A DNA stretch of 64,000 nt from Natronobacterium haloterrestre (GTDB lineage: Archaea; Halobacteriota; Halobacteria; Halobacteriales; Natrialbaceae), in the NCBI RefSeq assembly GCF_900112205.1, contig NZ_FOKW01000013.1:1-64000 (forward strand), in the 5' to 3' direction. Position 1 is the stretch's first letter. The number at the start of each line of letters is the position of its first letter. The position numbers and the translations under genes are program-made. The notes beneath the pieces were generated by a model that searched no databases, was not told the origin of the DNA, and worked only from the letters and a program-made list of their open reading frames with translations. Below are positions 1-64,000 of the stretch, piece by piece.

Positions 1-127
1 CGAGGATATCGATTTCCATAGACAGAATCGAATTCCTCGGCTTCATCCTTCTAAGCTAGTGATATCGGCGGATTAGATCGCTATTCAACAGAGCACCCTT
101 TTCCGGTCTGGCGGGTAACCCTGTGTT

Positions 128-574
128 ATGGAGGCACTTACCTCGAGTCAGGAGGAGCAAGAACTCTCCGCCGACACCATCCTGGAACTGCTCGCCAATC
201 GGCGGCGACGATACCTCCTGTACGCACTGCGGGGGCGGGAAGATCCGATCGAGCTCTCGACGCTCGCCGAACAGGTGGCCGGCTGGGAACACGACGTGCC
301 GCCGGACGAGGTCGAGAAAAACGAGTACAAGAGCGTCTACGTCTCGTCGGTCCAGTGCCACGTCCCGAAACTGGCCGACGCGGGCGTCGTCGACCACGAC
401 GAGGACAACCACACGGTCGTCCTCTCGGACAACTTCGACCAACTCGAGCCGTACCTCCGGGTCGTGATCAAGGACGAACCCGAAAACTCGACGTTGCACT
501 CGGCGCTGCAGGCGGAGTCGGGTGACGGGTTCTTCAGTCAGATCCGGGAGAACGTCGCACGCCTCAAGCACTGA
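128..574 (+). CDS. winged-helix DNA-binding protein (DUF7344-like)
   Basis: A 148-residue acidic soluble protein. The N-terminal half (about residues 17-100) reads as a winged helix: a helix with ILELLANRRRRYLLYAL, a second helix around ELSTLAEQVAGWE, and a wing region ending in KLADAGVVDHDED. This layout is typical of the haloarchaeal winged-helix family annotated as DUF7344 (recalled, not searched), whose members are presumed transcription regulators. No ligand-binding or membrane segment is visible. The ATG follows a TATG context with no obvious Shine-Dalgarno, compatible with leaderless translation. It stands alone, so its target is unknown. Confidence 0.75.
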   Translation: MEALTSSQEEQELSADTILELLANRRRRYLLYALRGREDPIELSTLAEQVAGWEHDVPPDEVEKNEYKSVYVSSVQCHVPKLADAGVVDHDEDNHTVVLSDNFDQLEPYLRVVIKDEPENSTLHSALQAESGDGFFSQIRENVARLKH

Positions 575-834
575 CTACTGCCGGGAAGCACCGACGAAAC
601 CGAGATAGTGGCGGATTACGGACGACGGCTCGAGGTCCTCTCCGGTTTGGCTCGTTTCGGATTCGGCGTCGGCGTCGGCGTCGGTTTTGGCGGCGCCGTC
701 GATGGTTCACCGTCGATCAGACAGTGATGGCTTCCGGTTTGTGACGAACAGGATGGACTTTCTGGACGCGGAACTCGAAGCCCCCTGGCTCGAGCGGGTT
801 GCTCCTTACGGATAAACGCACGAGGTCAGGATAG

Positions 835-859
835 TGGGCTCGGGCGGGTTCGAACCACC
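835..859. repeat. tRNA-Val 3'-end duplicate, copy 1
   Basis: These 25 bases match the last 25 positions of the tRNA-Val gene at 1054-1127, in the same orientation (discriminator, acceptor strand, T arm). The match stops abruptly afterwards. Such 3'-end fragments next to tRNA genes are normally attachment-site scars of integrative elements. The whole gene-free stretch 575-1053 holds this copy, the copy at 952-975, a short TCGGCG run near 665-690 and nothing else I can support. Confidence 0.75.
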
Positions 860-951
860 TGAACTTCGCTCGCGGCCGCTCGCTCGTTCCGTCGTTCGGA
901 CCGCCCTCGTTCCACGAACCCGCTGCTCGCGAACTTGCTCGCAGCAGGAAG

Positions 952-975
952 TGGGCTCGGGCGGGTTCGAACCAC
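952..975. repeat. tRNA-Val 3'-end duplicate, copy 2
   Basis: A second 24-base exact copy of the tRNA-Val 3' end, 117 bases after copy 1 and 102 bases before the real gene. The sequences between the copies are not obviously related to each other, so this is not a simple tandem duplication. Confidence 0.75.
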
Positions 976-1053
976 GGTCGCAGCGAAGCTGCCCCCTGAT
1001 TAGAACCCGCCCTCAAGGACATTTCTGTGACCCACTGTCGTTCGTCCCAGAAA

Positions 1054-1127
1054 TGGGCTCGGGCGGGTTCGAACCACCGACCTCGGCCTTGTAAGGGCCG
1101 CGTCATGACCAGCTAGACCACGAGCCC
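1054..1127 (-). tRNA. tRNA-Val(UAC)
   Basis: The minus strand folds into a standard cloverleaf of 74 bases with acceptor GGGCUCG paired to CGAGCCC, discriminator A, and T loop UUCGAAC. The anticodon stem CGGCC/GGCCG encloses the loop CUUACAA, giving anticodon UAC for valine. No intron is needed to fold it. Its 3' end is duplicated twice downstream (835-859 and 952-975). Confidence 0.95.
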
Positions 1128-1187
1128 GCACCCTGACCAAAGCCACCCGCCCGAATAACATTTACTTTCTCGAGTCGCACGACAACC

Positions 1188-1784
1188 ATGGCACTCGAGC
1201 GCACGTCGAAGGCCGTCCTGGTGCTCGCGGTCGTCGTGCTGGGCGCCGTCCTCCTCGCACAGGCCGGGCTCGTCTCGGCTCCGTGGGGTGACGACCGGGC
1301 CGAGGTGCGGGTCTTCGACGGCGACGACCACGCCGACGCCGACGGCGACGCCACACCCGGATCCGAGGAGCCGAAAGCGACCGTCCACGTCGAGGTCGCC
1401 GACACCTGGAACGAGCGCTACACGGGCTTGAGTAATCACGACTCGCTCGAGGACGGCGAGGGCATGCTGTTCGTCCACGACGACGAGGCCGAACGGACCT
1501 ACGTAATGCGGGAGATGGACTTCGACATCGACATCGTCTTCATCGGCGCGGACCGCGAGATCACAGCGATCGAACACGCACGCGCGCCCGAACCTGGCGA
1601 GGACGGCGAGGATCTCCAGTACAGCGGCGAGGCGAAGTGGGTCCTCGAGGTGCCCCGCGGGTACGCCAACGAGACCGGCATGGCGGTCGGCGACACGGTC
1701 GAGATCGATATCGAACCCGAGGGCGAGCGGGCCGACGACGGGAACGGCGCGGACGGCGGACAACCGGCGTATTTCGATTCGTAG
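1188..1784 (+). CDS. DUF192 family exported protein
   Basis: A 198-residue protein with one hydrophobic N-terminal segment (about residues 9-28) that should anchor or export it. An Asp/His-rich linker follows, then a DUF192 fold from about residue 65: WNERYTGLSNHDSL, the characteristic GMLFVHDDE, a VMREMDFDIDIVFI strand pair, and the closing AKWVLEVPRGYANETGM. DUF192 proteins are small beta-barrels found throughout haloarchaea. Their role is unknown, though an extracytoplasmic location is common. The C-terminus is a hydrophilic Gly/Asp tail. It is followed 37 bases later by the ABC exporter gene on the same strand. Confidence 0.85.
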   Translation: MALERTSKAVLVLAVVVLGAVLLAQAGLVSAPWGDDRAEVRVFDGDDHADADGDATPGSEEPKATVHVEVADTWNERYTGLSNHDSLEDGEGMLFVHDDEAERTYVMREMDFDIDIVFIGADREITAIEHARAPEPGEDGEDLQYSGEAKWVLEVPRGYANETGMAVGDTVEIDIEPEGERADDGNGADGGQPAYFDS

Positions 1785-1821
1785 CAAACGCTTATTGGTA
1801 CCGGTCCCCGAAGCGGATACG

Positions 1822-3822
1822 ATGAGCGGAAGCGGCGTCGACTGGGACGACGACGACCCGTTCGAGGAGCAACGCGAGGAGATCGAGAACCCGATGAAGC
1901 GGCTGTTCCTCGAGTACGGCCGCGACTACTCGTTTCACGCGGTCGTCGGCATCGTCGCGAGCGTCTTCGCCCGCGTGCTGGATCTGCTGCCGCCGGTGAT
2001 GCTGGCGGTGGCGCTCGACGCGGTGTTCCGCGAAGAGGCCAGCAGCACCAGCTACTCCGAGGCGCTCCCGTTCGGCGGCGACCTCGTGTCGCCGTACGTC
2101 CCCGCCTCGCAGGTGGAACAGTTCTACCTGACCGTCGGCGTCATCGCCGGCGCGTTCTTCTTCGGGGCGGCGTTTCACTGGCTCCGCAACTGGGGGTTCA
2201 ACGCCTTCGCCCAGAACATCCAGCACGACATCCGGACCGACACCTACGACAAGATGCAGCGGCTGAACATGGACTTCTTCGCGGACAAGCAGACCGGGGA
2301 GATGATGTCCATCCTCTCGAACGACGTCAACCGCCTCGAGCGGTTCCTGAACGACGGGATGAACTCCCTGTTCCGTATGGCGGTGATGGTCCTCGGGATC
2401 GGCGTCATCCTCTTTGCGTACAACTGGCAGCTCGCGCTCGTCGCGTTGCTCCCGGTGCCGCTGATCGCCGTGTTCACCTACTTCTTCGTCAAGATCATCC
2501 AGCCCAAGTACGCCGCCGTCCGCTCGGCCGTCGGCAAAGTCAACTCCCGACTCGAGAACAACCTCGGCGGGATCCAGGTGATCAAATCGAGCACGACGGA
2601 AGAGTACGAGTCCGAGCGCGTCGACGACGTCTCGCGGGACTACTTCGACGCGAACTGGGACGCCATCGAGACGCGCATCAAGTTCTTCCCCGGACTGCGA
2701 GTGATCGCGGGGATCGGGTTCGTCGTCACGTTCCTCGTCGGCGGCCTGTGGGTCTTCCAGGGGCCGCCCGGGCCGTTCACCGGCACTCTGAGCGAGGGCG
2801 AGTTCGTCGTGTTCATCCTCTATACGCAGCGGTTCATCTGGCCGATGGCCCAGTTCGGGCAGATCATCAACATGTACCAGCGCGCCCGCGCGTCCTCGGC
2901 CCGGATGTTCGGGCTGATGGACGAGCCGAGCCGTGTCGCGGAGACGCCGGACGCGACGGATCTCGAGGTCCGCGAGGGTCGCGTCGAGTACGATCACGTG
3001 ACGTTCGGCTACGGCGGCCGCGAGGGAAGTGATCGATCCGACCGCGAAGCCGACGGAGCGGACGACGAGGTCATCGTCGAGGACATCGATTTCACCGTCA
3101 GCGGCGGCGAGACGCTGGCGCTGGTCGGCCCCACCGGCGCGGGCAAGTCGACCGTCCTCAAGCTTCTCCTGCGGATGTACGACGTCGATCAGGGCGCGAT
3201 CAGGATCGACGGCCAGGACATCCGCAAGGTGACCCTCGAGAGCCTGCGCGAATCGATCGGCTACGTCAGCCAGGACACCTTCCTCTTCTACGGGACCGTC
3301 GAGGAGAACATCAAGTACGGGAGCTTCGACGCCGACCGCGAGGACGTGATCGAGGCAGCGAAGATGGCCGAGGCCCACGAGTTCATCCAGAACCTGCCCG
3401 AGGGGTACGACACGGAGGTCGGCGAGCGCGGGGTGAAGCTCTCGGGCGGCCAGCGCCAGCGGATCTCCATCGCGCGAGCGATCCTCAAGGACCCCGACAT
3501 CCTCGTGCTCGACGAGGCGACAAGCGACGTCGACACCGAGACGGAGATGCTCATCCAGCGCTCGATCGACGAACTCGCCGCCGATCGTACCACGTTCGCC
3601 ATCGCCCACCGGCTCTCGACGATCAAGGACGCCGACCAGATCCTCGTCCTCGAGGACGGCCGGATCGTCGAGCGCGGCCAACACGAGGAACTGCTCGAGA
3701 ACGGCGGGCTCTATTCGCACCTCTGGGGCGTCCAGGCGGGCGAGATCGACGAGCTACCGCAGGAGTTCATCGAGCGCGCCCAGCGCCGGCAGGCGCGGAC
3801 GGAAGTCGGGAACGACGACTGA
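1822..3822 (+). CDS. ABC exporter, fused permease and ATPase
   Basis: A 666-residue half-transporter of the MsbA/lipid-drug exporter type that would act as a homodimer in the membrane. Residues about 30-330 hold the transmembrane domain with the intracellular loop DFFADKQTGEMMS. The nucleotide-binding domain starts near residue 380 and has Walker A GPTGAGKST (about 436-444), the Q loop YVSQDTF, signature LSGGQRQR (about 540), Walker B ILVLDEATSD and the H-loop IAHRLST. A hydrophilic insert (Asp/Glu/Arg-rich) separates the first NBD strand from the rest. All catalytic motifs are intact. I chose the ATG at 1822 (MSGSG) because an in-frame GTG at 1795 would add only a poorly conserved lead. The substrate cannot be read from sequence. 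Confidence 0.93.
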   Translation: MSGSGVDWDDDDPFEEQREEIENPMKRLFLEYGRDYSFHAVVGIVASVFARVLDLLPPVMLAVALDAVFREEASSTSYSEALPFGGDLVSPYVPASQVEQFYLTVGVIAGAFFFGAAFHWLRNWGFNAFAQNIQHDIRTDTYDKMQRLNMDFFADKQTGEMMSILSNDVNRLERFLNDGMNSLFRMAVMVLGIGVILFAYNWQLALVALLPVPLIAVFTYFFVKIIQPKYAAVRSAVGKVNSRLENNLGGIQVIKSSTTEEYESERVDDVSRDYFDANWDAIETRIKFFPGLRVIAGIGFVVTFLVGGLWVFQGPPGPFTGTLSEGEFVVFILYTQRFIWPMAQFGQIINMYQRARASSARMFGLMDEPSRVAETPDATDLEVREGRVEYDHVTFGYGGREGSDRSDREADGADDEVIVEDIDFTVSGGETLALVGPTGAGKSTVLKLLLRMYDVDQGAIRIDGQDIRKVTLESLRESIGYVSQDTFLFYGTVEENIKYGSFDADREDVIEAAKMAEAHEFIQNLPEGYDTEVGERGVKLSGGQRQRISIARAILKDPDILVLDEATSDVDTETEMLIQRSIDELAADRTTFAIAHRLSTIKDADQILVLEDGRIVERGQHEELLENGGLYSHLWGVQAGEIDELPQEFIERAQRRQARTEVGNDD

Positions 3823-3863
3823 AAACGTCGACGTCGATACGGCGTCCGCGACGGGCGACCGAC

Positions 3864-4208
3864 TCAGAACGACTCCTGCTCGCGCTGTCCCTCCTGCTCG
3901 GGCGCGCCCTCGTCCTGTCGGTCCTCGCCCGCCGCGGGCGGCGTCCGGTCGCTGTAGTTCTTGCGTCCGATCGCCTCGTCGCCGACCATGTTCATGATCG
4001 CCTGCTCGACCGAACCGTAGTCCCGGTACTCGTCCTCGTTCATCGGCCCGATCAACTCCTCGAGGGTCATCGTCTCCTCGCCGAAGTCGACCTCGCGGTC
4101 GCCGTGTTCGTCCAGCAGGTCGTCCTGGCTGATCGGATACTCGACGGCCTCGAGGTCGTCGCGGAGGTCCCCCAGTTCGACTCCCAGTTCGCGGCTGTCG
4201 TCGGTCAT
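3864..4208 (-). CDS. DUF5789-like small acidic protein
   Basis: A 114-residue soluble protein. Its core, RELGVELGDLRDDLEAVEYP followed by a GDREVDFGEETMTLEELIGP block and a helix containing VEQAIMNMVGDEAIGRK, matches the haloarchaeal DUF5789 pattern (recalled). The tail is Gln/Glu-rich and probably disordered. The function of this family is unknown. The longer reading frame reaching 4784 overlaps the creatininase gene in antisense, so I place the start at the ATG at 4208. It is convergent with the ABC exporter gene. Confidence 0.75.
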   Translation of the reverse strand: MTDDSRELGVELGDLRDDLEAVEYPISQDDLLDEHGDREVDFGEETMTLEELIGPMNEDEYRDYGSVEQAIMNMVGDEAIGRKNYSDRTPPAAGEDRQDEGAPEQEGQREQESF

Positions 4209-4301
4209 AGGTGAGACGTGCGGGACCAGGGTGAAACGGGTTGAGCCTGCGCTCGCCACGGTGGGTAACTGCGTTGACGGCCGTCGATGGTCGGTGGTTT
4301 C

Positions 4302-5072
4302 ATGTCCGAACGGGCGATCTACTCTCCCATGGACTTGAGCGACGCGACGTGGACCGACGTCCGGGACTGCGAGGCCGAGCTCGCGGTCGTCCCCGTCGGC
4401 AGCACGGAACAGCACGGCCCCCACGCGCCGCTCGGCACCGACGTCGTAACCGCCGAGGCAGTCGCCGACGCGGGCTGCGAGCGCGTCGACCGCGAGGTCG
4501 TCCGCGCGCCGGCGATCCCCGTCGGAGTGGCCGAGGAACACCGCCAGTTCCCCGGCACGATGTGGGTCTCGCCGGACACCTTCCGGAGCTACGTCCGCGA
4601 ATCCGTCGAGAGCCTGTTCTACCACGGGTTCGAGCGCGTCGTCCTCGTCAACGGCCACGGCGGGAACGTCGACGCGCTCCGGGAGGTCGGCGCGCGACTC
4701 ACGCGGGACGGCGACGAGGGGACCTACGCCGTTCCCTTCACCTGGTTCGAGGCCGTCGGCGACCACTCGAGCGACATGGGTCACGGCGGCCCCCTGGAGA
4801 CGGCGCTGCTCAGGGAGGTCGCACCGGAGCTCGTCCGCGAAGACCGGGTCGACGAGGCGAGCGCGGACGCCGCCGACGGCTGGGGGGAGTGGGTGAGCTA
4901 CGCGAACCTGGCCTACGACAGCGCGGAGTTCAGCGACAACGGCGTCGTCGGCGACCCCCGCGAGGGGTCGGCAGAGCGCGGCGAGGAACTGCTCGAACTG
5001 GCGGCCGCGGCGCTGGCGCGGCTGCTCGAAGCGATCGCGGAGCGGGACGTTTCGCGGCCGGAACGCCGATAG
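4302..5072 (+). CDS. creatininase family amidohydrolase
   Basis: A 256-residue protein of the creatininase / FAPy-deformylase (ArfB) superfamily, metal-dependent cyclic amidohydrolases. Metal-ligand motifs are visible: GSTEQHGPHAPLGTD near residue 30 (Glu, His, Asp), VGVAEEHRQFPGT (His), and VNGHGGN (His and Asn). A later Gly-rich segment GHGGPLETAL supplies the catalytic glutamate region. In archaea this family includes enzymes acting on formamidopyrimidines in flavin and deazaflavin synthesis as well as uncharacterised hydrolases. The substrate here is undetermined. An alternative start at 4287 would add five residues. Confidence 0.88.
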   Translation: MSERAIYSPMDLSDATWTDVRDCEAELAVVPVGSTEQHGPHAPLGTDVVTAEAVADAGCERVDREVVRAPAIPVGVAEEHRQFPGTMWVSPDTFRSYVRESVESLFYHGFERVVLVNGHGGNVDALREVGARLTRDGDEGTYAVPFTWFEAVGDHSSDMGHGGPLETALLREVAPELVREDRVDEASADAADGWGEWVSYANLAYDSAEFSDNGVVGDPREGSAERGEELLELAAAALARLLEAIAERDVSRPERR

Positions 5073-5096
5073 CGGCGGGAGTCGGTTCTCGGTTCG

Positions 5097-5579
5097 TTAC
5101 TCCGCCTCGGCTTCCTCGGTCCCTTCGTCCCCGTCGCCGGCGTCCGCCTCTTCATCCTCGTCCGCATCCCCTTCCTCGTCTTCGTCGGGCACCGCCTCCT
5201 CGAGCGTCCCGCGAAGCGCCGGGATCGTCGAGGTGAGGTCGCCGACCTGCTCGCCGGCCTCGGCGACGTCCTCGATCGCTCCCTCGAGGTCCGCGATCTC
5301 GGCCTCGAGGTCGTCGGCGTCGTCGAAGGCGTCCGCGCGCTGGCCCATCGTGAACCACTTCTTGGCGTCGCGGAGGTGATCCTCGGCGTCGCCGGGATCC
5401 AGCGCCGAGTTGAGCCCGTTGAGCACGCCCAACACGTTGTCGGCGTCGGTCTCCCAGACGTCGTCGGCCGCCGGGAGGGCCGCCCAGGCCTCCTCGAGCG
5501 AGGATTCGACGTCTTCGCGCATCTCGTTGGCCGCTTCGCCGAACAGTTCCTCGTCGTCGCCGAACGTCGCTTGGCTCAT
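5097..5579 (-). CDS. DUF5790-like acidic protein
   Basis: A 160-residue highly acidic soluble protein. The N-terminal SQATFGDDEELFGEAANEMR and the heptad-like helix around DADDLEAEIADLEGAIEDVA match the haloarchaeal DUF5790 family (recalled). Two long helices, likely coiled-coil, span residues 60-115. The last 40 residues are almost entirely Asp/Glu/Ala and probably disordered. No enzymatic motif is seen. It is convergent with the creatininase gene, 24 bases apart, so they are not co-transcribed. Confidence 0.75.
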   Translation of the reverse strand: MSQATFGDDEELFGEAANEMREDVESSLEEAWAALPAADDVWETDADNVLGVLNGLNSALDPGDAEDHLRDAKKWFTMGQRADAFDDADDLEAEIADLEGAIEDVAEAGEQVGDLTSTIPALRGTLEEAVPDEDEEGDADEDEEADAGDGDEGTEEAEAE

Positions 5580-5711
5580 GTCACCACCTTCACGGGGACC
5601 GAGGTTAAAAGGTCGCCCGAAAGTGAAAGTGAAAACGGGCTCGAGCGGGCGGCTCGAGATGAAATAGCGAGCGGATTTCGAAAAGGTGTATACTGCGCCG
5701 GGTCGGGAATC

Positions 5712-6419
5712 CTACCGGGTCCGCAACTCCCGTGCTGGCTTGCTGCCGGAGGCGATCGTGTCGACGCCGGGGCTGTACAGGTGGACCGGCTCCGTCTCCG
5801 GCCGGTCGAACCCGTTGGCGGCGAAGAGGGTGTTCTCGCGGAACGAGACCTCGGCGTCGTACAGCGGCCAGGGCTCGTGGGAGACGTCTGCGTACCGGAT
5901 CGATCCGTCCGGCGCTTCGGTGTAGTAGCGGTAGCGTTCGGTCAGGAAGTGCTCGAGGCTCCCGCGGTCGGCGTAGTATCGGCTCCCGGTCGGCCCGTAC
6001 GTCGCGTCGAAGCGAACCGGGCGCGCGCCGCGGTGGCGACGCCGACTCGTGAACCCGACACTGCCGTCGTCGGCGGAGAGATCGATGTCCGCGTAGTAGT
6101 ACGGGAGGTGGTGGAACAGTCGCGCGCCGAGGACCGCGGCGAGCCCGTCGGCGTCGAGGCTGAAGAAGTACACCCCCGGACGGCCCTCGTAGGAGACGTA
6201 CGTCCGCAAGTTGAGTTCGGGCAGCGGTACCCCGGTTCCGGACGGCAGCGCCCGCGGCCGGACGTCGACGTTCGTGAAGGGGACGACCGAGAGCCACGCC
6301 TTCCCGTCGTGAGTATCGACCGACAGGCGCTGCGGGAGGTGTGGACGTACCCGGTCTGGCTCGACCGGCCAGTTGGCAAACAGGAGCCGTCGCCACCCCA
6401 TCGAGAGGGACACGACCAT
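5712..6419 (-). CDS. YqjF-like DUF2071 protein
   Basis: A 235-residue soluble protein of the DUF2071/YqjF family. The diagnostic opening MGWRRLLFANWPV, then RVRPHLPQRLSVDTHDGKAW, and the segment LNLRTYVSYEGRPGVYFFSL are all present. Members are of unknown biochemical role, often near stress or xenobiotic genes. The start is set at the ATG at 6419. The frame is open further upstream but shows no family similarity there and runs towards the mptD gene end. The first internal Met (6401) is the only other reasonable start. Confidence 0.85.
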   Translation of the reverse strand: MVVSLSMGWRRLLFANWPVEPDRVRPHLPQRLSVDTHDGKAWLSVVPFTNVDVRPRALPSGTGVPLPELNLRTYVSYEGRPGVYFFSLDADGLAAVLGARLFHHLPYYYADIDLSADDGSVGFTSRRRHRGARPVRFDATYGPTGSRYYADRGSLEHFLTERYRYYTEAPDGSIRYADVSHEPWPLYDAEVSFRENTLFAANGFDRPETEPVHLYSPGVDTIASGSKPARELRTR

Positions 6420-6490
6420 GTCGAAGCTTGGGACAGTGAGCGTAAGAAGACACTGCCCAACGGGGCCGTAGCTTCGTTTCCGTCTCGGTC

Positions 6491-6856
6491 CTACGACGAC
6501 CGGCCCTCGACCGACTCGAGTCGCATCAGCGGATAGCCGTCCTCCATCTCCATGCGGGCGACGACCTCGCAACCCTCGTAGTCGATCACGATTTCGACCT
6601 CGAGGAACCGCCCCGTGAGTTCGGTGTAGTCGGCTCCCCCGTCGGCGATGGCGGCCGCGAGTTCGTCCTCGCGAACGTCGACCTCGACGGCACGGCAGTG
6701 GGGCTGGTTCTCGATCGCCTCCTCCATCGCGGTCGCGACGCTGTCGGCGCTGTCGGGCGAGACCGGCGTGCCGGCGAACTGGTGATACAACGAGCCGAAC
6801 TTGATGCCGGCCTCGAAACAGGCGGCTTCGGCGTCGGTCGGCGCGGTGTCGGTCAT
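6491..6856 (-). CDS. mptD: archaeal dihydroneopterin aldolase (MptD family)
   Basis: A 121-residue protein matching the archaea-specific dihydroneopterin aldolase family, which cleaves 7,8-dihydroneopterin to 6-hydroxymethyl-dihydropterin plus glycolaldehyde in pterin (folate or methanopterin-type) synthesis. The signature near the N-terminus is CFEAGIKFGSLYHQFAGTPV, containing the catalytic and substrate residues. The C-terminal half has EVEIVIDYEGCEVVARMEM. Length is normal for the family, whose active form is a homotetramer. Start at the ATG at 6856. It is divergent from azf with about 109 bases between starts, so promoters of both genes lie there. Confidence 0.88.
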   Translation of the reverse strand: MTDTAPTDAEAACFEAGIKFGSLYHQFAGTPVSPDSADSVATAMEEAIENQPHCRAVEVDVREDELAAAIADGGADYTELTGRFLEVEIVIDYEGCEVVARMEMEDGYPLMRLESVEGRSS

Positions 6857-6965
6857 ACTCGAGCCCTCGCGGGCGGTCGGGAAGGGGGTTGCGGTCCCGG
6901 GCCGGGTCCGGTCGCCAATCCGGAATCGCACGTTACTTACCGACGCTTTCCCTCACACCGAACGA

Positions 6966-7721
6966 ATGGCACAGTCGGTCCTGCTCACGGGAGCTTCGGG
7001 GCGTGTCGGGCAGGCGATCCTCGAGGGCCTCGCGGACGAACGGGAGTACGAGTGGCGGTTGCTGGACCGGGATCCACCGACGGGGGATCGTGACTACCCG
7101 GGGGAGTTCGTCGTGGCGGACATCACCGACGAGGAGGCGGTCCGTGAGGCGATGGAGGGAATCGACGCCGTTCTCCACCTCGCGGGCGACCCGCGTAAGA
7201 CCGCACCGTGGGAGAGCGTCCTGCCGAACAACATCGACGGCACCCAGACGGTCTACGAGGCCGCGGTCGACGCCGGCGTCGACAAGGTCGCCTTCGCCTC
7301 CTCGAACCACGCCGTCGGGGCCTACGAGACCGACGAGCGGACACCGGATATGTACCGCGAGGACGACGAGTTCCAACTCGACGGGACCGAACTCCCCCGC
7401 CCCGGCAACCTCTACGGCGTCTCGAAGGCGACCGGCGAAATCCTGGGTCGGTACTACCACGACGAATACGGCCTCTCCGTGGTCTGTGTCCGGATCGGCA
7501 ACCTCACCAAAGATCACCCGCCGATCGACTACGAACGCGGGCAGGCGATGTGGCTCTCCCACCGTGACTGTGCACACCTCTTCGATCGCTGTATCCGGGC
7601 GGAGTACGACTACGAGGTCGTCTACGGCATCTCCGACAACGACCGCAAGTACTATTCGATAGAGCGTGCTCGAGAAGTGCTGGGGTACGAGCCTCGCGAC
7701 AATTCTGCCGATCACGGCTGA
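6966..7721 (+). CDS. azf: NAD-dependent glucose-6-phosphate dehydrogenase, Azf type
   Basis: A 251-residue extended short-chain dehydrogenase. The Rossmann motif is LLTGASGRVGQAILEGL at residues 5-21, with the acidic LLDRDP favouring NAD over NADP. FASSNHAVGAYETDERTPDM and the catalytic YGVSK follow, then RIGNLT and MWLSHRDCAHLF. This closely follows the Haloferax Azf protein, which oxidises glucose-6-phosphate to start the haloarchaeal oxidative pentose phosphate route. After GYEPRDNSA, where relatives continue for roughly a dozen more residues, this protein stops quickly at DHG, so its C-terminus is short. The catalytic core is complete. Confidence 0.85.
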   Translation: MAQSVLLTGASGRVGQAILEGLADEREYEWRLLDRDPPTGDRDYPGEFVVADITDEEAVREAMEGIDAVLHLAGDPRKTAPWESVLPNNIDGTQTVYEAAVDAGVDKVAFASSNHAVGAYETDERTPDMYREDDEFQLDGTELPRPGNLYGVSKATGEILGRYYHDEYGLSVVCVRIGNLTKDHPPIDYERGQAMWLSHRDCAHLFDRCIRAEYDYEVVYGISDNDRKYYSIERAREVLGYEPRDNSADHG

Positions 7722-7988
7722 CGCTCGGTTCCGACACGTACCGGCGAGAGGCGACTGCAGCGCCGGGTAACTCGGCGATGAAAATCGTTTCCGAATTAAA
7801 ACCACAGTTGTCGATACAGTTTCGCTACCGGTCGATCGACCCGAAAACGACGTGTGAACCACCCCTCTGTCTGCGTGTCAATTCCACACAGTCTCGAGTT
7901 ACCAAATTAAATGCCGGGAAACGAACGATAGAGTTTATTCACGGCTTCGTTCAACGACCGGAGACCCCCAGCGGGGTGTGAGATTTCC

Positions 7989-8420
7989 ATGAGCAAAAAC
8001 GATCAAAATCCGACAACGGATTCGCAACGCTCCCGGCTGAAAGACGGTGCACTCGCTGCCACGGCCCTTGCGGTCGGGACTGGTGCCGCGGCGAGCACGG
8101 CGGCCGCACAGGACGACGAAGACGTCGTCATCACTGCAGAAGACTACTATCCGGACGTGAACTTCGACGTCGTCGCCCAGTACGAATCGGGTGCGAGGGA
8201 CAATATTTTGGAAGCGTTCGAGGACGAGTTCGACGACAGCGACGATTGGGAGGTGTACGCCATCGAAATCGACGTCGGCGGGTCGGCGAGCGAACTCGGT
8301 CACCTCCTCGCGGACGAAGAGGAAACCGACGTCAGCGAGGGCGATTCGGGAACGTTCGATACGAGCGCGTCGTTCCGGAATTCGGAACTCGGCCTGCTCG
8401 AGGTGGACCCGGGGCTGTAG
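7989..8420 (+). CDS. predicted secreted acidic protein
   Basis: A 143-residue protein of unknown function. The N-terminus has SQRSRLKDGALAATALAVG followed by an Ala-rich hydrophobic stretch and a likely signal cleavage after STAAAQ. Only one arginine pair precedes the stretch, so a Sec or degenerate Tat signal is possible. The mature part is Asp/Glu-rich (DDEDVVITAEDYYPDVNF, later DDSDDWEVYAIEIDVGG) and has no cysteine. Upstream 7722-7988 is comparatively AT-rich and contains GAGTTTATT near 7932-7940, a plausible TATA element; I see no other gene there. Confidence 0.6.
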   Translation: MSKNDQNPTTDSQRSRLKDGALAATALAVGTGAAASTAAAQDDEDVVITAEDYYPDVNFDVVAQYESGARDNILEAFEDEFDDSDDWEVYAIEIDVGGSASELGHLLADEEETDVSEGDSGTFDTSASFRNSELGLLEVDPGL

Positions 8421-8571
8421 ACGACCTCAGAGACGAAACGACGGCGATAACCGGAAGACGACTGCCGTCGAACTCCTTCCGTTACCAGTTCTCGGTTGCG
8501 TCCGGGACAGGCGACTCCCCGTCGGTGCCGATATCCGGACTCGAAGGGGCTTCCGGAACAGACTCAGCGTC

Positions 8572-8694
8572 TCAGTCCGCGTTCGCGAGCGAGCACGCGG
8601 GGCTGCAGAACCCGCGTTCCGCCGCGTTCGCGTCGGGATAGGCCCTGAATTCGTCGCCACACTCCTCGCACGTGATGGAAACGAACTCCGGCAT
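8572..8694 (-). CDS. 40-residue zinc-finger microprotein
   Basis: A 40-residue reading frame with a CxxC pair (ITCEECGDEF) and a second CxxxC pair (FCSPACSLAN), an MYM/YHS-like spacing expected to bind one zinc ion. Codons end mostly in G or C, as in neighbouring genes, which supports coding. It lies 57 bases downstream of the DUF309 gene on the same strand and may be co-transcribed with it. Very small zinc-finger proteins are common in haloarchaea and are often regulators or chaperones of translation, but no role can be assigned here. Confidence 0.7.
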   Translation of the reverse strand: MPEFVSITCEECGDEFRAYPDANAAERGFCSPACSLANAD

Positions 8695-8751
8695 AGCAAC
8701 CGATGGTTGGACCTCGAGCAGGAAAACGTACTGGAACGCTCGAGCCAGCCG

Positions 8752-9372
8752 TCACTCCGAAAACAGTCCCTTCACGTCCTCTTCGCGGGACCGACGCTTG
8801 CTGACGTGCTCCGACAGTCGCCGGTAGACGAGCCCGCGGTGCTCGTCCTCGCGGACGAAGTCGAAAAGCAGGGCGATGAACAGACTGTCGTCCGCGCCGG
8901 CCTCGAGGTCCCGCCGGGCGTACGTTCGGGCCCGCTCGACTGGGTCTTCATCGAAGCCCAGTTCCTCGGCGAGGACGACCGCGGCGATACCCGTTTCCGT
9001 GACCCCGAGCGAGTCGAGCGTCGGTACCTCGCGCTCGTGCTCGAGTCGAACCGGGGGTCGGCGTTCAGCGATTTCGGGATCAGCCGAAAGCGACGCGAGG
9101 AAGCGACGGATCGGCCCGACCTCGAGACCGCGGTACGTCGACGGAAGGGTTGCGAGGTAATCGCCGGCGCTTTCTGCCAGCCCGACGGCTCCCTCCCAGT
9201 TGCGGTTTCGGGCGTGGTAGACCGCCCCACTCGTCTGGATCAGCCCGTGTAGCAGTCGCTCGTCGTCGGTGCCGGACTCGAGTTCGAGCCAGTGGTCCTC
9301 CCAGGCGTCGTGTGCGGCGTGGTAGTAGCCGTCGTTGTAGACGGCGATTCCCGCTCGGAGGTGATCGCGCAT
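8752..9372 (-). CDS. DUF309 domain protein
   Basis: A 206-residue helical protein. The DUF309 signature sits in the first 60 residues: YNDGYYHAAHDAWEDHWLEL, with the paired His/Trp/Glu residues, and LLHGLIQTSGAVYHA. The remaining 130 residues form further helices and end with KRRSREEDVKGLFSE. DUF309 proteins occur across bacteria and archaea without an established activity. Start at the ATG at 9372. A heptamer repeat array (9439-9466) lies just upstream of the start. Confidence 0.85.
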   Translation of the reverse strand: MRDHLRAGIAVYNDGYYHAAHDAWEDHWLELESGTDDERLLHGLIQTSGAVYHARNRNWEGAVGLAESAGDYLATLPSTYRGLEVGPIRRFLASLSADPEIAERRPPVRLEHEREVPTLDSLGVTETGIAAVVLAEELGFDEDPVERARTYARRDLEAGADDSLFIALLFDFVREDEHRGLVYRRLSEHVSKRRSREEDVKGLFSE

Positions 9373-9438
9373 GTGGAAGCGTTGGTGCCGGACGGTCCTG
9401 TGGCTGTCGACCGCACTGTCCGCTCGGAGCGAGGACGC

Positions 9439-9466
9439 GGAACGTGGAACGTGGAACGCGGAACGG
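9439..9466. repeat. GGAACGN heptamer array, 4 units
   Basis: Four consecutive 7-base units: GGAACGT, GGAACGT, GGAACGC, GGAACGG. It lies in the gene-free stretch 9373-9712, which also holds the separate TACTGAC array at 9650-9698. Nothing else recognisable is in that stretch. The same unit recurs as a five-unit array at 59104-59138. Confidence 0.85.
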
Positions 9467-9649
9467 TGACGCCGGATATCTTCCGCCTCCGGCAGGGCGG
9501 GCAGACAACTGTCGAAAACGGGGAGCGGGACGCGGCGTTCCCGACCGGTTACTGGCCGCCACCGGCGAGGCGGTACTCGAGGTGACGACAGTCCACCACA
9601 TTAGTATGGGACGGATTACGAGAGTTGTGACCGCCTGCTGGGGCGTAAT

Positions 9650-9698
9650 TACCGACTACTGACTACTGACTATCGACCACTAACTACCGACTACTGAC
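9650..9698. repeat. TACTGAC heptamer array, 7 units
   Basis: Seven consecutive 7-base units based on TACTGAC with single-base variants (TACCGAC, TATCGAC, CACTAAC), ending 14 bases before the aminopeptidase stop codon. Since this gene is on the minus strand, the array is in its 3' untranslated region and is unlikely to be coding. Confidence 0.85.
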
Positions 9699-9712
9699 CA
9701 CTCCGAACGTCC

Positions 9713-10792
9713 TCACTCCCAGCGGAACTCGCCATCGCGCTGGACGACTTCGCCGTCGATCTCGAGCCGGGAATCCTCGCTGACGTCGGTGATCATGTCG
9801 ACGTGAACCGCGGAATCGTTGCCCGACTCTCCGTCCGGCAGGCAGGCGTCGTAGGCCCGGCCGACCGCGAGGTGGACGGTGTCGCCCATCTTCTCGTCGA
9901 ACATGATGTTGTCCGTGTAGCGGTCGATGGCGCGGTTCATCCCGATCCCGAGTTCGCCCAGGCGACTGGCCCCCTCGTCGGTCTCGAGGATGTCGCCGAC
10001 GACGGACTCGCCCTGTTCGGCCTCGTAATCGACGACTTCGCCGTCCTCGAACTCGAGGCGGACGTTCCGGACGGTCTCGCCCCGGAGCGTCATCGGGACG
10101 TCGAAGGTGACCTCGCCCTCGGTGGCGTAGGGTGCGGTGAAGACCTCGCCGCTTGGCAGGTTGTGCGAGTCGTAGGCGACCGAGGCGGCACTGTTGACCG
10201 CGGTCCGGTCGTCGATCCGCATGGTGAGGTCGGTCCCCTCGGAGACGAGTCGGACCTCCGACCCCTCGTCGAGGAGGTCTTTCATCCGGGCCATCTCCTC
10301 GGCGAACGACTCCCAGTCGCGCAGAATCGCGTCGTAGGCGAACTCCTGGTACTCCTCGTAGGCCATCTCGGCCTGCTGGGCGAGCGACCGGGTGGGATGG
10401 TACGTCGAAACCCAGCGGGTGTCGTACCGCCGTTCGCGGATCTCCCGGCGGGCCTCACGGTGTTTCCGGCGCGTCTCGCTCGAGACGTCAGCCGTGGCGC
10501 TCGTGTTCCGGCCGCCGCCCAGCGAGAGGTAGACGTCGGCCTCCTCGAGCAGCGCCTTCTCGTGGGCCGCCTCGTCGAACTCCCCGTCGTGTGCGCGGAG
10601 GTACGCACGCGTGATCTCGTCGGAACTGTAGGTCGCGAGGAGGTTGGCCCCGCGCTCGCCGAGTTCCTCGGCGACGGCGACGGCGAGTTCGTGTGCGTCC
10701 GGCCCGACCGACACCACGACGTCGTCGCCCGCCTCGACGCGGGCGCTCCAGTCGACCAGTACCTCGGCGTGTTCGCGAACGCGTTCGTCCAT
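9713..10792 (-). CDS. M29-family aminopeptidase
   Basis: A 359-residue metallopeptidase of the aminopeptidase T / AmpS (M29) family, which removes N-terminal residues from peptides with a two-metal centre. Family segments are present: VSVGPDAHELAVAVAEELG near residue 30, the central GTDLTMRIDDRT, NLPSGEVFTAPYATEGEV (glutamate metal ligand), and the C-terminal HLAVGRAYDACLPDGE with SAVHVDMITD (His and Asp ligands). Length is slightly shorter than bacterial members. The start is the ATG at 10792, since the upstream extension is the GACGGCC repeat array translated. No signal peptide, so cytoplasmic. Confidence 0.9.
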   Translation of the reverse strand: MDERVREHAEVLVDWSARVEAGDDVVVSVGPDAHELAVAVAEELGERGANLLATYSSDEITRAYLRAHDGEFDEAAHEKALLEEADVYLSLGGGRNTSATADVSSETRRKHREARREIRERRYDTRWVSTYHPTRSLAQQAEMAYEEYQEFAYDAILRDWESFAEEMARMKDLLDEGSEVRLVSEGTDLTMRIDDRTAVNSAASVAYDSHNLPSGEVFTAPYATEGEVTFDVPMTLRGETVRNVRLEFEDGEVVDYEAEQGESVVGDILETDEGASRLGELGIGMNRAIDRYTDNIMFDEKMGDTVHLAVGRAYDACLPDGESGNDSAVHVDMITDVSEDSRLEIDGEVVQRDGEFRWE

Positions 10793-10849
10793 ACCCGGGG
10801 ATGGCGACGGGCACACAAAATCCCAACCTTTCGGAGTGGATCGGCGACC

Positions 10850-10898
10850 GACGGCCAACGGCCGACGGCCGACGGCCGACGACCGACGACCGACGGGC
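10850..10898. repeat. GACGGCC heptamer array, 7 units
   Basis: Seven consecutive 7-base units: GACGGCC, AACGGCC, GACGGCC twice, GACGACC twice, GACGGGC. It fills the space between the aminopeptidase start and the transporter stop. Confidence 0.85.
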
Positions 10899-10917
10899 AC
10901 CTCGAGCGATTGCGCGT

Positions 10918-11652
10918 TTAGGAAGGCACTTCGGCGACGTCGCCGTCGGTCCGGGATCGGACGAGTCCGACGATCGCGTAGACGATCGGCGTGTCGAGCA
11001 CCGCGATGGCGAGTTTCAGCAGGTACTGACCGATCATCAGCGCGGCGAGGTCCCCGATTGGGAGCACGATTCCGACCCCGAGCAGCGCCGGAGCGACCGC
11101 GAAGGCGACGGCGACGAAGATGACCGTGTCGATCGCCTGGCTGGTCGCCGTCGAGCCGATGTTACGCAGCCAGAGCTTGTCTCCGCCGGTGTAGCCCCGG
11201 ATCCGATGGAACGCGATCACGTCCCAGTTCTGACTGACGAGGTACGCGAGCAGGCTCCCCAGGACGATGTTGGTCGAGGCGCCGAGCACGTCGGCGAACA
11301 TGGCGGGATCGATGCTGTTCGGGGCGGCCGGAGCGGCGACCGTCGACCAGACCAGCGCGAGCACGACGAAGTTCAGCGCGAACCCGACGTTGACGACGAT
11401 CTGGGCCGCGCGTCGCCCGTAGAGTTCGGTGTAACAGTCGCTCGCGAGGAAGGTCAGGGCATAGGCCAGCGCGGCACCCGGCAGAACGAGAGCGTCGCCC
11501 GTGATGGGCAGCGAGAACGGCAGCGAGAACGCAAGCACCTTCGAGGCGGTCAGTTGCGCGGTCACCAGTGCCGTTACGAAGAGCCCGATCAGGGCCACCT
11601 GCGGCACCGTCGGTACAGCGGAACGCCCCGAACGAGGTTGAGAGCGAGTCAT
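10918..11652 (-). CDS. queuosine/archaeosine precursor transporter (YhhQ/VUT family)
   Basis: A 244-residue membrane protein with about six hydrophobic helices. The VUT family pattern is clear: ALVTAQLTASKVLAFSL in the first helix, FLASDCYTELYG after the third, and YLVSQNWDVIAFHRIRGYTGG before WLRNIGSTATSQAIDTVIF. The family imports 7-deazaguanine precursors; in haloarchaea these feed archaeosine in tRNA. I chose the ATG at 11652; one at 11724 would add 24 polar residues. Confidence 0.88.
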   Translation of the reverse strand: MTRSQPRSGRSAVPTVPQVALIGLFVTALVTAQLTASKVLAFSLPFSLPITGDALVLPGAALAYALTFLASDCYTELYGRRAAQIVVNVGFALNFVVLALVWSTVAAPAAPNSIDPAMFADVLGASTNIVLGSLLAYLVSQNWDVIAFHRIRGYTGGDKLWLRNIGSTATSQAIDTVIFVAVAFAVAPALLGVGIVLPIGDLAALMIGQYLLKLAIAVLDTPIVYAIVGLVRSRTDGDVAEVPS

Positions 11653-11877
11653 AGCCGTCGCGTATCCATCGACGCTACCTAAACGGTTCGAGATCCGTTC
11701 AGTATCGGTCGGCGGCTCCGACACGGCACAAACCTGTCACCAATCAGCCATTATACAGGGTAAAACCCAACTCAAGGCGACACAAGTCACAGTAAGTCGT
11801 CTAAAACGCGTCCAACAGTCGTAATACGCCGCCGATAACAAATAGTCAGTCGTGTGGTTTGATTAGACGGGTGAAAC

Positions 11878-12153
11878 ATGGACGATTTGACCGGATTCCA
11901 GCGCGACCTCCTGTACGTCATCGCGGGCGCAGACCAGCCGTCCGGACAGGACGTCAAAGACGAGATCGAGACGTACTACAGTTCCGAGATCAACCACGGG
12001 CGGCTCTATCCCAACCTCGATACGCTCGTCAACAAGGAACTCGTCGAGAAGGGACAACTCGACAGACGGACCAACTACTACGCGATCACCGACGACGGTC
12101 GTCGGGCGATCGAGAAACGCCGGGAGTGGGAACGCCAGTACGTCGACGTCTGA
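11878..12153 (+). CDS. PadR-family transcriptional regulator
   Basis: A 91-residue single-domain winged-helix protein. The PadR pattern is complete: LTGFQRDLLYVIAGADQPSG at the start, EINHGRLYPNLDTLVNKELV through helices 2-3, and the wing QLDRRTNYYAITDDGRRAI. Helix 4, the usual dimer element, is short. Haloarchaeal one-domain PadR proteins usually regulate a nearby gene. The divergent neighbour is the precursor transporter, and the intervening 225 bases are AT-richer than the genes, so promoters and operators may lie there. No effector can be predicted. Confidence 0.9.
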   Translation: MDDLTGFQRDLLYVIAGADQPSGQDVKDEIETYYSSEINHGRLYPNLDTLVNKELVEKGQLDRRTNYYAITDDGRRAIEKRREWERQYVDV

Positions 12154-12331
12154 CTGACTCGCCGAGGAGAGCGACCGCGCCTCGAGGCTGCGAGAGAGAC
12201 GACTCCGCCGCCACTGAAAGAAGCGGGCCACGGGGAGGCCACGAACGGCGGCGCGTTCGAACGACGACCGAACGACCTCGTCACCGCCGGCTGGAATCCG
12301 GTCGTCCGTTCGCTCGCCGACGGTGAGGCCG

Positions 12332-13549
12332 TTACTCCGCCGCCGAATCGTCGACAGATCCCGCTCCGGTCGCGAACAGCGGTTCTAACTCTGCCGGCGT
12401 TCCGAGCGCGTAGAGCGCATCGCCCGCAGACAGCGTGTGATCTGTAGCCGGAAACGGGACGAGTTCAGTCCCGGAACCGCCATCCTCGTGTCCTCGCTCG
12501 ACCAGGAGCACACGACCCGGAACCCAGTCGACGAACTCGTTCTCGAGGTCCGACCCCGGCTCGACCCTCGCGCGGACGACCGTCTCGGGGGCCGCCTCGA
12601 GCGCGGCAAGGAAATCGGGAACGGCCGTCGGCATCTCCGGGCGAGTAACGAGTCGATACTCCGGACCTGAAGCGATACTGCCGTTCCCGGCGGGATCGAA
12701 CGCCGATGCGTCCGCCAGGTCGATAGCGATCGTCGCGGTCGTTTCGTCGGTCGCTCGAAGCGTTCCCGTCGCAGCCAGCCGCCGCGAATCGGCTTCGTCG
12801 CGGCGATCGGTCCAGAGTTCGACCGGATCTCCGGCGGTCGCGTCCGCCGGTGGATCCGCACGCACCGCGACGGCAGCGGTATCGGGCGGGAGGGTCCGGC
12901 TGCTCCCTCGACGACGACCGCCGATCGCCAACCGTTCGACGACCCCGTCCCGGGCGAGGTCCACCGAGGCGTGTCCGATGTCGTAGTCCCGCTCGAGTCG
13001 ATCGACCAGCCGCGACTCGAGATCGTCGATGGACAGCGCGTGCGGAAACAGCATCGTCCGTCCCTCGAGCGTGCGCTTGGTTTCTCGGTCGACGACGGGA
13101 TAGCCGTCGGCGTCCGCGATGGTCTCCGGGAGATGGATCGGACCGGATAATCGCGCCGATCCGAGGATCGCAGCGGCCTCGCCGATATCCGGAATCGGTT
13201 CGATCCCGTAGACCTCGCAGGCGAGGTGGTCACCGATGCGCCGTCCGCCCTCGGCGGCGACCGTGCCGGCGAGCGCAGCCCCGAGGACGTAGACGGCGGT
13301 CGCGTGGTGAAACGGATCGGCTCCGGCGATCACCGCGGTTCCCCGGGCAGCAGCGACGTTCAATGGAAGTCCGACGGCGACGAGTCCGGCGAGAGTACTG
13401 ACGCCGATCGGCAGACGTCTCGTCCCGTACCAGCGGTACGCGAACGCGATCCCCGTCGCGGCAATCGTCGCGAGGAGGGCGAAACCCAGGACGTTGACGA
13501 GGGCTGTTTCGGTCCACTCGGTGACGAGGGTCGCCAGGACGACGGCCAT
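12332..13549 (-). CDS. TrkA-C-domain membrane protein
   Basis: A 405-residue protein with three or four hydrophobic helices in the first 115 residues and a long soluble part. The C-terminal 70 residues (RVLLVERGHEDGG through LSAGDALYALGTPAEL) have the TrkA-C/RCK-C pattern, a ligand-sensing regulatory domain of potassium systems. Similar proteins are often labelled potassium transporter TrkA in haloarchaea, but no selectivity filter is visible, so transport is not shown. Its start touches the stop of the similar upstream gene (13550), so they form one transcript. Confidence 0.7.
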   Translation of the reverse strand: MAVVLATLVTEWTETALVNVLGFALLATIAATGIAFAYRWYGTRRLPIGVSTLAGLVAVGLPLNVAAARGTAVIAGADPFHHATAVYVLGAALAGTVAAEGGRRIGDHLACEVYGIEPIPDIGEAAAILGSARLSGPIHLPETIADADGYPVVDRETKRTLEGRTMLFPHALSIDDLESRLVDRLERDYDIGHASVDLARDGVVERLAIGGRRRGSSRTLPPDTAAVAVRADPPADATAGDPVELWTDRRDEADSRRLAATGTLRATDETTATIAIDLADASAFDPAGNGSIASGPEYRLVTRPEMPTAVPDFLAALEAAPETVVRARVEPGSDLENEFVDWVPGRVLLVERGHEDGGSGTELVPFPATDHTLSAGDALYALGTPAELEPLFATGAGSVDDSAAE

Positions 13550-14875
13550 TCAACTCCCCTCCACGGTACACGACGCGGGCTCTTCCGCTGCTTTTGCCCG
13601 GGTCGACGAGTGCTGCGAAGACGCGCAGTCGCCCGTCGGATCGAGAAGGCGTTTCATCGTCGTCCGCGTCCCGGCGACGATCACCGCGTCGCTCCACTCG
13701 AGCGGAACGGACCCGAGGTCCGGATCGACGACCCACGAACGATCGACGTCCTCGACGGTCGCGGTTCGGTCGTCGTGCTCCCGATCCCTCGTCCCGACTC
13801 GCGCCGCGAGCACGGCGACGTCGTCCTCGAGCGTCGCGTCGACGTCGCCCGAAGCGAGTCGCGAGCGAAGACGACCGAAGGGGACAGAACGGATCGACTG
13901 ATCCGCCCGCTCGAGGAGGGCACACGCCGCGGTATCGGCGTCGGCTCCGCCGCCGTTCGGTCCCGGAACGACGACGATCCGAGCGCGGTCGGCCTCCAGC
14001 AGGGGGTCGGCGTCGGCGGTCGGGACAGCGACGGTTACTCGCTCGAGGGCCCGGTTTTCGGGTTCTGAAGCCGACGTCTCCGAGTGTCCCTCGTCAGGGA
14101 TCTGTCCAACGCTCAGGACTCGCCCGCGGACGGCCTCCGACCCGGTTCGGACGACGACCGTATCGGTCGCCGCCAGCCCGGTCGGAACGAGTGCCCGAAT
14201 CGTGACTGCACGCCACCCTTCGGGAACGCGACTCGAGACGCCGTTCGCCGGCGGGGCCGCGGCGACCGTCGCGCGGCCTCGTTCGTCGATCGACGCCGAG
14301 ACGGCGGCCAGGTCGTAGCTCGTTCGAAGGTTCGCTTCGAGCCGCGATTCGAGCGCCGACAGCGGCAGGTCCGCCGGAAGTCGCCACGAATCGGTCTCGA
14401 GTCTTTGTCGGAGAGCGGGATCGAGCGACGGGTGGCCCTCGAGATCGCGAACAGCGCCGGTCGCGGCGACCGCCACTCGACCGGCCGCGTCGACCGACTC
14501 GAGAGCGGCCGCCGAGAGGCCGCGTCCGCGACGCGCTGGCCGGACGGCCTCGAGCGGGAGGTCGGCAGCGACCCTTTCGGCCTGACTGTGGGCGTAGAGG
14601 CCGAGCGCGGCGATGACGAACGTTCCGACTGCGACTGGGAGCAGCAAGGTCGTCCCGCCGACGCCGGCAACCTGCTCGCCGGAGATCGGCAGGCCGACCG
14701 CGTACCCGTTACCGGCGGCGAGTGCAAGGGCGACGAGGACGGCGGCCGCCCGCGGGACGGTCCGATCGATGGCCTCGAGCCCGACCGTCAGACCGAAGAC
14801 GGCGACCGCTGGTCCGGTTCCGAGGAGCACGCCGAACGCGACGGCGATCAGTATCGCGGTCGTGAGTTCGAACAT
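13550..14875 (-). CDS. TrkA-C-like membrane protein, paralogue of the next gene
   Basis: A 441-residue protein with about four N-terminal hydrophobic helices (residues 5-100) and a soluble region with the repeated style SALESRLEANLRTSYDL that resembles DLESRLVDRLERDYDI in its neighbour. The two are therefore diverged paralogues. A segment with VVVRTGSEAVRGRVLSVGQI suggests a beta-rich regulatory domain. The N-terminal helices could form a channel-like or scaffold unit, but no pore motif is seen. It is the middle gene of a three-gene minus-strand group that is divergent from the pilus ATPase cluster. Confidence 0.65.
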   Translation of the reverse strand: MFELTTAILIAVAFGVLLGTGPAVAVFGLTVGLEAIDRTVPRAAAVLVALALAAGNGYAVGLPISGEQVAGVGGTTLLLPVAVGTFVIAALGLYAHSQAERVAADLPLEAVRPARRGRGLSAAALESVDAAGRVAVAATGAVRDLEGHPSLDPALRQRLETDSWRLPADLPLSALESRLEANLRTSYDLAAVSASIDERGRATVAAAPPANGVSSRVPEGWRAVTIRALVPTGLAATDTVVVRTGSEAVRGRVLSVGQIPDEGHSETSASEPENRALERVTVAVPTADADPLLEADRARIVVVPGPNGGGADADTAACALLERADQSIRSVPFGRLRSRLASGDVDATLEDDVAVLAARVGTRDREHDDRTATVEDVDRSWVVDPDLGSVPLEWSDAVIVAGTRTTMKRLLDPTGDCASSQHSSTRAKAAEEPASCTVEGS

Positions 14876-14886
14876 CGCCCGTCGCG

Positions 14887-15390
14887 TCAGGCCTCCGTGA
14901 CGATGATCTCCGGGTTCGGCTGTTCGTCGATGTAGTTGCTGTCCGAAGGCGGGACGATGTCGATCTCGAGCGTCCCCATGTCCTGGTCGGCCCGAAGGCT
15001 GGGTTCCTCGAGTTCGACGATGGCCTCGTTTTCGTCCGCCCCGGTGTGAGCCTCCTCGACGCCGTTGAGTTGGGCCGAGCCCGCCGAGACGAGGACCGTC
15101 GCGTCCTGGACGTTGTTTCCGTTCTCGTCGATGACGAAAACCGAGACGTCGGCGTCGGCGTCGGCCTCGACGACCTGGTCGTCGTTGGCCACTTCGACCG
15201 TGACCTCGGTGTCACCGACGTCACCGATCCCTCCGAGCATATTGAGCATGAGCGCCAGTGCCGCGACACCGACCGTGAGCGCGATCACGAGCCGGATCGG
15301 CAATCCCTCGATAGCGCGGTCGTCGTCGGCGAACGAGTCGCCTGCGGCCGAGTGCCGGCGCTGGTTCCCGGCGACTGCTTTCGATCGCAT
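14887..15390 (-). CDS. single-pass membrane protein with Ig-like exterior domain
   Basis: A 167-residue protein with one membrane helix at about residues 30-50 (IRLVIALTVGVAALALMLNM) and an extracytoplasmic domain rich in Asp/Glu. The beta-strand pattern DVSVFVIDENGNNVQDATVL followed by TGADENEAIVELEEPSL resembles Ig-like or carboxypeptidase-regulatory folds that carry ligands at the cell surface. The N-terminus has RHSAAGDSFADDDRAIEGLP before the helix, a pilin-like topology. It is first in the minus-strand group and divergent from the HerA-like ATPase, suggesting membership of the same surface system. Confidence 0.65.
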   Translation of the reverse strand: MRSKAVAGNQRRHSAAGDSFADDDRAIEGLPIRLVIALTVGVAALALMLNMLGGIGDVGDTEVTVEVANDDQVVEADADADVSVFVIDENGNNVQDATVLVSAGSAQLNGVEEAHTGADENEAIVELEEPSLRADQDMGTLEIDIVPPSDSNYIDEQPNPEIIVTEA

Positions 15391-15444
15391 ACCCCGGTTG
15401 GCCCAGGCTTCCGGTTTAAACCCCGGGACGAGGATTGAAGAGGG

Positions 15445-16554
15445 ATGCCCAGGCAACGACCGGCGATGGAGTTCGTACTCGGTCGCGAAGACGACCTCGA
15501 GAGCGGGCCGGTCGGTCGCCTGGGCAGGTACCGGGCGCTCGACGGCAGCGACGGGGCAGCCCTCTATCTGGATCTCGATCGGCCCCACGCGGTGCTCGTG
15601 GTCGGAAAGCGCGGCTACGGAAAGTCCTACACGCTCGGCGTAGTCGCGGAGGCGCTCGCGCGGACACCGGGGGTTGCCCCCGTGATCATCGACCCGATGG
15701 GCGCGTTCCGTACGCTCTCGGAACCGGCGGACGGCGACCCGGTTCCGGCGACGGTCCTCGAGTCGCCGGCCGTCGCCCCCGGCGCGCTCGATCCCCGTTC
15801 CTGGTGTGAACTACTCGGGCTTTCGCCCGAAAGCGGGGCCGGCGGACTGGTCTGGCAGGCCGCCCTTTCGGCGGCGACGCTCGAAGACATGCGCGAGCGC
15901 GTCGATTCCGCCGACGCGCCGGCCGCCGATCGTCGCGCGGCGATCAACCACCTGTCGCTGGCCGATTCGTGGGACGTCTTCGACGCGGATGGACTCTCCG
16001 CAGCGGAGCTCGCGACCTCCGGAGTGACGGTCGTCGACGTCTCCGGACGCGACGCCGCGCCGATGAACGCCGTCTGTCGCGGCGTCGCGGAGGGGCTCTA
16101 TCGGGCCCGCGTCGACGAGACGATCGACCGCCTCCCGTGGCTGTTGCTCGACGAGGCTCACGCCTTCTTCGACGGGGTCGCCGAACCAGCCCTCCGGACG
16201 ATCCTCACGCGGGGGCGTGCACCCGGCGTCACGCTGGTCGCGGCGACCCAGCGGCCGAGCGCCGTTCCCCCGGTCGGCATCTCCCAGTCCGACGTTCTCG
16301 TCACCCACCGGCTCACCGCCGGCGCGGACGTGGACGCGCTCGAGGCGGCACAGCCGACGTACTTCGAGGGATCGCTGGCCAACCGGATGCCCGAACGGCC
16401 CGGCGAGGTCGTCGTGATCGACGACGCGACCGAGACGGTACACGCGGCCCGAATCCGGTGGCGGGACACCCCCCACGGCGGGGACAGCCCGCGAGCAAGC
16501 GATATCGCCGGCTACGAGGATCGTTCCGACCGGGGAGGCGGTGCCGAGGTTTAA
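15445..16554 (+). CDS. HerA/VirB4-like ATP-binding protein
   Basis: A 369-residue P-loop ATPase of the FtsK-HerA-VirB4 superfamily. Walker A is VGKRGYGKSYTLG (about residues 53-61), followed by VIIDPMGAFRTL. Walker B is LLLDEAHAFFDGV (about 233), and the sensor ATQRPSAVPPVGISQ and a late arginine segment follow. Such ATPases move DNA or protein through membranes. Here it opens the plus-strand cluster that includes the secretion ATPase, so it may energise or clear a surface apparatus rather than act on DNA. The start may instead be the Met at 15466. Confidence 0.8.
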   Translation: MPRQRPAMEFVLGREDDLESGPVGRLGRYRALDGSDGAALYLDLDRPHAVLVVGKRGYGKSYTLGVVAEALARTPGVAPVIIDPMGAFRTLSEPADGDPVPATVLESPAVAPGALDPRSWCELLGLSPESGAGGLVWQAALSAATLEDMRERVDSADAPAADRRAAINHLSLADSWDVFDADGLSAAELATSGVTVVDVSGRDAAPMNAVCRGVAEGLYRARVDETIDRLPWLLLDEAHAFFDGVAEPALRTILTRGRAPGVTLVAATQRPSAVPPVGISQSDVLVTHRLTAGADVDALEAAQPTYFEGSLANRMPERPGEVVVIDDATETVHAARIRWRDTPHGGDSPRASDIAGYEDRSDRGGGAEV

Positions 16555-16579
16555 GTACGATCGGTCGGCGAAACCGCCC

Positions 16580-17398
16580 ATGACCGACACCGAGCGACTC
16601 GAGCGACGGCTCGCAGCGGTCGAACGCGCGGTCGTCGACGGCGACGCGAGGGTCGACGAGCTTGCGGATCTCGAGTCGGCCCTCGCGGCGATTTCCGATC
16701 TCGAGGAGCGCCTCGAAGAACACGAGCGTCGGCTCGCCGACCTCGAGGGTCGGACCGGATCGCTGGAAGGGTTCACGGGCGAGCTCCAGGCGGTCAACGA
16801 GGAGGTGGAGCGACAGGCTGCGGCGGCGGTCGCGGCCGTAGATCGCCTCGAGCGACGGCTTCCGGCATCCGGAGACGAAGACAGATACCCTGACGCGAGC
16901 ACCGGACATCCGGATCGAACCGAGTCCGATCCGGACGACGAGTCCAACCGGAAACGATCGGCGACGACCGCAGGCGAGACCCCGGAGACGAGCACAGCGG
17001 CCGGAACGGGCCGCTCGACGAGCACCGAGCCGAATGCGCCGGAACGAACGGCGACAGCGGTCGTCGAGGGAGCGGATGCGACGGACGAGGACGACGGCGA
17101 GCCGCGACGGGACCGGGACGACGCCGGAACGCCGTCGTTTCCCGAATCGGCCGGGCGAACGTCGACTGGAGCGTCCGCCGACGCCGACGAGTCGACCGTC
17201 GTTCCGGCGGACCAGCGGTCGGTCGACCGACGACTCGAGGACGACCCCTCGCCGAATCCGGGCGACGTGCCGGAACCGAGAGATTCGAGGAATCAAGACG
17301 CGAGTACAACGGCAAGAAGCGAACCAGAGACGGGCGATTCCGACGCGAGTGACGACGACGCAACCGGACTGCTCGCGGCGCTTCGAACGAAGCTATGA
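16580..17398 (+). CDS. coiled-coil protein with disordered tail (DUF7310-like)
   Basis: A 272-residue soluble protein. Residues 1-95 form a long coiled coil with heptad Leu (LERRLAAVERAVV, LADLESALAAISDLEERL, HERRLADLEG). Residues 100-255 are a low-complexity Asp/Glu/Arg/Thr region that is probably disordered, and a short conserved end ATGLLAALRTKL follows. This matches the haloarchaeal coiled-coil family found in this cluster (DUF7310, recalled). The start was placed at the ATG at 16580. The last bases overlap the next gene by four (ATGA), so translation is coupled. It may be a structural or adaptor subunit of the secretion apparatus. Confidence 0.75.
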   Translation: MTDTERLERRLAAVERAVVDGDARVDELADLESALAAISDLEERLEEHERRLADLEGRTGSLEGFTGELQAVNEEVERQAAAAVAAVDRLERRLPASGDEDRYPDASTGHPDRTESDPDDESNRKRSATTAGETPETSTAAGTGRSTSTEPNAPERTATAVVEGADATDEDDGEPRRDRDDAGTPSFPESAGRTSTGASADADESTVVPADQRSVDRRLEDDPSPNPGDVPEPRDSRNQDASTTARSEPETGDSDASDDDATGLLAALRTKL

Positions 17399-17856
17399 TC
17401 AGGTACGTCCTCGCCGCGTTGCTCACCGTCGCCGTGATCGCCCTGTCGCTCCCGGCGATCCAGAGCGCCGCGGGCGTCGCGAGCGAACGAGGATTCGCCG
17501 GAGACGTCGCAGCGATCGACGACGCCGCAGTGTCGCTACTCGAGAGCGAAGAACCCACACCGGACGGCGTCCCCGCACCGCGTCGAACCGTGACGGTCCC
17601 GTTCCCGGCCGACTCGCTGACGAGGGCTCCGATCGCGTACCTCCGGATCGAACGGATCGGCGAGACCGGAAGCCTCGCGTCCTACGCCACGGACGGCCGG
17701 GCCGAACGCCAGCACCCGATCGACGCGCCGATCGTCCACGCCGATCCGACCGCGAACGAAACAGTCGAACTCGGCGGCGTCGGGGAACGGCGTACGCTCG
17801 CGCTCACGCTCCAGCGGGACGGCGACGGCGACCCGGTCGTCGTCGCCACCGACTGA
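17395..17856 (+). CDS. single-pass exported protein (DUF7311-like)
   Basis: A 153-residue protein with an N-terminal hydrophobic helix (about residues 2-24, YVLAALLTVAVIALSLPAIQ) and an exterior domain of about 125 residues with alternating strands. There is no cysteine. The layout is that of a pseudopilin without a clear prepilin peptidase site. It starts within the stop of the coiled-coil gene and ends five bases before the ATPase gene, so it is in the same operon. The role is unassigned. I recall the family as DUF7311. Confidence 0.7.
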   Translation: MIRYVLAALLTVAVIALSLPAIQSAAGVASERGFAGDVAAIDDAAVSLLESEEPTPDGVPAPRRTVTVPFPADSLTRAPIAYLRIERIGETGSLASYATDGRAERQHPIDAPIVHADPTANETVELGGVGERRTLALTLQRDGDGDPVVVATD

Positions 17857-17861
17857 GGACG

Positions 17862-19823
17862 ATGTTCGGCGACGCTACCCGACGGGCTATCGGCCCGGCG
17901 CTCGAGCGGATCGGATTCGAGCGGTGGGTCACATCTCGCGACGACGATACCCCGGGCCGGTGTTCGTGTGCGACCGCGTTCGACGAGGGTCGACTGATCG
18001 TCGACGCCGACGACTGTCCCGACGACGGCGACCTGCTCGAAGCCCCGACGTGCCGCCGGACCTTCGTCGAGGCGCTCGTCGAGCGAAGCGTCCGAGAGGT
18101 GATCGTCCGCTCGGAGGGGCTCGAGTACCGGTACGACGACCGGGCCGTCCTCCTGTTCGTCGCCGCTGGACAGTTCCTCGAGTTGATCGGGGACGATCAC
18201 GAACGACTGGCCGAGGCGGCGGCGACGGACCCCCTCGCGGCCGGCGAGGAGTTGCGGACGCGGGTCGACCGCGTCGCCGATCTCGGGGCCGAAGCCGGTC
18301 TGATCGAAGCCGCAGGCGCCGTCGAAGGCTACGCCGACCTCGCCCCCTCCGTCGGGGTCGAGATCGGCCACTACGTCCTCGATCGTTCGTTCGAGGGACG
18401 ACTCCGGGACGTTCGGTCGCTCGAGACCGGCAGCGAGGCACGGATCTACGATCGATCCGACGGGGTGCCGCTGTACGCCCTGGACGTCGTCGACCTCTCG
18501 CTGTCGGCCGAGAACCGGACGCGATTGATCGACGGCTACGAAGCGATCGCGACCGGCGCCGTCGAGGGGGAACGCGTCGCCTCGCGGGCGATCGAGCGAG
18601 TGAGCGACGGGGAGCGGGTGGATCCGCTCGTGAGCTCGATCCTCGCGAAACACACCGCCGGCTACGGCGTGCTCGAGGACCTGTTCGCCGACCCGGCGGT
18701 GACCGACGTCTACGCGACCTCGCCCGTCTCGCGGAACCCGCTGCGGGTGGTCGCCGACGGGGAATCGATGGTGACGAACGTCTACCTGACCGCGGCGGGC
18801 GCACGTGCGCTCGGCTCCCGGGTCCGGCGAACCAGTGGACGGGCGTTCTCCCGGGCGACGCCGACCGTCGACGCGACGGCCGCCCTCGAGAACGGAACGG
18901 AAATTCGGATCGCGGGCGTCACCGATCCGGTCGCAGACGGGACGGCGTTCGCGTTCCGCGAGCAGGCCGACGACGCGTTCACCCTGCCCGCGCTGGTCGC
19001 GAACGGAACGGTTCCCGCGGCGGCCGCAGCCCTGCTCTCCGTCGCGATCGAACGCAACGCGGCGGTTCTCATCGCGGGCACGCGTGGAGCCGGGAAGACG
19101 ACGCTGCTGGGAACGCTGCTGTACGAATTGGTACCGGAGACACGGACCGTCATCATCGAGGACACCCCCGAGCTCCCCGTCGACCCCCTCCAGTCGGTCG
19201 GCCGCGACGTACAGGCGCTGCGTACCGGCGCCGGCGACGGACCCGAACTCTCGCCGGCCGAGGCACTCAGGACTGCGCTCCGACTCGGTGATGGCGCACT
19301 CGTCGTGGGAGAGATTCGCGGCGAAGAAGCGGGCGTCCTCTACGAGGCGATGCGGGTCGGAGCGAACGCCAACGCCGTCCTCGGTACGATCCACGGCGAC
19401 GGTGCCGACGACGTCTACGAACGAGTCGTCTCGGACCTGGGCGTCGAACCCTCGTCGTTCGGCGTGACCGACCTCGTGGTTACCGTCCAGACCTACCGGA
19501 CCCCGACGGGTCGAACGCGTCGACTTGCCCGCATCGAGGAAGTGCTGGTGGACGCCGACAAAGAAGGACGGCAGGTCGACGTCCGCTTCGAACCGCTCTA
19601 CGCCATCGAAGGGCAGGACGCTCGTCCGACCGGCCGGATCGACCGTGGCGAGAGCCGCCTGGTCGACCACCTCGCCGGTCCGGGGGAGACGTACGCGGAC
19701 GTCCGGGCGACGCTCGCGGCGCGCCGGGAAACCCTCGCCGGACTCGCCGCGGACGGACGCACGAGCCCGGGCGACGTCGCCGAAGCGTACGCCGATCGCG
19801 GCCGCCGAAGGGGTGACGGGTGA
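17862..19823 (+). CDS. type II/IV secretion ATPase (PilB/TadA-like)
   Basis: A 653-residue hexameric assembly ATPase for archaeal type IV pili or a related Tad-like apparatus. The N-terminal 270 residues contain a Cys pair (RCSCATAF) in a divergent domain. The catalytic half has Walker A AGTRGAGKTTLLG (about 404-416), Asp box IIEDTPELPVD, Walker B LVVGEIRGEEAGV (about 480) and His box TIHGDGADDVYERV (about 508). All motifs are intact. It works at the cytoplasmic face with the TadC-like protein encoded next, overlapping by four bases. Haloarchaea usually carry several such ATPase pairs; which pilus this serves cannot be determined here. Confidence 0.9.
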   Translation: MFGDATRRAIGPALERIGFERWVTSRDDDTPGRCSCATAFDEGRLIVDADDCPDDGDLLEAPTCRRTFVEALVERSVREVIVRSEGLEYRYDDRAVLLFVAAGQFLELIGDDHERLAEAAATDPLAAGEELRTRVDRVADLGAEAGLIEAAGAVEGYADLAPSVGVEIGHYVLDRSFEGRLRDVRSLETGSEARIYDRSDGVPLYALDVVDLSLSAENRTRLIDGYEAIATGAVEGERVASRAIERVSDGERVDPLVSSILAKHTAGYGVLEDLFADPAVTDVYATSPVSRNPLRVVADGESMVTNVYLTAAGARALGSRVRRTSGRAFSRATPTVDATAALENGTEIRIAGVTDPVADGTAFAFREQADDAFTLPALVANGTVPAAAAALLSVAIERNAAVLIAGTRGAGKTTLLGTLLYELVPETRTVIIEDTPELPVDPLQSVGRDVQALRTGAGDGPELSPAEALRTALRLGDGALVVGEIRGEEAGVLYEAMRVGANANAVLGTIHGDGADDVYERVVSDLGVEPSSFGVTDLVVTVQTYRTPTGRTRRLARIEEVLVDADKEGRQVDVRFEPLYAIEGQDARPTGRIDRGESRLVDHLAGPGETYADVRATLAARRETLAGLAADGRTSPGDVAEAYADRGRRRGDG

Positions 19824-21562
19824 TCCCCATGGCGACGTCGGAAGTGACTCACCCCCTCGTCACCCTCGCTCGAGCGTTCGCCGCGCTGTATCCGTGGCCG
19901 GTGGATCCGGGCGACGAACTCGCCGAGGCCCTGTCGTTTCTCGGTCTCGAGTGCGATCTACCGCCGAAAACCGTCGTCCGTTCGGGATACGGTGCCGGGA
20001 TGGTATCGGCCCTCCCGGTCGCGTTCCTCGCCGTGACGCCGGCTCCGTTCGTGTCGGTGCTTCCGCTCCTGGTGTTCGTTCCCCTGGCGACGATTCATGC
20101 GGTACACTCGTTGCCGGGATTGATCGCCGCGTTCGAGCGCACCGAGGCACTGGGGGACGCGCCCAATCTCGTCGGCCGAACGGTACTCAGGATGCAGGTC
20201 CAGCCCTCTCTCGAGAGCGCGATCCGGTTCGCGGCCGAGACCGGACGTGGGCCGCTGGCAGCGAGTCTCGCGGCCCACGTCGATCGCTCGCTGGGGACGC
20301 CGGAGACCGGGCTTCTCTCGTTCGCCGACGAGTGGGCCGATCGGTTCCCGGCACTGCGACGATCGGCGCACCTGCTCGCGACGGCACAGGAGGCCCCGGA
20401 GGCTGAGCGGGCCCGGACGCTCGACCGTGCGCTCGAGGCGATACTCGACGGGACCCGCGAGCGGATGGCCGAGTTCACTGCGGCGATCCGTGCCCCGACG
20501 AGTGCGCTGTTCGCGTTCGGGGTGATGCTCCCGCTCGCGCTCGTCGCGCTCGTCCCCGCCGTCCCGATGGTCGGGCTGCCGGTCAATATCTGGATGGTCG
20601 TGCTGCTTTACAACGTCGCTCTCCCGGCGGTGCTCGTCGCCGCGAGTCTCTGGTTGCTCGTCCGCCGACCCGTCGCGTTCCCGCCGCCGTCGGTCGATCG
20701 CGATCACCCTGACCTCCCCGACGGGCTGTGGAGGCGATCCCTCGCAGGCGTCGCGGTCGGCGTCGTCGCCCACGCGGCGATCGGCCGGATCGGATACCCG
20801 CACCTCGCGCCGATCGCGGGCGTCGGACTCGGCCTCGGAACGGGACTGCTCGCCATCTACGACCCGATACTCTCGGTTCGCCACTCGGTCAAGGACGTCG
20901 AAGCCCACCTCACCGACGCACTCTATCTCGTCGGCCGGCAGGTCGCGGAGGGCGAATCCGTCGAGTCCGCGGTCGCACTCGCCGGCGATCGGGTCCCGGC
21001 CGAAACCGGCGAGGTGTTCCGGACCGCGGCGGCCCTCCAGCGTCGCCTGCACGTCGACGTCGAAGCTGCCTTCCTCGGTGAGTACGGGGCCCTCCGGACC
21101 GTGCCGAGCCCACGGGCCCGCGGCACCGCGGCCCTGCTAGCGATCGCCGCCGACGAAGGGCGGCCGGCGGGCCGGGCGATCGTCTCGATGGCCGACCACC
21201 TGGAAGACCTCGAGGAACTCGAGCGAAAGACCAAACGCAACCTCGAGCAGGTGACGGGAACGCTGGACAATACGGCTGCCTTCTTCGGCCCGCTCGTAGC
21301 GGGTGCGACGGTCGGACTCGCGGATATGATGGCCGGCATCGACGTGCAGGGCACGACGGGGTCGACCGCGTTCCCGACAGACCCGCTCGCGCTCTCGATC
21401 GGGGCGTTCGTCCTCACGCTGTGTTTCGTGCTGATACCGCTGTCCTACGCCCTGCGGTACGGACTCGACGGGGCGCTGTTCGGCTACCATACCGGGCGAG
21501 CACTCCTGTCGGCGACGGTCGTATACGTCGTCGCGATCGTCGCGATCGACCTCCTGCTGTAG
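19820..21562 (+). CDS. type II secretion F-family membrane platform (PilC/TadC-like)
   Basis: A 580-residue integral membrane protein with two T2SSF-type units. Each unit has a cytoplasmic helical bundle (RMQVQPSLESAIRFAAETGR and LYLVGRQVAEGESVESAVAL) followed by hydrophobic pairs, and a last pair is at the C-terminus (VVYVVAIVAIDLLL). It is the membrane platform on which the secretion ATPase acts. Two starts are possible: GTG at 19820, overlapping the ATPase stop as GTGA, or ATG at 19829. I report the GTG, which couples translation. Confidence 0.88.
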   Translation: MIPMATSEVTHPLVTLARAFAALYPWPVDPGDELAEALSFLGLECDLPPKTVVRSGYGAGMVSALPVAFLAVTPAPFVSVLPLLVFVPLATIHAVHSLPGLIAAFERTEALGDAPNLVGRTVLRMQVQPSLESAIRFAAETGRGPLAASLAAHVDRSLGTPETGLLSFADEWADRFPALRRSAHLLATAQEAPEAERARTLDRALEAILDGTRERMAEFTAAIRAPTSALFAFGVMLPLALVALVPAVPMVGLPVNIWMVVLLYNVALPAVLVAASLWLLVRRPVAFPPPSVDRDHPDLPDGLWRRSLAGVAVGVVAHAAIGRIGYPHLAPIAGVGLGLGTGLLAIYDPILSVRHSVKDVEAHLTDALYLVGRQVAEGESVESAVALAGDRVPAETGEVFRTAAALQRRLHVDVEAAFLGEYGALRTVPSPRARGTAALLAIAADEGRPAGRAIVSMADHLEDLEELERKTKRNLEQVTGTLDNTAAFFGPLVAGATVGLADMMAGIDVQGTTGSTAFPTDPLALSIGAFVLTLCFVLIPLSYALRYGLDGALFGYHTGRALLSATVVYVVAIVAIDLLL

Positions 21563-21601
21563 CTGCTGGGGTTTAAATAGGAACACGCGGCCACGGCCGG
21601 C

Positions 21602-22507
21602 ATGGATCTGGAGACGCCCGCCGACGCGTGGTACGTCTGGCTCGCAGTCAGCCTCGTCACCCTCGCGACGGCCGGCATCGCGCTCGGACTGCCGACGGGG
21701 CCGCCGCCGGATGCAACGGCAGCGGCAAACGCCATCGAACGGGCGGCTGGAACGGCGGATACGAGCGGATACGTGACAACGACCTACGAGCACGACGCCG
21801 ACGCCGTCAGGATCGACGGGAAGACGATCGCCATGCGAAACGACCACGGAACCGCCCACGCGAGCATCGCCTACGGACAGGTCGTCCCGGTGACCGGACA
21901 CGAGCGACTCGAGAACGTCACGTCCGGCACCCCGGTCACGGAGGAATACGCGACGGAGATCGCTGCACCGGGCGAGAACGGCGTCGACGCATTCCTAACC
22001 GACGTCAGGGCGGCCCACGAGGACAACGCGGGCGAGTGGCGACGCGCCGACGGTGAGTTGCGAACGAGGGCGGTCCGGACGATGTCCGCACCCGATGTCT
22101 CGGTCACCGTCGAAACCACTGATCTGCCGGGCCAGCAGACCGACGAACTCGAGTTCAGTTACGAGACCAACCGGGAGGTCCCGCTTCGACTCGAGGCGGA
22201 GGGATCGCTCGGCGGCGACGTCGAGACATACGAAATCCTCGAGTCCCGTTCCGGGAGCGTGGTGCTCGATCTCACCGATATCGGCGACCGGAACACGCTC
22301 CAGTTCCCCCTTACCGTTCGGGTCGGGACGAGCGGCGACACTCTCTGCGATGCGACAGTCGAGATTCCGCAGGCAGGAGAACGAGTCGACGTCTGTGACC
22401 GCGGCGAGGGAACGCTCGGGACCGACGTCCCTGTAGAAGACCTCGGCTACGTCGACCGAACGTCGTCCATTCCGGAGGCCTACCATGTCACGCTCGTCAG
22501 CACGTAG
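21602..22507 (+). CDS. pseudopilin-like exported protein (DUF7283-like)
   Basis: A 301-residue protein with one N-terminal membrane helix (WYVWLAVSLVTLATAGIALG, residues 11-30) and a large beta-rich exterior domain. Two cysteines near the C-terminus (SGDTLCDATV and RVDVCDRGEG) could form a disulphide. It overlaps the start of the next gene by 23 bases and is part of a run of four single-pass proteins following the ATPase and platform. The upstream 39 bases contain TTTAAATAG at about 21571-21579, a good TATA element, so this gene may also have its own promoter. The DUF7283 label is recalled. Confidence 0.72.
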   Translation: MDLETPADAWYVWLAVSLVTLATAGIALGLPTGPPPDATAAANAIERAAGTADTSGYVTTTYEHDADAVRIDGKTIAMRNDHGTAHASIAYGQVVPVTGHERLENVTSGTPVTEEYATEIAAPGENGVDAFLTDVRAAHEDNAGEWRRADGELRTRAVRTMSAPDVSVTVETTDLPGQQTDELEFSYETNREVPLRLEAEGSLGGDVETYEILESRSGSVVLDLTDIGDRNTLQFPLTVRVGTSGDTLCDATVEIPQAGERVDVCDRGEGTLGTDVPVEDLGYVDRTSSIPEAYHVTLVST

Positions 22508-22961
22508 GGATCGGGGTCAGACGGAGCCGCTGGCGGCGCTGGTCGCCGTCGCGACGATCGGTCTCGCCGTCGGGTTGTACGGCGGTTACCTCACCGGTGT
22601 CCTCGGGGAGACGACCGATCGAACGCCAGAGTCGGTCGCGATCGACCGCGTCTGGGACGACGTCTCCGAAAACGGCGTCTTCACCGCAATCGACGGGAAC
22701 GACGGCGCGATCAGGAACCGGGTTCGGATCGACTCCCTCCCGGAAGGGAAGACGGTCCACGTCGCCATCACGACCGTCGACGACGGTGAAAAACGCGTGA
22801 TCGACCACGCCCGGTTCCACGCCGACGGAACCGTCCGCGATCCCGCTCGTGTCGGGGACCCGCCGGCGGACACCGGCGTCGCGACTCGGCCGGTTCCGGT
22901 CGAACTCGAGCCAGGGGACGTCCGCGGCGGGACGCTTCGGGTGGAGGTGTGGTCCCAATGA
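22485..22961 (+). CDS. TadE/pilin-like single-pass protein (DUF7285-like)
   Basis: A 158-residue protein. The N-terminus RDRGQTEPLAALVAVATIGL is typical of TadE-like and archaeal pilin-like proteins (a charged, glycine-containing lead followed by a glutamate five residues into the hydrophobic helix), so it is probably a minor pilin. The exterior part is beta-rich with an ending LRVEVWSQ. The gene overlaps both neighbours by short stretches, showing tight co-translation. The family number (DUF7285) is from memory. Confidence 0.72.
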   Translation: MSRSSARRDRGQTEPLAALVAVATIGLAVGLYGGYLTGVLGETTDRTPESVAIDRVWDDVSENGVFTAIDGNDGAIRNRVRIDSLPEGKTVHVAITTVDDGEKRVIDHARFHADGTVRDPARVGDPPADTGVATRPVPVELEPGDVRGGTLRVEVWSQ

Positions 22962-24115
22962 GGGGGAGACACTCGAGCAACGGAGCGAGGGACGACGGCC
23001 CGAACCGGTCGATGCGAAACGGCACGGACGAGCGTGCCGTCAGCACCGTCCTCGACGTCTCACTCGCCTTGTTGCTGATCAGCGCGAGCGTACTGGTTCT
23101 GGGTCTCTACCTCGAGGACGGAACCGGGGCCGAACGGTTCGACGGGACCAGTGCGGAACGGACCGCCGAGACGCTCGCCGCGACGACGCTCTCGATCCAG
23201 TACGACATCGGCGGCGTCGAATCGAGCGACAGCTACGTCCCGCCGGGGCTGACGCCCTCGGGCGCGTACGAACGCGCCGAGTACGGTCCGGCGACGGGGT
23301 TGCTCGCCGATGCGGCGGTCACGAACGCGGGGATCGGCGACCACGAGCTGCTGGCATACGGCGACGAGTACGAGGACGCAGTCGACGGATCGATCGGGAG
23401 CACGCTCGTCGGTGCGGACCGCGATCGCAATCAGGATCACCACCGCCACCGGGTCTACGCCGTCGCTGTCTGGGAACCCTACGAGAACGCCTCGATCCGC
23501 GGGAGGGCGACGGCCGGCGAACGACCGCCCGTCGACGAGGACGTCGGCAGCGCGACGATCACTGTCTCGAGCGGCCTCCCGCCACTCGAGGAGGCGGCGA
23601 TCAGGGACGCCTACGACCGCGGCGACGATCGGGAAGAGGGGATCACGCTGGTCGCCGAACTGCTCGCCGAGCGCCTCGTCGAGGGGTATTTTCCGCCCGA
23701 ACAGTCCCAGCACGCCCTCGAGAGTCAGGGACTGGACCGGTCGCTGAAGGTCTACCACTACCGGGAGACGGCGGCCGCCGTCGGCGTCGAGTTTGACGAC
23801 CCGGACGACGAAGGGGGACCACTCTCCCGAAGCACCGCTAACGCGACGGCCGCAAACGAGCGGCTCGTCTACGGCGAGCGAGGGCCTGAGACGATGCTCG
23901 ACGATCTACAGGAATGGTTCGGCGACGAGGACGAGCCGAACGGACTCGCGGCCGTGATCGCCGACGACCTTCGGAACGACGCCCTCGCGCCCGAACTCGA
24001 GGAGATCGACCGGGAGTACGACGACGAGGCGGCCGACGAACGCGTCGAAGACCTGCTCGTCGAGTCGATCGCCCTCGAGGAGGCGACGATCACCGTCCAG
24101 ACCTGGGAACCGTAA
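22958..24115 (+). CDS. pilin-like single-pass protein (DUF7284-like)
   Basis: A 385-residue protein. A pilin-like lead RAVSTVLDVSLALLLISASV begins near residue 27, where a prepilin-peptidase-like cut before AVST would leave the hydrophobic helix at the N-terminus. The exterior part includes a tyrosine/aspartate-rich region and a long helix-rich end (EEIDREYDDEAADERVEDLL). ATG at 22958 overlaps the preceding TGA. It is among the larger minor-pilin candidates in the operon; assembly function is inferred only from position and topology. Confidence 0.72.
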   Translation: MRGRHSSNGARDDGPNRSMRNGTDERAVSTVLDVSLALLLISASVLVLGLYLEDGTGAERFDGTSAERTAETLAATTLSIQYDIGGVESSDSYVPPGLTPSGAYERAEYGPATGLLADAAVTNAGIGDHELLAYGDEYEDAVDGSIGSTLVGADRDRNQDHHRHRVYAVAVWEPYENASIRGRATAGERPPVDEDVGSATITVSSGLPPLEEAAIRDAYDRGDDREEGITLVAELLAERLVEGYFPPEQSQHALESQGLDRSLKVYHYRETAAAVGVEFDDPDDEGGPLSRSTANATAANERLVYGERGPETMLDDLQEWFGDEDEPNGLAAVIADDLRNDALAPELEEIDREYDDEAADERVEDLLVESIALEEATITVQTWEP

Positions 24116-24117
24116 CG

Positions 24118-27060
24118 ATGGCACGCCAGCAACCGCACACGATTAGAGTTTCGCTCGACGACCGAGCGCGGGTGCCGTTCGCGATTATCGGCGTCCTGCT
24201 ATTGGTGAGTAGTGTTACCGTCGTCGGCATTCTGGAATCGCGAGACGAAGCCGAAGTCGACGCGGATCCGATGCTTGCGCTCGATCGAACCGAACCGCTC
24301 GTCCAGTCTGAACTGCGGAGGGCAGCCCTGCGCGCGACCGACGACGCGGCCCGGGCGCCGCTCGGAACGACCGCCGACACGCCGGTCGGTAACGCGATAG
24401 CGGATCCCGATGGCGACGAGTTCGAACGCTATCTGAAGCTGCTGATCTACGCCGAAGCCGAGCGAACGCTGCCGGCGGCCGGACAGGAACTGCGCGGGTC
24501 GGCCGAGACGACCGTCGACCTCGAGCCCGTCGACTGGAACGATCGAGCGAGCGTCGAAGCGGCGATCGATCGCGTCGAACTCGAGTACTGGAACGGGAAC
24601 GGGGACGGGGACGAGGACGGTAACGGCAACGGCCCAGCGACTGGACTCCTCAGAACGACGATCGAAGACGTCTCGATCCGCCTCGAGAGCGACGACGGGA
24701 ATACCCGGGTCCGCGACCGACGGGCGATAACGGTCACTGTCGGGACGATGCTGTTCGAACTCCACGAGCGAACGGAACGGTTCGAACGGGGCCTCAACGA
24801 CGGGTTCCGGGAAGCGGACGGCTACGAAGGATTCAGCCGCAAGCTCGCGGCCCGGCTGTATCCGCTCGTCTGGGGCAAAGCCTATTACGACCGCCTCGAC
24901 AACGACCCGAGCGATCGTGCGTTCGAAAACGTGACGCCGAACGAACACACCGAGGTGCTGGCGAACGACGCGATCTTTGCACTCCAGAAAGACGCGTTCG
25001 GCAACGGGGCCATCGATCCGTACGAGGATCGCGTGATGCGAGGTGCGGCGGCATGTCTCGCGGTCGACCTCGGGGAAGAGGTCGTTGACGCCGATTTCGA
25101 GGACATGGAAACGCTCTGTGAGAGCGATTACGTGTTCGGCGACGTCGAGGGCGAACTCGAGGACCCACCGACGATTCAGGAGCTGTTGACGCTCGTTCTC
25201 GAGGACTATGTACGCGGCGAGATGGAGGTGGAGTTAGAGATTCATCCGTTCGCGGAGGCTGCGTTTGCCGAGACGACAGCTTTTGGGATGAGTGATTTGG
25301 AAGAGGAATTCAATGAGACGCTCGTAGAGAAGAACAAGTTTAGCGAAAAATATCTGGATTCATATTATCAAAGCAATATAGATAACGCTGATAAAGAAAA
25401 AGAAATTAAAAATATAGCCGATGATTTGGAGAAATTGATGGGCAGAATTGATAATCATAATGAAATACATAAATCTGTATCAGACGTATACAACCTAAAT
25501 ATTGAGACGAAAGAACGACTTTCACGAGAGAACCCACTGCCGGACGCCGCCCTCAGAGAGGGGCCTATCGGGAGCGAGAACCACACCTATCAAGGAACGG
25601 AATACCTTGTTTTCCCAGGAGATGGTGCTAACGTAACGTTTTCCGGGCGAAAGGAGAATACGACCGATCTAAAGAGAGATCTCGTTGATGTCAATATCGA
25701 ATTCGAAAACACGGTCCAAGAACGAGCGGTTTGGGAAGGACACGGTAACACGTCAAACGTTACGATCGATTCAGATAGAAAAGATATCACATACACTGCG
25801 GAATTCACCATCGCGGGAGAATTTGCGCCGGATGCGACCGTCGATAGATCGAGAGGGATGGAAACCGCACTCGAACGAGGAGGGGCAGTCGGACCGATCG
25901 GAGTAGACAATTTCGACGGTGCGGCGATGAAATCTCTCGAGGAACTATTCGGAACGCGAAGCGAGGATACGCTTGAGAGTCGTATCGAGTCGCAGTCGAG
26001 TACTATCCTCAGTAGAGACGATTTCGAATCGGCGATCGACTACGATACGGAAGGTGAACTCGACCTACAAGCGGACGATATCGATACCTGGCTCCAGAAC
26101 GAGCTATCGGAAACGCATCTAACCGTCGTTACGGAGATCGAACCGCTGGAGGTCGATCTGTTCGAGATGGTGACCGGCGAGAGTCCGATCTACGAGCTCG
26201 AATCGAAGGTCGCCGAACTCGAGGATGAGGTCGTCTACAACGGGACCGACGGTTCGTACGAGAACGCACCGGATATGGCCCGGGCAGAGGTTCGCCAACG
26301 ATACTTCGAGAACATCTACGCGTGGATCGAAACGATGGGCCAGATTCACGATGATTCGAACGACGCAGCCGACGAGATGATCGGCGAACTACTGGGTGGA
26401 GCAAACGACATGCTCGAGGATAGCGTCGGTTTCTTCCAGGGACTGTTGGCCAATCCGGAAGACGTACTCGGCGACGACCCCCACGATGAATGGGCTCTGG
26501 CCGGCGGCTCGCCGTTACACGAAGACGTTCGACTCGTTGTCGACGGCTCGCCGACCTATCTTCCGCTCGAAACGGTCGAACGGGAAGAAGTACCGGCAGT
26601 ACGGCCGGACGGTAACGGGCCGTTGAACCCGGCACCAGCTGCGCATGCACCGCTGGGAGCAAAATACGAAAACGAGGTGGGATTTCCCGGAGCCCCGGTC
26701 ATTCCATGGCCGCAGTTTTTCTTCCTGCAACTGGATGCCTGGCAAGTAGACGTCAGGGGAGAATATGCCCGATTCGAAGTGAGAGCAACGAGCGGCGACG
26801 GGCCGCGAACTGACTCGACGACCTACGTCAGGGAGGACAAAGCCGTCTATATCGATGCAACAAATGCGGACGGCGAAGTCAAAGCGGGTTCGGTGGAACC
26901 AATAGCGTTCGAAAACTCCGTTCCAGTCGTTACGTTCGTTCCGAGCCCACAGCTCTTGCCTCGAGGGTCACCAGGTGTTGGAAATCTGAATAGTACCGGA
27001 CACGTGTCCGAAAACTGGAACGAGACTGGTCCCAGTACAAAAAGAGAGGTTACCAGCTAA
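24118..27060 (+). CDS. very large pilin-like surface protein (DUF7286-like)
   Basis: A 980-residue protein with one N-terminal membrane helix (residues 20-40, FAIIGVLLLVSSVTVVGIL) and a long exterior region. Low-complexity Asn/Gly/Asp follows near residue 160. Segments include FSRKLAARLYPLVWGKAYYD and a Cys pair (AAACLAVDL and ETLCESD). Codons 380-470 (about 25,260-25,530) are strikingly AT-rich, while the reading frame stays open, so this central stretch was probably exchanged or is diversifying. The end is hydrophilic. As last and largest gene of the operon, it may be a tip or adhesin subunit; that is inference. DUF7286 is recalled. Confidence 0.72.
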   Translation: MARQQPHTIRVSLDDRARVPFAIIGVLLLVSSVTVVGILESRDEAEVDADPMLALDRTEPLVQSELRRAALRATDDAARAPLGTTADTPVGNAIADPDGDEFERYLKLLIYAEAERTLPAAGQELRGSAETTVDLEPVDWNDRASVEAAIDRVELEYWNGNGDGDEDGNGNGPATGLLRTTIEDVSIRLESDDGNTRVRDRRAITVTVGTMLFELHERTERFERGLNDGFREADGYEGFSRKLAARLYPLVWGKAYYDRLDNDPSDRAFENVTPNEHTEVLANDAIFALQKDAFGNGAIDPYEDRVMRGAAACLAVDLGEEVVDADFEDMETLCESDYVFGDVEGELEDPPTIQELLTLVLEDYVRGEMEVELEIHPFAEAAFAETTAFGMSDLEEEFNETLVEKNKFSEKYLDSYYQSNIDNADKEKEIKNIADDLEKLMGRIDNHNEIHKSVSDVYNLNIETKERLSRENPLPDAALREGPIGSENHTYQGTEYLVFPGDGANVTFSGRKENTTDLKRDLVDVNIEFENTVQERAVWEGHGNTSNVTIDSDRKDITYTAEFTIAGEFAPDATVDRSRGMETALERGGAVGPIGVDNFDGAAMKSLEELFGTRSEDTLESRIESQSSTILSRDDFESAIDYDTEGELDLQADDIDTWLQNELSETHLTVVTEIEPLEVDLFEMVTGESPIYELESKVAELEDEVVYNGTDGSYENAPDMARAEVRQRYFENIYAWIETMGQIHDDSNDAADEMIGELLGGANDMLEDSVGFFQGLLANPEDVLGDDPHDEWALAGGSPLHEDVRLVVDGSPTYLPLETVEREEVPAVRPDGNGPLNPAPAAHAPLGAKYENEVGFPGAPVIPWPQFFFLQLDAWQVDVRGEYARFEVRATSGDGPRTDSTTYVREDKAVYIDATNADGEVKAGSVEPIAFENSVPVVTFVPSPQLLPRGSPGVGNLNSTGHVSENWNETGPSTKREVTS

Positions 27061-27069
27061 ATACTAAAT

Positions 27070-28305
27070 CTAACTAATCGAAAGGACTCGATTATTGGAG
27101 TTCGTTAGATAAATACGTCCATCGAAAGCGATAGGAGTCATCCGTATCGCATAGTTAGAAGCTTCACGGATATCATCGATCTCAGATCCGAACTCGTGAG
27201 ACCAAATTTTTTCTCCCGTTCTGGATCTTATTGCACATATATACGTGTGTGATGAGGTATAAACTATTCCATTAGCAATCAAGGATGGGATATTTTGAGG
27301 GAACGGAACTTCAGCATCCCACTTTTTGTCACCGGCCTCGGTTTCGAGGGCGATGACCCGGTTTCTATCCCCAAAGAAAACAGTGCCGTTCGCAACCGAC
27401 GGACTCGAGGCGATTTCCGTCGTCGCTTCGTACTCCCATTCGAGGTCGCCCGAATCGGCATCGACAGCGTAGAAGTTCCCCTCGACATCGCCGATGTAGA
27501 CCAATCCGTCCGCGACGGCGGGGCTAATGTGGTGGAGAATCTCGCCTGCTTCGTTTTCGAACACCCACTCGCGTTCACCGGTCCCGAGGTCGATCGCACC
27601 GAGGCGGTCCTCGTAGGCGACGTACGCGGTCCCGTCGCTGATCGCCGGCGCTTCGGAAACACCCATCTCGTACGGGTCGGGGAGGAGATCGATCGGCTCC
27701 TCGAGGGTGCCAGTCTCGAGATCGAACCGCCAGAGGTGCTCGTTGTCGGTGACGACTCCCGTCGAGTCGTCGAGGACGAGCGGATAGTACGGGTTGGAGT
27801 TCGTCCCGTCTTCGCGCCATCGCACGTCACCTGACTCGGCGTCGATCGACAGCAGTTCGCGGTTGCCGGAGAGGTAGAAGTTGCCATCGGCGTACGCGGG
27901 CGTTGGGCGCAACGAGGTTTCCAGGTCGACCGACCACTCCTCGTCGCCGGTTTCAGGGTCGATCGCGTAGAACCGTTCGTCGTGCGAACCGACGTACAGC
28001 GTTCCGTCGATGAGAAGCGGCGTAGCGGCGAGCGAGTCGTCGGTTTCGAACTCCCAGTCGACGTCGACGCCGTCGTCCCCCGACCCATCGGGGCCTCGAG
28101 CATCGGGTTGGTGACCGGTGTTCGCCAGGTCGACGCCGTACATGCGCCACTCGGCACTGGCCGGGCGGTCGCGGAGGAGCGAGTCGGACGGGGCACCATC
28201 TTCGTTCTCGTTCAGGTAACTTGCACATCCTGCGAGCGCGGGGACCGACGCCGTCGTAGCACACGTCCGCAACCATTGACGGCGAGTTCTGTTGCTCCGT
28301 TGCAT
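27070..28305 (-). CDS. Tat lipoprotein with PQQ-type beta-propeller
   Basis: A 411-residue exported protein. The signal has a twin-arginine run (RTRRQWLRTCATTASV) and a lipobox LAGC, so the mature protein should be lipid-anchored outside the membrane. Seven or so PQQ/BamB-like repeats follow, each with the motif YAIDPETGDEEWSV or a variant (YVGDVEGNFYAVDADSGDLE, RVIALETEAGDKKW). The catalytic tryptophan ring of true quinoproteins cannot be confirmed, so a binding or scaffold role is equally likely. The start at ATG 28305 avoids a weak upstream extension. A TATA-like AATAAATG on the minus strand lies at about 28343-28350. The 3' end is AT-rich relative to the rest. Confidence 0.85.
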   Translation of the reverse strand: MQRSNRTRRQWLRTCATTASVPALAGCASYLNENEDGAPSDSLLRDRPASAEWRMYGVDLANTGHQPDARGPDGSGDDGVDVDWEFETDDSLAATPLLIDGTLYVGSHDERFYAIDPETGDEEWSVDLETSLRPTPAYADGNFYLSGNRELLSIDAESGDVRWREDGTNSNPYYPLVLDDSTGVVTDNEHLWRFDLETGTLEEPIDLLPDPYEMGVSEAPAISDGTAYVAYEDRLGAIDLGTGEREWVFENEAGEILHHISPAVADGLVYIGDVEGNFYAVDADSGDLEWEYEATTEIASSPSVANGTVFFGDRNRVIALETEAGDKKWDAEVPFPQNIPSLIANGIVYTSSHTYICAIRSRTGEKIWSHEFGSEIDDIREASNYAIRMTPIAFDGRIYLTNSNNRVLSIS

Positions 28306-28502
28306 ACAGTCGTCACTGTGTGGAGACAACCGTTCGTAATACATTTATTACTTTTGAACCACTGATATATCTCTCACTTACCTAGTTTTAACTGCTGCGA
28401 GACGAATAATCTGGGTACCAACATTGGGTTCGAGCTCATTGCAACGAACCAAATGCCACCACTCGAGTGGACAAGCAGCCACCAGAGACCGGGTGGAGTC
28501 GA

Positions 28503-30146
28503 TCATTCTCGAGCAGTCGCAACGATTGCGAGGTCGGAGTCGAGTTCAGTGATGCGCTCGGCGGTAGGTGCAGAGACGATGCGTGACACCGTGGAACGAT
28601 CGGTACTTGCGCCAACGAGAACGATATCGTACTGCGTCGCGCGGTCGGCGACGAACGCCTCCGGTGTGTCATCGACGACACGGCTTTCGAAATCGCAGTC
28701 CACGCTGTCGGCGTTCCCGTCGAACGGTTCGAGAAGTCGTGTGAGCATTCGCTCGGCCCGCCGACGGTTCCGGTCTCGAGTGAGACAGTGACAGACACTG
28801 ACGGTTCCATCACCCACCAGCCGCGTCGCAAAGTCGACCATCGCATGCGAGATATCGCTCTCGCGGCGAACCGGGACCAGTGCTCGCTGCCAGTCGTCCC
28901 GGCCCTTCCTCGAGCGGTGAACCAGAACGTCGAGGCCACCGTGCAGGAGGTCACGAACGAACCCCGACGGCCCCTCCCGGTCGTGGCCCTCACGTGACTC
29001 GTAGGGAGCGACGATCAGATCGCACTCCGTTTTCCGGGCGGCCGCGAGTACGGTCGTCGGATCGTCCTCGTTGCCCGCGACGACGGCGACTTGACAGGGT
29101 ACGTTCGTCTCCGCTTCGATCTCGCGGGCGTATTCCTCGAGCAGTTCGGCGGTTTCGGTTCCGACTCGGGTTTCGACGCGTGCTCGACCGTCACCCCCAT
29201 CCGGTGTGGCCCCCCCTTGGTCTGCATCCGGATTCGATCGCGCCGAACTGTGAGTTCGGTGGCCTCCCGCGGACTGCTTTTCACGATCATCGGCTTCCTC
29301 CTCACTGCCGGTATCGTCCGGCCCGTTCGATGACTGGCTGTCCGAGACGTCGTCGACCGACTCTCGATCGACTACCTCGAGGAGCACCACCTTGCCGGCG
29401 TCGTGTGCGGCCGCGAGGCGGGCACCGAGCATCGCAGTCGCGTCGGGATGGTTACCTCTAATCGGGACGAGCACTGCGTCGTCGGCCGTCGTGCTTGCGT
29501 AGAGGAGATGAGCGCGTCGCTGGAAGAACCACCGCCGCCATCCGACGAACGCGGCAGCGACCAGCGACGTCGCGACGAAGACGCTGAACACGTAAGCAAT
29601 CGCGGCGCCCGTTCGGCCGGGGAACACGCCGATGACGGCACCGTCGGCATTCGTGCCGAGCGGTTCGGTGAGGAGCACGAGCAATGCAGTCGAGAACGAT
29701 TGTGCTTCCTCCAGATCGAGAAGCCACGTGAACGAACCGGTGAGGAAGATAGCGAAGGCCGCGGCGCCGGCGTGGGCCTCGAACGTTCCCGGAGAACTGC
29801 CGTACCCATATCGTCCGACGACCTCGAGTGCGATCCAGCCACAGACTGCGCCCAGCGTCAATCCCCCGACGAACCGCCGCGGGGAGGCGTACTCGCTCTC
29901 CGGTTCGGAAAAGAGCGTGTACGCTCCGGACGCAAGCGGCGGAAACAACAAGAACGGAAGGGCAGGAACGGCGTTCGACAGGGCCGTAACGAAACCGAGC
30001 AGCGCCGGGACGAAAAGCAGCGCCGAGAGGCGGATCAGATTTCGCGTGTTCTCGAGCCACGCCCGCAGTTCGCGTCGTTCGCGCCGTTCGATTCGACGGA
30101 GCCGAGACCCGATCGCACGGACGCGCGACCGGAGACCCTCGAGCAT
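28503..30146 (-). CDS. HPP membrane domain fused to UspA domains
   Basis: A 547-residue protein. Residues 25-210 hold an HPP-type integral domain with the characteristic ALPFLLFPPLASGAYTLFSE, SPRRFVGGLTLGAVCGW and later helices. HPP proteins include nitrite transporters, though substrate is uncertain here. After residue 230 come one or two UspA-like domains (VLVPIRGNHPDATAMLGARL, LIVAPYESREG, YDIVLVGASTDRSTVSRIVS) that would bind nucleotides on the inside, with an acidic Ser/Asp/Gly-rich linker between them. The fused form is common in haloarchaea and suggests stress- or energy-linked control of transport. Confidence 0.85.
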   Translation of the reverse strand: MLEGLRSRVRAIGSRLRRIERRERRELRAWLENTRNLIRLSALLFVPALLGFVTALSNAVPALPFLLFPPLASGAYTLFSEPESEYASPRRFVGGLTLGAVCGWIALEVVGRYGYGSSPGTFEAHAGAAAFAIFLTGSFTWLLDLEEAQSFSTALLVLLTEPLGTNADGAVIGVFPGRTGAAIAYVFSVFVATSLVAAAFVGWRRWFFQRRAHLLYASTTADDAVLVPIRGNHPDATAMLGARLAAAHDAGKVVLLEVVDRESVDDVSDSQSSNGPDDTGSEEEADDREKQSAGGHRTHSSARSNPDADQGGATPDGGDGRARVETRVGTETAELLEEYAREIEAETNVPCQVAVVAGNEDDPTTVLAAARKTECDLIVAPYESREGHDREGPSGFVRDLLHGGLDVLVHRSRKGRDDWQRALVPVRRESDISHAMVDFATRLVGDGTVSVCHCLTRDRNRRRAERMLTRLLEPFDGNADSVDCDFESRVVDDTPEAFVADRATQYDIVLVGASTDRSTVSRIVSAPTAERITELDSDLAIVATARE

Positions 30147-30313
30147 ACGTTTCGTTACGGCTGGATCGGAGAAGGGCGTTACGCTGGTCGCAGAACGTCA
30201 AATTTCGAACGACCGGGAGTCGGGCGCGTTCCGTCTAACGGCTTACTGACACTGGTGACGACCCCACAGCCTTCGTTCGAGCGGGCATCGGAAGGGGAGT
30301 CCCGAACCGAAAT

Positions 30314-30769
30314 CTAGGCTCCGTCCCGTTGCTGGATCCCGGTCCACGACTCGATCCGGAACCGGTAACCCCGAACGCCGCGCATCGGGTTCGCGGACGC
30401 GAATATATTGGGGTGCCAGGCGTTTTGCATCGCGTCCCGCAGGGTGTCCCATTCGTCGTCCGGGACGGCGGCGATCCGACCGGTCAGAGACACGCTCTGC
30501 CAGTCGTAGACGGATTCGGCGCGGTAGACGAGAAACCGCCCGCGCTCGACGTCGTCCGAGAGACTCTCTTTGCGGCTTTCGGTTCCAAACAGCAGATAGA
30601 CGAAGTACAGCATCGACTCCCCGTCGTACCCAAACGACATCGGGACGACGTACGGGACGCCCTCGGTCGGCAGCGCGAGGATGCCGATTCCTTCCTCCTC
30701 CAGGAGCGTCCGCATCTGTTGCTCACTCATCGACGCGGTGTTCGACTCCTCGAGCAGGTCATTGACCAT
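30314..30769 (-). CDS. PNPOx-like flavin-binding protein
   Basis: A 151-residue protein with the split-barrel flavin-binding fold of pyridoxamine 5'-phosphate oxidase-like proteins. The first half has LLEEEGIGILALPTEGVPYV, then the beta hairpin PMSFGYDGESMLYFVYLLFG and an SVSLTGRIAAVPDDEWD segment near residue 95. In archaea such proteins act as FMN, F420 or haem-utilising oxidoreductases. The cofactor cannot be fixed from sequence. Start at the ATG at 30769, rather than TTG at 30778. Confidence 0.82.
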   Translation of the reverse strand: MVNDLLEESNTASMSEQQMRTLLEEEGIGILALPTEGVPYVVPMSFGYDGESMLYFVYLLFGTESRKESLSDDVERGRFLVYRAESVYDWQSVSLTGRIAAVPDDEWDTLRDAMQNAWHPNIFASANPMRGVRGYRFRIESWTGIQQRDGA

Positions 30770-30920
30770 AGTTACCAATATACGTTCTATTCTAATAATG
30801 GTGCCGTCGGTCGAAAACCACGGCCGTCACGCGCTGACCTCCGCGCTGAGAGGGGACAGTGATGCAGCGATGCCGGGCGATGGCTGCAGGTTCAAATGGG
30901 AAGGCGCGACCAATCGCGGC

Positions 30921-32294
30921 ATGTTCGCTATCGCCGGCGCGAAAGGCGGTTGTGGAAAGACGACGGTGACGATCGGATTGGCGGACGCGTTCTCGCGAGC
31001 GGGCACGCCCGCCGTGGCCGTCGACGCCGACCGACAGTTACCCAACCTGCACGTCGTCGCAGGGGCGGATCGGACCCCCACGCTCGTCGACGTCGCGTCC
31101 GATGGGGAACTCGAGGCGGTCGTCCAGGGTCGGCAGGGACCCGATGGCGACGGTGTCGGTGCCGGCGTCGGGATCGTCCCCGCACCGGAGCCGTCGGAGC
31201 GGGCCGAAGTCGATTTCGAACTCGCCATCGATCGCCTCGAGCGAACCGGCGCCGAGGTACTGGTCGACTGTCCGTCCGGGGCCGGCCCCGACGCGGTCGA
31301 ACCACTGGAGTACGCCGACGCGGCCGTCGTAGTGACGACCGCCACCGACCGCGGTCTGGACGCGGCCGCCACGACGGTCGAAATCGCGCGCCGACTCGAT
31401 ACCCCCATCGCCGGTGCAATCGTCACCCTGACCGATGGAGTGACCGATACCCTCGAGTCGAGTCTCGGTATCCCTGTTCTCGGCACCGTCCCGGACTGCG
31501 AGTCGCCGCTGACGGAAGCCGCCGCGCGAACGGCGTTCGACGACCTCGCGGCTGCAGTCGCCCGCCGGGCGACCGCGACCCCGTCCCCCGGCAGCGATCG
31601 TGAGGGGTCGGCGAAGTCCCTGCTCTCGACCGGGAACCGCGCCGTCGATCGGACACTCGGCGGCGTACCGCCCGGAACGGTCGTCGCCGTGACGGCTCAT
31701 CCGGCCAGTCAGTCGGAACGGCTCCTCTACGAGGCGACCGCGACCAGGGGAACGCTGTACCTGACGACCGATCGCTCGAGGAACGACGTCGAGCGGGCGA
31801 TTCAGTCGACGACGGTCCGGACCGGCAACCCGACGGTACGGCGACTCGACCGGGACGAGCCGGTCGAACACGCACGCCGACTGATCGGGGAGTTACCGGA
31901 GGGTGCGAACCTCGTGATCGACTCGGTGGCCCCGCTCGAGCGAACGGCCGGCGAGGCGTACCCGGACGTGCTGAACGCCGTCGCCGATCGAATGGCCGAG
32001 ACGGGTGGAATCGCCATACTGCACTGTCTCCGGGGCGCGGAGCCGAACCGACGAACGACGACGCTACACCTCGCCGACGCGGTGTTCGACGTCCGGACGA
32101 TCAGCGCAGGCGTCGGAACGGGCGTCGAGCACCGTATCGCGGTACCGAAATTTCGGTCCGACGGCCGTCGATCGCCGATCGTCGAACTCGACCGGCATGA
32201 GAAAGGCGAGCGGGATGATCTCGATTCGGAAGGCGACCCGACCGCCTTCGAGTTCGCCGCGAAACGGGACGACCGGCAAGGGAAAGCGGAGTAG
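30921..32294 (+). CDS. MinD/ParA-like ATPase fused to RecA-like domain
   Basis: A 457-residue two-part protein. The N-terminal 220 residues are a MinD/ParA-type ATPase with a deviant Walker A (AGAKGGCGKTTV at residues 5-16), DADRQLPNLHV, the switch VDCPSGAGPDAVEPLEYAD and VVVTTATDRG. The C-terminal part, from GVPPGTVVAVTAHPASQ on, resembles a KaiC/RecA-like domain without a clear Walker A lysine, so it may be a degenerate regulatory ATPase. The ATG at 30921 puts the P-loop directly at the N-terminus as in relatives. Convergent with the small MinD gene, 10 bases apart; functional partnership is likely but unproven. Confidence 0.8.
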   Translation: MFAIAGAKGGCGKTTVTIGLADAFSRAGTPAVAVDADRQLPNLHVVAGADRTPTLVDVASDGELEAVVQGRQGPDGDGVGAGVGIVPAPEPSERAEVDFELAIDRLERTGAEVLVDCPSGAGPDAVEPLEYADAAVVVTTATDRGLDAAATTVEIARRLDTPIAGAIVTLTDGVTDTLESSLGIPVLGTVPDCESPLTEAAARTAFDDLAAAVARRATATPSPGSDREGSAKSLLSTGNRAVDRTLGGVPPGTVVAVTAHPASQSERLLYEATATRGTLYLTTDRSRNDVERAIQSTTVRTGNPTVRRLDRDEPVEHARRLIGELPEGANLVIDSVAPLERTAGEAYPDVLNAVADRMAETGGIAILHCLRGAEPNRRTTTLHLADAVFDVRTISAGVGTGVEHRIAVPKFRSDGRRSPIVELDRHEKGERDDLDSEGDPTAFEFAAKRDDRQGKAE

Positions 32295-32304
32295 CGGTAC
32301 GGGC

Positions 32305-32979
32305 TTACTTCTCCGTGGCAGTCTCGAGCGTGCTCGCGATCGACACGAAGGAGTCGACCGACGGACAGGTCGGATACGCGTCCCGGACCGGCCTGTCGCG
32401 TTCGGCGGCGACGGCAATCGTCGACCGCTCCGCGAGGGTTGCGACTCCAGTGCCGAGTTTCGACTCGAGTCGGTCTGCGATCCCCGCGATGCCGTCGTCG
32501 GACGCCCGGTTGAGGACGATCGTTCCGACCGGCGTTCCGAGGTCGCGAGCGAGCGCTCGTGTACGGACCGCGTCCACGATAGCGGCCCGTTCCGGGACCG
32601 TCACGAGTACGGCCACGGTCGCCGCGTGTAGCGGATAGCCGACGTCGCGGGCGAGCCCTGCAGGGCAGTCGACGACGACACGTCCCCGCTCGCGTTCCAG
32701 TCGGTGCAGGACCCGCGGGAGTTCGGAGAGAGGCGACGCCCGGACGCCGGCGAGCGAGCGACCGCTCGAGAGCACGGGGACGGCACCGTGCTCGACGACC
32801 GCGTCGCCGGGGTCGGCTCGACCGGCGAGCACGTCGTGCAGCGACGGACCTTCGGAAGAGGGGAGATCGCCCGTCGCGAGGTCGCCGTCGACGACGACTG
32901 CCCCGAGCTCCCGGGCGAGATTCAACGCGACAGTCGTCTTGCCGACGCCCCCTTTGCCACCTCCGACCGCCACGATCAT
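32305..32979 (-). CDS. MinD/ParA-like ATPase
   Basis: A 224-residue SIMIBI-class ATPase. The deviant Walker A is VGGGKGGVGKTTVALN (residues 4-19), then VVVDGDLATGDLP, and VVVDCPAGLARDVGY. The C-terminal end has no clear amphipathic membrane-targeting helix like bacterial MinD. Haloarchaea carry several MinD homologues, some of which position archaella and chemotaxis arrays. Its ATG overlaps the stop of the upstream gene (TCAT on the plus strand, 32976-32979), so the two are co-translated. Confidence 0.85.
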   Translation of the reverse strand: MIVAVGGGKGGVGKTTVALNLARELGAVVVDGDLATGDLPSSEGPSLHDVLAGRADPGDAVVEHGAVPVLSSGRSLAGVRASPLSELPRVLHRLERERGRVVVDCPAGLARDVGYPLHAATVAVLVTVPERAAIVDAVRTRALARDLGTPVGTIVLNRASDDGIAGIADRLESKLGTGVATLAERSTIAVAAERDRPVRDAYPTCPSVDSFVSIASTLETATEK

Positions 32980-33359
32980 CCGTCGATCGACGTCGACGGC
33001 GGAACGCCGGCCGGCGAGCCGGACTCGAGAGAATCGAGGATAACGTCCGGCGAAGACAGCCCGTCTGGCCCGGAAACACGGGTCGCGGCGGTTACCTGGA
33101 CCGGCTCCGGCCGGGGGTCGGCGGGAGTCGCGAACCCGAGTCCGCGGGTTCGCCCCGGGTCGACGACGCCTCGCCACGCGCCGTTGGTCCACTCGACCGC
33201 AGCCCCGCGCCCGGCACTCGGGGTCCAGACCGGCGCGTCGAACCGGGTCTCGAGCCGCACGCGCTGAGGCGTCGCCCGGCCGTTCGTGACAGTCACGCTG
33301 ACGAACGTGACGCCGTGGCGGGGGGTAGTGTTCGTCTCGAGATCGATCGAATCGGCCAT
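32976..33359 (-). CDS. beta-rich haloarchaeal protein of unknown function
   Basis: A 127-residue soluble protein without recognised domain. Strand-like blocks dominate: HGVTFVSVTVTNGRATPQRV, RLETRFDAPVWTPSAGRG, and GVVDPGRTRGLGFATPADP. The pattern of alternating hydrophobics with T/N turns resembles an Ig-like fold. It has no signal peptide. Translationally coupled to the MinD gene, so it may be a partner or effector of that ATPase. I recall similar genes next to minD in other haloarchaea. Confidence 0.65.
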   Translation of the reverse strand: MADSIDLETNTTPRHGVTFVSVTVTNGRATPQRVRLETRFDAPVWTPSAGRGAAVEWTNGAWRGVVDPGRTRGLGFATPADPRPEPVQVTAATRVSGPDGLSSPDVILDSLESGSPAGVPPSTSIDG

Positions 33360-33457
33360 GGGGACGGTGGCCGCTCGATCCGATTTAAACTCTCGGACGG
33401 CGAAACCAAACTGATTGGAACCACAACTCATACGTTCGGACCGAGTATCGAGAGTCG

Positions 33458-33583
33458 ATGAACGCTCGGTGCCCGGAGTGTGACGGTCTGGGAGAGTTAC
33501 TCGAGAAAAGATCGCTCGAGGGCGGCGTGAGAGGCATCTTCGAGTGCTCGAACTGCGGGACCGAGTGGTCGACCGCTATCTGA
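33458..33583 (+). CDS. 41-residue zinc-ribbon microprotein
   Basis: A 41-residue reading frame containing two CxxC pairs, ARCPECDG and ECSNCGTEW, separated by 21 residues, which is a classical zinc ribbon. Codons end in G or C and the frame closes cleanly. It lies divergent from the preceding beta-rich gene (98 bases between starts). Such zinc microproteins are common and often overlooked in haloarchaea. Confidence 0.7.
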   Translation: MNARCPECDGLGELLEKRSLEGGVRGIFECSNCGTEWSTAI

Positions 33584-34039
33584 AGCCTCTCGAGTATGGG
33601 AGCCACGGATCGCGTGGATCGATCGATTCAGGCTCGGGGCTTCCTGCGACGCGTGCCGGACGACCGACGATGAACCACCGACCGACAGACCCCTGCTCAT
33701 GCTCGTCGTCGCGACCGGATTCGCGGCCCTTTGAGTTGGACGGGCGGATTCGTGCGGGCAGAGCCGCCGGGGTTGGAAAGTCATGCCTTGCCGGGCGGAT
33801 CGGATCGGTCATCGTCCTCGCTCTCCTCGGCGGCTGGCACCTGTTCGGGCGAATGGAGGGGGACCGAACTGACGAAGGTGCGGGTCGATCGATGCCGACG
33901 TGGCGTCGTTTCCACCAGAGACCGGGGGAAGGTGCCCCGGGCCCGGACGCGAGCGAACCGGACGGTGTCTGACGGGCGGCAGACGAGCGTCATTACAACG
34001 TCACGGGCTTTTATTACCGAGAATCTGGCAGCGGGGAGC
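33584..34039. other. gene-free stretch, possible decayed gene
   Basis: No convincing gene is seen. Several frames are open but have no family pattern, and none has typical codon use throughout. A hydrophobic segment can be read near 33810-33850 on the plus strand, and a short MLVVATGFAAL run sits in another frame near 33700, so a decayed small membrane-protein gene is possible. Confidence 0.4.
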
Positions 34040-34306
34040 ATGCATTCCGATCGACCCATCAGCCACCGAGTCGTAGAGAAGGTCGCCGAACGCGAAGGTG
34101 TGCCGTCGACGGAGTTGCACCCGCCGCTTCACTCGGCGGTCGATACCGACGCGCTCGATGCGATCTGTCGAACGGCTGATACCGGTCGCGGACGGCCAAC
34201 GATCGAGTTCGAGTACGAGGGATACACCGTCCGCATCGCCAACGGCGAGGAGATCACGATCGAGGACCCGTCACCGCTCGTGGAACCGGAACGGGAGTTC
34301 GCCTGA
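34040..34306 (+). CDS. HalOD1 output-domain protein
   Basis: An 88-residue protein that is essentially one HalOD1 domain. Features are ISHRVVEKVAEREGVPSTEL, the PPLHSAVDTDALDAI block and a C-terminal beta hairpin IEFEYEGYTVRIANGEEITI. HalOD1 is a haloarchaeal output domain found at the end of signal-transduction proteins and also as stand-alone proteins. The stand-alone form may bind a partner sensor. It is the last host gene before the provirus. Confidence 0.85.
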   Translation: MHSDRPISHRVVEKVAEREGVPSTELHPPLHSAVDTDALDAICRTADTGRGRPTIEFEYEGYTVRIANGEEITIEDPSPLVEPEREFA

Positions 34307-34490
34307 GCGGGTGCATCGGACGAACCGAGATCTGCAGTGCCCGATTTGTCATATTCAGGATGAAGACACAGGTCCATCGCTAGTGATATTCAGCTAAGCG
34401 AACCCCACCACGTCTCAGCGGTCAATTATCACTTGGAATTGAATAGTAAAGGACAGCGAGCCAGTATCATACAAATACATCGGCTCAGAA

Positions 34491-34509
34491 CCATCCAGTT
34501 TCTGGATGG
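34491..34509. terminator. hairpin crossing the left attachment site
   Basis: CCATCCAG and CTGGATGG pair perfectly around a 3-base loop. In the uninfected chromosome it would lie directly 3' of the CAU tRNA, so it may have been the native tRNA terminator or processing signal. The right arm contains the first bases of attL. Confidence 0.55.
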
Positions 34510-34519
34510 GCCCTGACGG
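34505..34519. repeat. attL, 15-bp direct repeat
   Basis: GATGGGCCCTGACGG is identical to 51794-51808, inside the 3' end of the CAU tRNA. The bases immediately outside the match differ on both sides, giving an exact 15-base core. Together they define the provirus ends. The integrase gene begins 49 bases inside this site. Confidence 0.9.
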
Positions 34520-34567
34520 GACTGGACTCCTGCAATAGCGCTAATTGCGAATTTCCGTGGAACATGG

Positions 34568-35602
34568 TTACAGACTGGGAAGGTAGTCTCGGCGCTGTTC
34601 GGCTTTCTCACGGTCGTTACGGCGGTCATAGTGCCGATCGAGAATGTCGTCACTTGCATCGAGACGGTCGCCGACGACTCGGCGCGGTACGTCCTCGCGA
34701 CGGTAGGCCGTCACCCGACCGCTTCGGACGTCGTGAGGTGAGCGAGACGACGGACACTTGCTCGCCTCGGCGTAGTTGGTCGCCTCACAGTTCGATGGAT
34801 CACGGTCGTGCGGACACTCCGCACCACGCCAACAAGGCCGAGTAACTCCGTACAGAGTATCCCGAATCGTGGAGATAGCCGGACGACCGTTACTCGTCGT
34901 CAAGAGCGGCTCTCGGCCGTGATCATCCGTCACGTCCTTCCGCGGACCATTGATGTAATCCTGTAACACACCGGCAACGAGTCCGCTGATACTGTTCCAC
35001 CGTTCGCCTTTCTTGCCGTTTTTCAGCGGCGTATCCGTTTCTGGCCGGTGTACGAACTGCAGACCCGGATTTTCCTCGAGGTCACAGTCGCGAAGATCGA
35101 GCGAACGAAGGCCGCCCGCACGTGCGCCGGTGTGCCACAGCAGTAGCACCGTGACGTGCCGCCGTGAAGCGTACTTGTATCGCTCCAGGTAGTCGAGGAT
35201 GTCGACGACTCGATCCGGCTCGAGCGTCGTATCGCTTACTCCCTCGCCACCGGAGACCGTCGGAAGCGGGACCTTCGTGAACAGGTCCTCCGGAACAGCA
35301 TCGATGTCCGCACAGAACCGAAGGAATGCACGCAGCGTCGCAAGTTGACCCCGGAGGGTGATCGTCGTGACGGGCTCGCGCCCTTCACCGTTACCCTCCC
35401 GTCGCCAGACGCGGTAGCCGTACAGATCACGCCCCGTGAGGTCGTTTAGGTTCTCGATTTCCTCCTCGTCACACCACTGTTTGAACGCCTCAAGGCGGTA
35501 GATGTGCGACGGGATCGTCTGTTCGCTCAACTCGTCGCGGCGGCCCTCGATGTACATGTCGACGGCCCGCTCGGGAGAGATTGGCTCGAGCCCATCGGTC
35601 AT
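34568..35602 (-). CDS. int: SNJ2-type tyrosine integrase
   Basis: A 344-residue site-specific recombinase. An N-terminal SAM-like core-binding domain (residues 10-105) is followed by a catalytic domain with R161 in HTGARAGGLR, a likely lysine in TPLKNGKKGER (K194), H290 and R293 in SPHDVRSG, and the nucleophile Y325 in DRHYDRR. A cysteine cluster between residues 257 and 283 (PCWRGAEC, NC, SKC) looks like an inserted zinc site and is familiar from haloarchaeal integrases. It should recombine the 15-base att core. Its ATG overlaps the stop of a small upstream frame by four bases. Confidence 0.9.
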   Translation of the reverse strand: MTDGLEPISPERAVDMYIEGRRDELSEQTIPSHIYRLEAFKQWCDEEEIENLNDLTGRDLYGYRVWRREGNGEGREPVTTITLRGQLATLRAFLRFCADIDAVPEDLFTKVPLPTVSGGEGVSDTTLEPDRVVDILDYLERYKYASRRHVTVLLLWHTGARAGGLRSLDLRDCDLEENPGLQFVHRPETDTPLKNGKKGERWNSISGLVAGVLQDYINGPRKDVTDDHGREPLLTTSNGRPAISTIRDTLYGVTRPCWRGAECPHDRDPSNCEATNYAEASKCPSSRSPHDVRSGRVTAYRREDVPRRVVGDRLDASDDILDRHYDRRNDREKAEQRRDYLPSL

Positions 35603-35706
35603 GCCGATCCCTCCACTGAATCGACAGGGTTCGACTCCGAAACGCGCGTATCGCTGTGGTTACAGAATCCGGTACTCTTACCGTGGATGCGTGCTAGTCG
35701 TGACAT
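35599..35706 (-). CDS. possible small gene coupled to int
   Basis: A 35-residue frame ending with ATGA overlap on the integrase start. An in-frame GTG at 35736 would make 45 residues, adding a HEC motif that pairs with a later CNH (possible zinc site). SNJ2-type integrase operons are reported to contain small accessory genes, but they sit differently and no similarity can be confirmed. The overlap is the main support. Confidence 0.35.
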   Translation of the reverse strand: MSRLARIHGKSTGFCNHSDTRVSESNPVDSVEGSA

Positions 35707-35834
35707 GGTCTCACACTCGTGGGACCGCGGACTCACCGTGCGCGCCACTGTGTAGGAGCTGGAGGCGCGCGCGGCTGCTGTCCGTCGGCTAACTGACTCG
35801 TTTCGACTATGCGCCCTTAGTCTCTGGAGGGCCG

Positions 35835-35926
35835 TTTCCGATATTTCCGAAATCAGTCGTTTGCGATGAATTTCACCGCTAACGACGCTAACAGTCCGTC
35901 TTTCCGATTTCCGAAATTGCTTCCGA
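35835..35926. promoter_or_regulatory. five TTCCGA boxes, candidate operator or integrase arm sites
   Basis: TTTCCGA-type boxes begin at 35835, 35844, 35901, 35908 and about 35921, mostly same-strand, in two clusters. They lie between the integrase and the divergent winged-helix gene, the usual place for a switch operator. The whole gap 35737-36247 holds these boxes, the hairpin at 36019-36043 and AT-rich promoter sequence (for example CTTAAAT near 36148). I see no gene there. Confidence 0.5.
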
Positions 35927-36018
35927 AAACGGTACTCGAGGCCGTGGGCGGTGGGCCGTAGGCCGATCGCTCCGATCGAACGGGGACCTTTTTCTCCCCG
36001 CAGGTTGCGTCTTTGCAT

Positions 36019-36043
36019 GCTTCCGTACCTTGGATACGGAAGC
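36019..36043. promoter_or_regulatory. 9-bp inverted repeat, 7-base loop
   Basis: GCTTCCGTA and TACGGAAGC are perfect complements. The arms repeat the TTCCG core of the nearby boxes in both orientations, as expected of an operator bound by a dimer. A terminator role is less likely since no T run follows. Confidence 0.5.
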
Positions 36044-36247
36044 CAGCGGGCCGGTGCCCCCACACCGGGTCCGCGTTTCTCTCGAGGACCCGACCGGGAC
36101 AGCGGCGGGTCCGTCTGGCTTCCGTTAGGACTCCGACTAGAGCGATACAACTTAAATCTATGCAATAGAACTTGCACAAGTAGTAATTAACATGCAGGAC
36201 AGAAACTCATCGGTGCGACTAAGAAAAGATCAACGGAATACGGGGGT

Positions 36248-36553
36248 ATGCGTCCCCGGGTGCCGTGGATGAACGAAGTTGACGATGCGGTTCTCGAGTT
36301 CCTTCAGGAGCTCGAGATTGACGGGCAACCGGTGGCACTCAAACCCGGGGCGGTTCACTACAATCTCGTCGAAGAGTTCGGCATGGTCGACCGAAGTTTG
36401 AGTACGTTTTCGCGTCGAATGGACGTTTTAGCTGATCACGGGCTATTAGAGAAAACGGAAGATGGGAAGGGATCGCCCTACCGGATCACCGAGAAGGGGT
36501 GGGCGTATCTCGAAGGCGATCTCGACGCTGAAGAACTCACAGACGAAGGATAG
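36248..36553 (+). CDS. winged-helix repressor candidate
   Basis: A 101-residue winged-helix protein. The opening MRPRVPWMNEVDDAVLEFLQ is standard for haloarchaeal proviral and chromosomal regulators of this kind. Helix-turn-helix is AVHYNLVEEFGMVDRSLSTF, and the wing is KTEDGKGSPYRITEKGWAYL. Position and divergence from int fit a lysogeny repressor acting on the boxes at 35835-36043. I chose ATG 36248 because the family starts there; the Met at 36269 is the alternative. It ends one base before the stop of the convergent small gene. Confidence 0.82.
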   Translation: MRPRVPWMNEVDDAVLEFLQELEIDGQPVALKPGAVHYNLVEEFGMVDRSLSTFSRRMDVLADHGLLEKTEDGKGSPYRITEKGWAYLEGDLDAEELTDEG

Positions 36554-36742
36554 TTACTGCCCACTATCCATCTCGAGTAGTTTCACCGTCCATTCCCCGT
36601 CCCCTTCGTAGTTGACATGGGCGTGATGCTCGCCGTCGAGCGCTCCATCCTCGTCAAGGATATCCTCGAGGACGAGATCATCCTTTGGAATGGTCACACC
36701 GGTCGATCCGCCACCGACTTCCTGCAGTTTTCGAATCGCCAT
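36554..36742 (-). CDS. AbrB/MazE-like small protein
   Basis: A 62-residue protein starting IRKLQEVGGGSTGVTIPKDD, which is the swapped-hairpin N-terminal pattern of SpoVT/AbrB-type DNA-binding or antitoxin proteins. The middle is acidic and the end has EGDGEWTVKLLEMDS. There is no visible toxin next to it. It is convergent with the repressor candidate (adjacent stops), so it may be an independent regulator in the switch region. Confidence 0.65.
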   Translation of the reverse strand: MAIRKLQEVGGGSTGVTIPKDDLVLEDILDEDGALDGEHHAHVNYEGDGEWTVKLLEMDSGQ

Positions 36743-36835
36743 ACAGCGGGCGGCAACCCGTTACCTATTATAGCTAATGACTACCCAAATAGCTGAGATA
36801 TTAGGCGGATCGGGTTCGACCGCTGGCCGTTGCAT

Positions 36836-37258
36836 ATGGCAACTGCAAACCCGTTCAGCGGTATGAAAAATCACGAGGGCGTCGACCTGATCGACGCCGT
36901 GCTCGCGCCCCTGTTCGTCGCGGCGACGCTGTCGATGTCGGGGCTGGGCACGATTGGTATCGACAACCCGATTTCGTTCTACCTGTCGGACGTCCTGTAC
37001 GCGGCTGCAGGCACCGAAATCACGTGGGGATTCATCTTCACGATCATCATCGTCGGGATCGCCTGGTTCTCTAACGAGAGCCGCGATTTCAACGACTTCT
37101 CCCAGGAACAAGCGGCCGTCGTCGGCGGGATGGTCCTGATGAATCTCGCGGTGGCGCTCGTCCCGGCCGTCGCAGCTGCGATGGCCGCGTACTGGTACGC
37201 CGGCGTCCTGCTGATCACGATCAACGGCGCGGGCTACTACCTGATCGCGTACTACTGA
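36836..37258 (+). CDS. VP3-like small membrane virion protein
   Basis: A 140-residue protein with four hydrophobic helices: residues about 20-40 ([17 protein letters not shown]), 60-85 ([16 protein letters not shown]), 100-120 ([19 protein letters not shown]), and the last ([17 protein letters not shown]). Pleolipoviruses have an internal membrane protein of this size and topology directly before the spike. I infer that role from place and form. ATG at 36836 is preferred over the TTG six bases upstream. TTATAG near 36769 is a plausible TATA element for the structural operon. Confidence 0.78.
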
Positions 37259-37268
37259 GGTGGCCACA

Positions 37269-38042
37269 ATGAGGAATTCTTTCACGACGCTACTCCGGGC
37301 AGAGACGGCCTACACGGTCCTAATCGCATGGGTTACGATCAGCCTCTGTCTTGGCTTCGGGATCGCCGGGATCGCGAGCGCCCAGGACAGCGGCCTCGAG
37401 GAGATCGAGAACACGACGATCGAGACGACGTCGAACACGTCCTACGTCGAGTTGGACATCGAGTTCGCCGAAACGATGGAGAACACCTCGGAGGAGACCG
37501 TCGAGTTCACGACGTACACCGAGGCGGCCTACCAGGACGACGGCACGGAGCTGTCCGACTACGACGAGACCCTGAGCGGGACGACCCTCACCGTCAACGA
37601 GGACGTCCACGATCACGCGACCTACGACGTCGAACTGGACTCGAGCGCGACGACCGTCACCGTCGACGGGACCGCGTTCGCCGACGACGGGACGGTTGAC
37701 CTCTCGGGGGAAACCAGCGACTCGCTCACCTCCGACGACACCGTGCTCTCGATCTCGGTCACCGCGGACACGATCATCACCGACACCGTGACCGGGACGC
37801 CGAACGACACGGTGACGAACGAGTACCAACTGAGCGACACCGGGTTTGAATCCGGTGTCGAGTACCGCGCGCTCGTCGAGGTCGGGAACGCGAACAACAT
37901 CGCGAGCGGCTACGTCGCGCCCGACGACGCCACGATCGGCGGTGGCTTCTTCGACGGCGCGGACGGCTCGCCTGGCTTCGGCGTCGGCGTCGCGATCGCG
38001 GCGCTGGCAACCGCCGGGGTGCTCGCACGGAGGCGATCGTAA
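37269..38042 (+). CDS. surface protein with PGF-CTERM-like anchor
   Basis: A 257-residue protein with a signal helix (residues 12-33) probably cut after IASAQ. A Thr/Asp/Glu-rich beta domain has several N-x-S/T sites for glycosylation. The end SPGFGVGVAIAALATAGV then LARRRS is PGF motif, hydrophobic helix and basic tail, as in archaeosortase A substrates. It is a second surface protein beside the spike, as in viruses that split the spike into two (HGPV-1, recalled). It ends one base into the spike ATG. Confidence 0.75.
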   Translation: MRNSFTTLLRAETAYTVLIAWVTISLCLGFGIAGIASAQDSGLEEIENTTIETTSNTSYVELDIEFAETMENTSEETVEFTTYTEAAYQDDGTELSDYDETLSGTTLTVNEDVHDHATYDVELDSSATTVTVDGTAFADDGTVDLSGETSDSLTSDDTVLSISVTADTIITDTVTGTPNDTVTNEYQLSDTGFESGVEYRALVEVGNANNIASGYVAPDDATIGGGFFDGADGSPGFGVGVAIAALATAGVLARRRS

Positions 38043-40639
38043 TGTCGGCCGGATCGGACGGCTCCAGCCCACAGCCCACGCTCGAGGGGGGTAACTTAGA
38101 TTTCTCGAGGCGTGAGGCGCTGCGGCTGGCTGCTCTGACCGGCGCGGCGGCGATCGGCGGCTCGGCGGCCTCGAGCGGGACCGTCGCGGCGGTCCCAACC
38201 TGCACGTCGAACGTCGGCGTTTGCGGTGAGGCCTACGACGGCACGAACCCGGACACGACGTCGGCCGGGTTCTTCGCTGGCGACGCCACCATGTCGGGAG
38301 TCAACGACGATCCCTCGGCCGACGAAGTTGCCCTACACGGGCAAGCTACCACGGCGCGAGCGTGGTGGGACGACGTTGCGACGATCCTGCTCGACAACCG
38401 GCTCGAGGACATGAGCATGGTGTCGAATATCGCCGCTCGTGCCGAGATTGCTGACGCCTATCAGGACGGGGCGGGATCGAATGCGGCCTACGATGCTGCC
38501 CTTGCCGGGATCGATGATCAGCATTCGGTCCTGTATCGGAATACGGTGGCGACGAAAGTCGCGAACCTCTCGCAACTGTCGGCGATCTCGGACGTCTGTC
38601 GATCGACCGACGGCCTGAACGATCGGTTCGTGAGTTGGGCACCGGCGAACGACAACTACAGCGGTTCCGGTTCGATCGTCCAAAGCGGCACTTACATCGC
38701 GCCGGACCTCACGGCCTCGTCGATCACGCTGCCGAACGGCGACACCTACGACGTTGACGTGCCTGAGTTTCATGCTGAATGGGATAACGGCGACACGCTG
38801 ACGGTCAAGCTGGACGACGACCTGCTCGGTCACTACGATGCCGATGCCGAGGAATTCGTTGACGTCCCGACTGACAACGGCGAGATGGTCACGTTCCGCG
38901 CTGCGTGTGTCGTCAACAGCGTTTCCGATGCCGACCTCGAGAGCAAAACAGTCGGCGTGCTCGCGGACGCTGCTGGCGTTCTCAACGATATTGAGACCAA
39001 TGCGGCCGCCGTGAAAGGGAACTACGATCAACAACTGGTAGACGACCTCTACGCGGCGATGGACGACGGCACGATCTCTCCGTCGGATATTCGCGGCGTT
39101 GAGGGCATGGCTGGCCATCTGAGCGGGTCAACTGACGCGACGGATAGCCGATTTCAGATGGCACTACTCGCACAACTCGGCCTCGATCGCTCCGACCTCT
39201 CGAGCGTTGCGTCGATGACGCTCGAGTACACGGGCGTTACCGACCGCACGCTCGAACGCGATTCGGCTGGTAAGGTTTCGAATCTCGACTATGCGACTCT
39301 CCACGAGGCCGAGCCGATCGAGGGCCAGTTGTTCGCTGATCTCCGAGAAAACACTACGCTATCCGCCGGAGAGACGTACCAGTCTGGTACGAACGTGTAC
39401 CTCAACGGATCCGCCTACGACCCGGTCGGCGGCGAACGCTTGACGAACTCTGACGGCGGGACTGGATATGCGCTTCACCGGCCGTCGAATACTGCGTGGA
39501 CCTGTAGCGGCACTTCGCTCTATAAGTTCGACGTCATTGATGGCACCAGTGAACACCTGTGGGAGGAAAGCAGCGACACTGGCGATATGAGCCATGCTGC
39601 CATCGGCTCTGCTCGGGACGTGCTCGTTGCTGCGTCCGGCTACGACAGTGTTGGTGTGTTCGGTATCGACCCGGAAACTGGCGATGAGCTTTGGAACTTC
39701 AACCCGGAGAGCAACACCAAAACCCTCGCTTTGGACGCTGAGGGTACAGTCTTGGCACATGGAGACTCCCTCGGCAATGTCGCGTGTTATGACGTCGACT
39801 CTGAGGACTACTCAAAACGGTGGAGTAATGGCCCGTTCGACGTGACTAACGGCGTCGACGTCGTTGACGGTGTCGTCTACGCTGTCGGTAAGAACGGTGA
39901 CGTCAAAGCCTACGACCTTGCGGACGGCACCGAACTCTGGAGCAGCAGCTACTCCAGCGACGGCTATTCGGCTCTTGCTGCCGACTACGCCGGTAACGAG
40001 GTTTACGCTGGCTATTCTTCCGGTGACGTGGTCGCGCTCGAGGCCGGGTCCGGTAGTGAGAACTGGAGTGTGTCGACGAACGTCAGTGATGCCGGGTCGA
40101 TGATCCTCGATGCCCGAGGGCATCTGTGGTTCAACGACCGGAATGGTCTCCTCGTGCAGATCGACACTGCTGATGGGACTATCGTCCGCGAGCACGACGT
40201 CGGTGATTGGGCGAAGGACATGGCAACGACCGACCCGCGTGCTGTCAATGGCATGGTCTTCAACGCGATCGCCTACGACGGTCCCTCCGGCGAGTCGATC
40301 TCGCTCAACTACGGCTCTGTCACGGTTCAGTCGTTGACTGATCAGGACGGCAACGAACTCGAGGACGACTACGAGGCTGACTGGGACCGTCCCGAGCACG
40401 ACACGGTCGAGATCGAGGAATATCAGCAGGAACTCGAGAAGTGGTCCACCGAGTACGAAAACGCGCTCGAGGACGAAGACGACGACAGTACCGACGACGG
40501 CGACGACTGGTTAGGCCTCCCGTCGTTCGGATCGTTCGAGTCAGGCGACCTCGCGGGCCTCGCGATTATCGGCGGGATATTGATGGTCATTATCGGCATT
40601 GCGACGGACTACATCCCGTTCGTCGGGGGTGGACGATGA
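38042..40639 (+). CDS. pleolipovirus-type spike with PQQ-like beta-propeller
   Basis: An 865-residue type-I membrane protein. A Tat-like signal (FSRREALRLAALTGAAAIG) is followed by a helical and beta N-terminal region to about residue 430, which is the part that resembles pleolipovirus spikes. Residues about 475-760 are repeats such as VVYAVGKNGDVKAYDLADGT, EVYAGYSSGDVVALEAGSG and VGVFGIDPETGDELWNF, typical of a PQQ/BamB-type propeller. A charged helix (EEYQQELEKWSTEYENAL) and a C-terminal membrane helix end it. The propeller-coding part is visibly less GC-rich than the ends. It should be the receptor-binding and fusion protein. The four-base ATGA overlap links it to the next gene. Confidence 0.8.
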   Translation: MSAGSDGSSPQPTLEGGNLDFSRREALRLAALTGAAAIGGSAASSGTVAAVPTCTSNVGVCGEAYDGTNPDTTSAGFFAGDATMSGVNDDPSADEVALHGQATTARAWWDDVATILLDNRLEDMSMVSNIAARAEIADAYQDGAGSNAAYDAALAGIDDQHSVLYRNTVATKVANLSQLSAISDVCRSTDGLNDRFVSWAPANDNYSGSGSIVQSGTYIAPDLTASSITLPNGDTYDVDVPEFHAEWDNGDTLTVKLDDDLLGHYDADAEEFVDVPTDNGEMVTFRAACVVNSVSDADLESKTVGVLADAAGVLNDIETNAAAVKGNYDQQLVDDLYAAMDDGTISPSDIRGVEGMAGHLSGSTDATDSRFQMALLAQLGLDRSDLSSVASMTLEYTGVTDRTLERDSAGKVSNLDYATLHEAEPIEGQLFADLRENTTLSAGETYQSGTNVYLNGSAYDPVGGERLTNSDGGTGYALHRPSNTAWTCSGTSLYKFDVIDGTSEHLWEESSDTGDMSHAAIGSARDVLVAASGYDSVGVFGIDPETGDELWNFNPESNTKTLALDAEGTVLAHGDSLGNVACYDVDSEDYSKRWSNGPFDVTNGVDVVDGVVYAVGKNGDVKAYDLADGTELWSSSYSSDGYSALAADYAGNEVYAGYSSGDVVALEAGSGSENWSVSTNVSDAGSMILDARGHLWFNDRNGLLVQIDTADGTIVREHDVGDWAKDMATTDPRAVNGMVFNAIAYDGPSGESISLNYGSVTVQSLTDQDGNELEDDYEADWDRPEHDTVEIEEYQQELEKWSTEYENALEDEDDDSTDDGDDWLGLPSFGSFESGDLAGLAIIGGILMVIIGIATDYIPFVGGGR

Positions 40640-41205
40640 GACGGAAAGTCGTACTCCTGGCGGTCGTCACGGCGGTTCTGGCGATGGGCATGGGCGCGGC
40701 GGCGGGCCCGGTCGCAGCACAGGAGAACGCGACCGACCAGGAGGCCAGCGACGAGCTCAACGAGACGGTCGCCGAAACCCAGGACGACTACTTGCAGGAG
40801 ATCGACAGCGACACCCGGATCACGAACTGGGAGTACCGGCCGGGGATGTTCACGATCACGCTCGAGGCCGACGCCGAGACGAAAGTCAGCATGACCGAGG
40901 CGGGCGACTTCGAGCAGGGCACGGGTTCGTTCAACTACGACGAGGTAGAGTTGGACGAAGGCACCAACACGATCACGTTCGCGGTCACCGACCGCGAAGG
41001 CGCGGGCGTCGCGATCGCGACGCGGCGGTCACTCCAGCAGGGGACCGGCGCGTTCGTCTCGGTCGGGCAGGTCGAACGGAACCCGTTCCGTCACTTCGGC
41101 GGTGAGTCGGGGCTGTTCTCCGGTGTGATCCTGACGACGGCGCTGGCGGGGCTCTCGGCCGCCTACGTCGTTCGCAGCGAAGACAGCGGGGTGATCGAGG
41201 CATGA
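40636..41205 (+). CDS. exported membrane-anchored virion protein candidate
   Basis: A 189-residue protein with a signal helix (RRKVVLLAVVTAVLAMGMGA, cut after VAAQE), a beta-rich exterior part with EYRPGMFTITLEADAETKVS, and a second hydrophobic helix near the end (GVILTTALAGLSAAYVV). Pleolipoviruses encode a protein of this form between the spike and the next membrane protein (ORF6 equivalent). Role unknown, probably structural or assembly. It overlaps both neighbours by ATGA. Confidence 0.7.
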   Translation: MRRKVVLLAVVTAVLAMGMGAAAGPVAAQENATDQEASDELNETVAETQDDYLQEIDSDTRITNWEYRPGMFTITLEADAETKVSMTEAGDFEQGTGSFNYDEVELDEGTNTITFAVTDREGAGVAIATRRSLQQGTGAFVSVGQVERNPFRHFGGESGLFSGVILTTALAGLSAAYVVRSEDSGVIEA

Positions 41206-42050
41206 GCGAGACCAGCGGCACCTTCGGCGGCTGGAGCGATCGGCTCACCTACGTCGTCGCCGAAGCCCAGCTACTCGTCGCGGGCGTGCTCATGTCGATC
41301 GCCGTCGCGTTGATCTGGTTCCGCCCGGAACTGCCGGGGATCCCGCCCATCGTGCACGGGTGGATCGCCGCGATCTTCCTGCTCGGCCCACCGTTGACGG
41401 GGATGTTCATCACCGGCGCGCGGAAGCTCCGAAACCGGAACATGGTGACCGTTCACCACATCAACGGCGTCGAAGACGTCCGCGAGAAATACTACGTCGA
41501 GCCCGGCGTCTGGGACGACAAGGAGATCGTCGGCCCGTCGCCGTACACCGTCAACAACGGCGGCGCTTTCGAGGTGCGCGAGTTCGACTGGCACCCGGAT
41601 CAGGGCGACGACGGCACCCTGATCGTCACCGGCTGCTACATGAGCGAGATGGCCGACTCGAAACTCGTCACCACGAAGGCCATGCTCGAGGACGTCCACG
41701 GCGATCTCATCGACGTCTATCTCGCGTACAACCGCCTGCGCGGGCGAATCTCCAAGATGGGGCTCGAGATCCAGCGCGACGTCGTCAACCAGGAGGCCGA
41801 GGCTGACGAGCGCGGGTTGATGAACCCGAAGACGACCGTCAAGGACCGGTTCGAAAGTGCCGAGAAGGACGCCGAGGAGAAGGCAACGGAGGACATTCAG
41901 GACGTCGACGGCTACGAGGGCGAGTACATCGGCGAGCACGGCGAGCACGCGCCTCCAGCCCGCCCGCGCCCGAACCAGTTGTACGACACCGTCGACGGCG
42001 TCGATCCGATGGAGATGGCGACGACCGACGGGGGGCAGAACGATGGATAG
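41202..42050 (+). CDS. conserved pleolipovirus membrane protein (ORF7-like)
   Basis: A 282-residue protein with two membrane helices in the first 75 residues (AEAQLLVAGVLMSIAVALIW and GWIAAIFLLGPPLTGMFI), then a cytoplasmic domain containing RNMVTVHHINGVEDVREKYY and a helical, charged C-terminal part with TTVKDRFESAEKDAEEKATE. Position between the spike block and the ATPase matches a conserved but uncharacterised pleolipovirus gene. It probably works with the ATPase in assembly at the membrane. Overlaps the ATPase start by eight bases. Confidence 0.72.
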   Translation: MSETSGTFGGWSDRLTYVVAEAQLLVAGVLMSIAVALIWFRPELPGIPPIVHGWIAAIFLLGPPLTGMFITGARKLRNRNMVTVHHINGVEDVREKYYVEPGVWDDKEIVGPSPYTVNNGGAFEVREFDWHPDQGDDGTLIVTGCYMSEMADSKLVTTKAMLEDVHGDLIDVYLAYNRLRGRISKMGLEIQRDVVNQEAEADERGLMNPKTTVKDRFESAEKDAEEKATEDIQDVDGYEGEYIGEHGEHAPPARPRPNQLYDTVDGVDPMEMATTDGGQNDG

Positions 42051-43263
42051 GCGGACCGAGTACCGGAAGAACGGCAAGCGGTTGATGACCGACGGCGGCC
42101 GCGAGCAGGACAACTACACCGTCGGCGGCTTTCGCGAGTGGCAGGACGGCAACCTCGAGCGGGACCCGGACGAGGCACTCCGGCACACGGGGTTCGTCCG
42201 CGACGAGCAGGTCGATCGCCAGCTCGCAATGCGTGCGGTCCACCACGATCCCGATCGGTGGGAGAGCAAACCCGCCAAGGACTACATGGCCGTCGGGAAG
42301 AACCGCGACATCCTTCGCGCCGAAGGCAACGAAACCGCCCGCAATGCCCTCGAGAACGGGGACACGCTCACGCTGAAACACTACATCGGCGACCCATCCC
42401 AGGAGGCCGACCTCGCGGGGATCAAGGCGGTCACCCGCCTGCAGGAGATCGTCGCCGGGCCCGCGCCGGTGATCGTCATCTTGGGCGAGATGGGCGCGGG
42501 GAAGACCGACTTCGCTGGGCTGTGTGGGCAACTCCGCGAGCGGTGGGTCGACGGCGATCTCCTCGTCGGCAGCAACATCCGCACCTTAGACCGGATCGAT
42601 CGATGGGTCCGCGACGACGGCAGCGTCGAGGACGGCTGGATTCCGAACTACCCGCTCCTCGAGGAGTGGGTCCAGCAAGACGGAGATCCCGTCGACAACC
42701 CCCAGCAGCCGAAACTGTTCATCGGCGACGAGTTCTCGAGTAACGCCAGCGGGACGGGTGCGGACGGTCACAAGGTCCGCCAGAAGATGGGGCCGCTCGT
42801 CTACAAGATCCGCAAGTACGGCGGTGCACTCATCTACATCGCACACGGTGAATCGTCGATCCACCCGATGCTCTGGCGCGTCGGCACGATCATCAAGAAG
42901 AAGTCCAAGAAACGTGCGATCGTTGCAGACCGTGTTTCCGGTGGAAAGCTCCAGGACGTCGACCCCCGCCCGCTCGAAGGGATTCCACCGACGGACTGGA
43001 ACTTCAACACGAAGGACGAGGCCGACTGGAGCTGGGAAGCGCCGAGCAGCGACGACAAGAACGACGATCCGATCGCCGAGGAGGACGTCAAACGCGTCGC
43101 CGCCTGGACGATGGAAGAGTGTCGACGCCAGGGAATGTCGGCCCGCGAAACCGCCGAATTCGTTCCCTACAGCCACGCTACTGTCTCGAACTGGTGGAAA
43201 GAGATCGATGAAGGGGGCGAAAAGGCCGACTGGGTTAACACCGTCGAGCAGGTGATTGCATGA
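42043..43263 (+). CDS. VP8-like P-loop ATPase
   Basis: A 406-residue P-loop NTPase. Walker A is ILGEMGAGKTDFAG (about residues 146-159), Walker B is PKLFIGDEFSSNAS (about 223), and YGGALIYIAHGESSIHP is a sensor-like segment. Residues 370-395 read as a helix-turn-helix (MSARETAEFVPYSHATVSNW). In pleolipoviruses the corresponding protein is the last gene of the conserved block and is thought to help genome packaging or assembly. The ATG at 42043 is chosen because it starts inside the stop of the previous gene. Confidence 0.82.
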   Translation: MDRRTEYRKNGKRLMTDGGREQDNYTVGGFREWQDGNLERDPDEALRHTGFVRDEQVDRQLAMRAVHHDPDRWESKPAKDYMAVGKNRDILRAEGNETARNALENGDTLTLKHYIGDPSQEADLAGIKAVTRLQEIVAGPAPVIVILGEMGAGKTDFAGLCGQLRERWVDGDLLVGSNIRTLDRIDRWVRDDGSVEDGWIPNYPLLEEWVQQDGDPVDNPQQPKLFIGDEFSSNASGTGADGHKVRQKMGPLVYKIRKYGGALIYIAHGESSIHPMLWRVGTIIKKKSKKRAIVADRVSGGKLQDVDPRPLEGIPPTDWNFNTKDEADWSWEAPSSDDKNDDPIAEEDVKRVAAWTMEECRRQGMSARETAEFVPYSHATVSNWWKEIDEGGEKADWVNTVEQVIA

Positions 43264-43383
43264 CGGCGTCGGGGTGTCAACCCGTAAAGCGGAAGCGCCC
43301 CCCGTTTACGTATGGGCGGCGCGGCCCGCCAGGGCCGCGACGCCTCGGCCCATCGCGACGCTCGAGCGACAGCCAGCGGAGGA

Positions 43384-43391
43384 GTATATAT
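43384..43391 (+). promoter_or_regulatory. TATA box for the downstream nuclease-like gene
   Basis: TATATATA lies 27 to 34 bases before the GTG at 43418. This is the normal archaeal TATA-to-start distance for a leaderless transcript and decides the start used below. Confidence 0.6.
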
Positions 43392-43417
43392 AGCGGCGCG
43401 CGACGCGCGTGGTCGGT

Positions 43418-43801
43418 GTGAATCGATCGAAACGCGCGAACCACTTCGGGACGATCTGCGAAAAGCGGATGGCCCGAAAGCGTCGGTTCGACCTCGAGCG
43501 GGCCAGCTGGCACGACGCTCGATTCGGGAACGGAACTCCCGTCGAAATCAAGAGCACCATGCTCGAGCATAGCGATGGCCAGCCAGGGAATTTCAAGGTC
43601 TACCGGGAGTATCATGACAAGCTACGGCGGGCCGAGGGCTGGTACTGTTTCGTCGTCTACCGACCACACGGGCGATCGGGGCTGACAGTCCTGAAGGATA
43701 AGATGGTACGTGCCTGTGATATTCCCCTTCTCCGGTGGCACGGCGGCGGCGATCACCGCGGCACCGATCAAGCAAAGATCTCCATTAGCGACATATTCTG
43801 A
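43418..43801 (+). CDS. PD-(D/E)XK-like nuclease fold protein
   Basis: A 127-residue protein. RRFDLERASWHDARFGNGTP is followed by VEIKST, a D...ExK arrangement of PD-(D/E)XK nucleases, then NFKVYREYHDKLRRAEGWYCFVVY. It resembles the 172-residue protein at 50112-50630 over the ExK core and the following helix-strand. GTG at 43418 fits the TATA box; GTG 43409 is the alternative. It may act in genome maturation, recombination or as a Holliday-junction-type resolvase. No target is known. Confidence 0.6.
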   Translation: MNRSKRANHFGTICEKRMARKRRFDLERASWHDARFGNGTPVEIKSTMLEHSDGQPGNFKVYREYHDKLRRAEGWYCFVVYRPHGRSGLTVLKDKMVRACDIPLLRWHGGGDHRGTDQAKISISDIF

Positions 43802-44147
43802 GGTTTTAGACGAGTCTGAATCTCGGTGAATTACAGCAATCCCTATCACGATCAGGCCAATTGCTAACGGTGACTCAAACAATCATGCTCGAGGCAATAC
43901 ACTCTCCTCTCGGTTTCAGGGGCTACAAGCCATTTTACCTTCCCTTTCAGCTATTCGCTCTCCCGAATGTTCAATAGTCCTGAGGCTCTGTGTCCTACTA
44001 CCTCGAGTCGTGTGCACGCGCTCGCCGCTCGAGCGTAGGCACCTCGCGTGGTGGTCGTTCGACTCGAGACGGATAATACGGCCACATGGCCGGGCCGCCG
44101 TCGAAGCGGCCCCAATCACAGCACCACACCGCCTTTCAAGGCGGTTT
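43802..44147. other. gene-free stretch with hairpins
   Basis: No supported gene. The last 60 bases hold two hairpins: GGGCCGC/GCGGCCC at 44092-44112 with a 7-base loop, and the terminator-like hairpin at 44128-44148. CTCGAGTCG and its complement CGACTCGAG also occur near 44002 and 44069. An open frame on the minus strand reaching 43882 is antisense to the nuclease-like gene and has no independent support. Confidence 0.5.
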
Positions 44148-44148
44148 T
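44128..44148 (+). terminator. hairpin with T run
   Basis: ACCGCCTT and AAGGCGGT pair across two bases and are followed by TTTT on the plus strand. It would end transcripts from the nuclease-like gene, or act as a two-way barrier because the convergent small membrane gene stops at the same point. Confidence 0.55.
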
Positions 44149-44378
44149 CATTGCTCGGTACTCGCCAATGGTAGCAAAATAAGTCCGAACAGCACCGTCA
44201 GCACCGCCAAGCTCGCCCAGATCGTTCGGACGTACCCGTCGGGCACGTAGCCAGCGGCTTCGGCGATCACGTAGCCCAGATACAGGAGTGACACGATGAC
44301 GGCCGCGTTATATATTCGCCACGCCCATCGAACACAGTGGTAGGCAAGAACCTTCACGCGGTGGCCGTCACTGTTCAT
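44148..44378 (-). CDS. small two-helix membrane protein
   Basis: A 76-residue protein with two hydrophobic helices (AAVIVSLLYLGYVIAEAAGY and IWASLAVLTVLFGLILLPLA). The first 20 residues are basic (VKVLAYHCVRWAWR). It could be an accessory virion, holin-like or superinfection-exclusion protein, but nothing beyond topology is seen. A longer frame starting at 44453 is possible. The next gene upstream on the same strand is the pilin, 126 bases away. Confidence 0.5.
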   Translation of the reverse strand: MNSDGHRVKVLAYHCVRWAWRIYNAAVIVSLLYLGYVIAEAAGYVPDGYVRTIWASLAVLTVLFGLILLPLASTEQ

Positions 44379-44504
44379 ATTGGTGTAGTTGGATTTCTCA
44401 TACTTCACTGCACTGACCGTTGAACGGTGACTCGAGTCGTAGCGACAGGACAATGGAATGTGGCGTTCAGTGGCTCAAAAGAAATCGAAACTGGTCAGCG
44501 GTGG

Positions 44505-45047
44505 TTAGCTGGTCGTTTCGTATTCGTCGAGGATCTGTCCTTCGCCGTCTCCGACCCAGATGAGTTGGATAGTGTCACCTGGGTTGTAGTGGATATTTTC
44601 GCTATAGTCGGTTGAGTCTCCACCATGGTGGTCTGCAGCAGCATCCAGATCTGCGTATAGGGTGATTGAGTCGCCAGCACCAACTTCACTACCGTCCCAG
44701 TCACCTACTGGTATCTCCTCCGTACCACCTGCCATGAAGTATCCGGTGCCTGCTAGCCCGGAAACTCGCTCATCATCCATCTCGGAGGTAGCAATCAGCA
44801 GGTTGTCTGTATCAATGCTTTCACCACCGGAGATACTAATCTCAACATACTTCCCACTGACATTCTCGTCATAATTAAACTGTGTGGACGGTGGCTGGTC
44901 GCCCATATCGCCCATGTCGAGAACGAAGGCAGCGATCACGGCGGCCAAAATTACAGTAATCGCAACCATCAAAATTACCCCAATGACGGGAGAAACTGCT
45001 CTTTCTTCCTCATCTCCGAGCAACATTGCGCCAAGTGCTTTGAACAT
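44505..45047 (-). CDS. type IV pilin, proviral copy A
   Basis: A 180-residue archaeal type IV pilin. The lead [20 protein letters not shown] has a PibD prepilin-peptidase site before AVSPVIG. The following helix ([20 protein letters not shown]) forms the pilus core, and the rest is an exterior domain with acidic strands and no cysteine. The first 70 codons are nearly identical in DNA to pilin B (45070-45567), while the exterior domains differ. Both lie in the provirus between membrane and replication genes, which is unusual, and they are co-oriented with 22 bases between them. Confidence 0.88.
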   Translation of the reverse strand: MFKALGAMLLGDEEERAVSPVIGVILMVAITVILAAVIAAFVLDMGDMGDQPPSTQFNYDENVSGKYVEISISGGESIDTDNLLIATSEMDDERVSGLAGTGYFMAGGTEEIPVGDWDGSEVGAGDSITLYADLDAAADHHGGDSTDYSENIHYNPGDTIQLIWVGDGEGQILDEYETTS

Positions 45048-45069
45048 TGTTTGTTAGTATGCCTGGTTA

Positions 45070-45567
45070 TTAGCTAGTGTCGGTAGTTTCGTATTCGTCA
45101 AGGACCTGTCCTTCACCATCTCCTTCCCAGATGATCTGGACAGTTTCTCCCTCGAAAGTATCTACGCTATCATCAATCTCAATTTCGTCACCGGCGCTAA
45201 TGGCATCGGCATCAGTCCAGTCATTACTGCTATCTACTCCGGATGGTGCACTACTACTGTATTGGGAAACAGGATTATCCCACTCCGGACTGGTATCACC
45301 GCTGAAATCGAGATAGAGATTGTCTGGGTCAATATCTTCTCCACCAGTCACAGTAATCGTCACGCTCGAACCCACATCTTCATCCCAACTGAACTGCGTG
45401 GACGGCGGTTGGTCACCCATATCGCCCATGTCAAGTACGAAGGCAGCGATCACAGCAGCCAAAATTACAGTAATCGCAACCATCAAAATTACGCCTATAA
45501 CAGGGCTCACAGCGCGTTCTTCGTCCGATCCGACCAGTTTGTCGCGAATCTGTTTTCCGTCAAACAT
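45070..45567 (-). CDS. type IV pilin, proviral copy B
   Basis: A 165-residue archaeal type IV pilin paralogous to copy A. The lead [20 protein letters not shown] and core helix match it almost exactly, then the exterior domain diverges ([20 protein letters not shown] and [20 protein letters not shown]). Both proteins end with a shared EGDGEGQ/L DEYETT sequence, so exchange at both ends with variation in the middle is likely. ATG at 45567; the upstream TATA-like sequence on the minus strand is at about 45729-45739. It is first in a two-gene transcript with copy A. Confidence 0.88.
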
Positions 45568-45716
45568 GGTGTATCTTTGTGCACCACTTTCAGCCCGGCC
45601 GGAAGGTCTTTGCCCCCACACAGGGTACACCGACCCGCGCGGGGATTGGGGATCCAAGCATGACCGACCCCGCCACACCCTTCCCGCCGTCCGATTTTGG
45701 TGCTGGTAACAACCAG
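45507..45716 (-). CDS. possible zinc-finger frame upstream of the pilins
   Basis: A minus-strand frame overlaps the pilin B start by 61 bases and contains GCGGVGHAW and RCTLCGGKD, a possible Cys-His/CxxC zinc site. No good start codon exists (TTG at 45716) and no Shine-Dalgarno is seen. It could be a real short gene or coincidence. The remaining stretch 45717-45910 has a TATA-like ACATATATTTA on the plus strand (45729-45739) and nothing else. Confidence 0.25.
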
Positions 45717-45910
45717 TTGACCGGGAGTACATATATTTACCCCATCCTCCAACACCTTCGAAGAAACGACTGTCTGCAAGGGTTTCAACTCTGATAATTA
45801 GGCGGGCGTAGAACCGTTACAGCACCAGCTTGAAGCCACGCTGGCTGGCGATTATCAAATCAGAAACCGTATCGGAACGACCATGATTCTCGCGTGCTGA
45901 TGCCATCGAT

Positions 45911-46705
45911 ATGACTGAGGACGACCGGTTCGTGATGCCCAAGGAACTCGCGCGAACCTACGACAGCGGCTACTACGAGGACGCCGCCGATATCCTCGAG
46001 CAGTACGACCGCGCAACTGAGTACGCACGCAAGCACGACGCTGGCTCGAGCGCGACCGCGTCGGCCTTGGATCTCCCCCGGTCCCGCTTGCGGACCTGGA
46101 TCGACGACGGCGGGAAACCTGACCCGGTCCATGCCGTGCATACGGCGATCGACTACGGCTGGTGCGAGGTCGAATACGACGATCCGGAGTTTACGGCATT
46201 GAACACGCTCGTCGCGAACGTGTTTTCGGGCGGGTCGATCGCCAACCACCATTACCGACCGTCGTTCGCGCTGAACCACCGTGGGGCGGACAGTCACGTG
46301 ATCGACGCGCTCGAGCTTTCGGGCGCACCGTACGAGGTCGTCGAACGCGACCCCGATCGGGCCGACGAAGCTCGCCCGACTGACGATGGGACCGTACTCG
46401 GTCGCGTCCTCGCGGTCCTCGGTGCGCCGGTCGGCCCGAAAGCCGAGCAGCACCTCGAGTTGCCGTCGTATCTCGAGGACGCGCCGGCAGAAGTCCGCGA
46501 AACGTTCGTGTACGCCTATCTCGAAAATCGGGCAACCGAACACGAGGGCAAGGATACGCTGCATATTCAGGAGGAACGAAATCAGGACTACCTCGTGGCG
46601 CTGGCAAATCTGCTCGCGGACGTAGCCGACGGCGAGGTCTCGGTCGGCGATCGGCATATCGTGATTTCGGCCGACGCAGCTCGTAATCTCGGAACTGTTC
46701 GTTAA
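45911..46705 (+). CDS. HTH protein with LAGLIDADG-like C-terminal half
   Basis: A 264-residue protein. Residues about 25-65 hold a helix-turn-helix-like block with ATASALDLPRSRLRTWIDDG. The C-terminal half, GAPVGPKAEQHLELPSYLED through TFVYAYLENRATEH and YLVALANLLADVADG, has the helix spacing of a LAGLIDADG/homing-like domain, though the canonical acidic residue is not clear. Proteins like this occur in haloviruses and may be DNA-binding regulators. I am unsure of the domain. Position is between pilin and replication modules, opposite strand to both. Confidence 0.55.
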   Translation: MTEDDRFVMPKELARTYDSGYYEDAADILEQYDRATEYARKHDAGSSATASALDLPRSRLRTWIDDGGKPDPVHAVHTAIDYGWCEVEYDDPEFTALNTLVANVFSGGSIANHHYRPSFALNHRGADSHVIDALELSGAPYEVVERDPDRADEARPTDDGTVLGRVLAVLGAPVGPKAEQHLELPSYLEDAPAEVRETFVYAYLENRATEHEGKDTLHIQEERNQDYLVALANLLADVADGEVSVGDRHIVISADAARNLGTVR

Positions 46706-46767
46706 ACGTCGGTTCAAATCGATCGGTTTCGGGGCATCGATAACACTTTGCGCGAAAAACAACGTCG

Positions 46768-47022
46768 CTATTCTCGCTCGACGGTTACGGACCTCTCGAC
46801 CTCGAAACTCGTGACTCGAGTCGAGAGCGTTTCGGCGATCTCCTGGCGCTGCTCGTGAGTGAGGTCGTCCCGCTCGAGGACCTGGCGTGCAGCTGCAACC
46901 AGCCGGGGCACGTCTTCGCAAGCACTCACCACGGCTTTCGTCTTGTTACAGTCGTAGAAGTCAGCTGCTCGCTCGATCGCGTCCTCCCGGTAAGCATAGT
47001 CGCCGTCGGTTCGAATTCGCAT
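46768..47022 (-). CDS. DUF7692-like small protein
   Basis: An 84-residue soluble protein. MRIRTDGDYAYREDAIERAA followed by DFYDCNKTKAVVSACEDVPR resembles the ribbon-helix-helix-like pattern in the haloarchaeal family I recall as DUF7692. The second half is helical (LVAAARQVLERDDLTHEQRQ). Such proteins are probably DNA-binding or antitoxin-like, with no partner visible here. Start at ATG 47022. The 12-base inverted repeat at 47151-47187 lies upstream and could be its operator. Confidence 0.6.
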   Translation of the reverse strand: MRIRTDGDYAYREDAIERAADFYDCNKTKAVVSACEDVPRLVAAARQVLERDDLTHEQRQEIAETLSTRVTSFEVERSVTVERE

Positions 47023-47150
47023 ACTCGTACACACGACCCCCGAAATCCTAGTTTTTTCGACTCACTGAACCGGCCCATTCAGCCCAAAACGGGGGTGGTT
47101 CTGTCACTCTGTTAGAGGAGTCACCGGGTTCGTCGCGACGATCGGCGAGC

Positions 47151-47187
47151 AATATGCACACGGCGCTGCTCGGCTCGTGTGCATATT
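47151..47187. repeat. 12-bp inverted repeat
   Basis: AATATGCACACG at 47151-47162 and CGTGTGCATATT at 47176-47187 are perfect complements with a 13-base spacer. The arms are AT-rich at their outer ends. It is between two minus-strand genes and may be an operator, an origin element or a terminator (no T run seen). Confidence 0.75.
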
Positions 47188-47269
47188 CGGGAAACCGATT
47201 TCGTCGACGTGCGACCCCAGAGGGAGAGACCGAGGAAATCACAAGGTGATATTTGAGGCCGAATAGAAA

Positions 47270-47875
47270 CTACTCTTCTCCAAACTCGGCCTTTGCATCC
47301 CTCACTATTTCTCCAAGGAGCTTCAAGTAGTACTGTAACTCCTCCTCAGCATCGACGATTTCTTCATGGACATCATCAGAATTATCATCGATGTAGAGCC
47401 CTGTTTCTACATCGATTTCATCAGGTAATTCGATATAGAATTTCTCTACCGACCCATCTGGCTGTTCAACTTTAAATCCTGAGCCACCATACTGATCTCC
47501 AATAAAAGCCGAATCTGCCCATGGAGGCATAATTCGGCTCAATTCAGCCGTATTGAGCCGATTCACTTTGGTATAGTTTGAAATATCGGGACCATCTGAT
47601 CCTTTTAGGATTCGGTTACGAAGATCATCCATCTTTTGAGCCACTTCATCGCTTTTCAGAACTTCTTGTCGTTCAGTATACCAGCTGTCAAAATCCTTAT
47701 TAGTTTTCCCTCTAAGCCTCTGTAATACAAAGGTCACGGATCGACCGAACGAAACAGCGTTTCGCAACCCGATCAATTTCTGTTCCCCATCAGCAGACTG
47801 GTATTGCTTGAACCCGGCATAAGCAGCCTTCAAATTGTATTCTGCTTCATCAAGGATTTGATCAGGGTCGTCCAT
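47270..47875 (-). CDS. AT-rich cargo gene of unknown function
   Basis: A 201-residue soluble, helical protein. NLKAAYAGFKQYQSADGEQK is followed by GLRNAVSFGRSVTFVLQRLR, and the C-terminal half has VDAEEELQYYLKLLGEIVRD. No family is recognised. Base composition is clearly lower in GC than its neighbours (many A/T-ending codons), and it stands alone between repeat-rich sequences. This is the pattern of a recently acquired cargo gene, for instance a defence or exclusion factor, but no such function is shown. Confidence 0.65.
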   Translation of the reverse strand: MDDPDQILDEAEYNLKAAYAGFKQYQSADGEQKLIGLRNAVSFGRSVTFVLQRLRGKTNKDFDSWYTERQEVLKSDEVAQKMDDLRNRILKGSDGPDISNYTKVNRLNTAELSRIMPPWADSAFIGDQYGGSGFKVEQPDGSVEKFYIELPDEIDVETGLYIDDNSDDVHEEIVDAEEELQYYLKLLGEIVRDAKAEFGEE

Positions 47876-48004
47876 ATGACAACATGATACTGAAATATGA
47901 TAATCCCCCTGTATCTCTCCTAAGAGTACCTACCCCCGTTTCGTATGCATCAATTGGAGATTTTCGCGCGAAGGTGGGGGAGGGGTGCTGTAATTTTTTG
48001 GCGC

Positions 48005-48053
48005 TGTCGCCTTGGCGACACCCGGCAAGGGGTGTTTCGCGCGAAGCGCGAAA
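48005..48053. repeat. three stacked hairpins, candidate replication origin
   Basis: Successive hairpins are TGTCGCC/GGCGACA at 48005-48020 (2-base loop), CACCC/GGGTG at 48019-48034, and TTTCGCG/CGCGAAA at 48035-48053 (5-base loop). A T run precedes them. The gap 47876-48199 contains only these and a GC-rich stretch. Proximity to the Rep candidate suggests an origin; an alternative is a strong terminator downstream of the Rep stop. Confidence 0.55.
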
Positions 48054-48199
48054 CCGACCCGCAGCCGCGCGGCGCGATCGAGCCGCCGACCCCGTCCTCG
48101 AGGGCGCGACTACAACCAGAGTTGAACAGTCAACGATCTATTACAATCTGAATTGCCGAAAAGAAGTCCGCGAATAGTGTTGCCACTACCGAGATCGGT

Positions 48200-49819
48200 T
48201 CAGCGATCGGCGACTGCGCCGACGAACCCGACCTTGGTACCGCCGCCGGGAGTCTTCCAGGACATCTCGGTGCGCCGGAGGACCGCCGGATCGTTGCCGG
48301 ACTTGCGCCACTTGTCGATCGCCTCGGCGGCGATCGCCTGGACGTTCTCGAAACTCGTCGATTTCAGTTCGGAAAGGATCGCGTCGATCCGCACGCGTCT
48401 AGGCTCGCCCTCCTGGTCGTACTCGATCTCAGCGCCGTTCTCGGCGAGCCACTGCTGGAACGGCGACGATTCGGCGATGTGGTCCGCTAACCCCATCACG
48501 TGCTGGATGCGATCGGCGAAACTCTCGATCGCGTACTCCGCCGACTCGACGAGCGCGCGTAGTTCCTCCTGGTACTTCCGAGCGCGGAACGAAATCTCGC
48601 CCTGGTCCAGCTCGAGGATCTCGTCCAGGTCCTCGATCGCCCGGTAGATCGTCGCCGGGTGCTTGCCCAGCTGGTCGGCGAGGTCGTCGACGTTCCCCCC
48701 GCCGTCGGTCGCGACCGTTTCCGTCACTTCGCGGGCGGTCTCGCCCATGTCCCGCAGCGTCGTCATCAACAGGTGGTCCGTCTTCGCCTCGAGGCGCGGT
48801 GTGGGATCGTCGTAGAGTTCGACCGGCTCGTCGCGGGCGGCCGCATCGAAGTGATCGTCCGCGACGTAGACGTTGTTCCCGTTCGGACCGAGCGGGATGT
48901 CCTCCCAGTGCAGCGCGTTCAGTAGTGTTTCTTCGATCTGCTCGGTCACTTCGTGCCGGTCGGCCCACGCCCATGCCTCGTTGTCGTTCATCGACTTGTT
49001 CACCAGGACCTCGACCTTCGGGTGATAGGACGGGTGATCCTTCGAGACCGCGTCTGGATCTGCCAGCTGGTAGATCTCGAACTTTCGTCCGTAGGTGTGT
49101 CCGGGGAGGAGTTCTTCCGCCGACCGCGGGTTGAGAAACAGCCGGTTCTGGTGGTTCACGACCTCCCGGTTATCGAGGTGGAGTTCCGCCTTCACTCCCT
49201 CGAGGTCCGACAGGTGATGGACGACTTTCTGCAGAACGCCTGCAGACGCGAGCTTCTCTGCCCATTCACGACGGATACGGACGTACCGTTCGTACGCCCA
49301 CATCCGACTCGCCGAGTGGGGTTCCGTTCGGAAGTACTCCGAGTGAATCCGCTCGCCCGCGTGCTCGAAGATCGCCGCGAAAAACTCCGGCAGCAACTCG
49401 AGGCCGCGTTCGGCTTCGATGTTGCTGGTGTGGAATTCGACGTCCACTCCGTCGACCTCACCGACCTGATTCTCCCACGGGAGATTCACCGGCTCACCGG
49501 TCTCCCAGTGGCGCATGTTCGGGAATCGCGGGGAGATGTTGTAGGACGCTTTTCGCTCGCCGCGCCCACGGCCGCGAATGTCCCACTCGTAGAGCCGCTC
49601 GGCGTTGATACCGTCAGAGAGTCGCGGCGCGAACCCCGACTTGCTGTAACTGACCTCGAGGTGCCAGAGCTCGCCGTCGACCTCGACGTCCAGTTCCAGG
49701 TATCCCTCGAACGGCGGGCCGAGCATCACCGACGACAGGGCATCGTACGGGCCGCGTCCCCAGTCGGGCCACTTCCAGCGCCCCTCGATCTCGTGAGGCG
49801 TCGTCTCGACCTGGGACAC
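48200..49819 (-). CDS. winged-helix replication protein candidate
   Basis: A 539-residue protein without rolling-circle or polymerase motifs. The N-terminal 370 residues are mixed (WKWPDWGRGPYDALSSVMLG, then beta-rich blocks such as GYLELDVEVDGELWHLEVSY). Residues about 374-400 are a clear winged-helix element (NVDDLADQLGKHPATIYRAI). The end, MSWKTPGGGTKVGFVGAVAD, is conserved-looking. Betapleolipoviruses lack other Rep types and have a large winged-helix protein in this place (recalled). Closest haloarchaeal label is DUF7845, from memory. It is last in a tightly overlapping operon. Confidence 0.65.
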   Translation of the reverse strand: MSQVETTPHEIEGRWKWPDWGRGPYDALSSVMLGPPFEGYLELDVEVDGELWHLEVSYSKSGFAPRLSDGINAERLYEWDIRGRGRGERKASYNISPRFPNMRHWETGEPVNLPWENQVGEVDGVDVEFHTSNIEAERGLELLPEFFAAIFEHAGERIHSEYFRTEPHSASRMWAYERYVRIRREWAEKLASAGVLQKVVHHLSDLEGVKAELHLDNREVVNHQNRLFLNPRSAEELLPGHTYGRKFEIYQLADPDAVSKDHPSYHPKVEVLVNKSMNDNEAWAWADRHEVTEQIEETLLNALHWEDIPLGPNGNNVYVADDHFDAAARDEPVELYDDPTPRLEAKTDHLLMTTLRDMGETAREVTETVATDGGGNVDDLADQLGKHPATIYRAIEDLDEILELDQGEISFRARKYQEELRALVESAEYAIESFADRIQHVMGLADHIAESSPFQQWLAENGAEIEYDQEGEPRRVRIDAILSELKSTSFENVQAIAAEAIDKWRKSGNDPAVLRRTEMSWKTPGGGTKVGFVGAVADR

Positions 49820-49821
49820 GG

Positions 49822-50115
49822 CTACTCACCTCCCTCCTGCTCGCGCTCGAGGAGACCGGTGAGGATCGCGACCGGGTTCCACCACGTCGCCGATCCGCAG
49901 CGGTGACAGACATGCTTGAACGACGTGCACGCTGACACCTTGAGGTCGGTGGGATCGACGTCGCTCGCCTGTCCGATCTCGTCCGGATCGGCACGCTTGA
50001 CGCGAATCCGCCCACAGCCCACGCAAATCGCGTCGACTGGCACTCCGAACTGACCCGCTTCCGGACTCGCGAGTTCAGCTGCGCGATCGCGACCATCGTC
50101 GACGTCGGTACTCAT
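49822..50115 (-). CDS. zinc-ribbon protein
   Basis: A 97-residue protein with two pairs, AICVGCGRI and HVCHRCGSATWWNP, that make a zinc ribbon, plus an acidic N-terminus and a short hydrophobic end. It begins inside the stop of the nuclease-like gene (ATGA on the minus strand) and ends two bases before the Rep candidate. It may be a DNA-binding accessory for replication. Confidence 0.7.
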   Translation of the reverse strand: MSTDVDDGRDRAAELASPEAGQFGVPVDAICVGCGRIRVKRADPDEIGQASDVDPTDLKVSACTSFKHVCHRCGSATWWNPVAILTGLLEREQEGGE

Positions 50116-50630
50116 CGCGCATCACCGACTCGCGTCGCTGGATCGACACCCTCGGGCTCGATCACCGTCGACCACGAGAGCTTCGCGACCTCGTTCTCCG
50201 ACCGCGACCCGCCGACGTCGTACCACCGGCCCGCGAGCAGTTCGTCGACGATCGTCGCCGGAACGACCGCGCGGGCCAACTGGGGCAACCCCGGTCGCGG
50301 AATGTACACCACGAACAGGTACATCCCGCCCGCCTCGAGGAGTCGGTCGTGCGCTCGGCGTTTGACGTAATACCGGCCGTGCGTGGAATACTCGCCGTTG
50401 CTCGTCTGGTACTGACAGCCCTTGATCTCGACCGGGATCTCCGGCTCCAGGACGACGACACCGTAGAACGGCAGCGACTGATCCGGCTCGAGGACGGTCG
50501 TCGTTTTCACGTCGTGCCAGTCGGCGGTCCGATCGTCGACGTACTCCAGGGCGTCGATCCGCTGGACGATCTCGCCCTCGAGGAAGTCCCCACTCGCCTT
50601 CGGACTCTCGAGTTCCGACGTCCGGCTCAC
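50112..50630 (-). CDS. PD-(D/E)XK-like nuclease, second copy
   Basis: A 172-residue protein. WHDVKTTTVLEPDQSLPFYG is followed by IPVEIKGCQYQTSNG, which has the ExK core, and YYVKRRAHDRLLEAGGMYLF, which corresponds to the helix after the core in the 43418-43801 protein. The C-terminal 60 residues are not shared. The start is GTG at 50630, overlapping the TGA of the 39-residue gene (GTGA), so translation is coupled. Presumed nuclease of the replication module. Confidence 0.62.
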   Translation of the reverse strand: MSRTSELESPKASGDFLEGEIVQRIDALEYVDDRTADWHDVKTTTVLEPDQSLPFYGVVVLEPEIPVEIKGCQYQTSNGEYSTHGRYYVKRRAHDRLLEAGGMYLFVVYIPRPGLPQLARAVVPATIVDELLAGRWYDVGGSRSENEVAKLSWSTVIEPEGVDPATRVGDAR

Positions 50631-50746
50631 AGCGGACCACCTCGCGCTTTCCGCACCTCTCGAGCGCAGTCGGGACAGAGTCGACGTGTCGCCGGAATCG
50701 ACTCTTCACACCGCTCGCACTCGTCGGAGTCGACGACGCGGGTCAT
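50627..50746 (-). CDS. 39-residue zinc-finger microprotein
   Basis: A 39-residue frame with two CxxC pairs, DECERCEESI and RLCPDCARE, spaced 16 residues, so one zinc ion can bind. It overlaps both neighbours by four bases (ATGA on its start side, GTGA on its stop side), which strongly supports that it is translated. Confidence 0.78.
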   Translation of the reverse strand: MTRVVDSDECERCEESIPATRRLCPDCAREVRKARGGPL

Positions 50747-50973
50747 CGGTCGATCCCTCCGTTGATCCGATCACGAAGCGACCGGAGCTTTCCACGAAGT
50801 CGATGGCGGCGCGTTACCCGCCAGGAGTGATCGAATTCGACGTCGTCGTAGCGCAACGGAAGCCGCGGGCGACGGTGCCCCTCAGAACACACGTCGTGCT
50901 TCCAGCCGACCCAGATCTCGCACTTCGGACAGTACCACGGCGATTCCATCCGGGGCCGCTCGTCACGGCTCAT
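50743..50973 (-). CDS. zinc-finger protein
   Basis: A 76-residue protein with CPKCEIWVGWKHDVCSEGHR, a Cys-x2-Cys and later Cys/His that can bind one zinc ion. The C-terminal 30 residues are strongly basic (TRRHRLRGKLRSLRDR), consistent with nucleic-acid binding. It overlaps the next gene by four bases and follows the 140-residue gene with another four-base overlap. Confidence 0.72.
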   Translation of the reverse strand: MSRDERPRMESPWYCPKCEIWVGWKHDVCSEGHRRPRLPLRYDDVEFDHSWRVTRRHRLRGKLRSLRDRINGGIDR

Positions 50974-51392
50974 CGCGAATCACCGGCAGTGCCGAACGGT
51001 TCGCAATCGGTCAGCCCGATCGCCGCGATACCGTGTTCGATGTTACAACCGGTGATCGTCGCAGCGAACTCCCGCCCGGAGATCGACACCGTCACTCGTT
51101 TGCACTGCCAGATATCGGTGAATTCGAACCCTTCATCGACCCCGGTCGCTACGTCGACGGAGACGACCACGTCCCCGTCGATGCGGTCGATCTGGACAAC
51201 CGGGACTCGAGTCCCTTCGATCGTTGTCGAACTGACCTCCTCGCTCCAGGACGGACCGCCGTCGGCCCGAACCTCCCGATCTTCGAGCGCTTCCCGAACG
51301 TCCTCGTCACTTGCCTGATGGGCCGGATGGGCGATGGGCGTCCGACTTTCGACGTGATAGAGCCGACTCGCGGGGACGAACTCCTCACACAT
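50970..51392 (-). CDS. conserved-looking acidic protein of unknown function
   Basis: A 140-residue protein. MCEEFVPASRLYHVESRTPI is followed by helical and beta-rich parts (VVSVDVATGVDEGFEFTDIW, SGREFAATITGCNIEHGIAA). Three cysteines exist but with no CxxC pattern. I do not recognise a family. ATG at 51392 is preferred; GTG at 51401 would add three residues. It overlaps the preceding zinc-finger gene by eight bases, in the same coupled operon. Confidence 0.6.
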   Translation of the reverse strand: MCEEFVPASRLYHVESRTPIAHPAHQASDEDVREALEDREVRADGGPSWSEEVSSTTIEGTRVPVVQIDRIDGDVVVSVDVATGVDEGFEFTDIWQCKRVTVSISGREFAATITGCNIEHGIAAIGLTDCEPFGTAGDSR

Positions 51393-51627
51393 CGGCCTCA
51401 CCCCCGTGACGGCCGGGGGACGTCTCTGGATCGGGAATGTCGACGTCTTTCCCAGCTGCGGACCCGCGGGTCAACCGTCGGTAGCTATCGCACTCGGGAC
51501 AGCGGTGGGCGCGGTCGCGATCGTCGCCGAAAACCCGTGCGAACCGATCAGTAACGTGACTGTCGCAGTGCTGGCACCTCGAGTCGGTGCCGGTCGACGG
51601 CCACGGGGCGACCGTCACGCGGACCAC
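51385..51627 (-). CDS. zinc-finger protein, first gene of the replication operon
   Basis: An 80-residue protein with SRCQHCDSHVTDRFARVFGD and HRCPECDSYRRLTRG, two CxxC pairs that fold as one zinc finger. Start is a GTG (51627); a second in-frame GTG lies at 51618. It is 169 bases from attR and probably carries the operon promoter, though no strong TATA is visible near it. Confidence 0.65.
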   Translation of the reverse strand: MVRVTVAPWPSTGTDSRCQHCDSHVTDRFARVFGDDRDRAHRCPECDSYRRLTRGSAAGKDVDIPDPETSPGRHGGEADV

Positions 51628-51754
51628 CCCGATTCGGCTACGAAATTCGCGTGCAGGCGGCGACCCGAAACCAGTAGCTGGTTCGGTTCAGGTTCGAAAC
51701 CCCGGATCGCCGAAGGCGAAAATCGGTGCGTCAGGTTGTCGACGACCCGGTATT

Positions 51755-51775
51755 TGGCCGAATTTATTTCGGCCA
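51755..51775. promoter_or_regulatory. 8-bp palindrome beside attR
   Basis: TGGCCGAA and TTCGGCCA pair perfectly across TTTAT. It lies 18 bases inside attR. It may terminate the CAU tRNA transcript, which runs into the provirus, or be an integrase arm site or operator of the minus-strand operon. Confidence 0.5.
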
Positions 51776-51793
51776 CTAACCGCGTAGTTTTTC

Positions 51794-51808
51794 GATGGGC
51801 CCTGACGG
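51794..51808. repeat. attR, 15-bp direct repeat in tRNA 3' end
   Basis: Identical to attL at 34505-34519. It covers the discriminator, the 3' acceptor strand and part of the T stem, so integration restores an intact tRNA. Confidence 0.9.
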
Positions 51809-51903
51809 ATTCGAACCATCGACCACTCGGTGTCTCACGCGATCGCACCGATGTCCGATCCCGTTATGAGCCGAGCGCTCTAACCAGACTGAGCTAAGGG
51901 CCC
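51796..51903 (-). tRNA. intron-containing CAU tRNA (Met or Ile2)
   Basis: The minus strand folds as a tRNA with acceptor GGGCCCU/AGGGCCC, D stem GCUC/GAGC, anticodon stem CUCGG/CCGAG and T arm GAUGG/CCGUC around UUCGAAU. The anticodon loop CUCAUAA gives CAU. A 33-base intron sits after position 37, the normal archaeal place, so mature length is 75. CAU serves initiator or elongator Met or Ile2. SNJ2-type viruses are reported in tRNA-Met, while GGGCCCUUAGCUCAG also resembles Ile2. I cannot settle it. Confidence 0.9.
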
Positions 51904-52031
51904 TCTACTCGGAGGAAAACGTGGCCGGAAGTTAACGCTTACTCTCCGTCTCTCGGTTTTCGACACCCTGGGCGCCGGACCGAGTGCGCCGGCGACGGGA
52001 CTATGTGACCGGCGACCGAACGAACGGGTGA

Positions 52032-52340
52032 ATGCCGGATCGTCGACTCGAGCGGTTCCTGCGGTCGAAACTCCGTGAAGCGGGCGAGCAGTACGAACAG
52101 ATACGGGAGTCGACGGACAGCCAACTCGAGGAGGCCCGCGAGGCGTACGAGGTGGCGAAAAACGCCCGCGCGCTCCCGTCGGACGAGGCGGGGCGTGCGA
52201 AGATCATCTGTCGGCGCTACGCCGAGAAACGGGCGGCGATGTTGGACGACCGGTACCGCCCGGCCTGTTACGAGGAAGGGCACCCGGATTGCGAGGGGTG
52301 CGTCGAGGACGTTCACGAGGGCCGGATCGAGACGTGGTAG
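52032..52340 (+). CDS. DUF7091-like small protein
   Basis: A 102-residue soluble protein with a long amphipathic helix (QYEQIRESTDSQLEEAREAY) and a C-terminal cysteine motif (RPACYEEGHPDCEGCVEDVH) that could bind zinc. I recall the haloarchaeal family as DUF7091, of unknown function. It is the first host gene right of the provirus and is convergent with the cbaC end. Confidence 0.75.
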   Translation: MPDRRLERFLRSKLREAGEQYEQIRESTDSQLEEAREAYEVAKNARALPSDEAGRAKIICRRYAEKRAAMLDDRYRPACYEEGHPDCEGCVEDVHEGRIETW

Positions 52341-52473
52341 TTGACCGACTCGTCGGAGAAACGGAGCGGAGAATCGCGGACGCGAACGGGTTTGACGGAC
52401 GGAAACCGTATATTCGAGCGTCGAGTAACCTCGAGAGTCGAATCAGCGGTCGATGAAAGGCCCGAGGGCGGCG

Positions 52474-52728
52474 TCAGCCTCTGTTTTCGTTCGGGTTCGG
52501 GCGTCCGCCGTCACCCTTCCGCTTCGGGCGCTCTTCGCTGTCGTCGTCGGCCGGGCGGAAGGCCCACGCGAGCAACGCCAGGATCATTCCCAGGCCGAGC
52601 AGGGCTGTCTCGAGGGCGGTGAGTTCGATTCCGACCCACGAGAGGACGGTCCGAAACTCGACCGCGAACGGGACGATGAACGCCGCGGCAACGAGTAGCG
52701 CCTCAGGGGAGACCCGCATCTCACGCAT
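52474..52728 (-). CDS. cbaC: CbaC, small subunit of ba3-type oxidase
   Basis: An 84-residue membrane protein with two helices (LLVAAAFIVPFAVEFRTVLS and ALLGLGMILALLAWAF) and a basic/acidic tail. It is the last gene of a minus-strand operon in the order cbaD, cbaB, cbaA, cbaC that is known from the Natronomonas cytochrome ba3 oxidase. Its exact role is unknown. ATG directly follows the cbaA stop. Confidence 0.75.
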   Translation of the reverse strand: MREMRVSPEALLVAAAFIVPFAVEFRTVLSWVGIELTALETALLGLGMILALLAWAFRPADDDSEERPKRKGDGGRPNPNENRG

Positions 52729-54507
52729 CTACGGGATCACCTCGATCTCGGGGAGGGCAGCGGTAACAGTCTCGAGCGAGGCGGGCAGTTCGGCGGGAAG
52801 GAACGGCGCAATGCTGACCGGGAAGCCGTTGATCTCGTAGCCGAACAGGCCGCCGTCCTGGATCACGCTCAGTATCGGGAGCGTGTACGCGAACACGACC
52901 AGAACGACTGCGATGGTCGTCCAGAGTTTCAGGTTGTCGAGGATCAGAGGCGCATCCTCGGATCCGGAGAGGGTACCGGCGTAGGTGTTCGCCGGGATGG
53001 AACCGCTATCGGCGCGGTCTCCCATGACGGTCACGACCATGTTCGCGAGGAACAGGACGAGCGAGAGGAACAGCAGGGTTCCCCCGAGTGCGACCTGGAG
53101 ATTCAGTTCGGCGACGGAGCCGACGCCGGCCTCGAACGCGAACTCCTCGTACTGGGGTTCGGCCGTCCGGCGGGGGATGCTGAACAGACCGCCGCGGTGC
53201 ATCGCGTTCGACATGAACGTCATCCCGATGAACCACACCAGGACCTGGATCAGCGCGACCGAACGGTTCCACAGGCGCTTGCCGGTCAGTTGCGGGATGA
53301 ACCAGTAGGAGGCGGCCATGAACGTCAGCGCGACTGCGGTACCGACGGTGAGGTGGAAGTGGCCGACGACCCAGAAGGTGTTGTGGACGAGATAGTTGAT
53401 GTTCATGCCGGCGTTGATCATCCCGGAGAAGCCGGCCGCGGCGAACATCAGTCCCGCAAGCGACATCCCGGTGAAGACGGGGTCGCGCCAGGGCAGGGCC
53501 TTCAGCCAGCCGAGATAGCCCGTGCCGCCGCGCTGACGGGCGCCGTGTTCCATGCTCGCGACGACGGTGAAGGCGGTCAGCAAGCTCGGCAACAGGAGGA
53601 ACATCGTGTTCGTCATCGCGATGAACTTGAACCCTTCAGCGATGCCGGGGTCGAGGTACTGATGGTGGATCCCGGTCGGCACCGAGAGGATCAGGAAGAG
53701 GACGAACACGACGCGTGCGAGCGGATCGCTGAACAGCTTTCCACCGGCGAATTTCGGCAGCATGATGTACCACATCATGTACGCCGGCAGCAGCCAGAAG
53801 TACACGACCGGGTGGCCGAAGAACCAGAACAGCGTCCGGGTCAACAGCGGGTTGATGCCGTCGACGAGACCGAGCGTCCACGGTAGGATAAAGGCGAGGA
53901 TGGCGATGGCGACGCCGAGGGTCGCGAGGTACCACATCAGCGTCGTCGTCAGCACCATAAACGTCGGCAGCGGGATGCGTTCATCGGGGTTGTCCTGCTT
54001 CCAGGCCCACCAGGTGCGGAACCAGTCGACTCCGGCGAGCCAGCTTCCGACGACGAACAGGACGAGGCCGACGTAAAACAGCGGGTGGCCCTCGAGCGGC
54101 GCGTAGAACGTGAACAGCACGCTCGCGCTCATGTCGATGGAGTCAGTGAAGCCGGCGAGGATCGGGACCGCCGCGAGTATCGTGCCAAGCACCATCAGGC
54201 CGTACCAGCCCCACGTAAAGCGCAGATCGACCATCCCGCGGTCGAGGCTGGTCGTGGTCGCCCACGTGAACAGGCCCACGAGGAAGAAGATCGTGAACGT
54301 GAGCGCGAGCAACACGCCGTGTGCGGTCAGAACGGTGTAGTAGTCGGCCGAGTCCATGAACCGGAACACGTCGGTCCGGTGAAGCGCCTGGATCAGCCCG
54401 AACAGGCCGCCGATAGTGAGCGCGATGAACGAGCTCCAGAACGCCGAGTGGATGACTTTAGATTCTTCCGGGAAGTCCTCGAAGTATGCGGTCGTCGCGT
54501 TACTCAT
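52729..54507 (-). CDS. cbaA: cytochrome ba3 oxidase subunit I
   Basis: A 592-residue haem-copper oxidase catalytic subunit that reduces O2 to water and pumps protons. Ligand motifs are complete: TAHGVLLALTF (haem b His), FFGHPVVYFWLLPA (CuB His and the His-Tyr cross-link), GIHHQYLDPGI (two CuB His), and VVGHFHLTVGTA (haem ligands). Twelve or more helices are predicted. The His-Pro-x-x-Tyr type and short helix VI pattern fit the B-type (ba3) class. It overlaps cbaB by eight bases. Confidence 0.95.
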   Translation of the reverse strand: MSNATTAYFEDFPEESKVIHSAFWSSFIALTIGGLFGLIQALHRTDVFRFMDSADYYTVLTAHGVLLALTFTIFFLVGLFTWATTTSLDRGMVDLRFTWGWYGLMVLGTILAAVPILAGFTDSIDMSASVLFTFYAPLEGHPLFYVGLVLFVVGSWLAGVDWFRTWWAWKQDNPDERIPLPTFMVLTTTLMWYLATLGVAIAILAFILPWTLGLVDGINPLLTRTLFWFFGHPVVYFWLLPAYMMWYIMLPKFAGGKLFSDPLARVVFVLFLILSVPTGIHHQYLDPGIAEGFKFIAMTNTMFLLLPSLLTAFTVVASMEHGARQRGGTGYLGWLKALPWRDPVFTGMSLAGLMFAAAGFSGMINAGMNINYLVHNTFWVVGHFHLTVGTAVALTFMAASYWFIPQLTGKRLWNRSVALIQVLVWFIGMTFMSNAMHRGGLFSIPRRTAEPQYEEFAFEAGVGSVAELNLQVALGGTLLFLSLVLFLANMVVTVMGDRADSGSIPANTYAGTLSGSEDAPLILDNLKLWTTIAVVLVVFAYTLPILSVIQDGGLFGYEINGFPVSIAPFLPAELPASLETVTAALPEIEVIP

Positions 54508-55315
54508 TGTCGTCCTCCGTATCGGTCGTGTCGTCGTTTTCGTCGCTTTCGTCCGTTCCGACGGTCACCTGGCCGCTCTCCTCGTAGTCGTCGACGGTGA
54601 CCGTCCAGTCGTGGTCTCCCTCGCCGAGGTCCGAACTATCGACGACGAAGGTGACCTCCTCGGAGCCGTCGCCCGCGACGGTTACGTCTTCCTCGAGAGT
54701 CACGTCACCGATCTCTGCCGTGACGGTGGTATCGAGGTCCTCTAGCTGGCCGTTCGTCACCGTAGCGGTGACCTCGATCTCCTCACCGGTCGCGACTTCG
54801 TCGGGCGCCTCGGCGGAGAGTTCGGTGAGGTCGAACTCCTCTTCGGGCGTGACGATCAGCTGGCCGGACATCTCGTGGTGTTGTGGACCGCAGTACTCGT
54901 TGCAGACGAGGCCGTACTCGCCGGGTTCGTCGAACTCGACGGTCATCGTGGAGATCTCGCCGGGAATGACCATCGTATTGACGTTCGTGCCGACGACGCT
55001 GAAGCCGTGGATCACGTCGGGACTCGTCACGTGGAAGGTGACTTCGCTGCCGGCGGGTACCTCGATGGGGCTGGGAACGAACGTGAACGTCTGTGCGCGG
55101 ACGTAGACCTCGTACTCGTCCTCACCGACCTGCTGGACCCCCGGGTCGCTGAACTCCTCGTGGTCGAAGACCTCGTTGGGGTCTATCGAGCCACCCTCGT
55201 CGTCGACCATCGCGATGCCGAGGCCGATCGACCCGTACGTGATCGTTGCAATGAAGCCAACGATCAACAGCATCGCGGCGATCAGCCACGCTTTCTCGTA
55301 CGTGTGGATGTTCAT
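54500..55315 (-). CDS. cbaB: cytochrome ba3 oxidase subunit II with C-terminal extension
   Basis: A 271-residue CuA-bearing subunit. The N-terminal helix (WLIAAMLLIVGFIATITYGS) anchors it. The cupredoxin domain has SPDVIHGFSVVG (first CuA His) and LVCNEYCGPQHHEMSGQLIV (Cys, Cys, His, Met ligands). After position 160 there is an extra region of about 100 residues: TELSAEAPDEVATGEEIEVT and later VTFVVDSSDLGEGDHDWTVT, which looks like an Ig/CARDB-type beta domain followed by an acidic tail. Most ba3-type subunit II proteins end near the CuA domain. Its start overlaps cbaD by four bases. Confidence 0.93.
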   Translation of the reverse strand: MNIHTYEKAWLIAAMLLIVGFIATITYGSIGLGIAMVDDEGGSIDPNEVFDHEEFSDPGVQQVGEDEYEVYVRAQTFTFVPSPIEVPAGSEVTFHVTSPDVIHGFSVVGTNVNTMVIPGEISTMTVEFDEPGEYGLVCNEYCGPQHHEMSGQLIVTPEEEFDLTELSAEAPDEVATGEEIEVTATVTNGQLEDLDTTVTAEIGDVTLEEDVTVAGDGSEEVTFVVDSSDLGEGDHDWTVTVDDYEESGQVTVGTDESDENDDTTDTEDDNE

Positions 55316-55542
55316 ACGAGCCCCACCCCCATCAGGATCGAGCTAACGACCGTCGGGTCGTTCCCGACGAATTCCACGAAGTACATGAAGAACCACAGTG
55401 CTACCAGGATCAGGAAGTACAGTCCGATGAGCACCAACGTCCCGATCGGATCGTACTCGTCGTGACCGATCTCCTTGATCGGTCCGTCGACGTCTGCGGC
55501 CGTATCCGGCCGCTCCGTACTTTGCTCTGTCGCCGAACTCAT
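55312..55542 (-). CDS. cbaD: CbaD, small membrane subunit
   Basis: A 76-residue protein with a hydrophilic first half and one clear membrane helix (LIGLYFLILVALWFFMYFVE), ending near VVSSILMGVGLV. It is first in the cbaDBAC operon. Small subunits like this stabilise ba3-type oxidases. The start is ATG 55542; a longer frame to 55698 has no support. Confidence 0.78.
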   Translation of the reverse strand: MSSATEQSTERPDTAADVDGPIKEIGHDEYDPIGTLVLIGLYFLILVALWFFMYFVEFVGNDPTVVSSILMGVGLV

Positions 55543-55643
55543 ACGGGAGGGTAGTGAACGGGTAGGACTTACCCCTCCCTGTCGTTCCAGCAGGATGGGA
55601 ACGGGTGCATCCTTTAAGTAGCCATCATACGCAGGAATACACA

Positions 55644-55865
55644 ATGACGTTCGAGGACCTCGAACCCCGACACGCAGCCGCAGCCGGACTGCTCGCATTC
55701 GTGCCGACGGTGATCTACGGCATCGGTCGTCCCGGACTCGCCGGCTTCGTTGCCACGCTCAACGTCGCGATAATCTTCGCGTCGCTGTACGTCGCGATGT
55801 CGCCAGTCGACGGCGACGGACACGACCACGGACACGGCTCCGGCGACAACGGAACGAGTGCGTAA
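55644..55865 (+). CDS. small membrane protein linked to the oxidase
   Basis: A 73-residue protein with two hydrophobic helices (AAAAGLLAFVPTVIYGIGRP and LNVAIIFASLYVAM) and a His-rich end (GDGHDHGHGSGDNG) that could bind copper or another metal. It is divergent from cbaD with about 100 bases between starts. I recall proteins like this annotated as cytochrome-ba3 oxidase subunits in haloarchaea. A metal-handling accessory role is only an inference. Confidence 0.65.
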   Translation: MTFEDLEPRHAAAAGLLAFVPTVIYGIGRPGLAGFVATLNVAIIFASLYVAMSPVDGDGHDHGHGSGDNGTSA

Positions 55866-56050
55866 GCGGTCTCGAGGCGACGGCCGGCCACGGACGCTGG
55901 TCGATGCGTCGCCGGCCGAACTGTTCGACGACGAGCCTGCATCCATGCGTTCTTCGACCGACCGACGATCGGCACCGCTCATCCGCGAGTATTACCTATC
56001 TCACCCTCGCTCGTTGCTCGAGCGGGCCGACGACCGATCCTCCTATCCAC

Positions 56051-58681
56051 ATGGTTCGGGACACTAGCCGATCGACACCCCCGGCGGGTTCGAGCCCCGA
56101 CGACGCGTCCGACCGAAACCGGTCGAGCGACGACACCGATCTCGCCGCCGTCCCGTCCGCCGACGAACTCGGAGAGGGCGGCGGGGGAGACGACGGATCG
56201 ACCGGCTGCGACCTCTGTGACCTCCCCACGCCGGAGCCGCCGATCACCGCGCCGGACGTCGACGGACGGTTCTGCTGTCGGGGCTGTCTCGAGGTGAGTC
56301 GGACGCTGTCGAACTCGGATGCGAGCGCGAACGCCGATTCGATCGGCGCGGAACCCGACCCCGGCGCGCTCCGATCCCGGCTGGCCGACGGGGACGCGGG
56401 TTCGGAGTCCGCCGACCCCGACGACGCGCTCGAGGACGGCGAGGGCGAGGAGGCGTTCCTCTCGGTCGACGGGATGCACTGTTCGACCTGCGAGGCTTTC
56501 CTCGAGACGACTGCCGAGTCCGCCGACGGCGTCCTGGCTGCGGAGGCCAGTTACGCGACGGAGACGGTTCGGCTGGCGTACGATCCCGACCGGGTCGAAG
56601 GTGATGACCTCGCCGACGTCGTCTCCGGCTACGGCTACACCGCGCGGGAGCGCGGACGGGGGAGCGACCGCGGGGCCGACGACGGACAGGCACTCGTGAA
56701 GTTCCTCGTCGGCGGCGGGCTGTTCGGGATGATGGTGATGGTGTGGTACGCCGTCTTCCTCTATCCGACCTACTTCGGCTACGAGCCGGTGGCCGACTTC
56801 GGCGGCTACGACGGCTACTACGTCGCCGTCAACATCTGGCTGATGACCTCGTTCGTGCTCTTCTACACGGGGTACCCCATCCTCCGGGGCGCGTACGTCA
56901 GCCTCCGGGCCGGGATGCCCAACATGGACCTCCTCGTCGCGACCGCGGCCGTCGGCGCGTACGCCTACAGCACGCTCGCGATGGTCCTCGGGCGGACGGA
57001 CCTGTATTTCGACGTCAGCGTCGCCGTCATACTCGTCGTCACCGGGGGCACCTACTACGAGGAACGGATCAAGCGCCGCGCGACGAACCTGTTGTCGGAC
57101 CTCACCGAGCAGCAGGTCGACGAGGCCCGCCGCGAGGACGGCGAGACGGTCCCGCTCGAGAGGGTCGAACCCGGCGACCGACTGCTCGTTCGCCCCGGCG
57201 AACGGATCCCGCTGGACGGCGACCTCGTGGAAGGGACGGCCGCAGTGGACGAGTCGCTGGTGACCGGCGAGTCCCTTCCCGTCGAGAAAGCACCCGGCGA
57301 TCCGGTCCGCGGGGGAACCGTCGTCACGGACGCCCCCGTCGTCGTCGAGGTGGGCGAGGACGCCGAGAGTACCCTCGACCGGCTCGTCTCCCTGTTGTGG
57401 TCGATCCAGAGTTCGCGGCCGGGCGTTCAGCGACTCGCCGACAAGCTGGCGACGATCTTCGTCCCGCTCGTGTTGACTCTCGCGGCCGCCGCGACGGCCG
57501 TCCTGCTCGCACGGGGCTCGAGCCCCTCGGAGGCGCTGCTGGTCGGGCTGACGGTCGTGATCGTCTCCTGTCCCTGTGCCCTGGGACTGGCGACGCCGCT
57601 GGCGATCGCCTCCGGGATCCAGTCGGCGGCAAAGCGCGGAATCGTCGTCGCCGCGGAGGCGATTTTCGAGGACGCACCCGAAGTGGACGTCGTCGTGCTG
57701 GACAAGACGGGAACGCTCACGACGGGGACGATGACGGTGACCGACGTGTACGCGGACGAAACGGAGCGTAGCGACGGACCCGACGAGACGACGCTCCTCG
57801 AGCGCGCCGGCGCCGTCGAAGCCCTCTCGGAGCACCCGATCGCGGCCGCGATCACGGAGGCCGCCTTCGGCACCCGCAGCGAGGACGGTGACGGCGGGGA
57901 CGACCACCCGGACGACGAGGGCGGGGAGCCCACCCTCCCCGCCGGCGTCAGCGCCGACGACTTCGAACGCGACCGTCGCGGCGTCAGCGGCGTCGTCGAC
58001 GGCGACCGCGTCGTCGTCGGCCACCCCGACTACCTCCGCGAGTCCGGGCTCGAGGTCCCCGATAGCCTCGAGTCGCGAATCGCGGACGCCCGAACCGCCG
58101 GCGACGTCCCCGTCGCAGTCGGCTGGGACGGCCGCGCTCGCGGCGTGATCGTCGTGGGCGACTCCCCCCGCGAGGAACTGGAACGGGCGGTCGAAACGCT
58201 CTCGAGCGGGCGCGAGGTCGTCGTCCTCACCGGCGACGAGGGCGCCGCGGCCGACCGCTTCCGGGCCGTCGAGGGGGTAAGCGAGGTCTTCGCCGGCGTC
58301 CCGCCGGAGGGGAAAGCCGAGACGGTCCGCCGGCTGCGGGCCCGCGGCACCGTCGCGATGGTCGGCGACGGGAGCAACGACGCCCCCGCGCTGGCGGCCG
58401 CCGACGTCGGCATCGCGATGGGCAGCGGGACGAAACTGGCGACCGACGCCGCCGACGCGGTGATCGTCGGCGACGACCTCGAGGCGGTTCCGGAGACGTT
58501 CGACCTCGCGGCGGGCACTCACCGCCGTATCCGACAGAACCTCGGCTGGGCGTTCTTCTACAACGCCGTCGCGATTCCGCTCGCGATCACCGGGCTCCTG
58601 AACCCGCTGTTCGCGGCGGTGGCGATGGCGACGAGCAGCCTGCTGGTCGTGATAAACTCCGCGCGGTCGATCTCCGACTAG
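56051..58681 (+). CDS. FixI/CopA-type copper-translocating P-type ATPase
   Basis: An 876-residue ATPase. An N-terminal cysteine domain (GCDLCDLPTPEPP, residues 52-64, then RFCCRGCLE, near 73-81) is like that of FixI/CcoI pumps for oxidase copper. An HMA domain has GMHCSTCEAF (near 140). Eight helices, SCPCALG (near 505), TGES, DKTGTLT (near 550), SEHPIAAA and GDGSNDAP (near 770) are intact. It exports Cu(I). Next to cbaDBAC it may supply copper to CuA/CuB. The first 50 residues are disordered; ATG at 56051 chosen. Confidence 0.93.
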   Translation: MVRDTSRSTPPAGSSPDDASDRNRSSDDTDLAAVPSADELGEGGGGDDGSTGCDLCDLPTPEPPITAPDVDGRFCCRGCLEVSRTLSNSDASANADSIGAEPDPGALRSRLADGDAGSESADPDDALEDGEGEEAFLSVDGMHCSTCEAFLETTAESADGVLAAEASYATETVRLAYDPDRVEGDDLADVVSGYGYTARERGRGSDRGADDGQALVKFLVGGGLFGMMVMVWYAVFLYPTYFGYEPVADFGGYDGYYVAVNIWLMTSFVLFYTGYPILRGAYVSLRAGMPNMDLLVATAAVGAYAYSTLAMVLGRTDLYFDVSVAVILVVTGGTYYEERIKRRATNLLSDLTEQQVDEARREDGETVPLERVEPGDRLLVRPGERIPLDGDLVEGTAAVDESLVTGESLPVEKAPGDPVRGGTVVTDAPVVVEVGEDAESTLDRLVSLLWSIQSSRPGVQRLADKLATIFVPLVLTLAAAATAVLLARGSSPSEALLVGLTVVIVSCPCALGLATPLAIASGIQSAAKRGIVVAAEAIFEDAPEVDVVVLDKTGTLTTGTMTVTDVYADETERSDGPDETTLLERAGAVEALSEHPIAAAITEAAFGTRSEDGDGGDDHPDDEGGEPTLPAGVSADDFERDRRGVSGVVDGDRVVVGHPDYLRESGLEVPDSLESRIADARTAGDVPVAVGWDGRARGVIVVGDSPREELERAVETLSSGREVVVLTGDEGAAADRFRAVEGVSEVFAGVPPEGKAETVRRLRARGTVAMVGDGSNDAPALAAADVGIAMGSGTKLATDAADAVIVGDDLEAVPETFDLAAGTHRRIRQNLGWAFFYNAVAIPLAITGLLNPLFAAVAMATSSLLVVINSARSISD

Positions 58682-58938
58682 TCCTCGCGCTCGCCGCCGT
58701 TTTCGTCCTCGGCTTCTCGTTCCGTCACCACCCGGTCGACGACGGCCCGCTCGCCGTCCTCGTAGACGAAGGTCTCGCCGTCGTCCTCGTCCTCCGTCCG
58801 GCGATGACTCCCGTCACAGAACGGAAACGAGTCCGAGAGACCGCACTGACAGACCGCGACGTCTCCCTTCTCGTCGTCGATATCCGACGGATCGAGCGTT
58901 CGCGGACCGGTCGCCTCGAGTTCGACGAGTCGCGTCAT
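58678..58938 (-). CDS. CDGSH iron-sulfur domain protein
   Basis: An 86-residue protein. VCQCGLSDSFPFCDGSHRRT is the CDGSH-type 3Cys-1His motif that holds a [2Fe-2S] cluster. The C-terminal half is acidic. The family is involved in iron-sulfur and redox transfer, with no set role in haloarchaea. Start at ATG 58938; its stop overlaps the P-type ATPase stop by four bases (convergent). Confidence 0.85.
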   Translation of the reverse strand: MTRLVELEATGPRTLDPSDIDDEKGDVAVCQCGLSDSFPFCDGSHRRTEDEDDGETFVYEDGERAVVDRVVTEREAEDENGGERED

Positions 58939-59103
58939 CGTCGGACAGTCGGCCCGCCGGGAACAAAACGGTTCGCCCGCTTTCGCTGCCCGTTTCACTG
59001 CCGAGAGGGGCCGCTGTGGCGCTCGTCGGGGACGAACGGTGAGAGCGGGACAGCGGTGGCGACACGTCGCTCCGGGGGAACGATCGGTCCCCAGACTCGA
59101 GAA

Positions 59104-59138
59104 GGAACGGGGAACGGGGAACGGGGAACGGGGAACGG
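59104..59138. repeat. GGAACGG heptamer array, 5 units
   Basis: Five perfect consecutive GGAACGG units between divergent genes (58938 and 59217). The same unit type, with variants, occurs at 9439-9466. Confidence 0.88.
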
Positions 59139-59216
59139 TGGAGCGGAAACGGGACGAACGACGGCCGCGGAAGACAAACTACTTGGTCGTCGTCGGTAAT
59201 CTTCTGCTACCGAGAC

Positions 59217-59510
59217 ATGAGTTCGTACGCCGCGGAGGCGACGATCGCGATCGCGCTTACCGTCGTCAAGACGCTCAGCCTGCTCGTCGGCGGCATGATC
59301 ACGTTCTTCGCGTTCAAGGCCTACCGCCGCACCCGCCAGCAAGCACTCGGGTTGCTCGCGGGCGGGTTCGGCCTCGTCACGCTCGGCCTGGTGTTGGCCG
59401 GGATGCTCTACGAACTGCTGGACGTGGGGCTGATGACCGGTATCCTCCTCGAGAGCCTCCTGATGCTCGCCGGCTTCGTGGTGATCGCGTACTCGTTGTA
59501 CGTCACCTGA
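59217..59510 (+). CDS. small three-helix membrane protein (DUF7521-like)
   Basis: A 97-residue protein with three hydrophobic helices: IAIALTVVKTLSLLVGGMIT, ALGLLAGGFGLVTLGLVLAG and GILLESLLMLAGFVVIAYSL. KAYRRTRQQALG sits between the first two, as in the haloarchaeal DUF7521 group (recalled). Similar proteins are often next to ArsR-type regulators, but none is adjacent here. Function unknown. Confidence 0.72.
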   Translation: MSSYAAEATIAIALTVVKTLSLLVGGMITFFAFKAYRRTRQQALGLLAGGFGLVTLGLVLAGMLYELLDVGLMTGILLESLLMLAGFVVIAYSLYVT

Positions 59511-59590
59511 CCTGCCCGGCAAACCACAGACGGCAGTTCCAACGCTCCAGGAACGAAATCTTTACCATCGGAACATTCAGTGTTGGGGGT

Positions 59591-61855
59591 ATGTCTTCGT
59601 CGGGTGGACCCTCCGAGAGGGAGTGTACGTTCTCGCTGGACCCATCACGAGCGTCTCACCACAACCATCCCGACAGTGACCTGCCCGACGACGACCTCAC
59701 CGACGCGGGCGTCTGGGAGTGTCCCCACCCACCGCTCGAGGGACGGGATCGCTGTCTCGCCCACCTCGAGCCCGCGGAACGGCCCGACGACGCCGACGAG
59801 ACGGCGTGGCTCCGCGAGCGCCTCGAGTCGACCGCGGGCGGCGGGGCCGAGAGCCGTCGACGCAAACAGTTCGTCGGCGGCCGGTTCGAGGGCCTCGACC
59901 TGACGGGCGGCGTCGGCGTCGAGACGAACGACACGTATCCGCTCGATTTCAGGTACGCCGACGTCGATCACCTCGCCTGCGCCGCGACCGACGCGACCGA
60001 CCGCCTCGAGTTCGGCATGGCGACGGTCGACGAACTCCGACTCGAGGGGACGTTCGACACAGTGCGTGCGCACGCAGCGACGCTCGGCGACTGCGACCTC
60101 GAACACGCGTCGATCAAGTTGCTCGACTGGCGGGACGCGAGCGTCGACGCGCTGGCACTGGAGAGCGCAGACGTCGACACGGTCGATCTCAGGAACGCGA
60201 CTGCCGGCACGATCGACTGCGACGGTGCGACGATCGATCGCGGCCGATTCGATCTCCTGCGTGCGGACCGCGTTCGGGGGGTCCACGCGACGTTCGACGT
60301 GGTCGATTTCGACAGCGCGACGTTCGACCGGATCAACGTCTACTACGCCGACATCGGCGAGGGCGACTTCCGGGGCGTCCGTGCCAACGACGCCGTCTTC
60401 AAGGGAACGGCGTTCGACGGCGCGTACTTCAACGGGGCCGTCTTCGGGGTGTCGAACTGGATCGGAGCCGACGTCGCGAGCGGCCACTTCCGGGACGCCC
60501 GTTTCGATCAGGTCTCCTTTTTCAAGGCGGACATCCCCTCGGCCGGGTTCGAGAACGCCTACCTCGGGCTGGCGAACTTCCAGAACGTGACCTTCGAAAA
60601 GGCGGATTTCGAGAACGCGACGCTCGAGCACGCCGTCTTCCGCGGGGCGACGTTCCGGACGGCCGACTTCTCCGGGGTCGACTGTGCGGGCGCCCTGAAT
60701 CTCAAGGAGACGACGTTCGCGGACGACGTAACGATCCGCCCTTCGCCGACCGCTCCGCCGACGGAGACGCTCGTCGACCTCGCGGGGAGCGAGATCGCGA
60801 CGGGAACCTTCGGACAGTCCGACCGCGGCTGGGTGTTCTACGACCTCGCCGACGCGACGGTCGGGCACGTCACGTTCGAGCACGCGGAAGACGGCGAGGA
60901 CCGCGACGGCGAGTTGATACGACACGTACGCTTCCTGCGAACCCGATTCGAGCACTTCGATTTCAGGGACAGCGATGGAATCGATCTGAAGCGAACGAAC
61001 TACGACATCCACTCGATGTACCGCGCGGGCGACGGTGACGACCCCGAACGGGACGCGGAGAACCGTGCCGGGCAATTGCTCCAGTACGGACTCCACCTCG
61101 CCTCGAGGCGGGTTCGCTCGAACGGAGCGTCGACGGGCGAAGCATCGACGGGCGAAGCATCGACGGGCGAGGCGTCGACGGGCGAGGCGTCGACGGGCGA
61201 CAGGACGTCGGGTCCCGAAGACGCCCGGGTAACGGTTCCCGGCACAGCCTTCACGCTCGAGGAGGTACCCGACCCGGACACCGAGTCCTACGCCGAAGAC
61301 AGGGTCGCTGCCTGGAACTCCCTGCTCGAGATCGATCCCGAGACGCTGCCGACGCCGAACTACCACGATCAGCCCGCCCGCGACCTCGAGTACACGTACC
61401 TGCTGGCGAAAAACGGAGCCAACGTCATCAACGACAACGAGTCGGCGTCCCGGTTTTTCGTCCGGGAGATGCTCCAGCGGCGACGGCAGTATCTCGACCT
61501 GGCCCGCGAGGCGGATTCCCATCGACGGCGGCTCGGACACCTCATCGACTACGTCGAGAACTGGATCATCGGGACGACGTCAGGCTACGGCGAGAGTCCG
61601 GCGCGAGTCATCGCGACGTCGGCCGTTACGATCGGCGTCTTCAGCGTCCTGTTTTACGCGCTGGAGCCGGGGCTGTACGACGATCCGCTCCAGTTCGGCG
61701 TCCTGAGCATCGGCTCGTTCGTCAGTTTCATCATCGGCGGCGTCACCGACGTCCCCGATCCGCTCATCAGCCTCCTCTCGCAGGTACAGGCCTTTATCGG
61801 CGCGTTCTTCATCGCACTGTTCGTGTTCACGTTGACCCGGTCGATTCACCGGTGA
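59591..61855 (+). CDS. pentapeptide-repeat protein fused to a two-helix pore-like domain
   Basis: A 754-residue protein. Residues 40-75 carry VWECPHPPLEGRDRCLAHLE, a Cys/His motif. Residues about 90-430 are pentapeptide-repeat-like strands (ANFQNVTFEKADFENATLEH, VFRGATFRTADFSGVDCAGA). Residues 513-537 are five ASTGE/D units from a 15-base DNA repeat. The C-terminal part has two helices (ARVIATSAVTIGVFSVLFYA and VQAFIGAFFIALFVFTLTRS) flanking GSFVSFIIGGVTDVPDP, like a two-helix ion channel. It may be a K+-type channel with a pentapeptide scaffold; the filter is not canonical. Confidence 0.8.
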   Translation: MSSSGGPSERECTFSLDPSRASHHNHPDSDLPDDDLTDAGVWECPHPPLEGRDRCLAHLEPAERPDDADETAWLRERLESTAGGGAESRRRKQFVGGRFEGLDLTGGVGVETNDTYPLDFRYADVDHLACAATDATDRLEFGMATVDELRLEGTFDTVRAHAATLGDCDLEHASIKLLDWRDASVDALALESADVDTVDLRNATAGTIDCDGATIDRGRFDLLRADRVRGVHATFDVVDFDSATFDRINVYYADIGEGDFRGVRANDAVFKGTAFDGAYFNGAVFGVSNWIGADVASGHFRDARFDQVSFFKADIPSAGFENAYLGLANFQNVTFEKADFENATLEHAVFRGATFRTADFSGVDCAGALNLKETTFADDVTIRPSPTAPPTETLVDLAGSEIATGTFGQSDRGWVFYDLADATVGHVTFEHAEDGEDRDGELIRHVRFLRTRFEHFDFRDSDGIDLKRTNYDIHSMYRAGDGDDPERDAENRAGQLLQYGLHLASRRVRSNGASTGEASTGEASTGEASTGEASTGDRTSGPEDARVTVPGTAFTLEEVPDPDTESYAEDRVAAWNSLLEIDPETLPTPNYHDQPARDLEYTYLLAKNGANVINDNESASRFFVREMLQRRRQYLDLAREADSHRRRLGHLIDYVENWIIGTTSGYGESPARVIATSAVTIGVFSVLFYALEPGLYDDPLQFGVLSIGSFVSFIIGGVTDVPDPLISLLSQVQAFIGAFFIALFVFTLTRSIHR
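61127..61201 (+). repeat. 15-bp in-frame repeat, 5 units
   Basis: Five units of GCRTCGACGGGCGAN in frame inside the pentapeptide-repeat gene, coding ASTGE four times and ASTGD. Unit number is likely variable between strains. Confidence 0.9.
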
Positions 61856-61939
61856 TCGGAGTCGACGCCGGAGACCGCCGGCTCCGTCGATCACCGTCGA
61901 CACACTAATGACAGCGCCCTCGTCACTAGGGGACAGGCC

Positions 61940-62221
61940 ATGGCCGACGAAACGCAACCGCTCGAGGAGCAACTCGTCGCCGCCTTCGAAGATCTGAACT
62001 ACCCCGTCGAAGGCCCGCTCGATCTGGCACCCAACTTCCCGTCCTGGGCGAACACGACGTTCGACTCCGAGCGAGGGGACCCGGACGTGGAGCTCTCACT
62101 GACCCCCCGAGAGCTCCTGGTCCTCCTGGCCGACGGCGACGCCGAGTTTCCCTACGAAGACGCCGACGACCTCGCGGCCGACCTCGAGGCCAGACTGCGA
62201 GAGGAGGGACTCCCCTCGTGA
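61940..62221 (+). CDS. MTH865-family protein
   Basis: A 93-residue acidic helical protein. EEQLVAAFEDLNYPVEGPLD, then LSLTPRELLVLLADGDAEFP and the final YEDADDLAADLEARLREEGL match the small EF-hand-like MTH865 family found in methanogens and haloarchaea. Calcium binding is not established. Stand-alone gene between the pentapeptide-repeat gene and a long gap. Confidence 0.82.
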   Translation: MADETQPLEEQLVAAFEDLNYPVEGPLDLAPNFPSWANTTFDSERGDPDVELSLTPRELLVLLADGDAEFPYEDADDLAADLEARLREEGLPS

Positions 62222-62732
62222 ACGTCGGCGGTCGGTGCCTCGAGTCGTAGCTACTGGCCCGACTGCTCACGCCGGAATTGAGGGGACGGCTCGACTGCGT
62301 CGCCCGATCCGGCAGTTCCACGTACGGTATTCTAGAAACGTACCAACTGATTCACGTGCCGAGCGCCGCAAGTCCGTACTGCGGGGGCCTGGAGCCCCGT
62401 CGATGATCGTCGGGGCCATCCAGCTGCCGTGGTTGCACCCCGCCCACCCACCCGATCCGGACGAAGTCCGAACTCGGACGCCGAACCCGGAGCACCGACC
62501 CGGCTCCGGCTCCCCGATCGCAATCGGCGTCCGAAACCCGAACCCGACCAGTCTCACTCCGCAGCACGCGCCCCTCTCGGTTCGTCACGGTTTCCGTCTC
62601 GATCACGGACCTGATCGCCCCTCGTCCAGGCGGCCCCGTGACGAACCGTCCGAACTGTCGTCCGGTAGAGTGACTTTCCTCCTCGAGTCCGACGTCGGCC
62701 GACGCTCGAGAGACGGGTCGAAGGCGCTTCTG

Positions 62733-62818
62733 CTATAATAACGACTGCAACTATTTACACACTGATCGCCGATCCCTCTGGCGATCAGATGTGCACTGAC
62801 TTGCAGTGGCTACTATAG
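62733..62818. repeat. 86-bp palindromic MITE-like element
   Basis: The outer 18 bases at each end are inverted with 15 matches (CTATAATAACGACTGCAA against CTATAGTAGCCACTGCAA). The centre has a 9-base perfect stem CTGATCGCC/GGCGATCAG around GATCCCTCT. It is AT-rich against its surroundings. No clear target-site duplication is seen. It is the only notable feature of the gap 62222-62938; I see no gene in that gap. Confidence 0.6.
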
Positions 62819-62938
62819 AGGTCGCCGTTGAACGTAACCGAGCACCGGGATGACTCCGCCACTCGCTCCGGACGGAATCGGTCGGGCGACCGCACGGATC
62901 CAGTGCTCGTCTGTGAAAGAGACGGTGAAGCGAGAAAG

Positions 62939-63010
62939 AGCCTAGGCCGGGATTTGAACCCGGGCTCTCGTCCTTACCAAGGACGCGCTTTACCTCTAAG
63001 CTACCCAGGC
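62939..63010 (-). tRNA. tRNA-Thr(GGU)
   Basis: The minus strand gives a 72-base cloverleaf with acceptor GCCUGGG/CCUAGGC (one G-U pair), D stem GCUU/AAGC, anticodon stem CGUCC/GGACG around UUGGUAA (anticodon GGU), and T loop UUCAAAU. Discriminator U is normal for archaeal threonine tRNAs. No intron. Confidence 0.93.
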
Positions 63011-63109
63011 GCGTACCTCGTTGTTGTCTCGAGTCGTCTTTATGGGTTTCGATTCCTCCCGGTTGTGAGTCGGTCTGCCGTAGTGCGGTTGGCCCCGCTC
63101 GAGGTCGTG

Positions 63110-64000
63110 TCAGGGATCCGTCGCGGACGTCGCCCGGTCGGTCGTGTGGTCCTCGAGGGAACAATCGGAAATCGGGGTATCCGGGCCCTCGAAACACTCC
63201 TCGACGGGTGGGAACGACGTCCCGACCTGAGTGGCGATATCGTCGGCGACCGAGAGCAGGCGGGGCGGCGGCGCTTCGCCGGCCGCGGCGGCTCCGGTTC
63301 GAACCGCGAGTTCGAGGACGTCACGCTCGAGGTTGGCGTCGAGTTCGGCGGCCCGTTCTACGCGGTCGTCGGCGTTCGGGTTCGCGCTCGGGTTCGCGTC
63401 TGTGTCCACGTCCGTGTCCGCATCGCCATCGTCGGCCGCCTCGTCGAGGAGATCCTCCCGGCGGGTCTGATCCCGACCGAACGACTGGACGGTTCGCACT
63501 GCAGTGTTGGCGGCTTCGGTTCGAGACAGTAGGTAGAAGCCGCGAGCGACGAGGATGTCGGCGGCCAGAATCTCGAGGTCGGCTTCGGTATCGGCGTCCG
63601 TCTCGGTCTCCGGCCCACCGATCGGATCGGTCCACGGTTCGTCGTGTGCCAGCGCCCGCGTGAGGCGTAACCCTTCGTAGATGAGCTGGACGCCCGCCGC
63701 GTGGGTGACGATGCCGTCGAAATCGTCCGCACCGACCGTCGATGCGTCCGATTGCTCGAGCGGGGGTTGTCCGTTCGTACTGGCGGCGCTCGCGCTTGTC
63801 TTCGCGTTTGCCTTCGCGTTTGCGTTTGCGGCGGCGTTCGCGTTCGCCTCGGTGGTAACCGCGGCGGCACTCTCGAGGGCGAGCACGCCCGGCACCATCG
63901 ACGCCTCGTCGAGGACGGACTCGACCAGGGTATGCAACCGCGGCGGTTCGACGTCCGCGACGGCCTCGAAAGCGGCACGCCGACAGTTGTCGGCCGTTTC
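63110..64000 (-). CDS. DUF7114-like protein, partial at right edge
   Basis: At least 296 residues are visible; the frame is open to the window edge, so the true start lies outside. Helical blocks RLHTLVESVLDEASMVPGVL and GFYLLSRTEAANTAVRTVQS and the C-terminal ATQVGTSFPPVEECFEGPDT fit the haloarchaeal family I recall as DUF7114, distantly like polyprenyl synthetases. Two low-complexity inserts interrupt it: an Ala/Asn/Lys run (from ANANAAANANAKANAK) and an Asp/Thr/Asn run (DADTDVDTDANPSANPNADD). A catalytic DDxxD motif is not seen in this part. Confidence 0.7.
   Translation of the reverse strand, partial: ETADNCRRAAFEAVADVEPPRLHTLVESVLDEASMVPGVLALESAAAVTTEANANAAANANAKANAKTSASAASTNGQPPLEQSDASTVGADDFDGIVTHAAGVQLIYEGLRLTRALAHDEPWTDPIGGPETETDADTEADLEILAADILVARGFYLLSRTEAANTAVRTVQSFGRDQTRREDLLDEAADDGDADTDVDTDANPSANPNADDRVERAAELDANLERDVLELAVRTGAAAAGEAPPPRLLSVADDIATQVGTSFPPVEECFEGPDTPISDCSLEDHTTDRATSATDP

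Follow-up and report, generated by a model that had tools for sequence, protein, structure and literature searches.

How pleolipoviruses recognise their hosts, and what triggers their unusual monomeric fusogen, are open questions in the field, and the S-layer trigger has not been pinned down (PMC6381117, PMC8875312). The locus described here bears on both. It lies in a window of 64,000 nt from Natronobacterium haloterrestre (contig NZ_FOKW01000013.1, positions 1 to 64,000), by which we mean the whole stretch of DNA analysed, and holds a spike gene of pleolipovirus type with a beta-propeller inserted in it. What is a domain of cellular type doing in a viral membrane fusogen, and how did it come to be there? 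The answer we favour, and consider reasonably probable as a whole, is that a single event brought in the propeller, that it has been exchanged as a cassette since then, and that it would provide the fusogen with a second, exchangeable module for recognising the host surface.

The spike gene and its neighbourhood

On sequence comparison the gene encodes a VP4-like spike, homologous to characterised spikes, and belongs to a betapleolipovirus-like provirus (Table 1). Family phrog_2231 matches the product end to end (residues 9-863), and a profile built from 20 spike heads of the clade described below finds VP5 of HRPV-2, for which a structure has been solved. A tblastn search with the spike matched VP13 of the betapleolipovirus SNJ2 at E 7e-21, over residues 116-464 only. 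The order of the conserved block is intact, running VP3-like gene, extra ORF, spike, ORF6-like gene, ORF7-like gene and ATPase, with that single extra ORF separating the VP3-like gene from the spike. The original prediction, made from the letters alone, had called a pleolipovirus-type spike with a Tat-like signal, and both calls are borne out; the export signal (SRREAL, within the 865-aa open frame) and the membrane anchor can be read directly from the spike sequence. The 15-bp repeat GATGGGCCCTGACGG may represent the att sites of the provirus, the integrase being located just inside the left copy. At 17.3 kb, the tentative provirus compares with 17.0 kb for SNJ2.

Table 1. Features of the spike locus and the surrounding provirus in the window
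Feature	Position	Strand	Basis and remarks
VP4-like pleolipovirus spike gene with inserted beta-propeller	38042..40639	+	865 aa; phrog_2231 E 1.8e-45; clade head profile to 6qgi E 8.3e-8
Tat (twin-arginine) signal region, SRREAL, near residue 22	38042..38191	+	read from sequence
N1/N2 and first part of C-terminal domain, residues ~51-449	38192..39388	+	homology to short spikes
PQQ/WD40-type beta-propeller insert, seven ~41-aa repeats, residues ~450-745	39389..40276	+	PQQ_2 match, loop comparison, repeat consensus
End of C-terminal domain: strand (LNYGSVTVQSLTDQDGNEL), charged helix, linker	40277..40549	+	homology to short spikes resumes
C-terminal transmembrane helix, residues ~837-857	40550..40612	+	hydrophobic in sequence; helix 839-855 in low-confidence model
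VP3-like membrane protein	36836..37258	+	phrog_3232 E 1.3e-25; position kept in relatives
Partner ORF, signal peptide and PGF-CTERM anchor, abuts spike start codon	37260..38042	+	PF18204, phrog_27362
ORF6-like conserved protein	40636..41205	+	phrog_1938 E 1.4e-58
ORF7-like conserved membrane protein	41202..42050	+	phrog_3526 E 7.9e-125
Conserved ATPase/NTPase	42043..43263	+	phrog_1979 E 5e-158
Provirus integrase (tyrosine recombinase)	34568..35602	-	PF02899; phrog_1 E 5.6e-23
Provirus extent, probable/tentative	34505..51808	.	15-bp direct repeat GATGGGCCCTGACGG at 34505 and 51794; 17.3 kb

A twin-arginine signal is present in all 22 propeller spikes, compared with two clear cases among 22 close short spikes. 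The signal was ruled out as a direct result of the propeller, since the short spikes L017 and L080 also have it; L017 is the nearest short relative of the propeller clade. An ORF resembling the partner gene lies directly before the spike, abutting its start or overlapping it, in 18 of the 22 propeller spikes (the window, whose copy has the PGF-CTERM anchor, L052-L060, L063, L064, L066, L067 and L069-L072). It also precedes both short Tat spikes and is rare before other short spikes (L009, L083, L104). Its product could serve as another protein of the envelope or assist Tat-type spikes.

A seven-repeat propeller related to PQQ and BamB proteins

The PQQ/BamB-like propeller of the original prediction is supported by several searches. 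Pfam family PQQ_2 (PF13360) matches residues 522-715 of the spike at E 8e-15 and 55.5-60 bits against a cut-off of 27.6, the motif GDVKAYDLADGTELW lies at residues ~619-633, and phmmer matched BamB chains at E ~1e-9. PQQ_2 matches were obtained in 18 of 21 clade propellers (E <= 0.01), and a propeller profile run against the PDB matched WD40, PQQ, BamB and archaeal surface-layer propellers. The predicted repeats are present too, but their limits have to be moved from residues 475-760 to ~450-745, as judged by comparison with relatives. In the clade consensus DG(S)ExW occurs seven times at spacings of 39-42 residues, which indicates seven blades and departs from the eight blades of BamB and the PQQ dehydrogenases. 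As far as sequence can tell, the window domain is a seven-repeat relative of the PQQ/BamB fold and not a BamB.

Structure prediction of the full-length window spike (AF2 on a two-sequence alignment) gave a mean pLDDT of 30. A single-sequence model of the homologous propeller from Natrinema thermotolerans (L052) has 26 strands and no helix, with mean pLDDT 60 and pTM 0.49. Its best Foldseek match is BamB (E 2.7e-12), with the archaeal surface-layer propeller 1l0q at E 8e-12 and TM values of ~0.5-0.55. The predicted propeller fold is well supported by sequence and moderately by the model of this relative, and the window spike itself would be expected to form a closed propeller.

The propeller model also matches a free-standing PQQ-repeat protein of Haloarcula californiae tailed virus 2 (BFVD R4T7S6). 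Plasmids of Halosolutus gelatinilyticus (L133:6824-10351) and Natronorubrum daqingense (L134:3671-7453) encode membrane proteins of 1175-1260 aa that begin with a propeller domain; a type IV pilin-like gene and small hypothetical genes lie close by. These large proteins were ruled out as propeller spikes, the spike head not being detected in them (E > 0.05), and are possibly surface proteins of another element.

Position of the insert in the C-terminal arm

Comparison of relatives places the insertion site between a strand ending in GETYxxG and the strand GSVTVQSLTDQDGNE that comes after it, within the C-terminal domain and shortly ahead of its final strand and helix. Loop length at this site is bimodal, with 14-41 aa in short spikes and 302-338 aa in 22 spikes from 21 genomes, the values being rough for some distant short spikes in which the head match ends early and some lengths come out negative. 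One loop value of 122 (L109) likewise reflects an early end of the head match, together with a separate Ig-like-looking insert elsewhere in the arm. That the propeller is an insertion, as originally proposed, is supported by this replacement of a short loop.

Two short spikes, L109 and L090, carry an extra beta-rich, Ig-like-looking insert of ~100 aa in another part of the C-terminal arm, which therefore tolerates inserts of other kinds too. In a sub-clade of propeller spikes (L008, L011/L023, L013 and L018) the strand after the propeller is followed by a further conserved insert, ~55 aa long (THVDxQTIADIEALxGTPDSIETIVxEMDEF).

In solved spikes the N-terminal hydrophobic segment is shielded by the C-terminal domain, which runs on to the membrane, and N2 has been proposed as the receptor domain (PMC6381117). 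The propeller interrupts the C-terminal domain near the final strand and helix and so does not extend the N2 tip. The description of the propeller as the outer half of the spike accordingly finds no support, as the insert sits in the arm leading to the membrane anchor.

Distribution and origin of the insertion

Spike-like matches were found in 161 of 392 genomes of the order. A tree restricted to the head region unites the 22 propeller spikes, which come from 21 genomes and four family codes, in a single group nested among short spikes, with UFBoot support of 93 and SH-aLRT support of 88. Of the bootstrap trees, 92% show a single change, and a quick tree of 64 rows gave the group a support of 94. 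As the propeller spikes are one clade, the simplest reading of the sequences is a single gain in its ancestor, one extra event also being possible. No relative came up when viral contigs were scanned with the spike itself, with three alignments, with a DNA motif or with two propeller queries; a scan of genome contigs yielded one.

The window does encode a cellular PQQ lipoprotein, as had been noted, though its open reading frame of 424 aa spans 27070-28344 on the minus strand and not 27070-28305. It had been offered as a possible kind of source for the propeller, and was rejected as donor since the two are only 23% identical and other cellular PQQ proteins, at ~33% identity, score better. Nor did 125 genomes of the family yield a close donor. 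The best cellular match of the propeller reaches 65.5 bits compared with 51.6 for the best viral one, a comparison that favours the cellular side, the cellular set having been picked with the window protein as query. The source of the propeller was probably a cellular surface protein or lipoprotein propeller.

The propeller DNA had also been described as less GC-rich than both ends of the gene, which holds weakly: GC3 is 0.81, 0.76 and 0.68 in successive thirds of the window spike head, 0.71 in the propeller and 0.79 in the tail, and propeller GC3 is below head GC3 in 19 of the 22 spikes (means 0.64 and 0.72). In the window GC3 starts to fall long before the propeller is reached and does not step at the border; composition therefore gives no date for the insertion, and low GC was rejected as a sign of recent import.

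Probable cassette exchange between related proviruses

The spikes of proviruses G055 and G312 are 90% identical in the head and 84% in the tail at the protein level, while their propellers are 29% identical, about as much as unrelated propellers (27% on average). Up to codon ~449 their DNA is 90.7% identical; alignment resumes at codon ~784, at 90.5%, and the stretch between these points cannot be aligned at all. Their N2 domains are 91% identical. Proviruses G133 and G201 are 94% identical up to the spike C-terminal region, after which nothing aligns until the end of the propeller, and the same pattern of replacement is seen between two proviruses residing in one genome (G244). These alignments suggest that the propeller behaves as a cassette which is replaced abruptly by recombination. 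A search of 125 genomes of the family brought up no donor for a swapped cassette.

Overall, the propeller is the fastest part of the spike, with a mean identity of 0.27 compared with 0.37 for heads. At similar N1 divergence, N2 identity is 0.63-0.70 in two pairs of propeller spikes and 0.40 in a third, against 0.35-0.43 in short spikes; N2 thus seems to evolve more slowly in propeller than in short spikes, the pairs being few and not independent.

The propeller of the window is 99% identical in DNA to that of its sister provirus G001, as are the VP3-like and partner genes, so the propeller is not the variable part in every pair. Propeller transfer between these two was ruled out, because the VP3-like and partner genes are equally similar and the divergence lies in the N-terminal part instead. 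That part of the spike gene (nt ~38200-38800) has 81-90% DNA identity between flanks of 94-99% and forms a separate mosaic segment.

Proposed function and alternative explanations

Under the mechanism we propose, a conserved membrane fusogen of V-fold type would bear a seven-repeat PQQ/WD40-type propeller in a loop of its C-terminal arm. The domain would have been gained in the ancestor of one clade of haloarchaeal pleolipoviruses, with the propeller of a cellular surface protein or lipoprotein as its probable source, and propellers would since have been swapped as cassettes through recombination. The propeller would recognise the host S-layer or a glycan, and docking would act on the C-terminal arm, the shield of the N-terminal hydrophobic segment, so that fusion is licensed. 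From the sequence comparisons a receptor-binding role is plausible, and it gains support from cassette exchange: a surface domain replaced wholesale between near-identical viruses, with the fusogen kept, favours an exchangeable recognition module. HRPV-6 needs a component of the host S-layer for fusion, and S-layer extract triggers it (PMC8875312), which together with the wholesale replacement favours a role in S-layer or glycan binding that acts on the arm. It counts against this reading that the propeller lies away from the N2 tip, for which receptor binding was proposed, and that the window and G001 differ in the N-terminal part of the spike and hardly in the propeller.

The history could be read otherwise. 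In one version, which follows the original prediction, the new outer head stems from the recent insertion of a host PQQ lipoprotein such as the one at 27070-28344. Propeller and lipoprotein do belong to the same broad family, and the best cellular score is slightly above the best viral one, with the choice of query working in its favour. However, the insertion site is common to 22 spikes of one clade, the identity to the window protein is low, the border is free of a compositional step and seven repeats stand against eight BamB blades, so that a fresh capture is very improbable. The cassette pattern could alternatively reflect very fast point divergence under diversifying selection, with no recombination involved, a reading favoured by the failure to find a donor cassette in 125 genomes of the family and by the propeller being the fastest part overall. 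Yet nucleotide similarity is lost abruptly beside flanks that are 90-94% identical in two pairs, and an implausible rate would be needed to reach the level of unrelated propellers while the flanks barely changed; we regard this as improbable, if less so than recent capture.

With regard to function, the main rival of a recognition module is a structural spacer or shield, which would set spike height or orientation for S-layer geometry or protect the fusogen, N2 being the part that binds the receptor. The shape of the C-terminal arm has indeed been proposed to follow host S-layer geometry (PMC10599561), and at larger distances N2 is variable in propeller spikes too. A spacer should not need its sequence replaced wholesale between near-identical viruses, however, and replacement of the propeller leaves N2 conserved; we therefore consider this explanation unlikely, though it deserves more weight than the other alternatives. 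Resemblance to the PQQ family also brings to mind an enzyme, either a quinoprotein or one active on glycans, with which the virus would modify the host surface as it enters. Against it, the matches are to generic-repeat families and those to PQQ dehydrogenase models are partial and weak, and the seven degenerate repeats, 20-30% identical, have no invariant column, making an enzymatic role as remote as recent capture.

We thus return to the propeller as an exchangeable recognition module. Its wider form, in which host recognition in a clade of archaeal enveloped viruses would reside in a propeller cassette in the membrane-anchored arm of the fusogen, so that specificity is replaced in one recombination step with fusogen and N2 unchanged, we hold to be evenly poised. 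If true, a viral fusogen would change host specificity through the swap of a cellular-type domain. The pairs G055/G312 and G133/G201, whose spikes differ mainly in the propeller, are natural pairs in which the question of host recognition is directly testable.

Comparison with known systems

The closest characterised counterparts are VP5 of HRPV-2 and HRPV-6 and VP13 of SNJ2, which are homologous to the window spike in head and tail and have a signal peptide, a C-terminal membrane helix and the same place in the gene block. These known spikes are 530-550 aa long with a short loop where the window spike has a propeller of ~300 aa. SNJ2 and most close short relatives have a Sec-like signal, whereas that of the window spike is Tat. 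In a tblastn search of phage records, SNJ2 alone had a homologous spike at this sensitivity, matching the head part alone, and none had a propeller in the spike. A large survey of pleolipovirus spikes mentions no propeller, and in the literature searched no paper links pleolipoviruses to a beta-propeller domain, both terms co-occurring only for other viruses or uses. The propeller-bearing spike thus has no earlier description in that literature, which supports the original prediction that it is new among characterised pleolipovirus spikes.

Enlarged spikes have been described in Epsilonpleolipovirus as 'abnormally large' (PMC10599561), and they share with the window spike that they are enlarged. 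They are reported with the usual V-shaped fold, and the propeller is unmentioned. Among cellular proteins, PF13360/BamB, WD40 and the YVTN surface-layer propeller 1l0q share with the window domain their type of repeat sequence and predicted all-beta blades, but BamB has eight blades where the spike propeller has seven repeats and sits inside a viral membrane fusogen. The HN, H and G proteins of paramyxoviruses offer an analogy only: in these viruses a beta-propeller serves host attachment and triggers fusion, yet it is carried on a protein separate from the fusogen, has six blades and is unrelated in sequence to the spike propeller.
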